Part shown: in pieces, positions 1-32,564 of the stretch
Layout: each line of letters begins with the position of its first letter
Numbering within the stretch: the first letter of the stretch is position 1
From: Planctomycetaceae bacterium
GTDB lineage: Bacteria; Planctomycetota; Planctomycetia; Planctomycetales; Planctomycetaceae
Assembly: GCA_947476295.1 (NCBI GenBank)
Contig: CANJQC010000056.1
Span: 1 to 32,564, forward strand
Length of the DNA stretch: 32,564 bases
Reading direction: 5' to 3'
Notes under the pieces: model-generated
What the model was told of the DNA's origin: nothing
The model's input: only the letters and a program-made list of their open reading frames with translations
Database searches by the model: none
Program-made: the position numbers and the translations under genes

Positions 1-242
1 CCTGCCGCAAACGGATCGATCGAATACAGCCCGATACCGCTGAAGACATGAACATGCAGATCGATCAACCCCGGTGCGACAATGAGGTCATCAGCCTCGA
101 TCACGTCTTCACTGTGCGATACAAGGTTTGGACCGGTCTCCTGAATCTGTCCGTTCGCGACACGAATATCAACTTGCTGCGGTGGACTTCCAGTACCGTC
201 GTAAACACTGCCGTTGCGAATCAGAGAATCCTTGGGATTCAT
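1..242 (-). CDS. Amidohydrolase/dihydroorotase-like metal-dependent hydrolase, N-terminal part
   Basis: Only the first 80 codons lie in the window; the gene continues beyond position 1. The visible part has the N-terminal beta-sandwich typical of cyclic amidohydrolases (IRNGSVYDGTG, then VDIRVANGQI) followed by APGLIDLHVHV, whose HxH supplies the first two metal ligands of the TIM barrel. The ATG at 242-240 overlaps the stop of the SelA-like gene as ATGA, so translation is probably coupled. Amidohydrolases of the 'amidohydrolase/deacetylase' group (the EF_0837 type) commonly neighbour SelA/DgaE-like PLP enzymes, which fits this operon. The substrate cannot be named from this fragment; a role in catabolism of an amino-sugar or related amide is inference only. 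Confidence 0.8.
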   Translation of the reverse strand, partial: MNPKDSLIRNGSVYDGTGSPPQQVDIRVANGQIQETGPNLVSHSEDVIEADDLIVAPGLIDLHVHVFSGIGLYSIDPFAA

Positions 243-1465
243 TGCGCAATCCTCTCACGGTGAGAAAACACGGCTTGGTGAATTGCGGAGATGATTTCCT
301 CGTCATTACCAGACTGCAGGCATTGCGAATTAAGGAAAGCCCGGTCGGGAGACCGCTCGTCCTCCGCCAGAACAATTCTTTGTGGCCGGTTTCTAAGTGT
401 CAGGAGCAGGTCACGCACCCTCAGGCCGTTCGGTTCAGAGCCCGATTCAATCTGCAGATTCGGATAGCGTTGTCCGTTCAGTCCACTGGCAAGTCGCGTG
501 ATGCGAAGTTCTGGCAAATCGCCAATGCCTTTGTAGATCCTGTCGATGGCGGCCTGCCAGCTCGCATACTCCGCCACATGGTCACGAATGGAGTAGCGTT
601 GCAGTGCCGCCATGACTCCAACGATGGATTCTTTGCTGACCTTCATCGAGCGACCAATCCCGTGTCTCGGCGGACGCGACAGCCAACCTGCTGCGATCCA
701 GTGCTGAAGTGACCAGGTTCCCTCGCGCACATCCATATCGACCATTTGTAACCACGCGCTGCGAATCAGGTCAGTTCGGCCACACAGAATTCCGGACGCC
801 TGCGGACCGCCGAGATGCTTACCGCCGCTGTACGCCACCAGATCTGCACCGCACCGGCTGAAGCTAGAAAGATTCTCGATCGGAGGCAAAGCACAGGCTG
901 CATCGACGATCAATGGAAGTCCATGACGATGAGCCAGTTCGGCGAGCGTTGTCAGATCGGGCTTCTCATCGACGCGCAGCCACACAAATCCGACCGCTGC
1001 CGTTTTGGATGTAATCGCCTGCTCAATCTGCTGCAGCGCGTCGATCGCGCGATAGTCGATCAATTTCAGCTTTGCACCAGACAGTCGAATCGCGTGGTCA
1101 TAGTCGAATGGGCCAGGCGACGGATAGATGATCTCATCACGTGGGCATCCGGAAACATCCGGCAGTTGGTCTATGATGTCCGGGCGACTTCCCGCGAGAC
1201 ACGCTGCGGCCGCCAATGTGAGTGCCGCCCCGGCTCCGCACGTCACAATGCCACCTTCTGTTCCGGTACACCTTGCTATGAGTGCGCTTGCTGCAGTGAG
1301 CAGATCATCGATCTCAAAATACTGAGCACTTGCGGCACTCATCGCAGCAATCACATCCGGATGCGGGCAACTGCCGCTCACGCGAGTTGCGTAACCAACA
1401 CCATTGATGATGGGACGAATGCCGAACTGTTCCAACATGCTGAATCGCACCGTATCAGACGACAT
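239..1465 (-). CDS. SelA/DgaE-like PLP-dependent enzyme
   Basis: This 408-residue protein has the fold-type I PLP layout of the SelA-like family, which includes D-glucosaminate-6-phosphate ammonia-lyase (DgaE). The cofactor lysine is K216 in SGGKHLGGPQASG. The Asp that pairs with the pyridine nitrogen is D188 in IVDAACALPP, and an N-terminal GAGAALTLAAAACLAG segment probably binds phosphate. It is not a true selenocysteine synthase on context: no selB or selenocysteine tRNA is visible. The start ATG at 1465 lies inside the end of the phosphotriesterase-like gene (11-bp overlap) and the stop overlaps the next ATG, so all three genes form one operon. A lyase or racemase step feeding the adjacent hydrolase is likely; the substrate is unknown. 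Confidence 0.8.
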   Translation of the reverse strand: MSSDTVRFSMLEQFGIRPIINGVGYATRVSGSCPHPDVIAAMSAASAQYFEIDDLLTAASALIARCTGTEGGIVTCGAGAALTLAAAACLAGSRPDIIDQLPDVSGCPRDEIIYPSPGPFDYDHAIRLSGAKLKLIDYRAIDALQQIEQAITSKTAAVGFVWLRVDEKPDLTTLAELAHRHGLPLIVDAACALPPIENLSSFSRCGADLVAYSGGKHLGGPQASGILCGRTDLIRSAWLQMVDMDVREGTWSLQHWIAAGWLSRPPRHGIGRSMKVSKESIVGVMAALQRYSIRDHVAEYASWQAAIDRIYKGIGDLPELRITRLASGLNGQRYPNLQIESGSEPNGLRVRDLLLTLRNRPQRIVLAEDERSPDRAFLNSQCLQSGNDEEIISAIHQAVFSHRERIAQ

Positions 1466-1907
1466 TGTCGCGCCTCCGTGAGAACGCTTTGGCGGGATTC
1501 ACTACCATCATCTGATGAATCTGCTGATCCGTCACGCCACGTTCTTTCAAAAGTGGCACGAAGGTCTCAAGCAGATACCCGTAACCCTTGCCGCCGGTGT
1601 ATTTCAGGTGGTTCAGCATGCAGATGTCTTCCGAAAGCAGAACCCGCTCAACGAAGCCCTCTCCGACAAGTGCAGCCACGTTATCTGCGCGGACGTATTC
1701 CGGCTGGTAGTCGAGATAGCCGATGTTATCGAGGATCTCCTGCGCCATCATGTCTTCATCATCGATAACGAGCTGATAGCCGTAACTGCTGTAGTGATCC
1801 ATTGCATCGAGAAACAGATGCTCATGCGGATAGGTCACTCCCATCTCCTCGGGCCGGATAATCCCCTGGACGGTAATCACCTCGCGAGATTTCTGACCGT
1901 CGTTCAT
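1455..1907 (-). pseudogene. Phosphotriesterase-family protein with internal deletion
   Basis: This 150-codon frame is intact, but the family (PTE/PHP type) normally has about 310-350 residues. The N-terminus shows IRPEEMGVTYPHEHLFLD with the HxH metal-binding pair. The C-terminus has VERVLLSEDIC (the metal-binding Asp), then GGKGYGYLLETFVPLLKERG and NPAKAF, the usual end of the barrel. The link runs straight from VIDDEDMMAQEIL to DNIGYLDYQPEYVRADN. The middle strands, with the bridging Lys and two metal-binding His, are therefore missing; I estimate about 160-180 residues. The frame is preserved across the deletion. The product probably cannot fold as a barrel. It is the first gene of the operon with the SelA-like and amidohydrolase genes, so it may survive only as a translated leader for them. 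Confidence 0.7.
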
Positions 1908-2147
1908 CAGCCACTCTCCTCAGAAACCGCTGTCAGTATGGATTAGAGAATCAAGGGAACGGAGTATACGCAGCCTGTCCGCAAGCAAGGCAATCTGCAG
2001 CAGACGGTTCTTGACTTTCAGGAAATCGTCCGAAACTGTGCAGTACAGTCACAACAATGAATGCTGCTTTCACTTTGCTACGTCGGGACACCCTGGGTTC
2101 CCGAGAGCTCAACTTTCGACCAGGTCCGGAGCTGATCTCCCATTAGT

Positions 2148-2356
2148 TTGATTTTTGAATCGACAATCCTGTGGTACAGTGAAGGTCCAGGCGCGAAGAC
2201 TTTTGGTGAACGCAATTTTGGAGACGGTGAATTGGGAGATGCTCGCAGAACAAAGCGACTGGTTCGCGTGGCAAATGCGATTATGCGGCATCCGGGAGGT
2301 TCGTTGCACGAGAAGATGGGCAGTCCGGCCGAACTGCAGGCCATGTATCATTTAAT
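2148..2356 (+). pseudogene. IS4-family (Tn5-like) transposase N-terminal remnant
   Basis: The translation TFGERNFGDGELGDARRT, followed by RLVRVANAIMRHPGGS and LQAMYHLM, matches the N-terminal DNA-binding domain of Tn5-type IS4 transposases (GD.RR..R...P..S....aeL.a.Y.lm). Homology stops around 2356. From 2357 the plus strand is the complement of the neighbouring TPR gene, so the open frame up to 2471 is chance read-through. No DDE catalytic core is present. The only initiation codon is a TTG at 2148. I could not identify IS ends or a target duplication in the 240 bases upstream. Confidence 0.65.
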
Positions 2357-3600
2357 GACGGAGCCGGCCATCGCGCCCTGGTCCTTGGTTTCCAGGACGA
2401 ACTCTTCGCTGGTCGAAGCCAGTTCCCCCGTAAGCTACATCGCTGGATTTCCCGCAGACGCGGCCTTCTAGGTAAATTGCGATTCTTCGGTGATCGCCAG
2501 ATCGATCGTCGTATCGCCCGCCTTGGCACGCCAGATGCCGACCAAGTCGGTTTCTGGTGCGTCGCTGCCGGCAAGCGTTGCCGACGACGCCGGGTCGGGG
2601 GTGGCTCCGGCGGCGCCAGTGCGTCGAGCATTCTCCTGGCCGTGGAATCCTTCGGCTGATTCTTGACGACCACTGCTAGGGCGTTCACCGCGTTGTCCTT
2701 CGAGTCGGTGGCCAAGTACTGGTAAGCCAGCACGAAGTGAGAAGAAGGATCGTTGGGATTGGACTCACAGGATTGCGCGAGTTTACGCAATTGCGACTGA
2801 TAGTCATCGACGTTGCCGTACAGGCTGCTCATCGTCGTCCAGTCCATTCCCGGCGCACTCGACAAGAACGAATTGAGCGCCGCCGCTGAGGACTGGTAGT
2901 CGCCCAAAGCAAACAGCGTCAGTGCTCGCACCTCATGTACCACCGGATCGCCCGGCAACTTCTGGAGCGCGGCGTCGAAATTGCCAAGCGCTGCTTGATA
3001 GTCACCCGACTTGAACTGCGAGAGTCCGTCGTCCAAAAGTTTCGTGGCCTGTTCCGATTCAGGTGTCTGCTGGTCGGCCTGAGCGATGGCATCGCCAGAT
3101 TCCGCGTCGGAGCTGACGTAGTTGTTGACAACCACGGGTAGCGAGTAGTCATAGGCAACTACTACAGTCGCGACGGGCTGCACACAGTAAGGATTGTAGT
3201 AACTGGTGCCATAACCCCACCCGCTGGTCATTGCGCCGAGGCCCCAGCCTACCGACGTCCAGGCCAGCGGTGCGTACCAACGACTTCCCCAATAACCGCT
3301 GTGGCAACCGTTGTACCAGCCATAACGCGGATTGATGCAGTGGTTGTGCCAATTGCCACCCCAACCGCCGCCGCCAACCCCCCAGCCAGAGATGCCATCC
3401 CCCCGGCCACCACCGGGATTGTTCCAGTTGTTCGGGCGGGCCCAACCTAGCCGATTGCCAATGTTATCAGTGCCGATGTTACCATCTGGAAAAGTCGTTG
3501 TCACGACGGCCGGGCCTGTCGAAGAGATCCAGCTGAAGAAAGGGATGAAGGTTGCAGTGGAAGGGAGGGCTGTGATCTGTCGGACGGCGGGCATATCCAT
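2357..3600 (-). pseudogene. Decayed secreted TPR protein gene
   Basis: The N-terminal half is rich in Gly, Trp, Asn and Tyr (GWGVGGGGWGGNWHNH, then YWGSRWYAP). It is followed by TPR-like helices (EQATKLLDDGLSQFKSGDYQ and DPSSHFVLAYQYLATD), a layout common in planctomycetes. Around 2595-2615 the coding sense moves to another frame. There it continues as DAPETDLVGIWRAKAGDTTI, the start of the usual C-terminal domain. That frame has TAG stops at 2470-2468 (where FTW would give Trp, so probably TGG to TAG) and at 2437-2435, followed by good homology (TGELASTSEEFVLETKDQG). It is cut at about 2357 by the IS4 remnant. The N-terminus has no signal peptide or Shine-Dalgarno and may be damaged too. The gene once lay downstream of the 3825-5459 gene. 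Confidence 0.7.
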
Positions 3601-3764
3601 GACGATTACCCGACCGACTAAAAACTACCTTGGCCGCTTCACCTCCGGCGAAGAATTGTTTTCACGACTACGGCTGGTATTTGCTGAAGGATGACATTGT
3701 GCCGCAGCAGTTTTAGGTTCGCGTCGCTCAGCAGTGTTTTTGAAAGCAGCACCGGCGAATTGTT

Positions 3765-3803
3765 AAAAAAAAGCTCGTTACGAGGCTCTGCCTCGTAACG
3801 AGC
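3765..3803 (-). terminator. Strong rho-independent terminator
   Basis: There is a perfect 14-bp inverted repeat, GCTCGTTACGAGGC at 3773-3786 and its complement at 3790-3803, with a 3-base loop. On the minus strand it is followed by eight T residues (A-run 3765-3772). It lies 21 bases after the stop of the 3825-5459 gene and ends that operon, separating it from the decayed TPR gene. Confidence 0.9.
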
Positions 3804-3824
3804 GGAGATGAGATTCAGCTTCGC

Positions 3825-5459
3825 TTACTGTGGCTGCGGGACATCCTCTGCGTCGTCCGGAGCGGGGTCGTCCAGTCGCACGAGCAGCCAGTTTTCAACC
3901 TTTTCAGGGCCGAAGTGAACCAATACCGGAGCTTCAGCCTGAGTCAGGTTGTACAAACCCGTCTCGACCACAATGTCTTCGCCTTCACCGATGCGCACCG
4001 CGACTCGTTGAGTCTCTTTATCGACTTGTCCCTGGATGGTCTGAGTCTCATCGGTCTCTGTGTTGTACAGCGTACCGCTGACAATGCCTTCCTTGCTGAC
4101 AGCCAGTTGCACGATGCGAGTCGGATCAACGTCTTTCTCGCCCGCTGACACCGTAAACGTTCCCAGAGCCAGCCACTCGGCCTTTTGTGCCTCCTCTTCA
4201 CTGGCAGGAGCAGGAACTGTCGCCAGGTCCGCCGCGCTTTGAGCGAACTCGGTGCTTGTCGCAACCTGATCCCCGTTGATGTAGACGGAGTTGCGGTTGT
4301 AGACGACATTGCCATCCTGACCGTAGTCGTAGTAAACCGGCTGAGCCCAGACTGTGGGTGGTGCTTGCCATGTAAACCAATTGACACAGGCTGCATATGT
4401 CGGAACAGTCCACCAGAATCTCCATGGACGATTTGCAAATCCATAGCCATAGTTCCAGCCACCCCAGCGACACGGATGGCCGTACCACCAGTTGCCGCGG
4501 AAGCAGCCGGGATTATTAAAGTGCCAACGAAATCTGCTGTGAACGCCGACGCCCCAGCCCGCCCAAAAGGCCGCTCGATTCGGATGAACTCCCCGCCAGT
4601 TGTGCATTCCGCCAATCTGATTCTGCCAGCGATTGTTGATGCTGGTCACACGACCTCGATCAATATTGGCCCACGTCGGACGATTGCTGATGCCAATGTT
4701 ATTGCCGATATTGACTTGGCCGATATTCACCCGTCCGTTGTTAATGACATTACTGTTTCCAATGCCATTTCCAATGTTGGGGCGATTACCGATTCCGTTA
4801 CCAACACCTGGACGAACGGTCCCCGGTAGCGTCGAAGGACGTAGCGGCCTATCCATTCCAAGGAAATCCCCGACGTCACCGACGGATGGCCGACCTCCGC
4901 TGCCTGGAAGATTCGGACGATTTCCAGCACTTGGTAGGTTCACGTTGGGGCGACCGCCGTCTGGACGGTTGGGAAGATTCACGTTCGGCCGGCTTCCTGC
5001 GCCACCACCCAGTTCTGGAATGCTTGGACGGTTTTCGGGACGATTGGGAAGATTGGGCCGTGTGTTACCGACATTGCCTCCCTGACCGGGCAACTTGTTG
5101 TCTGGCCGTGTCGTTGGCAGTGATGGGCGTGTTGATGGAATGGACGGACGTGTTGATGGTTTCAGACCGCCGGATGGCCGGTTAACCTGTGGAAGATTGG
5201 GCGTCGCGGGCCGAGTCGTCGGACGATTCACTGACGGTCGGTTTACTGGAGCACTGACGTTCGGCCTGCTGGGTGCCGGACGACTGGCTCCCAGATTGGG
5301 TGCACTCGGCCGAGCCGCCGGACGAGCGGCCCCGCTGCCACTGCGAGCAGATCCGCCACCGCCACGAAATCCTTGAGCGGAAAGCTCAACCGAAAACAGC
5401 ACCATAAACAGCACCATCATGATCGAAAGCGCAAGAGCGCTGAATGTGATTTTTCTCAT
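3825..5459 (-). CDS. Secreted RP/NIG-repeat protein ('protocadherin'-annotated planctomycete type)
   Basis: This 544-residue protein starts with a clear signal peptide (MRKITFSALALSIMMVLFMV, cleaved near SAQG). Residues about 30-210 are low-complexity repeats of Arg-Pro, Asn-Leu-Pro and Asn-Arg-Pro. Residues about 215-270 have NIGN/GIGNRPN repeats. Next comes a Trp/Tyr/Gly-rich domain (WAGWGVGVHSRFRWHF, then WWYGHPCRWGGWNYGYGF), then an ordered C-terminal domain (about 410-544) with regular beta-strand patterns. Planctomycete homologues are often labelled 'mu-protocadherin-like' or 'YXWGXW repeat' and thought to be cell-surface or matrix proteins; no biochemical role is established. It lies 20 bases after the SnoaL-like gene and ends at an intrinsic terminator. 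Repeats in DNA follow the peptide repeats. Confidence 0.75.
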   Translation of the reverse strand: MRKITFSALALSIMMVLFMVLFSVELSAQGFRGGGGSARSGSGAARPAARPSAPNLGASRPAPSRPNVSAPVNRPSVNRPTTRPATPNLPQVNRPSGGLKPSTRPSIPSTRPSLPTTRPDNKLPGQGGNVGNTRPNLPNRPENRPSIPELGGGAGSRPNVNLPNRPDGGRPNVNLPSAGNRPNLPGSGGRPSVGDVGDFLGMDRPLRPSTLPGTVRPGVGNGIGNRPNIGNGIGNSNVINNGRVNIGQVNIGNNIGISNRPTWANIDRGRVTSINNRWQNQIGGMHNWRGVHPNRAAFWAGWGVGVHSRFRWHFNNPGCFRGNWWYGHPCRWGGWNYGYGFANRPWRFWWTVPTYAACVNWFTWQAPPTVWAQPVYYDYGQDGNVVYNRNSVYINGDQVATSTEFAQSAADLATVPAPASEEEAQKAEWLALGTFTVSAGEKDVDPTRIVQLAVSKEGIVSGTLYNTETDETQTIQGQVDKETQRVAVRIGEGEDIVVETGLYNLTQAEAPVLVHFGPEKVENWLLVRLDDPAPDDAEDVPQPQ

Positions 5460-5479
5460 CGTTCTAATGCCTTTCGTGG

Positions 5480-6391
5480 CTAGTTTTGTGGTGCAGAGTC
5501 GGATGCGGTTGGTTTCGGAGCACGAATCACTTTGACAGCTGGTCCCGTTGGCTGAGGCTCACCGCCCACATCGTAACCGACCAGCTGTATTGTGAACGAG
5601 TCGTCGTCCAGTCGCTCCATAACGTAGGTACCCGAAGCGACTTCGCCGCTCGCCAGGGTCTGAGCCGACTTTGACAACCAGCTGTCACCATTTCTCGCCC
5701 ATGTCGATTCGCCGAACGATCCATCAGAATTGAAGGACCAGCTGCGAATCTGCTGACCTCGTGGATCCCAACCAATGACCTGCGTACCCGCCATAGAGAT
5801 GCCATCTTTGGTCTCCACCTCAAATGAACGCAGCAGAAAGGCTTGGTTTGCCGTCCAGCGAAACGTGGTTGCCACTTTCACGTCGCCGGAGTCATCGACC
5901 CATTCACCGACAAGCCACTCCAGTTCCTTCAAGGCATCTGCTGGTGACGCTGGCTGGGGCAGCGGCATTTCTTCGACAGTATCCAGTAACCACTTGTCAC
6001 CCTGATGAACCAGAATGGCGGTGTACTTCGAGACAATCGGTTCGGCATCGCTGAGCACGACCGTGGTTTCGCCTTCAACGCTGGCAACGTCTGCCGTAAT
6101 GAGTCGAATTTGATCAATCGTCGCTGAGAGTTTGAAATTGCTTCCCTCCTTCAGCACCTCAGTCATGTCCGCCTGAATCGCATCACGCCCCTCAGTGCGT
6201 TCGCCAGTCTCACGATCCGTGTGAGTCCCCTTTTCCGTCCAGAACCCGGCAACTTTTTCAGCCGTTTTTTGATTCAAGACATCGACGTATTCAGCCAGCG
6301 TCTCCCGCACGGCGGCCTCATCGGCATCGTCTGGTGGCACCGCGACCGCAGTTAACAAAAAAGCAAACGCAACAGAATATACTATTTTCAT
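5480..6391 (-). CDS. Secreted SnoaL-like (DUF4440) plus DUF1579-like protein
   Basis: I place the start at ATG 6391, not at the upstream ATG 6466. AGGAG lies 9 bases before 6391 and the protein then begins with a signal peptide (MKIVYSVAFAFLLTAVAV), giving 303 residues. Residues about 25-150 form a SnoaL-like/DUF4440 cone fold (AAVRETLAEYVDVLNQKTAEK, then FWTEKGTHTD, and DKWLLDTVEE at its end). Residues about 155-285 (LKELEWLVGEWVDDSGD, then QVIGWDPRGQQIRSWSF) resemble the DUF1579-type lipocalin-like domain. No catalytic residues are evident; ligand binding outside the cytoplasm is an inference. It is the first gene of a two-gene unit with the downstream repeat protein. Confidence 0.75.
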   Translation of the reverse strand: MKIVYSVAFAFLLTAVAVPPDDADEAAVRETLAEYVDVLNQKTAEKVAGFWTEKGTHTDRETGERTEGRDAIQADMTEVLKEGSNFKLSATIDQIRLITADVASVEGETTVVLSDAEPIVSKYTAILVHQGDKWLLDTVEEMPLPQPASPADALKELEWLVGEWVDDSGDVKVATTFRWTANQAFLLRSFEVETKDGISMAGTQVIGWDPRGQQIRSWSFNSDGSFGESTWARNGDSWLSKSAQTLASGEVASGTYVMERLDDDSFTIQLVGYDVGGEPQPTGPAVKVIRAPKPTASDSAPQN

Positions 6392-7057
6392 ATGGGACAA
6401 CTCCTGTGAGGCATAATGATCCAAAAGTGTTGCGAACGACGGCGCGCATGGCACTGCGACTCGCACTCTGCGGACTTACGGAAACGAACAGCCACAGGCT
6501 CTGCCGGAGAAGACTGCAGAATTATCGAGACTCAATGACCAGAGATTGGAAATAACAGAAACGCTGCTATCCCGCGTAAGTTTACAAACCCGGGAACAAA
6601 CTGAGCAAGCAGGCTGGTGCAGGTTCTGGAAAAATGCGGACCCTGATCGCGAGGAGTGCATTGAAAACAGCCTTGCCTTACGGCCGCTGAACGATCGCCG
6701 TATGTGAATATTGAAGGACTCAGTTTTATCGAGATTAAGGCGTGCCGTTGCCATACGCCGATAAAACTATCGGAAAACTCTCCTTAATTGTTAAATGCAA
6801 TACAAACTTCGCATACGGCCAGTTTTTCCGAAAGCACCGTCGGTGCACGTGGCTGTCGCTGCTCGGCGATCTCCATTTTGGCGAGAAGCGGGTTTGACTG
6901 CAGCCCGACTTCCGCTGAACGCTGAAGGCGAAATTCATCCTGCACTGAATCTTTCTCAGTCCGCACACCACATGCGGGAGTCTGGCTGTTTTTTAGGTTC
7001 GCCTTTTTCCGCTACACCAGTTTTTTTTCTGCTAAAAATCCTTAACGGCGTTGGGCA
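6392..7057. other. Long intergenic region without a convincing gene
   Basis: No feature can be supported here. On the plus strand an open frame of about 95 codons runs from 6421 to 6707 with a protein-like composition (RLNDQRLEITETLLSRV) but no ATG or GTG start and no family I recognise. It could be the tail of a lost gene. The promoter of the 5480-6391 operon should lie just right of 6391, but no clear boxes are visible. Confidence 0.4.
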
Positions 7058-7245
7058 GTGGGGGCGACAGCCACTTCGCCGCCCGCCGGTTACGCCACAG
7101 ATCGTCCCCGGATCTCACTGGGCAACGGCGAGTCGATTTTTCTCGCCGCCAAAGCCGCTTTGCGGCGATGGGAACATTTTCGATTGGGCTGGGTGGAGCT
7201 CTGGTCGCCTGACACGCCGATTCAGTCAGGTGAAGTTGTGGCGAT
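7058..7245 (+). pseudogene. DUF1990-family protein fragment
   Basis: The frame reads VGATATSPPAGYATDRPRIS, then LGNGESIFLAAKAALRRWEH, then FRLGWVELWSPDTPIQSGEV. This matches the family pattern VGAT...GY..D...LG.G...F..A..AL..W..F.LGWVEL with a following 'G..VAV'. The usual protein is about 170-190 residues; only the first half is left. The frame continues without a stop into a nucleoside-deaminase fragment, showing that deletion fused two unrelated genes. Confidence 0.6.
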
Positions 7246-7410
7246 CATGGCATGGACTGCTGCGCCGTGTCCGATGTACCAAGCAGCGATCCTATGGACC
7301 GGCATTGAAACAGTCGTCTTCGGCACGTCAATTCGTTCCCTGCAAAGATTGGGCTGGCGACAGATCGACATTCTGGCGGAAGTACTCGTTCGTCGCAGTC
7401 CTGCATGGAC
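7246..7410 (+). pseudogene. Nucleoside (tRNA/guanine-type) deaminase fragment
   Basis: The frame reads AAPCPMYQAAILWTGIETVV, then FGTSIRSLQRLGWRQIDILA. The family motif is EPCPMC..AI.W.GI..VVFG.S...L..LGW.QIDI. The zinc-binding PCxxC is damaged: the second Cys is now Tyr. The N-terminal half with the HAE active site is absent. The fragment is fused in frame to the DUF1990 fragment, giving a 177-codon chimeric open frame (7058-7591) that cannot be a working deaminase. Confidence 0.65.
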
Positions 7411-7520
7411 AACGCCCCACCACCGACCAGCCAGATATCTTTCTGAACGCCCTTTCGAATCTCAGCGATTGTGGTGTAAGGGGCTCCCTGAACAAAATGA
7501 ATGCGATCATCTTCAGTCGG
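7395..7520 (-). pseudogene. Dihydrofolate-reductase-family (RibD C-terminal-like) fragment
   Basis: On the minus strand one frame reads DDRIHFVQGAPYTTIAEIRK and then GVQKDIWLVGGGAL. The core kDIWLVGGG is the hallmark nucleotide-binding loop of the DHFR/RibD-C family. A stop precedes it near 7535, and the rest of the family's domain (which should follow GGGAL) is missing. Its 3' end meets the nucleoside-deaminase fragment on the opposite strand. Confidence 0.55.
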
Positions 7521-7625
7521 ATGGAAGCACTACAGATGGGTCAGTCTGGCTCAGATTCCGTATTTCGTGTGGGTCTCACTGGCGACAGTGATTGCAACTG
7601 TCAATCACGGTGATAAATTCTTGAC

Positions 7626-7898
7626 GTGAATGACTTCCCAAAGTGCTGGCGACGAAAAACAATCACTGTTGAAGTGGAAGCGAAAGCCAAAGAAGTGGCT
7701 GTGGCGAAGCTGCTCACAGATCTGAAGAACAAAAAATCGGAAGCAACGTGGTTTGTCTACCTGATGCGGTGCGCAGACTATTTGCTCTACACGGGAATCA
7801 CAAACGATTTGCCTCGCAGGCTGGAGGGGTGCGACTACATCACGTTTCGACTTTCCAAACACCGATGTTTTCAAAAAAGCACCTCAAAAATATGGTGA
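7626..7898 (+). pseudogene. Truncated GIY-YIG endonuclease-like gene
   Basis: The 90-codon frame has a Lys/Glu-rich N-terminus (about residues 10-40), then WFVYLMRCADYLLYTGITND and LPRRLE (residues 42-67), the first half of a GIY-YIG domain of the YhbQ/UPF0213 type. The catalytic Tyr pair and Arg are present. The rest of the domain (H..G..A.YT......L) is replaced by unrelated sequence from about 7830. The product would lack half the domain, so I call it a remnant. Confidence 0.6.
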
Positions 7899-8030
7899 AT
7901 ATTTCTCCCGCCGACAAGGATTTCGTCACTTCGGGGGAAGTCGGGTTAAGTCCACGCGATTGCAGGCAAGCTCCGCAGTAGAGGAAACGGTGACCTGAAG
8001 TGTTCAATGCAACCTGCTCTCGATCCATCC

Positions 8031-11000
8031 TTACTTTGGTGGAATCAATCGGATCGCTCGCAGATCAATCAGGGCCGTCGGCAGGGTTTCGGGGGCAGTA
8101 ATGATCAGCTGGCTGCGGCCACGATGGAGATCGATTGTCCCGCATTGCCATGTTTGATAGTGGTCCCATGTTCCGCTGCCGGGGACGCGGGCCGTGAGCA
8201 TGCGGTTGCCCGTGGAGAACTTGATCAGGCTGCCTGCTGTGGCGTCATCGCAGGCGAAGTCAAATTCGACAGTCCAGTGTCCGGATCTTGGTACCTCAAA
8301 CGTCCACTTGGCATAGTCGTCGGTCGATGTCCAGAAACCGAGGTTGCCGTATTTCTCTTCGAACACAAGATTTGGCCCGTAAATCTCGGCGGCCGATGCG
8401 GGCAAAGTCACGGTGCCGTCCGCGTCGGCCGCCACGAACTTCGGTGAGTTTCCTTTAAAGCGTTTCCACGGCGTGCCGGTCGACTGCACAAACGCAAAAA
8501 CGTTCGCGAGATCCTGAGCAGGAATATCCTTCTCAAGCCCTTCCGGCATCAGCGATCGTTTCGATGCCACCAACTCTTCGATGTCGGCGCGGACGACCGT
8601 GATCTCTTTTCCATCGTTGCCGATCAAAGTCAGACTGCCGCCGGTTTCGCCTTTGAGCATGCCCAAATGCTGCAGGCCGTCTTTTGTGACAACGGTGTAG
8701 ACCAAGAACTTCGATTCAACCGCTCGATTTGGATCCAGCACGGCTGTCAGAAGAGCCTCCATCGACCGGTCTTTCAATGCCGCAAGATCCGCGCCTACTT
8801 CTTTACCGATGTCCTGTAATCGGTGACAACTGCTGCAACGCTTTTCGAAGACAGCTTTGCCAGCGACTGGCTCGCCGGTGAGTGACGCCAGTTGCTCGCG
8901 ATACGAACTGATGACATCCACGCGAGTCGAGACGACATTGCCACTGAGCAATTGTCTTGCCTGCGTGGCAATTGTATCACTGCGATGATTCAGCAGGCTG
9001 TCTCTTTGCACGGCATCCAAGTCTGTCGCCGCCAGCGTACCTGCCTTGACGGCATCCAGCAGAAGTTGGATCGTCAATTCTCGCTGCAACATGGTCGTCA
9101 AAACTTCAGCTCGCACAGTCGGCGCGAAACTGTTCCAGTGAGATAGCAACTGAGTCACCGCGTCTTGCGTCGCGTTTCGTCCCATCACGCGCACAGCCGC
9201 GATTTGCACAGGCATCGGAGTCTGCGCCGTGAGCATTTCCGTCAGATCCAGCGAAGTATCCGATGCATAGCCGCTCGTGACTCCCCCAAACCGAACTGCG
9301 GCTGATCGTCGATCGGCGTCAATATCGTTGTTGCGAGCAATCTGCGCGGCTATGGCGTAGGCAGCCGACATTGCATTCTGAAACGCATCGTTCGTTTTCA
9401 ATGACACCGCGGCGTCACTGCTGAGAACATTATTGAGCGTGCTGGCCAGCAATTCAAACCGCGATGCCGGAGAGTCTGCCGTGACGGACTGCACGAGCAC
9501 CGTCAATGGTTCGCTCAATTGTTCCGATCGCCCCATCGCCGCCGCCTGAGCCAACAAGACGCCGATCAATTCTTCGTTCAGATCTTCAGCAGGCGCGTTG
9601 AGTGCCTCTTGGAGCACTCTGCCGATGTTGTCCGGTGTCAGCGATGTGAGGCCCGCGCTTCGCAGCATTTGGTCGCCAAAATTCCTACGGAGCATCTCGC
9701 CAAGCAACGCTGCTCCAGTGTCGCCTTGGGCTGCGCCGAGACTCAGTATGACCTGCAGTCGAACGGCGGGATCAGTATCACTCGCTAACGGCGTGAGGCA
9801 GGCTACTGGCTCGTCAACGTTGTGCGCGAGCGCATATTCCATGCATCGTATCGCCGCGACACGTACGTCGGGCGACGCATCATCTAAACCGCCGTCGGCG
9901 ATGAAGTGAATCGACTCGTTCCCGCAAATGGTTTCAATCGCATTCAGTGCGTGGACACGAATGGCAGGTTTGATTTCGTTGAGATAGAACAACAAATGCA
10001 AGGGCCCACAGGTATCGCCGTCGCTACAGGCTGCGACCTTGCGATGCTGCAGAATTCGTTGCGACGTATCCCTCCACCAGCCGTTCGGGCTTTTGAGTCT
10101 CTTCACAAGATCTGCGATTGGAATTTCATTCCATGGTTTTTCAAAGTAGCCATCTCGCTCCGTCGAGATGAGCCCAGTTCCTTCACCTTCATCCGCCAAT
10201 GCCGCTTGCCCCGTATCGACTGTTTCCGCGATGGGAGCGGCCGTTGTTGAATTACGTGGCGTCCCTGCAGGCTCGTCTCGGCGGAGCGAGACGGCTACGT
10301 TCGTCCCTTCTCCCCCGAAATCGGGGGAGAAGGTGGCCGCAGACCGGATGAGGGGGTTTGGCACAACGGACGTCACTCGATCATTCTTGCCAACCCCCTC
10401 ACCGTGGCCCTCTCCCCCGGCGCGGGGGAGAGGGGACGAAACAGAGGAACAGCATTCGGTCGCAGGCACGATCCGATAAATCCGCCCTTTATCATTTCCC
10501 GCGTACAGATTCATCTTCCGCTGATACTCGGGCGGAATCCATTCAGGATGCTCGATCACAGCGCGGTACATATCCGCAACCCAAATCGCTCCGTCCGGGC
10601 CGGTGCGAATCATCGTGGGACGAAACCAGTTGTCGCTGGAAGCAAGGAATTCCGACTCCTGTTCATCGGCCGCTCGTTCGCCTTTGAAGCCGTAGCCATC
10701 GCGCGTCATCACGAGCCGTGACACAAGGTTATGCACGGGCTCGGACGTGAACGTGTTGCCATAGTACTGTTCGCCGAGATAATTGTCGCGATAGATCATC
10801 GTGCTGCACGCCGATGTAAATCGATTTGCGAAAGCAAATTCATTGAATCGAGCCAGTGTGCGACTGGTCGGATACACCGGAGCAGCTCCAGGAATCGCCG
10901 ATACCTGAGCCGTGACTTGTGAAATCCCGGCGTGAGGATTTCGTCGCACGTAGCGATCTTCAAGCACATACTGATAGATTGGGTTTGAATTGTTGTTGCC

Positions 11001-14000
11001 GAACCAGTTCCCAAAGTCGTCACGTTCGCGTCCGAACTGCGTCTGCCCGCTGACAGTGTCGAGCCCGTTGGTATCCGGGTGGATTCGCAGATCGCGACCG
11101 CGGAGAGACAAAGAGGATCGAGGAGTAAGGATCGAGGATGGAGCAGATTCAGAGGGTTGCGATTTACTCACTCCTCGATCCTCACTCCTCGCGCCTTCTC
11201 CAGGTCTCACTCCCGTTCCCGCAATTTCCCCACCGCTGTCGCCGTTTGCCAGATACAGCCATCCATCCAGTCCCCAGCGAAGTCCGTTGACTCGATGCTG
11301 CTGGTTACCTTCGACGAAGCCCTGGTAAAGTGTTTCCCTGACATCGGCATCTCCATCCCCATCGGTGTCTTCAGCGTAAAAAATCTCGGGAGCCATCGTG
11401 ATGATGACTCCGCCTCGCCAGCAATGGATGCCGTTGGGAAACGCGAGCCCGTCCAGGAATGTCGTGGCCTTGTCGTAAACGCCGTCTTTGTCGGTGTCTT
11501 CAAGGACACGAATGCGACCGCCAATGTAGCCATCTCGCTCCGTCGAGATAAGCCCCGTTCTTTCGATCTCATCAGCCGATGCCACTTGCTCTTTGCGATC
11601 AGCTTGCCTTTTCGGCGCCGGCGTTCCTGAGCCGGTTGGCGTCCCCAAAGGCTCGCCTCCGCGGAGCGAGACGGCTACGTTTTCGCCACTCGGATAATCC
11701 CCCATCTCCACGACCCACAATCGCCCACGTTCATCCCAATCAAACGCAACCGGATCGCGGATGAGTGGTTCCGAAGCTGCAAGTACCAACTTCAGATCCG
11801 GCTTCGTTGTCATGCACTTGAGCGATTCCTCAGGGCTCTTTGGAGCCGGGAAGTCGCGTTGTAGTGCCTCCGAGTAGAACGCATGCGGCATCAGTTTCTG
11901 AACGGCGTCACACAGCACATCTTCGGCCTCCGGTGCCAGACGTGTCGGTCGTCGATAGTAGAGCATCGACGAATCGGCCTCGTAGCCGCCTTCGCGAAGC
12001 ACTCTTGCCGATGCGATGTAGCACGGCACGTCGTTGCTGTAGGCGTTAATCCACAGCCGGTCGCTGTCGAACATGTCGTTCATGCGAATCGAGTAATCCA
12101 CCACGACCTCGCCGCCGAGGAATACCATCGCAAGGTCTTCACCGAAACACCATGTTTGCACGGGATAGTCGGGAACTGTCGATGGGATCTCTTTGCCGTC
12201 GTCGAGCATTTTTAGAAAGTCGCGGGCTCGCGAACCGGTGACGCCGGGTTGAGTCGCTTGCTGTTCCCATTCCGCCCGCGATGGCAAAGGTCCCAGCGGC
12301 AGATCGATGCGGGCCATGCGGCAAGTGATGTGTGGGTTGATGCGTCTTAAGTAGCCATCTCGCTCCGCCGAGATGAGCCTTGATCTTTCGCTCTCATCAG
12401 CCGATGCCACTTTGGATGCGGCGGGACTTGCTGGTGCTAGAGACGGCGCACGTGAATCACTTGGCGTTTCGGAAGGCTCGTCACCGTGGAGCGTGACGGC
12501 TACATTGCTCAAAACTCTCGTCACCTCATCGGCCATTGTGCGCCCATGCACTTTCGCTTGTTCGTGAGTCCCCCGTGGTGACGGATTGGCGTCCGCGCCG
12601 CAGCCGATGGCAATCAGAGCCACCGCGCCGGGATGATCGGTTTCGAGCATATCCGCAGCGAAGCCAGCCCAGTCGCCGCTGATCTGATTGAACTCACCGG
12701 TTTCCGTTGTGCAGTGGCAGGCATAATTTGCGAGCACGGCGATCAGTTTTCCGTCCATATCATGAGCTGCCAGTACGGGGACTCGTTTGTCCGTTGGACC
12801 ATCGGGAACTTCGCCGAAGTTGGTCCATTTGCCGTTGGCGATCAATCGTCGATTCATTGCAAAAGTGGTCTCGCCGAATCCTGACGACAAGTGCCCAAGC
12901 CGCCGCGATTTGATCGCCATATCGACAACTTCGACGAGCTTTGCGATCAACTCAGTTTCATACTGAGCAAGGTGCGCCGCGTGGTCATCAGGAATCGTAT
13001 CAAAAATATTTGGCAGGAAACCCCGCAGCCACGGTGCGGAATGGGAGTGAGTGCAAGAAATCGCAAATCGCTCGCGTGGGATCTTGTGTTTGGCCGCAAT
13101 GCGTTCGAAAACGGCTTCGGTCATTTCGAGAGGCACGCCGCAGTTATCCACAGTGAGGAGAATCGCAAGGGGTGAGGATTGAGGATCGAGGATTGAGTGC
13201 TCTGTGTTGCGATTTTGCGGCAGACTCGATCCCAAATCCTCACTGCTCGTTCCTCCCACTGCCAGTGCCCTCGCATGAATCCTCGCGGCAATGCCTTCGG
13301 ATTCCTTCACACGATCGCCGTAACCGGTGAGCCGCACAGGATACTCCGGCGTGATATCCACGACCGCCGCGCCGACGGGGACCGGTTCGTACTCGGCGAG
13401 CGGGGCGGCGTCAGCCCCCCGGTACTTTGCTTCTTCTGGTGCATTGGTCGTCGTCGTACCGGCGGGCTGACGCCCACCGCTCGCCAAGGCGTGTTTGTGT
13501 TCGGCAAGGAATTCGTCGAAGGAAAGTCGATACATCAAGTCCGGCAGATGAGCCGTGTCTTCGTTGATCCAGCAAAAGTGACGGTCGTGGATGAAGAAAC
13601 CGTTAGTAGTGCTATCACGACGCCGAAGCGGGAGCAGCTTGTCGCTTTTGGTTTCAAGCAATGCTTCAAGAACGGCCGGCGGAAGCATGGCGATGTCGTT
13701 TTGACTGGGGTGCGTCAAACGGAACTCTCGTTTTGCCTTCTTCTCCTGGAAATATCGGCTTATCCCGCGCGTCGAAGTGTTGTGCATGACACCAAAATGA
13801 AATGCGGCTGTCACTTCAGCAGCGGGTTTCGACGCCTCCAAAGTTTCAGACACCTTTTTGAGACGATCGCCCACCTGCAGCAGAGGACATGGATGATCGA
13901 TCGTATGGCATTCGATGCTCAGGCCTTCGTCGAGATACGCTAGACGATTGCCGTCTTTGGTTCGATCAGCCGCTTCGTCACCCGACTGGGCAACGCAATT

Positions 14001-14042
14001 CCAGAACATGCAGCAGGCGAGTGCAGCAGCAAGGCGCAACAT
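8031..14042 (-). CDS. Giant secreted protein: ceramidase-like domain, PVC propeller, HEAT-like helices, cytochrome c and CBM-like domain
   Basis: The start is ATG 14042, with AGGAG 9 bases upstream; the TTG at 14048 is too close. It encodes 2003 residues with a signal peptide (MLRLAAALACCMFWNCVA). Residues about 35-60 (CHTIDHPCPLL) match the HTxxH motif of NodB-type polysaccharide deacetylases, but the rest of that domain is absent. Residues about 220-735 resemble the neutral ceramidase N-terminal domain (VDITPEYPVRLTGYG, CTHSHSAP, YACHCTT). Residues about 745-1190 are the PVC dehydrogenase-type propeller (RIRVLEDTDKDGVYDK, QFGRERDDFGNWFGNNNSN). Residues about 1300-1720 are HEAT-like helices. 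CSSCH at 1736-1740 is the haem site of the PVC cytochrome domain, followed by a CBM-like beta domain (about 1880-2000). Seven palindromic repeats are translated in frame inside it (listed separately). It lies 187 bases after the DUF58-transglutaminase gene. It probably acts on extracellular lipid or polysaccharide; the reaction is unknown. Confidence 0.85.
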   Translation of the reverse strand: MLRLAAALACCMFWNCVAQSGDEAADRTKDGNRLAYLDEGLSIECHTIDHPCPLLQVGDRLKKVSETLEASKPAAEVTAAFHFGVMHNTSTRGISRYFQEKKAKREFRLTHPSQNDIAMLPPAVLEALLETKSDKLLPLRRRDSTTNGFFIHDRHFCWINEDTAHLPDLMYRLSFDEFLAEHKHALASGGRQPAGTTTTNAPEEAKYRGADAAPLAEYEPVPVGAAVVDITPEYPVRLTGYGDRVKESEGIAARIHARALAVGGTSSEDLGSSLPQNRNTEHSILDPQSSPLAILLTVDNCGVPLEMTEAVFERIAAKHKIPRERFAISCTHSHSAPWLRGFLPNIFDTIPDDHAAHLAQYETELIAKLVEVVDMAIKSRRLGHLSSGFGETTFAMNRRLIANGKWTNFGEVPDGPTDKRVPVLAAHDMDGKLIAVLANYACHCTTETGEFNQISGDWAGFAADMLETDHPGAVALIAIGCGADANPSPRGTHEQAKVHGRTMADEVTRVLSNVAVTLHGDEPSETPSDSRAPSLAPASPAASKVASADESERSRLISAERDGYLRRINPHITCRMARIDLPLGPLPSRAEWEQQATQPGVTGSRARDFLKMLDDGKEIPSTVPDYPVQTWCFGEDLAMVFLGGEVVVDYSIRMNDMFDSDRLWINAYSNDVPCYIASARVLREGGYEADSSMLYYRRPTRLAPEAEDVLCDAVQKLMPHAFYSEALQRDFPAPKSPEESLKCMTTKPDLKLVLAASEPLIRDPVAFDWDERGRLWVVEMGDYPSGENVAVSLRGGEPLGTPTGSGTPAPKRQADRKEQVASADEIERTGLISTERDGYIGGRIRVLEDTDKDGVYDKATTFLDGLAFPNGIHCWRGGVIITMAPEIFYAEDTDGDGDADVRETLYQGFVEGNQQHRVNGLRWGLDGWLYLANGDSGGEIAGTGVRPGEGARSEDRGVSKSQPSESAPSSILTPRSSLSLRGRDLRIHPDTNGLDTVSGQTQFGRERDDFGNWFGNNNSNPIYQYVLEDRYVRRNPHAGISQVTAQVSAIPGAAPVYPTSRTLARFNEFAFANRFTSACSTMIYRDNYLGEQYYGNTFTSEPVHNLVSRLVMTRDGYGFKGERAADEQESEFLASSDNWFRPTMIRTGPDGAIWVADMYRAVIEHPEWIPPEYQRKMNLYAGNDKGRIYRIVPATECCSSVSSPLPRAGGEGHGEGVGKNDRVTSVVPNPLIRSAATFSPDFGGEGTNVAVSLRRDEPAGTPRNSTTAAPIAETVDTGQAALADEGEGTGLISTERDGYFEKPWNEIPIADLVKRLKSPNGWWRDTSQRILQHRKVAACSDGDTCGPLHLLFYLNEIKPAIRVHALNAIETICGNESIHFIADGGLDDASPDVRVAAIRCMEYALAHNVDEPVACLTPLASDTDPAVRLQVILSLGAAQGDTGAALLGEMLRRNFGDQMLRSAGLTSLTPDNIGRVLQEALNAPAEDLNEELIGVLLAQAAAMGRSEQLSEPLTVLVQSVTADSPASRFELLASTLNNVLSSDAAVSLKTNDAFQNAMSAAYAIAAQIARNNDIDADRRSAAVRFGGVTSGYASDTSLDLTEMLTAQTPMPVQIAAVRVMGRNATQDAVTQLLSHWNSFAPTVRAEVLTTMLQRELTIQLLLDAVKAGTLAATDLDAVQRDSLLNHRSDTIATQARQLLSGNVVSTRVDVISSYREQLASLTGEPVAGKAVFEKRCSSCHRLQDIGKEVGADLAALKDRSMEALLTAVLDPNRAVESKFLVYTVVTKDGLQHLGMLKGETGGSLTLIGNDGKEITVVRADIEELVASKRSLMPEGLEKDIPAQDLANVFAFVQSTGTPWKRFKGNSPKFVAADADGTVTLPASAAEIYGPNLVFEEKYGNLGFWTSTDDYAKWTFEVPRSGHWTVEFDFACDDATAGSLIKFSTGNRMLTARVPGSGTWDHYQTWQCGTIDLHRGRSQLIITAPETLPTALIDLRAIRLIPPK
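10146..10298 (-). repeat. 153-bp in-frame palindromic element, copy A
   Basis: The ends form a terminal inverted repeat: GTAGCCATCTCGCTCC at 10146-10161 against GGAGCGAGACGGCTAC at 10283-10298. On the coding strand it begins exactly at a codon (GTA GCC) and encodes 51 residues from VAVSLRRDEP to LISTERDGY. It sits 2 bases from a second palindromic element, at the joint between the propeller (GRIYRIVP) and the helical region (FEKPWNEIP). Confidence 0.9.
10301..10439 (-). repeat. CTCTCCCCC-type hairpin-ended repeat inside the coding sequence
   Basis: The ends are complementary (TCGTCCC and TCTCCCCCG at the left against CGGGGGAGAGGGGACGA at the right) and each end also folds as its own hairpin, with GGTGAGGGGGTTGG-like sequence between. 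It is translated as SSPLPRAGGEGHGEG and on to FSPDFGGEGT. The 139-bp length is not a multiple of three, so flanking bases must restore the frame. Similar GGGGGAGAGGG repeats are familiar between genes in many bacteria; here the unit is coding. Confidence 0.8.
11119..11191 (-). repeat. GGATCGAGGA-type palindromic repeat inside the coding sequence, copy 1
   Basis: The 20-base arms at 11119-11138 and 11172-11191 are complementary with a single mismatch (CGAGGAGTAAGGATCGAGGA). It is translated as ARSEDRGVSKSQ to SSILTPRSSL. It falls between the propeller motifs YLANGDSGGEIAGTG and LRGRDLRIHPDTNG, where homologues have a short loop. Confidence 0.85.
11526..11678 (-). repeat. 153-bp in-frame palindromic element, copy B
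   Basis: It has the same terminal inverted repeats as copy A (GTAGCCATCTCGCTCC at 11526, GGAGCGAGACGGCTAC ending at 11678), the same length, orientation and codon phase. It encodes VAVSLRGGEP to LISTERDGY. It interrupts the first blade of the PVC propeller between EMGDYPSG and GGRIRVLEDTDKDG, which are normally separated by only a few residues. Confidence 0.9.
12351..12503 (-). repeat. 153-bp in-frame palindromic element, copy C
   Basis: This is the most diverged copy: GTAGCCATCTCGCTCCG at 12351 and GGAGCGTGACGGCTAC ending at 12503. It again has 153 bases, the same orientation and the same codon phase. It encodes VAVTLHGDEP to LISAERDGY. It lies in the ceramidase-like domain between ADEVTRVLS and RRINPHITCRMARIDLPLG. 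Confidence 0.9.
13172..13243 (-). repeat. GGATCGAGGA-type palindromic repeat inside the coding sequence, copy 2
   Basis: The arms at 13172-13190 (GTGAGGATTGAGGATCGAG) and 13225-13243 are largely complementary. It is the same family as 11119-11191. It is translated as SSEDLGSSLPQNRN to SILDPQSSP between ARALAVGG and AILLTVDNCGVP of the ceramidase-like domain, again at an expected loop. Confidence 0.75.
13395..13485 (-). repeat. GGCGAGCGG-type palindromic repeat inside the coding sequence
   Basis: The left arm GGCGAGCGGGGCGGCGTCAG begins at 13395 and is mirrored by CTGACGCCCACCGCTCGCC ending at 13485, with inner CCGGTAC/GTACCGG extending the stem. It is translated as LASGGRQPAGTTTT to YRGADAAPLAEY. 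It is a linker between the N-terminal region and the ceramidase-like domain. Confidence 0.8.
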
Positions 14043-14228
14043 CGGCAAGATCTCCTAAGGGGACACCATGTAAGAGGCGGGAATGAACAGCCTTCAGGCA
14101 GTATATGCACTGGCCGACGAAGTCGCACGCCAATGGCGATTGCCAGACGGGCATTAATTTCAATGCCAGATTACACGGCCTGATTTAAAGAGCGTGAGAG
14201 AATCCCGGAATTTCTGCAGATCCAGCCG

Positions 14229-17200
14229 TCAACCGGTCAGACTCCGGCGTTTAGACAACGCATCTGCAAAAACCGTCAGATCTTTCCCGATGCTGGCAGC
14301 CTGTTCATCTGTCAGTTCTGCCTTTCCGAATCGGACCTCATTGAACGCCATAGCGATGCGAATGGGCATCTGGCGAAGTTCTTCAGACTGCAATCGCTCT
14401 TTAAATCTTTCAATTGCGGATCGCCCATTTTCCAACGCACTGGCGGCAGCTGGAAATTGCATGCCGTGCGATTCACACAAGTTGCAAAATCCTGCATAGA
14501 AACGAATAACCGACCGACGAGCTCGTTGTTTTTCAGAAAATTGCGTCCGCAGAGACTTTACAGCGCGGAGCAATATTACCATTGGATGCACTCGATAAAT
14601 GAGCCAGCTGACAAGTAACGACAGGACTGTCAACGCGCCGCCACGCCAGCTAAACCAGGATTCCGGCGACATCAAAAATGACAGGATTCCACTCCATGTT
14701 GCGTTGAGCAATCCCTTTTGGACAATCGTGTCGTACATCGACTTCGAAGTCGAAATGACCGGCGCGAAGAATTCCTTTTGTCGTTCTGCCGACATGTTAT
14801 GCACCCTGTCATTCCAAAGGTCCGAGATTGCGGACTGCAAATCTCCAATGGGCGATTCGGTTTGTCCCGTTGAAATCATTTCGCGGCGGGGCGCTGATGG
14901 CGTCGGATCCAGAGTCTCCCAGCGGCCATCCAGAAACACCTCTACCCAGCTGTGCGCGTGTCGTTGCCGAACTTCATTAATTCCTGTCACGGAATTCATA
15001 TCGCTGCCATAGTATCCATTGACTAACCGCGATGGAACCTGCACCGACTTCAGCATCAGCGCGCAGGCCGACGCATAGTATTCGCAGTGTCCCGATTTCG
15101 TGTTTAGAACAAAATCCTCCACCGGATCGATCGACCGATTTTGTCGAGTCTGCATGGTGGAATACACAAATCCATTCTCGACACTCAGGTACTCCATGAT
15201 CTTGCGGATTCGATCGGATTCCGAAACCAGCCTGCCGTCCTTCGTACAAAGTTTCTTTGTCATCTCATCGAGACGAGGCAGATCATCGGCAATATTTCTT
15301 TCCACATAACGATCGCGATCATCGCGACGATCGCGACGATTGCCTGAGCCACGACGTGTCTCTCGATTTGTTTGATCTGCGATGTTGGCAGGGACAGGAT
15401 GAGGGATCGCCCGATATTCGGGCGTTGCCTTCGAATCAGCTGTCGGATCAAGACGCGGGCACTCAACCACCAACGTGCGAGGCAGTTTGGAGTCGGTCGT
15501 CCCGCGCCAGATCATCTCTCCCGTTGTCAAATGCCGTTGAATCTGCAGTTTGTCAGCCACGCTGACCTTTAATAGAGGATATGGGGCAAACGCATAAAAG
15601 CCGACAGGTGCATCCTGAGTAATTTCAACTCGAAACTCAGGTTCGAGATTGCCGCTGCCCAAAACCGGATCTCGCGACAATTGCGCGCTTGACAATTCCA
15701 GCTCATCAGGCCCGATGGACCACCTTCCGCGGTGGTAGCGTCCCAGTACAATACCCCGAAAACGGACTTCATCCATGCCAAGCGCTGCCGCAAATTGCTC
15801 GGCGGAAACGGGTTTTCGGGTCTTCAGACTCGTAACGCTGAAGAACAACACTCGCTGTTGACTGAGCGTAACACGTCCGACATGCCCAAGCGTCACGGTA
15901 TCCTTAAAACCACTTTGGGATGCCAAACCGCTTTCGCGGGCCAAATCAGCCGCCAACGTAGTGGCTCCCTGTTCCCATATGCGTGGAAACGCAGCGAACA
16001 CAAACACCGCCAGCACCAGTGACACCATAAACGATCCGCTCACCATGCTGCGAAACTGCCAACCGACCCACGCCTCAGAACTGTCACGCTGCAAACCGTC
16101 GCGAACCTGAATCAACGATTCCCAACCGTTCTTTTTTGAAGATTCTCCGTCGGACGCTGAGTCTTGCCCGGAGCGTTTACTGAGCGCATCGCGTTTCAAG
16201 TTGCGACTCGTATGCTGATCCATCACGCGATACAGCGAGAACACCGACAGCGTCCATAACAGCAGTGCCATCATCATCAGCACAGCACCGCCAAAGAACA
16301 AACCCGTCTTCTGAACGGCGGCAACCGTCATCTGCAACAACGTTAAGGCGATCAGCCACCAATATTGACGATGCCCTTTCTGCATCATCAGCACAATGCA
16401 CGTCAGGTACACCAGCATGTGCGATCCCGCCAGCAGCGTGTCTTCAACAGTACCCTGGCCGAAGTTGTACATGGACACCATAATCGCCGCCAGACCACAC
16501 AAATTGATGCTCCATGTCGGCAGCCGGACCCACTTGAAATCATCAACGAAAATCCACGCAACAATTGCGACGATCGGCGTAAGTGCTGCGGGAAAATAAT
16601 TACCCTCGCTGCGACAAAGGACCACACCGGCCATTGCCGTAGTGAGAGTCATGCTGCGAAAGAAAGCAGATTGCAATTTTTTGTCGCTTATATTCAGGAC
16701 CGGAGATCCGGAATCAGCCCACGCAGCTGTTTGCATCGGTCGACTGTTCATTCCTGCTGATGCAGAGGTCACTTCCGTCGCCGCAGGCTGCTGCGTTTCG
16801 GAGCCCGCGTCCACATCCATTGCCAGCGTGGCATTCAGCGTCTGTTCATCCGCCTTAACGATCATCAGGCGTCCAATGAACTGTTGCTCATGCCGCAGGT
16901 TTTCATGAGCGATCGAATCTGCCAGCAAGCGTGCGCTCTCAGGCCGCGGTGTGATGAGGACAAAGCGACTGTTCGGAGCTTGATAACTCTGGCACACAGC
17001 CAAGAGCATCGACGCCAATTCCGCCTTCGGTGAAGGCTCACAGACCGCCAGTTCTTTCAGTGCCGCGTCGCGAAAACTTCTCGCGCCGGAACATTCCACA
17101 GCCTGCAAATCCCTGCCGGCGATCATAAGCCGATACCGGCCCGATGATGATTGGCGAGTCTGCTCAATGCAGATTGTTGCGGCAAGACTGATCGTGCGTT

Positions 17201-18230
17201 CCTGCAGCGGTTTCGAAAACTCACTCGACGAACATAAATCCAGAAGTACAATGAGATCCGCTTCCCGATGTTGTTCGTGTTCTTTCACCATGAAGTGCCC
17301 GCGCCTCGCTGAACTGCGCCAGTGGATGGCACGGGGATTATCCCCGGAACGATATTCTCGGATTCCGTGAAACTCGTCATCGAACAGACCGACTCGTGCG
17401 TTCGCGCGACTGGTGGATTCGGCCAGTTCCCGCTCGCGACGTTTCCACGCTGGCAGGAGACGTCCGGTCTTCGGATACACGATGACTTCGTCACGAGCCG
17501 TAACGACGTGTCCGCGTTCACCGATCCCCAGCGGAAAGCGGGAACTCAAACGCAGCGGCCCGAACTGATACAAACCACGGTCAGAAATGCAGATATCATA
17601 ATGAGCCGATCGCTGCTCTCTCGGCGCGACTCGCACAAAAACAACTTTGCCTTCATCCCGAATGTTTTTTCCCTGAATGACGTCACGAACTTCGACCAGC
17701 CGCGACGAAAGCAATCGTTTCTCGTTCTTCATTCGGATCTCAACGGAAAACCAGGTTCCCGCTGAAACTGACACCGGCAGACAACGCGATACATTAACTC
17801 GCGCCAGCATCGCCACTACGACCCAGCCGTTCAGTACGAAAGGTCCAGCCATCATTCCAAAAATGAGCAGCAGCATGTTGCCAGTGTCAGGATTGCCGCC
17901 GGTCAGCGCGGCGATGGCAATGATCAGCATGATTCCCAAATAGACGATTCCTTCTCGAGGCAGCAACATGCGGGATCGAAAGCCGATTTTCTGAGCGATC
18001 ACGGTCAGCCACGGACGAAACAGCATCGAGAGGGTCATGACAACAAGGGATCCGACACCCAGCGCAAGCAGTAAATATTTAAGCGCCCCTTCAAAGTCCG
18101 CGAAATTAATCGGCAGCACAAACGCCGCCAGAAAACAGGCCATCGCCGCCAGAAACTGCAGCACGTTGCTGGCACTGAACGAAATCGGAACCAATGTTCT
18201 TTTGAATTCATGAGTTGACATTTGGGTCAC
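14229..18230 (-). CDS. DUF58 domain fused to TgpA-type transglutaminase-like membrane protein
   Basis: This 1333-residue protein joins two usually separate genes. Residues about 25-140 hold four predicted membrane helices. Residues about 145-470 are a DUF58 (von Willebrand-like) region with the signature FDDEFHGIREYRSGDNPRAI, HWRSSARRGHFMVKEHE and LIVLLDLCSSSEF. Residues about 520-750 are the TgpA/DUF3488 helices. The periplasmic transglutaminase core follows, with C1049 in SGHCEYYASACALML, H1093 in HAHSWVEVF and D1108 in TLDPTPSAP. A last membrane helix (about 1195-1215) leads to a cytoplasmic helical DUF4129-like tail. Such proteins usually accompany a MoxR AAA+ ATPase, which is not seen here. 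Its start overlaps the stop of the peptidase gene by 4 bases (ATGA), so the two are translationally coupled. A role in processing envelope proteins is likely. Confidence 0.85.
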   Translation of the reverse strand: MTQMSTHEFKRTLVPISFSASNVLQFLAAMACFLAAFVLPINFADFEGALKYLLLALGVGSLVVMTLSMLFRPWLTVIAQKIGFRSRMLLPREGIVYLGIMLIIAIAALTGGNPDTGNMLLLIFGMMAGPFVLNGWVVVAMLARVNVSRCLPVSVSAGTWFSVEIRMKNEKRLLSSRLVEVRDVIQGKNIRDEGKVVFVRVAPREQRSAHYDICISDRGLYQFGPLRLSSRFPLGIGERGHVVTARDEVIVYPKTGRLLPAWKRRERELAESTSRANARVGLFDDEFHGIREYRSGDNPRAIHWRSSARRGHFMVKEHEQHREADLIVLLDLCSSSEFSKPLQERTISLAATICIEQTRQSSSGRYRLMIAGRDLQAVECSGARSFRDAALKELAVCEPSPKAELASMLLAVCQSYQAPNSRFVLITPRPESARLLADSIAHENLRHEQQFIGRLMIVKADEQTLNATLAMDVDAGSETQQPAATEVTSASAGMNSRPMQTAAWADSGSPVLNISDKKLQSAFFRSMTLTTAMAGVVLCRSEGNYFPAALTPIVAIVAWIFVDDFKWVRLPTWSINLCGLAAIMVSMYNFGQGTVEDTLLAGSHMLVYLTCIVLMMQKGHRQYWWLIALTLLQMTVAAVQKTGLFFGGAVLMMMALLLWTLSVFSLYRVMDQHTSRNLKRDALSKRSGQDSASDGESSKKNGWESLIQVRDGLQRDSSEAWVGWQFRSMVSGSFMVSLVLAVFVFAAFPRIWEQGATTLAADLARESGLASQSGFKDTVTLGHVGRVTLSQQRVLFFSVTSLKTRKPVSAEQFAAALGMDEVRFRGIVLGRYHRGRWSIGPDELELSSAQLSRDPVLGSGNLEPEFRVEITQDAPVGFYAFAPYPLLKVSVADKLQIQRHLTTGEMIWRGTTDSKLPRTLVVECPRLDPTADSKATPEYRAIPHPVPANIADQTNRETRRGSGNRRDRRDDRDRYVERNIADDLPRLDEMTKKLCTKDGRLVSESDRIRKIMEYLSVENGFVYSTMQTRQNRSIDPVEDFVLNTKSGHCEYYASACALMLKSVQVPSRLVNGYYGSDMNSVTGINEVRQRHAHSWVEVFLDGRWETLDPTPSAPRREMISTGQTESPIGDLQSAISDLWNDRVHNMSAERQKEFFAPVISTSKSMYDTIVQKGLLNATWSGILSFLMSPESWFSWRGGALTVLSLLVSWLIYRVHPMVILLRAVKSLRTQFSEKQRARRSVIRFYAGFCNLCESHGMQFPAAASALENGRSAIERFKERLQSEELRQMPIRIAMAFNEVRFGKAELTDEQAASIGKDLTVFADALSKRRSLTG
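15310..15341 (+). repeat. Short tandem repeat coding for RDRRDDRD in the transglutaminase fusion
   Basis: Imperfect 9-10 base units of the type GACGATCGC repeat several times inside the 14229-18230 gene, encoding the charged low-complexity stretch NRRDRRDDRDRY (residues about 964-975) just before the transglutaminase core. Slippage here would add or remove charged residues in a linker. Confidence 0.5.
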
Positions 18231-20497
18231 GGTTGTCTGGCCTCCGGTTTCCCCATCGCGTCAACGATAAAATTAAAGCAAAGCTTGTTGTAGTGGTTGC
18301 CGTAAATTCCGTGACGAGACGTCGGGTAAAACATCACCTCGAACTGACGCTCCGCCTTCTGCAGGGCCTGTATGAGCTGAATGGAATTCTCAGGGTGAAC
18401 ATTGTCGTCCCTGAGCCCATGCAGGATCAGCAGCCGTCCGTTAAGATTTGAGGCAGCTGCAACTACGGATGCTTGCTGATAGCCGTCATGGTTGAGTTGC
18501 GGAGTGGACATGTATCGTTCTGTATAGATCGTGTCGTAGTTAGCCCAATCTGTCACCGGGGCTCCTGCGATTCCGGCACAGAGCCTGTTCGAATGTGTCA
18601 TTGCATACGAAGTAAAATAGCCGCCGTAACTATGGCCGCCCTGGCCAATGCGTTTCGAATCAACCCACGACTGATCATGCAGCCAGCCACAAAGTGCCTC
18701 GAGATCTTTCGTCTCTTCAACACCCAATTGCTTATACGCAGGCCATGCGCTTTTTGCTCCGTAACCACTCGACGTGCGAGGATCCCAGATGATGACGACA
18801 ATTCCCAGATTTGCCAGCAGATGATCGGGCATCCGGTTGCCCCACGCATTTTTCACCTGAGGATGATTCGGACCACCGTAAGTTCGCAGCCAAACGGGAT
18901 ATTGTGTCGTTGGATCAAAATCAGGCGGCAGCACGAATATTGCTTTCGTCGTGGAACCGTCGGCCATCGGAACATCGCGAAGTTCCACAGTGCCGAACGC
19001 ATACTCGTCGCGTGCTGCAGACACAGACTCCGACAATACGCGAAGTTCGCTGCCACTCGCATTTCGGACAACAATCCTTGCTGGTTGATCAATACGACTG
19101 AACGAATCCACGAGATAACTGCCGTGCTGGCTGACGCTGGCAACATGCGAGCCATCTTCAGGCGTCAGTCTCGCCACATCGTCCGAGTTTATTAGGGAAA
19201 CGCGGTACACATTCTCGGCAATATATGAATCCTTCGTGCCGGACAAAATGACATAGGATTCATCGATATCGACGGCGTGCAGCGTGCGGACTTCCCATTC
19301 GCCGCTCGTCACCGGTGTGATCGTTTTTCCGTCCGGTGATACTCGATACAAATGACGCCAGCCGGTATGTTCGCTCAAAAACAGAAAGCTGCCGCAGGAC
19401 AAAAATGTCATGTCGAGAGGATTGTCTACCCACGCTCCTGTTTCATCACGCAGCAGCTTGAGAGTCTTTCCGTCCAGTATCGACGAGGTCAGCACATCCA
19501 GCCACGTCTGAATGCGATTCTGTGCGTACCAATAGATACTCGAACTATCCGGAAACCAGTTGAAGCGAGCGACTATGAGATCGTCCGCAGGGTACCCGGA
19601 CGAATCGATCCATGTCGTATCGCCACCGGTCATCGCGACGATGCCGAGTCGAACTTTAGGATTCTTTTCCCCGGCCTTCGGGAAGTGTTCGGTCTCAAAC
19701 GACTGCCCAACCGACGTGTGATCAGCAACTTGAAACTTCGGCACTTCGGTGTCGTCGAACTGCTGATACGCCAGCTTAGTACCATCAGGGCTCCAGTGAT
19801 AGGCCTGCCAACTGCGGCCGAAGACTTCTTCAAAATACACCCAGTCGGCCCTGGCATTCCTCACAAAGTCAGAGGAATCATGCGTCAGCTGTCGCACTTG
19901 CTTCATTTCAAAATCGGCAACCCAGAGTTCATTCTTTCTAACGAATGCAAGGCCGGAACCGGTGGGGCTGAGTGCCGTCAGTTCGATGTCAGCCGGGACT
20001 CCTTCGACCACGGCAGTGTTCGAACCGTCCAGATCAATCCGAATCAATCGCTCGCCAAGGCGAAACACAACGATTCTCTTCGAGGGGAGAAACTCAATCC
20101 AGGCTCCCGCCACCAGACGTTTAGCGTCGGACTCAGAAACATTCGGAATCTTCGACAACGCCTTCGTCAATTCTTCGACGTCGTACCATGGACGGCTGTC
20201 GCCTGTTTCTGCCGAGACTCTTTTCCACCCACTGCTTTCACGTTGAATGTAGTTTTCATCGTCAAGCCATGTGATGCGGGTTGGAGAGAACCCTCCGATC
20301 TGAATCCGTTTACTGCCGTACACATGATCGTACGTAATTCTTTGACGCACACCCGTTTGACTTGGTTCCGCAGCCTCCTGCGTCTCTTCCTGCGCTGGGG
20401 GCTGCGCCGCAGCGATCGGAGCCGAAGCCAGCATCGCCAGAATCGCCGCCAGTTCACACAGCAGAAAGGAATGATCGCCGGAGTTCTCGTTGCTCAT
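18227..20497 (-). CDS. Secreted dipeptidyl-peptidase IV-like (S9B) serine peptidase
   Basis: This is a 756-residue protein. I take ATG 20497 (GAGGG 4 bases upstream) over the adjacent TTG at 20500. The N-terminus has a signal-like hydrophobic stretch (CELAAILAMLASAPIAAAQP). Residues about 55-490 form the DPP-IV beta-propeller (ADWVYFEEVFGRSWQAYHWS with the Glu pair region, then WSPDGTKLAYQQFDD). Residues about 495-750 are the alpha/beta hydrolase with catalytic Ser623 (GHSYGGYF), Asp697 (HGLRDDNVHPEN) and His729 (TSRHGIYG). The nucleophile elbow is GHSYGGY, where the family often has GWSYGG. Release of Xaa-Pro dipeptides from peptides outside the cytoplasm is the likely role. It follows the dihaem cytochrome gene by 32 bases and overlaps the next gene. 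Confidence 0.88.
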   Translation of the reverse strand: MSNENSGDHSFLLCELAAILAMLASAPIAAAQPPAQEETQEAAEPSQTGVRQRITYDHVYGSKRIQIGGFSPTRITWLDDENYIQRESSGWKRVSAETGDSRPWYDVEELTKALSKIPNVSESDAKRLVAGAWIEFLPSKRIVVFRLGERLIRIDLDGSNTAVVEGVPADIELTALSPTGSGLAFVRKNELWVADFEMKQVRQLTHDSSDFVRNARADWVYFEEVFGRSWQAYHWSPDGTKLAYQQFDDTEVPKFQVADHTSVGQSFETEHFPKAGEKNPKVRLGIVAMTGGDTTWIDSSGYPADDLIVARFNWFPDSSSIYWYAQNRIQTWLDVLTSSILDGKTLKLLRDETGAWVDNPLDMTFLSCGSFLFLSEHTGWRHLYRVSPDGKTITPVTSGEWEVRTLHAVDIDESYVILSGTKDSYIAENVYRVSLINSDDVARLTPEDGSHVASVSQHGSYLVDSFSRIDQPARIVVRNASGSELRVLSESVSAARDEYAFGTVELRDVPMADGSTTKAIFVLPPDFDPTTQYPVWLRTYGGPNHPQVKNAWGNRMPDHLLANLGIVVIIWDPRTSSGYGAKSAWPAYKQLGVEETKDLEALCGWLHDQSWVDSKRIGQGGHSYGGYFTSYAMTHSNRLCAGIAGAPVTDWANYDTIYTERYMSTPQLNHDGYQQASVVAAASNLNGRLLILHGLRDDNVHPENSIQLIQALQKAERQFEVMFYPTSRHGIYGNHYNKLCFNFIVDAMGKPEARQP

Positions 20498-20529
20498 CAA
20501 TCCCTCAGGGTTTGTCGCCTCGTTCGCAA

Positions 20530-21771
20530 TTACTGCGGCAAGCGCGCACTCGACACAGACGGAAATGAACCGGTACAGGAACGCATGAACTCAACAATGT
20601 CGAGGCTCTCGTGCGGAGTCAGTTTCAGTGGCACAATCTTGTCACTGAGCCAAGGGTTTTTGTCTCCGCCTTTATTGTAGTGTGCGACGACTTCTTCCAG
20701 TGTCGCCAGACTGCCGTCGTGCATGTAGGGCGCGGATAACGCCACGTTGCGAATCGTCGGTGTCTTGAAAGCACCCTTGTCCTTTTCGACTTTGGTTTCC
20801 GTAAAGCGTCCCAAATCAGGCTCCTTCGCTGACATGCCGATTCCAAGATTGTGATACTGCTCATCCGCAAGATTGGCGCCGACATGGCAATTGCTGCAGC
20901 CCACACGCTTACTGAAGAACAATTCCTGACCGCGGAGAGCGCTTTCGGACATCGGATTGTCTGCGACAAACGCCTTCATCTCTTCGTACTCCGCGTAGAT
21001 CTTCGGGGAATCAGTCTTCAGATCTTCAAGATCTTCCTTCTCAAGCGTCGCAAAACGTTTGTACGACTCGTTGTAGTCGTACGGCGACGGACCGGTCACC
21101 AGAATTCGCTCAAAGGCCGCGATGGCTTTTCCGACATTGTCGATGGTCACCCCGGAGTCAGGGAAAACTTTTTTGAACTGCATCGCGTAGCCGTCTATCT
21201 TTTTCAGCGTCGCGACCGCAGCTTCGTGGGTGTTTCCCATCTCTATCGGGTTCTGAATCGGACCAACCGCCTGGGCTTCCAATGAGTCCGCTCGTCCGTC
21301 CCAGAACTGTGCATCGCTCAGAATCCGGTTGTAGCTGACTGGCGAATTTCTTCCGCCTTTTTGTCCGCGGATGCCGACGCCGGTTGGAGTGTGTCGCGAA
21401 AATCCTTCCTGTGGATGATGGCAAGACGCGCAACTGACGGTGTTATCTGATGACAGCCGCGTGTCAAAGTACAGCTGCCGACCGAGTTCAATTTTTGCCA
21501 GCGTAAGCGGGTTTTTCTCCAGCCCCTTCATCTGACTTTCGCCAAGACTGAGGCCAAGGGGAAGTTTTACCGTAAGTCCTTTGTGGTTTTCTCCGCGGGA
21601 CAGCCACTGCTTTATTTGATCATTCGTAAGTGGCCCGGCCCCGGGAATCCCCATCGCCGGTTTTTCCCTGCTTAGATCCAGCGTCGCATCCTGACCGAAT
21701 GCCGGAACGACCATCACGGTCAGCATCATCACCGCCAGGAACACATTCTGCCTGATGTCGATTCTCAACAT
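20530..21771 (-). CDS. Dihaem cytochrome c peroxidase/MauG-like protein
   Basis: This 413-residue protein has a signal peptide (VFLAVMMLTVMVVPAFGQ). It has two c-type haem sites, CASCH at 114-118 (in TVSCASCHHPQEGFS) and CSNCH at 292-296 (in RVGCSNCHVGANLADEQYHN). Other family marks are FWDGRADSLEAQAVGPIQNP, TPTIRNVALSAPYMHDG (probable axial Met at 350) and TPHESLDIVEFM at the end. The family reduces peroxide or oxidises partner proteins in the periplasm. The MauG and CcpA types cannot be separated by eye. It is the second gene of the 8031-22464 run. No strong Shine-Dalgarno precedes ATG 21771. Confidence 0.88.
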   Translation of the reverse strand: MLRIDIRQNVFLAVMMLTVMVVPAFGQDATLDLSREKPAMGIPGAGPLTNDQIKQWLSRGENHKGLTVKLPLGLSLGESQMKGLEKNPLTLAKIELGRQLYFDTRLSSDNTVSCASCHHPQEGFSRHTPTGVGIRGQKGGRNSPVSYNRILSDAQFWDGRADSLEAQAVGPIQNPIEMGNTHEAAVATLKKIDGYAMQFKKVFPDSGVTIDNVGKAIAAFERILVTGPSPYDYNESYKRFATLEKEDLEDLKTDSPKIYAEYEEMKAFVADNPMSESALRGQELFFSKRVGCSNCHVGANLADEQYHNLGIGMSAKEPDLGRFTETKVEKDKGAFKTPTIRNVALSAPYMHDGSLATLEEVVAHYNKGGDKNPWLSDKIVPLKLTPHESLDIVEFMRSCTGSFPSVSSARLPQ

Positions 21772-21942
21772 TGCTTGCTCACTGAATTACGAAGCCTTGT
21801 AGAACGTAAGCTTTGGAAACTGCGACAGAAACCACTCGCCAGACAGCCCGCAGGGTGTTCCGTACGATTGGTACCTGAACCGTTTTCCAAAGCGCCACTG
21901 TCAGATTGTAGGCAATTCGTGAAATTGTTCCAGGCGACGGCA

Positions 21943-22464
21943 TCATCGCTCTTCCAGCATCACGGCCGGCGGCATCGGAGGCAGGTCCATGATTTCAGCC
22001 GCACGGGATTCTGTGTCGAAAATAGCCACTGTTGGCTTACGAAACATCCAGCCACCAACTTCACCTGGGTTGATAAACACTCGGCCGTGTCGGTCTGTCG
22101 CAATGCTCGGCCTGTGTGTGTGTGCGAACACGACTACGTCTGAACCGTCGATCACGCCTCTCAATTCCTCGAGCTGATGAGATATCAGAAATTTTACGCC
22201 GTCCCGAGACTTCCAGCACATTGGCGGATATCCCAGCGTTCCGACAATCTTCATCCCGCCAGCGATACCGATTTGATTGCCGTCATTATCGCCATAACAC
22301 GCGATCACCGGGCACGTAAATCGCCTCATGGAAGGCACGACGAGGGGTGAAACAAAATCGCCAGCGAGCAGAATGACGCCACATTCGAGCGCATTGAACA
22401 GGCCAATCGCGTGCCGCAGATTGTCCACATTGTCGTGAATATCGGCCATAATTCCGACCCGCAT
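21943..22464 (-). CDS. YfcE/MJ0936-type metallophosphoesterase
   Basis: I start this at the internal ATG 22464 (MRVGIMADIHDN), because the family begins directly with the first metal motif. The upstream extension to 22566 has no homology. The 173 residues show the calcineurin-like phosphodiesterase motifs: MADIHDN (DxH), LLAGDFVSP (GD), CYGDNDG (usually GNCD or GND), FLISHQ and FAHTHRPS (usually GHTH, here AHTH), then FINPGEVGGW. The likely reaction is hydrolysis of a phosphodiester or phosphomonoester with two metal ions. It lies 171 bases upstream of the dihaem cytochrome on the same strand and may be the first gene of that run. Confidence 0.85.
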   Translation of the reverse strand: MRVGIMADIHDNVDNLRHAIGLFNALECGVILLAGDFVSPLVVPSMRRFTCPVIACYGDNDGNQIGIAGGMKIVGTLGYPPMCWKSRDGVKFLISHQLEELRGVIDGSDVVVFAHTHRPSIATDRHGRVFINPGEVGGWMFRKPTVAIFDTESRAAEIMDLPPMPPAVMLEER

Positions 22465-22612
22465 TTTGCATCTCGATGGTTGGTTTGGTGTCTGGTTTTG
22501 GCGACCGATCGCGATTTCGCAGTCGCCCTCGCCCGGAGGATTGTAGTACACGATGTGCCTGAGCACATCCGTTGCGAATCTCCTTCATTGCCACAGCCGC
22601 AACTGTAATGAT

Positions 22613-22923
22613 CTTGGCGCGGGCTTCGCCCGCAACCCAAATGAGTCATTGAGTTAGGCCTTCAGGGCCGGCACATCGTCTGCCGGTGGCGTGAGCCACC
22701 GGAAACGAATACTTGAATGACTTGAGGCCCGAAGGGCCGATACATTTGCCAAGTGCAATGGCACTCCAACCGATTTATTGTATCGGCCTTTCCGGCCTCG
22801 ATTGGTCCGATTGCATCAGACCGGGGCCTCACAGCCCCGGCATAGGATGTGCCAACCCTCCGGGCCTGAACCGCAAACAATTTATGGCAGTGCATTACGA
22901 ATCAAATGATCAGCCTCAGACAT
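22613..22923 (+). repeat. ~312-bp multi-hairpin repeat, copy 1
   Basis: From CTTGGCGCGGGCTTCGCCCG to AATGATCAGCCTCAGACAT it contains at least six GC-rich hairpins. They include GCGGGCTTCGCCCGC, GCCGGTGGCGTGAGCCACCGG (21 bases, from about 22681), GAGGCCCGAAGGGCC and ACCGGGGCCTCACAGCCCCGG. It aligns end to end with the reverse complement of 28765-29077, with roughly 80 percent identity by eye. Stems are better conserved than the spacers between them. No gene is present in it. Confidence 0.85.
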
Positions 22924-22988
22924 GTCCACTGTTCTTCACTACGCCCCAAATCTTCTCAGAAAAACAATACTCTCAATGTTTGCTGAGC

Positions 22989-23023
22989 AAAAATCTGGTG
23001 ACTTTTTATGTCACCAGATTTTT
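22989..23023. terminator. Perfect 14-bp hairpin just upstream of the lipoprotein gene
   Basis: AAAAATCTGGTGAC at 22989-23002 is exactly complementary to 23010-23023, with a 7-base loop. With A-run and T-run flanks it could terminate in either direction. No plus-strand gene precedes it and the next ATG is 41 bases on, so it may instead be a leader hairpin or operator for the lipoprotein gene. Confidence 0.6.
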
Positions 23024-23063
23024 GTAGAGTGGATGGATTCGAGAAAATCAGGAGATTCGAAAA

Positions 23064-23519
23064 ATGCGATTTTTGTCATCATATCTGTTATTGATCGTGG
23101 CTCTTGCGGGTTGTACGCGCAGTCCCGAAACGAAGTCCGGCAGCGACGTTTCAACTGGCGATCGAAAGGTCGCGGATACAAATGAGATGGAATCGATCGA
23201 AGCCACAGACCAGAATGATTACAGCAAGATGACTCAAGTGGATCCGGACCTCAAGCAGGAGGCGCGGGCGGCGTTTGACCAAGCCGTTCAGGATGACCCG
23301 AATAGCCCAGAGGCATACTTTGCGCGGGGGTTTAACATCCTTTCGGACGGCAGCCAGATGGATGCGGCAATTACCGACTTCAACAAGGCGATTGAACTGA
23401 ATCCGAAATATGCAAGAGCCTACCTGATGCGCAGCCGGGCTTATGCGGCTCTCGGCGACAACGACCATGCAAAGGCTGACCGCGACAAGGCACTGGAACT
23501 GGAACCCGGGATTGACTGA
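23064..23519 (+). CDS. Small TPR lipoprotein
   Basis: This 151-residue protein follows AGGAG placed 10 bases before the ATG. The N-terminus is a lipoprotein signal with lipobox LAGC (Cys17). A Ser/Asp/Glu-rich linker (residues about 20-60) leads to about two and a half TPR units: EARAAFDQAVQDDPNSPEAY, AITDFNKAIELNPKYARAYL and AKADRDKALELEPGI. It probably acts as a protein-binding scaffold on the periplasmic side of a membrane. It is a single gene, convergent with the 23677-25698 gene. The perfect hairpin upstream may control it. Confidence 0.85.
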   Translation: MRFLSSYLLLIVALAGCTRSPETKSGSDVSTGDRKVADTNEMESIEATDQNDYSKMTQVDPDLKQEARAAFDQAVQDDPNSPEAYFARGFNILSDGSQMDAAITDFNKAIELNPKYARAYLMRSRAYAALGDNDHAKADRDKALELEPGID

Positions 23520-23676
23520 CGCCGCCCCCTGCGAGAGAGATCCCCAAAACCTCGTGGCCTCTGATTCTTGTGAATCCCGCCGAATGGCAACTGACTTCAG
23601 CCGCTGGTGGTAGAAGTGGCGTATCCGCAGTAAGACAACGTATTCTGCATGACGCCTTCAATTGCGGTTGGGGTTC

Positions 23677-25698
23677 TTATTCTGTCAAAAACCCGTAGTA
23701 GCGACCCATCCAATAGGCGTGTAGAAAGTCGGCGGCGCCGGTCTCCTGTTCAGCCCAGAGTGGCAGTTCTTTCCATACTTTTCCGTCATCGCTCAGATAA
23801 GTGCCACCGGGACCACCGGCCAGAATTCCCCACGGCGTGACGAAGACAGTATGAGCGATCGGGATTCGCCAACCATCCATAGCCGTTATCGACGTCGTAC
23901 CATTGTCATTGGATAATTGAAGCTTTCCGTCTGCATCGATTCGAACCTTTCGGGCATCCCCAACCTCGGTCCATTCGTCAAATTTCGGCACGGGAACCTC
24001 GGGGGCACCTTCAACTGAGGCATTTCGCCAGCTAAGCCCTGCATCTCGCGAAATCAACAGGCCGTGACTGGTTTGCGCCCAGATCACAAACGTTCGCGAC
24101 CTAGACGCCACCAGCGCCGTGACTGAGGCCCCCATCATCGGGGATGAAATATTCGTCCAGTTCTGGCCCCGGTCGCGCGTCATCCACGCGCGCCCGGATG
24201 AATCAGAAAACCATGCCACCTGAGCATCATCAAAAGAGAACTGAATAGAGGTGACATGCGGTTTCAGGTTTCCGTCGAGTCGATAGGGATCGCCCTTCCA
24301 AACGTATTCGTTGTCATACGGACGCAGCTGAATCGGAATTGGCTGCAACGAATATGGCGTGCCACCTTTTTTCAAATGAGGATTCAATTCGACGCCGCTG
24401 CGCAAGGACCCCATGACCGGGCGAAAGACTCGGTCGATCGGATAATTCTGAAGTGAATCGATGGCAAACTGCATTCCTTCTGCGGCGTGAGGTACGTCAA
24501 TGTCTGCGATGGTTTCGTTGGTCACTGCAGCAGTTTGCGACGACGCCCGCTCATGAGGGTTCCGGTATTCCGGCAGCAGCGCAAAGGTCGTGAAAGCGAA
24601 CAACGAATTCTGCTCGGTCCAGTTGTTCTCCCAGAGCCGACTAACCCAGGCGCAATAGATCTTCAGGAGCTCAGGATCGGTCTCATAGCGAATCAGACTA
24701 TACAACGCCTCGTAGGATTGACCGTCGGGACTGTGGTCAAATCCTACCAGTCTTTCGGGGGTTATTGGGCGATTGTAGAAATCCGGTTCCGGATTGTTGC
24801 GAAATTGCTCCACTACCTTTTTATAGAAATCCAGATAGTGTGGCTTTCCGGTAATGTGGTGAGCGATCAACAAGTCGGGCAGCAGCATCAACTGAGCACG
24901 CAGCGGAAACCTAGAGATCGACGGAGCTCCCATGCGACGAAACCGCGTTTCATAGAACTTTCGATAGTATTCCTCATACTCCGGGTTGGGATCGATTCCC
25001 ACATGACCCCACTGAGTCGGTTCTCCATCGACATCCATAATACGGCAGTGATTATCCAGCAGATGCGTCATGAGCACATCGACTTCGTTGGCAATGAACT
25101 GTTTGTCAGCAGCATCCGCTGCAAGATCGAAATACAGTGCATAGCCGTACAAGACTGCGTTCAGATTGTCGACACTGACATCACCGTACCAGCGATAATC
25201 AGCATAGTCACCAAGCCCCTGATGCCATTCTGCAGAATCGTTTCCGTCACGTTCCCACCCGAAAACCGGCCCATGACCTTTGACGTAACCGCGAGCCAGT
25301 AGTCCGGGTTTTCCCGTGACTTCGCGCAAGACACGGAGAGCGTTCAGAATGGTCGATCCATGCACTCGCACGGCAGGGTCCCCGGTCACAGCAAACTGAT
25401 AGGCGACGCCACCGAGATAACGTCCGGTCCAGACACCTGAATGAATCACGTTGCCTGACGTATCAACCGTCTGCGGCAAGTGAATCCCATCCGGAGCCGT
25501 CGGTGTGATCGAAACGTACAGGCCGTCCAGCCAGTGCTTCTCAATGAGGTTCTGCTGAAACCATACTGCCTTCTCAGCAAGTGTGCTGTGATCGCCAGGG
25601 CGTTGAGGAATTTTCGCTATGTCATCGGCTGTGGCCGGCCTAAATACTAAGGAGACGATGGTAAGACATATCCAAGAGAACAAGCCAGCGTGTTTCAC
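23677..25698 (-). CDS. Secreted (alpha/alpha)6-barrel glycosidase-like protein with C-terminal Asp-box repeats
   Basis: The frame is open back to 26040, but I start at GTG 25698: AGGGG lies 8 bases upstream and the product then begins with a signal peptide (KHAGLFSWICLTIVSLVF, ending PATA), giving 673 residues. Residues about 40-400 are helical with Trp/Tyr-rich motifs (GVWTGRYLGGVAYQFAVTGD, then WHQGLGDYADYRWYGDVSVD), as in (alpha/alpha)6-barrel glycoside hydrolases. The exact family is not recognised. Residues about 500-670 carry Asp-box/BNR motifs (TRDRGQNW, SRDAGLSW, SDDGKVW), as in sialidase-type propellers, but too few for a full propeller. It is probably an extracellular polysaccharide-active protein. 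It is divergent from the pspA-AAA operon. Confidence 0.65.
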   Translation of the reverse strand: MKHAGLFSWICLTIVSLVFRPATADDIAKIPQRPGDHSTLAEKAVWFQQNLIEKHWLDGLYVSITPTAPDGIHLPQTVDTSGNVIHSGVWTGRYLGGVAYQFAVTGDPAVRVHGSTILNALRVLREVTGKPGLLARGYVKGHGPVFGWERDGNDSAEWHQGLGDYADYRWYGDVSVDNLNAVLYGYALYFDLAADAADKQFIANEVDVLMTHLLDNHCRIMDVDGEPTQWGHVGIDPNPEYEEYYRKFYETRFRRMGAPSISRFPLRAQLMLLPDLLIAHHITGKPHYLDFYKKVVEQFRNNPEPDFYNRPITPERLVGFDHSPDGQSYEALYSLIRYETDPELLKIYCAWVSRLWENNWTEQNSLFAFTTFALLPEYRNPHERASSQTAAVTNETIADIDVPHAAEGMQFAIDSLQNYPIDRVFRPVMGSLRSGVELNPHLKKGGTPYSLQPIPIQLRPYDNEYVWKGDPYRLDGNLKPHVTSIQFSFDDAQVAWFSDSSGRAWMTRDRGQNWTNISSPMMGASVTALVASRSRTFVIWAQTSHGLLISRDAGLSWRNASVEGAPEVPVPKFDEWTEVGDARKVRIDADGKLQLSNDNGTTSITAMDGWRIPIAHTVFVTPWGILAGGPGGTYLSDDGKVWKELPLWAEQETGAADFLHAYWMGRYYGFLTE

Positions 25699-26107
25699 GG
25701 GAGCACCCCTTGCGCAATCGAGAACGTTAACCATTTGCAGTACACAGTCATTCCAGCACCGATTAAAACGCGACGAAGTCTTCGTCTTTCGCAAGAATCG
25801 GCATCCTTGCATTGGCGAGCTTGAGGATATATCAGGTCGGATGGAAATGGAATCGAGCTTCGGTTGCATGTGCCTTAGCTGCCGTTCGACAATGTGACGG
25901 TGCTTGTCGAATATCTCGGACATGGATGTCCAGGCTAGAGGAATCGCAAAGCTTGAATCACCGGAAAAAACCACAGCCTGAACAAAAATCAGAATTTCCG
26001 GGCCTGACGGATTGTTGGAATGCCGATTGATCCGTGACAATACGCCGAGCGTTCTTGCGCTTATCGTTCATTTTGAATCACATCGCACCGCACGACAGGA
26101 TGGCAAC
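25699..26107. other. Divergent intergenic region
   Basis: This stretch separates the barrel/Asp-box gene (leftward) from the PspA operon (rightward) and must hold both promoters. I see no convincing promoter boxes or operator. The minus-strand frame stays open across it, but it has no Shine-Dalgarno and no signal-peptide-like sequence, so I treat it as non-coding. Confidence 0.5.
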
Positions 26108-26854
26108 ATGATCATTGGGAAGCTCTGGGGCAGTTTTAGGGCCCAGATGAACAAGCTGGCAAATTTTTTCTGGACAGCCGATCCGATCGCTCAGATGCAA
26201 TACGAATACGACCAGGCCGTGGAGCAACTCAAAGGCGGTCGCGAGGGGTTGGCTCAGTACCGCGCACTGGTCGAAAAAGTTTCGCAGCAGGCGAACACCG
26301 AAAAGACCCGTGTGGCTCAACTGGAAAGTCGCGTCAAGGCTTACCTGCAGGCGGGTGATCGAACCACCGCAGCAAAGTTCGCGCTAGACCTGCAGAAGGC
26401 AAAGGAAAGCCTGGCCGACAAGATTTCACAGATGCAGATGCATGAGACATCGTATGAAAATAACGTCACGAAGATCAAGAACGCCACGAAAAAGGTCGGC
26501 GAGATCAAGGATAAGATGCAGACGTACGACGCGGAACTCAAAATGAGTCGCGCCGAAGCGGAAATGGCCGAACTCACGGGATCACTGAACTTCGACATCA
26601 CCACAGATATGGGACAGATCGAACAGGTCCTGCAGGACCAGATCAATAAGAACCGCGCCAAAGTACGAGTCGCAGCAGACCTGTCAGAGCAGGGAGTTGA
26701 CGACATTCTTCGTGAAACTGTCGCAGAAGGCGTGCTGGCTGAAGATGCACTAAAGCAGTTTGAAGCGGAGATGGGTTACCTGACTCCTGGGACAGCGAAA
26801 GTCTCACAGGAAGAAAAGCAACTCGGTCCACAGACGACGAAAGAAACAAACTGA
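26108..26854 (+). CDS. PspA/IM30-family protein
   Basis: I chose ATG 26108 (AGGA 8 bases upstream; start MIIGKLWGSFRAQM). The open frame back to 26012 has no homology. The 248 residues are almost wholly helical with long coiled coils (YDQAVEQLKGGREGLAQYRA, then VSQQANTEKTRVAQLESRVK and ISQMQMHETSYENNVTKIKN), the PspA/Vipp1 pattern that shares the ESCRT-III fold. The N-terminus is a possible amphipathic membrane-binding helix. The C-terminal tail is charged and polar (VSQEEKQLGPQTT), a possible contact for the AAA+ partner. The AAA+ gene begins 2 bases after its stop. The likely role is membrane binding, remodelling or repair at the inner membrane. Confidence 0.85.
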   Translation: MIIGKLWGSFRAQMNKLANFFWTADPIAQMQYEYDQAVEQLKGGREGLAQYRALVEKVSQQANTEKTRVAQLESRVKAYLQAGDRTTAAKFALDLQKAKESLADKISQMQMHETSYENNVTKIKNATKKVGEIKDKMQTYDAELKMSRAEAEMAELTGSLNFDITTDMGQIEQVLQDQINKNRAKVRVAADLSEQGVDDILRETVAEGVLAEDALKQFEAEMGYLTPGTAKVSQEEKQLGPQTTKETN

Positions 26855-26856
26855 AC

Positions 26857-28638
26857 ATGGCCAATACGCCTGAGGTTGCTGCCCCGACGATTGATCTTCC
26901 TGCGTGGTTTCCGGCATGGGCCAATGATCTGGCCCAAAAGTATTTTTCCGGGACGGCCTGTTTCTTTATCGTGCATGGCAATGTTCATGATCTGATCCCC
27001 GTTCCGAAAGACGGCGGCTCAGAGTTCCTGAGTCTGTCCGAGTTCCTTGGCGAACATCTGTTCGCCAAGTGGGATCTGGTACTGGAACACAATCTCAGCC
27101 AGGGTCTGCAGGCGCTGGCCGGCAGTAGTGCTGATCGCCACACGAAAATGATGCAGGAACTGACAGACCTGTTCGGCCCGTATCGGAACTGGTCGCGAGA
27201 TCCGGACGATATTCTGCTGACGCTTGACCAGATGATCGAACGCACGTTAATTGAAGACGATCCAAAAAAACGGCGACGCATGGCGGTCGTGTTTGATTTT
27301 GGTCAGTACCTTGTACCGCCGGGCGATGCCGCTCAAATTGTCGGTCGCGTCGCTGCACGAGTCGTGCGATTTCTTGACTGGGCACGCAATCCGTGGATTC
27401 GCCGTGTCAACATGGCGTTTTGTGTCGTCAGCGAGAACATTTCTGAACTCAACGAGCGGCTAACGTCCAGTCCGTTCGTGGCCACAGTCGAAATTCCGAT
27501 GCCGGATGCCGCAGCTCGGGAGAGTTTTATTGCGGAAAGATTTCGCACAAACTCGACAAAGGGAACTCCGGCTGCAGACGTGATGAATGCAGGTCAGCTT
27601 ACGTCCTCGTCGAATGGATTGAGCCTGCTTAGTCTTGATCACCTGATCTCGCTGGCATCACGCTCCGGCGGTGTCACGGTACGGCAGTTTCAGGATCTGA
27701 AGAAGAGCGCCATTGAACGCCAATGCGGCGGCTATCTGGAATTTGTCGAACCGAAACACAAGCTGGATCTAGTCGTCGGGCAGGAAGCGGCTGTCAAGCG
27801 TCTGCGAGATGACGCGAGCCTGATTACAAACGGTCATCAGGAAGCGGCCCCGATGGGCTATCTGATCTGCGGACCGGTCGGAACGGGAAAGTCGTTTCTG
27901 GCAGAATGCTACGCCGGTTCGATCGGCATCCCCTGCGTCAAGCTCCGCAACTTTCGTTCTAAGTACGTCGGTGAATCCGAAGGCAACCTGCAGCGCGTGC
28001 TCACAGTGTTGCGCAGCCTAGGACCGGTCGTCGTGATGATCGATGAAGCGGATGCATCACTGGGAGATCGCAATCAGGATGGCGATTCCGGCACCAGCGG
28101 GCGGATCTTTTCAATGATCGCACAGCAAATGGGCGACACTCGTTATCGTGGTCGCATTATCTGGATGCTGCTCACGTGTCGCCCGGATCTGCTACCGATC
28201 GACTTGAAACGCCAAGGTCGCGCCGAGGTGCATATTCCGCTGTTCTATCCGCATAGTGAGGACGAAATCCGCACGATGTTTGGTGTGATGGGACGGAAGA
28301 ACGGAATCAAACTCGATGCCGGTACGCTGACACTCAGCGAACGTCATAAGACACTCAGCGGTGCCGACATTGAAAGCGTCGTCCTCACCGCTCGTCGTTT
28401 TGCCCTTGTCGCTGATCGCAGTGAAGTCACTCAGGACGACATTGTCAAGGCTCTCGCCGACTTCATTCCTTCGGCTCAGGGAATTGAAAAGGACATGCAG
28501 GAAGCTGCCGCCGTCCTTGAATGCACTCAACTCGATTTCCTGACCCCCGAATGGCGCACACGTCTCGAGGCCAGCAACGGCCGCGCGACCTTGCAGCAAC
28601 AGTTCACTCAGATGCGTGCGATGGTCGAACGGATGTAG
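26857..28638 (+). CDS. AAA+ ATPase paired with PspA
   Basis: This 593-residue protein carries one complete AAA+ module in its C-terminal half. Walker A is GPVGTGKS at 339-346 and Walker B is VVVMIDEAD at 391-399. The pore-loop-like segment SKYVGESEGNLQ is at 368-379, sensor 1 is in LLTCRPDLL, and probable arginine fingers lie in RQGRAEVHIPLF; a C-terminal helical lid follows. The N-terminal half (residues about 30-300) looks like a degenerate AAA domain: FFIVHGNVHDLIP, then MAVVFDFGQYLVPPGDAAQ and VNMAFCVVSENISELNERL, with no Walker A. The layout recalls Ycf46-type and other double-AAA proteins. Gap to pspA is 2 bases, so they are co-transcribed and probably work together, as Vps4 does with ESCRT-III. 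Confidence 0.88.
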   Translation: MANTPEVAAPTIDLPAWFPAWANDLAQKYFSGTACFFIVHGNVHDLIPVPKDGGSEFLSLSEFLGEHLFAKWDLVLEHNLSQGLQALAGSSADRHTKMMQELTDLFGPYRNWSRDPDDILLTLDQMIERTLIEDDPKKRRRMAVVFDFGQYLVPPGDAAQIVGRVAARVVRFLDWARNPWIRRVNMAFCVVSENISELNERLTSSPFVATVEIPMPDAAARESFIAERFRTNSTKGTPAADVMNAGQLTSSSNGLSLLSLDHLISLASRSGGVTVRQFQDLKKSAIERQCGGYLEFVEPKHKLDLVVGQEAAVKRLRDDASLITNGHQEAAPMGYLICGPVGTGKSFLAECYAGSIGIPCVKLRNFRSKYVGESEGNLQRVLTVLRSLGPVVVMIDEADASLGDRNQDGDSGTSGRIFSMIAQQMGDTRYRGRIIWMLLTCRPDLLPIDLKRQGRAEVHIPLFYPHSEDEIRTMFGVMGRKNGIKLDAGTLTLSERHKTLSGADIESVVLTARRFALVADRSEVTQDDIVKALADFIPSAQGIEKDMQEAAAVLECTQLDFLTPEWRTRLEASNGRATLQQQFTQMRAMVERM

Positions 28639-28764
28639 GTGGTCAGTGCGTTTTATTGTTGTCGTGAAGGACGTGCTCCAGCGGAATCCAGCCGTGTTCC
28701 TGACTCCACTCTTCGTTGCCAAATCTGCGACAAATCGCCACACTGCATTGCAAAGGTTACGAGT

Positions 28765-29077
28765 ATGTCTGAAGCTGATCATTTGATTCGCAATGCACTT
28801 CCATGACTTGTTTGCGGTTCAGGCCCGGAGGGCTGGCACATCCTCTTGCCGGGGCCGCGAGGCCCCGGTCTGATGTAACTGGAACAATCCAGGCCTGAAA
28901 GGCCGATACAAATAAATCAGTTGGCGTGCATTTGTACTTGGCAATTGTGTCAGCCCTTCGGGCCTCAATTCCTTCAAGTATTCGTTTCCGGTGGCTTACG
29001 CCACCGGCAGAGGATGTGCCTGCCCTCCGGGCCTTATACAACTAAACGATTGAGTTGCGGGCGAAGCCCGCGCCAAG
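28765..29077 (-). repeat. ~312-bp multi-hairpin repeat, copy 2 (inverted)
   Basis: Read on the minus strand it starts CTTGGCGCGGGCTTCGCCCG and ends AATGATCAGCTTCAGACAT, matching copy 1 (22613-22923) over its whole length. Stem sequences differ in step in some places, for example GGCCTTCAGGGCC in copy 1 against GGCCCGGAGGGC here, and TCACAG against TCGCGG in the loop of the ACCGGGG stem. It fills most of the gap between the AAA+ gene and the second PVC-cytochrome gene. Confidence 0.85.
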
Positions 29078-29125
29078 TTCCATCCCTCCCACCAGATCAA
29101 GCCTTCGATTAAGGATGTGATAGCC

Positions 29126-32119
29126 GTGATTCGTGATTTCTTTGCTGCGGCTCGGTCGATCACTTCGCGGATTTCCGCGATTTCTGTGTTGCTGACGCTT
29201 GCTGGATTGTGGCTTGGCAGTGGTCAGGCGTGGGCTCAAAGTGACGATTTTCCTGCCGCCTTCAACACGGACCCACCGGATTCGCATCCGCCGACTCCGG
29301 AAGAAATGGTGAAGCTGATTGAGGTGCCACCGGGATTCAACGTAACATTGTTCGCTGGCGAGCCCGATGTGCAGCAGCCAATCTGCATGGACTTCGACGA
29401 CAAAGGCCGGTTGTGGGTTGCGGAATGCTATACGTACAGCGGCGGGCCTTACGAAACGAAACTGCGGGATCGAGTTGTCATCCTTGAAGACACAGACGGC
29501 GACGGCAAACATGATTCGCGGAAAGTGTTCTGGGACAAGGGCTTCATGCTGACCAGTCTCACATGGGGCTTTGGCGGACTATGGGTTCTGCATGACGGCA
29601 CTCTGTCCTTCATTCCCGACAAGAACGGCGACGATGTACCGGACAGCGAACCTGTCGTGATGCTCGATGGCTGGAGCAAGGACTGCGGGCACAATTTTGT
29701 GAGCGGACTTATCTGGGGCCCGGACGGCTGGCTCTACGGTCGCCACGGAATCGTGGACACGTCCTATCCAGGCGTTCCGGGGACTCCGAAGGAAGAGCGC
29801 CCGTTCATGAACTGCGGCGTCTGGCGATACCACCCAACGAAGCACCTGATCGAAGTCGTCTGCAACGGCACGACGAATCCGTGGGGCCTGGATTTCAACG
29901 AAGACGGCCAGTGGTTCATGACGAACAACGTGCAAGGCCATTTGTGGCACGTCATTCCAGGAGCACGCTATCAGCGGATGTACGGACAGGATTTTAATCC
30001 ACATAGCTATGAGCTGATGGACATGACGGCTGATCATTATCACTGGGACACGAAGACCAAATGGAATGAAAGCCGTGACGGAGTCGCAAACGATCTCGGC
30101 GGTGGCCATTCTCACGTCGGTGCGATGATCTATCAGGGCGACAATTTCCCGAAGGAGTACTTTGGGAAAATTTTCATGTGCAACACACACGGACGTCGCA
30201 TCAACGTCAATCGACTGGAACGTCAGGGCAGCGGCTACGTCGGCAAGAGTGAGCCTGACTTCATGCTGGTAAAGACTCCATGGTTTCGTGGGATTGACAT
30301 CAAGATGGGACCGGAAGGAGCAATGTACGTTTCGGACTGGTCAGATAACGGCGAATGCCATGATCATGATGGGATTCATCGGACAAGCGGGCGGATCTAT
30401 CGGATTGCGTATGGGACGCCAAAAATGGTCGATGCAGCCGGAGCACTGGTTCCGGAGGCGATCGGCAGGCTTGACTGGTCAGGGCGACATTCACGACGGA
30501 TCCTTCAGGAGAAGTTTGCGGAACTGGCGGATGTCAATGTTGCGGCGAGAAAAGAAATCGATCGTGATGTGGGTGTGTGGAGTCTCCTGAATGGTGAATT
30601 GACTGGACTGTATCTGTCGGACGACATTCAACATGGCCTTCAGTCGCGGGATCCACTTGCATCTGCGTATGCCGTCCAGTTGGCGTCCATCGGGAAGGAC
30701 CAACTTTCAGCGCTGAAATCGTTGAGTGAGAAACCTCAACCTGCCAATGTCCTGTTGTCACTTGTCTCCGTCCTTCAGAAGTTTGAAGCCGAGGATCGTT
30801 GGTGTCTGGCATCCGCAATTCTGAGCTGTCCTGAGAACGCACAGACGATAGCTGCCGAAAACAACCTGACACTGATGACGTGGTACGGCATCGAACCCGT
30901 GGTTTTCAACGAAGGTGTCCTCACTTTGCTGGACTCTAATCCAAAGTTGCAGCAATTTGCGGTGCGACGACTGGCTCATGAGATCAGCACAAAGCCATCC
31001 GCAGCCGAAGCCGCGTTGCGATTCATCAGTAGCAAGGCCGCCAGTGGTAACATCGATGCAGAAGCTGCAGCAGCCAAGCTCCTGACCTCGTTCAAGACCG
31101 GACTCGCCGGGCGGGCGAAAGTGGACGCTCCGAAGGATTGGGAGGCAATTGAGAAACAACTGCGAGCCTCGAAGAACAAAGATGTTGTTCTTGCCGTTGA
31201 TTCACTAGCCGTCATGTTCGGTGACGGTGCGGCCATCGCTGATTTGAGGGCACTTGCGGGAGACATCAATATGGCCCCCGTCGCTCGTGAACAGGCAATT
31301 CTGGCACTGGCTCAGGCGAAGGACGCGGAGTCGCTTCCGATGTTCTTCAATCTGCTTGGTGACCGAGCCGTTTATAACACAGTGATCGCCGCGCTCGCCA
31401 GCTTCGATCATCCCGGCACGGCGAACGAACTGCTTTCGCGTATGGCAGGCTTTAAGGATGGCAATCGAAGTCTCGCGGTCGATACGATGGCTGGCCGTGA
31501 GTCCTATGCTCTTGACCTGATCAAAGCGGTGGAAGATGGCCGCTTCGATGCTCGTGAACTGACGGCCGCTCAGGTTCGCCAGCTTTTGGCATTGGGCAAT
31601 GAACACATCAAGACAGTGCTGGAAGCAAAATGGGGCGTGGTTCAGGAAACTCCCGAAGCACGCGTTGCCGCCATCGAAAGGTGGAAGCACGAACTCACCC
31701 CGGAAACGATCGCGAAAGCAGATCGTGAAAACGGAGCGGCACTTTTTAAGAAGACCTGTGCGACCTGTCATAAACTTTACGGTGAAGGCAAAACGATCTC
31801 ACCGGACCTGACCGGTGCGAACCGCAGCAACCTGGAATACCTGCTGATGAACATCATCGATCCCAGCTCAGTCGTCCCAAAGCAATTCACAACGTCGGTG
31901 ATCGCATTGAAAGACGGTCGAGTCATCACGGGCGTGGTTGTCTCGGAGACCGAACAGACTCTGGTGATACAGACGGACAAGGAACAGTTGTCGGTTGCTC
32001 GCGATGACGTTGAAGAAACGAAGAACACCGGCAAGTCCCTCATGCCCGACGGTATGCTGGACACGCTGACGCCCGAACAAGTCCGCGACCTCTTCGGTTT
32101 CATCATGCCCAGAAAGTAG
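29126..32119 (+). CDS. PVC-type membrane-bound-dehydrogenase/cytochrome c protein
   Basis: There are two possible GTG starts, 29117 and 29126. AAGGA at 29111-29115 is well spaced only for 29126, giving 997 residues. A signal peptide (ISVLLTLAGLWLGSGQAWAQ) leads to the PVC propeller at residues about 55-430: FDDKGRLWVAECYTYSGGPY, RVVILEDTDGDGKHDSRKVF, NNVQGHLWHV, GGGHSHVGAMIYQGDNFP and YVSDWSDNGECHDHDG. Residues about 450-860 are HEAT-like helices. The haem domain has CATCH (about 878-882) in ALFKKTCATCHKLYGEG, then ISPDLTGANRSN and the PVC tail (SLMPDGMLDTLTPEQVRDLF). Its natural electron donor or substrate is unknown; sugar-dehydrogenase-like action outside the cytoplasm is the usual guess. 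Unlike the 8031-14042 gene it holds no translated repeats. Confidence 0.88.
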   Translation: MIRDFFAAARSITSRISAISVLLTLAGLWLGSGQAWAQSDDFPAAFNTDPPDSHPPTPEEMVKLIEVPPGFNVTLFAGEPDVQQPICMDFDDKGRLWVAECYTYSGGPYETKLRDRVVILEDTDGDGKHDSRKVFWDKGFMLTSLTWGFGGLWVLHDGTLSFIPDKNGDDVPDSEPVVMLDGWSKDCGHNFVSGLIWGPDGWLYGRHGIVDTSYPGVPGTPKEERPFMNCGVWRYHPTKHLIEVVCNGTTNPWGLDFNEDGQWFMTNNVQGHLWHVIPGARYQRMYGQDFNPHSYELMDMTADHYHWDTKTKWNESRDGVANDLGGGHSHVGAMIYQGDNFPKEYFGKIFMCNTHGRRINVNRLERQGSGYVGKSEPDFMLVKTPWFRGIDIKMGPEGAMYVSDWSDNGECHDHDGIHRTSGRIYRIAYGTPKMVDAAGALVPEAIGRLDWSGRHSRRILQEKFAELADVNVAARKEIDRDVGVWSLLNGELTGLYLSDDIQHGLQSRDPLASAYAVQLASIGKDQLSALKSLSEKPQPANVLLSLVSVLQKFEAEDRWCLASAILSCPENAQTIAAENNLTLMTWYGIEPVVFNEGVLTLLDSNPKLQQFAVRRLAHEISTKPSAAEAALRFISSKAASGNIDAEAAAAKLLTSFKTGLAGRAKVDAPKDWEAIEKQLRASKNKDVVLAVDSLAVMFGDGAAIADLRALAGDINMAPVAREQAILALAQAKDAESLPMFFNLLGDRAVYNTVIAALASFDHPGTANELLSRMAGFKDGNRSLAVDTMAGRESYALDLIKAVEDGRFDARELTAAQVRQLLALGNEHIKTVLEAKWGVVQETPEARVAAIERWKHELTPETIAKADRENGAALFKKTCATCHKLYGEGKTISPDLTGANRSNLEYLLMNIIDPSSVVPKQFTTSVIALKDGRVITGVVVSETEQTLVIQTDKEQLSVARDDVEETKNTGKSLMPDGMLDTLTPEQVRDLFGFIMPRK

Positions 32120-32146
32120 CTTGCGACGTGAATGTAGGATTTTGGG

Positions 32147-32220
32147 GTAGGCCGGACCAAGCGCAGCGCAGTTCCGGCAGGTGTCTGTCAATTGCCGGAA
32201 CTGCGCTTAGTCCGGCCTAC
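32147..32220. repeat. REP-like long palindrome GTAGGCCGGAC
   Basis: The left arm (32147-32179, starting GTAGGCCGGACCAAGCGCAG) is nearly exactly complementary to the right arm (32193-32220, ending TAGTCCGGCCTAC). They are separated by a 13-base loop; the left arm has a few extra bases. It lies 28 bases after the stop of the PVC gene and could also end its transcript. Repeats of this GTAGGCCGGA type are common between planctomycete genes. Confidence 0.8.
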
Positions 32221-32276
32221 ATACGTCGTCCTTGTTTCCATTCTGATCTTTGTTGAACTGAAGCAGACTCCAATGG

Positions 32277-32304
32277 AAAAGCCCGGCGTTTTCCGTCGCC
32301 GGGC
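32277..32304 (-). terminator. Hairpin terminator GCCCGGCG/CGCCGGGC
   Basis: An 8-bp stem (32281-32288 with 32297-32304) and an 8-base loop are followed on the minus strand by four T residues. It would best serve a minus-strand gene lying to the right. On the plus strand the tail is TTCAAAAC, which is poor. Confidence 0.55.
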
Positions 32305-32439
32305 TTCAAAACAAAGGCTGAATCGAAATCTTAGGATTCTGGCCAGCCTTGCGGTATACGCCCACAGTTAACACGACTCGTCAGCAGTCTGACTGACTGA
32401 ATAAATCGCACTGTGCCGGCAAGCTGACGCATGCCGCTC

Positions 32440-32564
32440 GTGCGCCTGTGAAGGCGATTGAACAGTCAGGTGAGAGTCCTGATCAGAGCATTCGTTACCG
32501 CTCTGTAGCCAAAGGTAACCGCGTTTTCAAGAGAAAGGGTGGAGAGCAACTGGCGGCGAATGAA
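32440..32564 (+). mobile_element. 5' end of a group II intron (domain I), truncated by window end
   Basis: The sequence begins GTGCGCC at 32440, matching the GUGYG 5' boundary of group II introns. Then come typical bacterial domain I elements: GCCTGTGAAGGC (short hairpin), CAGGTGAGAGTCCTG, and CTCTGTAGCCAAAGGTAAC, a variant of the frequent 'GTAGCC.AAGG.AAC' segment. The rest, including any reverse transcriptase gene and domains V-VI, would lie beyond 32564. The host sequence (32305-32439) has no recognisable gene. Confidence 0.6.

Follow-up and report, generated by a model that had tools for sequence, protein, structure and literature searches.

A single open frame in the window, the 32,564-nucleotide stretch of Planctomycetaceae DNA analysed here, contains all three 153-nt copies of a repeat, designated E1 to E3 (Table 1). 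The copies lie on the minus strand in one orientation and begin in the same codon phase with GTA GCC. Their peptides align without gaps, one end reading VAV.L...EP...P and the other LIS.ERDGY, in agreement with the preliminary description of this locus. The terminal inverted repeats that it reported have 32-nt arms with a complementarity of 88% in E1 and 78% in E2; E3 was not among the 25 longest inverted repeats listed. Copy starts are 1380 and 825 bp apart, which rules out a tandem array. For the host gene, dN/dS values of 0.15 and 0.12 indicate strong purifying selection. A fold search matched its ceramidase fold to neutral ceramidase and gave no information on the 153-bp element. E2 and most of E3 form low-confidence segments in otherwise good structure models, E3 having mostly pLDDT values below 50 within a model of pTM 0.87. 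As modelled, the inserted 51-residue segments are probably disordered. Besides E1 to E3, the host gene harbors four more in-frame palindromic inserts from three families (C, R and F), the F family carrying a hairpin, CTCCCCCG...CGGGGGAG, at each end.

Table 1. Coordinates of the host gene, the 153-bp copies with their arms, and the other palindromic inserts.
Feature	Position	Strand	Remarks
Host gene	8031..14048	-	2005-aa multidomain protein: ceramidase-like, DUF7133, HEAT, cytochrome c
REPIN copy E1	10146..10298	-	51 codons, residues 1251-1301, between DUF7133 and HEAT parts
E1 REP arm, A-type	10146..10174	+	hairpin
E1 REP arm, G-type	10270..10298	-	hairpin
Insert, F palindromic family	10305..10440	-	in frame, adjoins E1
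Insert, R palindromic family	11095..11205	-	in frame; arms are GAGGATC/GAGGAGT heptamers
REPIN copy E2	11526..11678	-	51 codons, residues 791-841, DUF7133 loop after WVVEMGDYP
E2 REP arm, A-type	11526..11554	+	one mismatch
E2 REP arm, G-type	11650..11678	-	two mismatches
REPIN copy E3	12351..12503	-	51 codons, residues 516-566, loop of ceramidase-like domain
E3 REP arm, A-type	12351..12379	+	
E3 REP arm, G-type	12475..12503	-	two mismatches; stem variant TCACG
Insert, R palindromic family	13160..13255	-	in frame, second R; loop is REPIN site in same-genus L111
Insert, C palindromic family	13395..13485	-	in frame; GGCGAGCGG..GGCGTCAGCCC

Arm architecture and dispersed genomic copies

Judged from its sequence, the 153-bp unit is a REPIN, with two GTAG-type REP hairpins in opposite orientation around a spacer. 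It had been described as a single palindromic element; it is indeed a repeated palindromic unit, but each end is a separate REP hairpin. Each arm comprises the GTAG tetranucleotide, two bases, and a 6-bp stem closed by a 6-nt loop (GTAGCC-stem-loop consensus), so that the tag lies 5' of a short stem-loop as in GTAG REPs. The stems covary among 58 arms: pair 7-24 occurs as G-C in 26 arms and as A-T in 23, and pair 10-21 as T-A in 31 and as A-T in 24. Overall, 323 of 348 stem cells are paired, compared with 154 and 47 after sliding by one position. The suggestion that the inverted repeat extends into the flanks is supported by an A at position -3 in 53 of 57 arms, and at -2 in 46 of 57.

A 23-nt arm pattern, allowing up to 3 mismatches, has 49 matches in the 6.0-Mb genome whereas the reversed pattern has none, which bears out the expectation of further genomic copies. 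By an ungapped scan, the dispersed copies amount to 21 inverted doublets and 17 single arms. This census includes three doublets with one arm at 7-8 mismatches (indels) and one weak single arm (7 mismatches), and excludes two loci found by BLAST only (C98 and C142). The copies are mainly extragenic: only 2 of the 36 places outside the window lie inside an ORF as we defined it (up to 6 mismatches, fetched stretches), both within about 110 residues of the N-terminal end of the ORF (C72 and C204). A weak arm with 7 mismatches (C6:26389) falls within a 1046-aa frame, and the three window copies are genic. We discarded equal length as evidence of selection because 9 of 18 doublets outside the window have lengths divisible by three, and because 153 bp is also found outside the host gene.

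Orthologous loci and kinship of the coding spacers

The host gene was aligned using 67 orthologous frames. Most orthologues have the corresponding loops without the E1 to E3 inserts, as expected for in-frame loop insertion. Of the 80 orthologous loci retrieved, several of which are incomplete, 78 lack any E-family arm at up to 7 mismatches. E2 is present in the window genome and in L111 and is absent from the nearer L113. Long frames of two genomes yielded five full in-frame copies, every one of them within the host gene, and a third genome has one partial copy. The proposal of a mobile unit that is in general a tolerable peptide is therefore too wide for the E family.

The spacers of the five coding copies share 45-75% ungapped identity, a level matched by 0-18 of 5000 codon shuffles for each pair, and 22-40% with five other 153-bp copies. 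Gapped global alignment gave 0.55-0.61 even against shuffles; being uninformative, it was replaced by ungapped comparison at equal length and then by end-anchored comparison with 33 other doublets. The latter showed that a view of the coding spacers as unrelated to all other copies is too strong, since a few doublets share one side with a coding copy. Taking the best of five comparisons for each, these are C1 (right side, 0.56, z 4.0), C7 (left side, 0.58, z 5.0) and a copy from the same-genus genome G001 (right side, 0.51, z 4.3). C1 also matches the coding-peptide profile with 51 bits and two stops. Likeness over the whole spacer is restricted to the coding copies, whose spacers, on this comparison, are of common descent. 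They also look weakly constrained at the sequence level. Differences in the ten coding-spacer pairs are distributed as 147, 116 and 161 over codon positions 1, 2 and 3, and spacer dN/dS is about 0.8 and 0.9 in two pairs and 0.4 in a third, higher than the host gene values.

These data bear on whether the segments are an ordinary, functional repeated motif of the host protein family, with the DNA likeness merely mirroring the peptide. The identical length, frame and orientation of E1 to E3 would fit such a motif, as would spacers that are more similar inside the gene than outside. It is nevertheless largely refuted, and we regard it as highly improbable, given arms at dozens of other places that are mostly outside ORFs, their base-paired covariation, the armless orthologous loci, the spread of differences over codon positions and the spacer dN/dS.

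L111 carries a recent REPIN copy in a different loop of the host gene. The spacers of the two full copies in L111 are 75% identical, with a dS of 0.36 between them, compared with 1.76 between host genes. Together with the whole-spacer likeness of the coding copies, this suggests that the element spreads within the host gene. Such spread might instead arise by recombination between loops or by template switching among them, without any transposase activity once the first copy had inserted. The coding spacers are alike over their entire length, the shared stretch in L111 reaches about 12 bases beyond the 5' end (11 of 12 preceding bases are identical), and in both L111 and L113, E1 forms a mosaic with a different family. 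On the 3' side, however, the likeness in L111 breaks off precisely where the REP ends, with matches at 3 of 9 flank bases, and the target loop in orthologues has no sequence able to recombine. We thus consider this route possible but rather doubtful.

A REP-flanked RAYT and related systems

A RAYT transposase is encoded by a 223-aa ORF between gyrA and gyrB (C29) in the window genome. The ORF matches the Y1_Tnp profile with 28.7 bits (cut-off 23) and is the only one of 11 Y1_Tnp loci with arms of the E family. A complete REPIN lies on either side of it, and its stop codon is within a REP. Its 74% relative in G001 (C73) also has doublets on both flanks, whereas no E-family arm lies within 1.5 kb of the RAYT in G002 (58%) or in G046 (48%). 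Three genomes that have a RAYT relative contain 49, 51 and 35 arm matches, versus 9 in the same-genus G084, 7 of these with two mismatches; no RAYT relative was found in G084 at E<=1e-10. E-family REPINs are thus probably moved by the RAYT of their own genome.

Rickettsia palindromic elements are in-frame palindromic inserts that produce extra peptide segments. To our knowledge, RPE-1 has no RAYT, and it belongs to a different phylum. The likeness drawn in the preliminary description is apt as an analogy at the level of description: here too, palindromic coding DNA is inserted in frame at tolerated sites. An element of this type, independent of any RAYT, would explain the tolerated peptides, and the C and R families of the window genome do lie mostly inside ORFs in the fetched stretches. 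It is a very unlikely explanation for the E family, which has a GTAG hairpin, a REP-flanked RAYT and few copies in ORFs beyond the window.

GTAG REPs (Di Nocera 2013, PMC3733652) are described as having a GTAG tag and a hairpin, forming inverted dimers, and accompanying a RAYT with flanking REPs; their TAG serves as a stop codon, and Planctomycetes are among the named carriers. Some lie inside ORFs, and a single gene may hold more than one, as in O. terrae uvrA; in-gene dimers or groups mostly encode 20-30 aa, and the Thauera and R. conorii clusters encode 43-82 aa. Rickettsia palindromic elements are also cited there. The E family shares the tag, hairpin, inverted dimers, flanked RAYT, TAG stop and in-ORF copies. 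Its kind is thus that of a published class, and not undescribed as first proposed. It differs in that one doublet encodes 51 aa, three lie in one gene, and the spacers are of apparent common descent. REPINs (Bertels and Rainey 2011, PMC3116915) are reported as inverted REP doublets that form an extragenic replicating unit; the E family likewise has inverted doublets and a RAYT in the genome, but the window copies are coding. Enterobacterial RU elements (Delihas 2007, PMC2759123) are MITE-like units of 103-168 bp translated within host genes. They resemble the E family as mobile-type units read as protein, and their abstract makes no mention of REP hairpins, a RAYT or within-gene spread. Among the titles and abstract openings retrieved from open-licence literature, a weak guide to absence, none describes the E family or the spread of REPINs within a gene.

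Probable mobility and tolerance in the host gene

We consider it likely that RAYT-mobilised REPINs are tolerated in the host gene as nearly neutral, disordered linkers and spread there from loop to loop. The RAYT would most likely act in trans on the REPIN as single-stranded DNA; the biochemistry of single-strand cleavage is known for other TnpA-REP proteins (PMC8266576). A REPIN whose spacer is readable in one frame would insert into a tolerant loop, and this open version would then reach other loops via the RAYT or by copying. Insertions elsewhere in coding DNA, in other frames or in the opposite orientation would mostly be purged by selection. Only the requirement for the host protein would keep the in-gene copies open, each being a nearly neutral linker of 51 residues.

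REPs are usually regarded as extragenic; the coding copies described here belong to a RAYT-linked REPIN, and their kinship can be traced. Compared with known REPs, the family is unusual in that the full in-frame copies found in long frames are all in one gene, have kindred spacers and occupy loops common to other families. Tentatively, a REPIN sublineage might have adapted to coding life, with a T-poor, linker-like spacer open in one frame, and multiplied from loop to loop while several palindromic families use those loops, mobile elements thereby repeatedly supplying or replacing linkers. At stake is the old question of whether proteins evolve with material from palindromic mobile DNA or simply tolerate it. 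This question becomes testable in one gene, since kindred coding copies, with a transposase in the same genome, can be set against insert-free orthologues. In the host genes of relatives, other palindromic families occupy the same loops, which provides a natural map of insertion-tolerant sites.

Architecture of the element and its host protein

The host gene encodes a 2005-aa frame in which a domain search identified ceramidase-like, DUF7133, HEAT repeat and cytochrome c domains, the last barely above the cut-off (21.5 vs 21.3 bits). A structure model and fold search predict a neutral ceramidase fold for the first domain. The three 153-nt copies proposed in the preliminary description (E1, E2 and E3) were recovered within this frame in one orientation and one codon phase, and their peptides align without gaps. 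AlphaFold models of the host protein, built from 52 and 36 sequences (pTM 0.83 and 0.87), assign a predicted pLDDT below 50 to nearly the whole of E2 and most of E3. The predicted pLDDT is also lowered in the R inserts; another low block, at about 351-360 of model 1, is not an insert.

The two ends of the 153-bp element are hairpins. The arm consensus comprises GTAGCC, a 6-bp stem enclosing the 6-nt loop CTCCGY, and GAGCC after the stem partner, and AA precedes GTAG in most arms (A's in 53/57 and 46/57). Among 58 arms from the own genome (G000), stem pair 7-24 occurs mostly as G-C (26 arms) or A-T (23), and pair 10-21 as T-A (31) or A-T (24). Overall, pairing holds in 323 of 348 stem cells, vs 154 and 47 when the partner is shifted by one base; the same pairing is found in the genomes G001 (29 arms, 173/174) and G002 (16 arms, 95/96). 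In GTAG REPs, the tag consists of GTAG with a short stem-loop behind it. PMC8266576 places GTAG two bases off a perfect 5-bp stem in a Marinomonas REPtron. Judged from its sequence, the 153-bp element is a REPIN, i.e. two GTAG REPs facing each other around a spacer.

Coordinates of the inserts, frames and repeats discussed in the text
Feature	Locus	Position	Strand
Host gene, 2005-aa frame	window	8031-14048	-
E1	window	10146-10298	
E2	window	11526-11678	
E3	window	12351-12503	
C insert	window	13395-13485	
R1 insert	window	11095-11205	
R2 insert	window	13160-13255	
F insert	window	10305-10440	
Single REP arm	L104 (G000:C204)	about 4931-4959	
REPIN row adjoining RAYT	L264 (G001:C73)	2156-2599	
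DUF7133 paralogue	L236 (C60)	362-3994	+
PurL-like protein	L235 (C5)	5301-8459	-
Cas4-Cas1 fusion	L079 (C14)	128-2215	-
Leucyl-tRNA synthetase	L234 (C2)	7751-10834	-
UvrA-type frame	L233 (G000:C154)	3655-11118	-
C-family arms of UvrA-type frame	L233	near 4801, 5799-5899, 6634, 10068-10261	
R-like palindrome	L236	737-847	
R-like palindrome	L112	5517-5621	
R-like palindrome	L122	8214-8312	
R-like palindrome	L113	675-773	
Long inverted repeat	window	22610-22923 / 28765-29080	

Distribution of the family and its candidate transposase

Further copies were found across the own genome (5,986,839 bases, 252 contigs), where a 23-base pattern at ≤3 mismatches gave 49 matches and its reversed control none. 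A blastn search with copy 1 (E≤10) returned 58 matches, of which the weakest look like chance. An ungapped scan of fetched stretches yielded 21 doublets and 17 single arms. The doublets include the three window copies, three units in which one arm has 7-8 mismatches, and one non-window unit with two extra arms; a single arm is weak in one case. C98 and C142, matched by blastn only, were left out because indels concealed both from the ungapped scan, and the arms C29:17363 and C22:14783, found later, are outside this count of 38. Outside the window, 36 places have ≤6 mismatches; two of them, the doublet at C72 and the single arm at C204, fall within an ORF (≥200 aa, extending ≥90 nt past both sides). 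Both are at most about 110 residues from the N-terminal end, and the true start codon may lie downstream of the element. The C204 frame, of up to 1208 aa, apparently takes a possible start codon, ATG GCT AC, from its REP arm.

A profile of the five coding peptides was searched in the own genome, G001 (identified with G056, same genus, by identical coordinates and scores) and G002, and 150 first-look candidates were scored, of 170, 176 and 207. Among these, the own genome has three full copies that are open within a long frame, all in the host gene. In G001 the profile recovered three copies, two of them full and one a right part, each within the host-gene orthologue; in G002 it recovered one partial copy (profile positions 10-51), again in the orthologue. 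No stop-free full-length match was seen in any other long frame among the candidates scored in the three genomes: most remaining full-length matches contain stops, the stop-free ones sit in frames of 67-204 aa, and one G002 match assigned to a 436-aa frame is interrupted by an internal TGA. Across the family, 3 of 101 genomes, in 2 of 58 genera, have a match at E≤1e-5.

Eleven Y1_Tnp matches were found in the own genome, ten of them above the cut-off. One is a 223-aa ORF between gyrA and gyrB (neighbours by Pfam) with an MPNHVHLL motif, which we take to be RAYT-like. A complete REPIN lies on either side of it, and its TAG stop codon is part of a REP's GTAG. No such arm was found at ≤8 mismatches in the remaining ten loci and their flanks of 1.5 kb or less; a 20-nt blastn match by the C14 Y1_Tnp gene (E 2.9) is no better than chance. 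The G001 RAYT, 74% identical, has doublets on both sides, and no such arm was found in the 1.5 kb around the relatives in G002 (58%) and G046 (48%). The same-genus genome G084 lacks a relative of this RAYT at E≤1e-10, and its arm matches number 9 (7 with two mismatches) vs 49 in G001, 51 in G002 and 35 in G046; no arm was found in G003. Neighbouring units of the REPIN row in G001 overlap at their ends, which suggests tandem growth.

Kinship of the coding copies

Compared without gaps, the five full coding copies show 45-75% spacer identity, a level that codon-wise shuffling reached between 0 and 18 times in 5000 for each pair. Identity to five other 153-bp copies, C72 included, is 22-40% (top z about 3.5). 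Copies of unequal length are comparable from their ends only; so anchored, most of 33 other doublets score 0.24-0.49 over 45 nt against the best of the five, and the ten coding pairs 0.42-0.84. The outliers are two right sides, with 0.56 for C1 (z 4.0) and 0.51 for a G001 copy (z 4.3), and one left side, with 0.58 for C7 (z 5.0), each alike on one side only, and therefore the coding copies are not isolated from the rest of the family. On these comparisons whole-spacer likeness is confined to the coding copies, though they are linked to the rest of the family.

In the alignment, the flanking protein of distant relatives is continuous without the segment. Of 80 orthologous loci, several of them partial, two (L111 and L113) carry an arm at ≤7 mismatches. 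Inserts of ≥14 residues among 67 longer orthologues number 7 at the E2 loop, 4 at E3 and 6 at E1, with orthologues not spanning a loop scored as insert-free. The two L111 copies share 75% spacer identity with dS 0.36, vs 1.76 for the L111 and window host genes, so one copy, in the simplest reading the R2-loop one, would be younger than the L111-window split. Their flanks match at 11 of 12 bases before the element and 3 of 9 after; random codon-phased pairs within the gene reached 11/12 in 123 of 1,978,745 trials, some perhaps inside the copies themselves. The pattern fits cleavage outside the hairpin, which PMC8266576 reports at CT 5' or 3' of REPs, and also template switching.

Host codons give dN 0.115 and dS 0.77 for the window vs L113, and dN 0.209 for the window vs L111. 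Spacer dN/dS is about 0.8 (L111 pair), 0.9 (E2-E3) and 0.4 (E1-E2), values that are imprecise because each rests on 31 codons; differences over all ten coding pairs number 147, 116 and 161 at codon positions 1, 2 and 3. The part of E1 common to L113 has a dS of 0.30 (27 codons). This is lower than in the host codons, and conservation of the REP arm at the DNA level may be the cause. The T content is 11-16% in coding spacers and 18-32% in the others. Coding spacers lack stops in frame 0 and have them in frames 1 and 2; two of 17 other two-armed doublets of the own genome are open in frame 0.

Translated palindromic elements are known from Rickettsia. PMC3733652 describes REPs inside genes, several in one gene, and PMC2759123 enterobacterial RU elements translated within genes. 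Such elements are already in print, and that of the window gene is a new family of a known kind. The new part is the kinship of the coding copies and their apparent spread within one gene, of which a literature search among open-licence papers found no account.

Other palindromic families at the same loops

Besides E1-E3, the window gene holds four palindromic inserts in frame, two of the R family and one each of C and F. L111 carries a REPIN in the R2 loop and C-type elements in the E3, R1 and pre-E1 loops, and other palindromes occupy the E2 loop in L112, L113 and L122. Five of 68 sequences (window, L111, L112, L113, L122) have an E2-loop insert with a 13-14/14-base inverted repeat beating all 40 shuffles; the inserts of L136, L145 and L148 show none by this test. 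The test overlooks true cases, since window E3 (12/14), R1, R2 and E1 fail it.

At ≤1 mismatch all four non-window places of the R family are inside ORFs. The DUF7133 paralogue has an in-frame R element at the same loop as E2, and R arms are in frame in the PurL-like protein and the Cas4-Cas1 fusion. In the leucyl-tRNA synthetase, R and C arms lie in frame directly before the editing domain. R-like palindromes are constant in form and vary in arm sequence between relatives, the arms being short repeated units (GAGGA.., GAAAGCG, GAGTCCA and similar).

The 2488-aa UvrA-type frame contains two UvrA sets and six in-frame C-family arm matches (TPASGGRQPSGTT...GGLTP.ARQSQ); PMC3733652 reports REPs in O. 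terrae uvrA too. F-family matches number 16, of which 6 lie within ORFs, the window gene accounting for two. In-frame F hairpins occur in an adenylation-domain protein (L241, C24), another DUF7133 protein (L245, C92) and an M56 peptidase (L098, C103). The window also contains a long inverted repeat in three blocks (170, 89 and 65 nt; 84-89% complementary), its halves about 6 kb apart.
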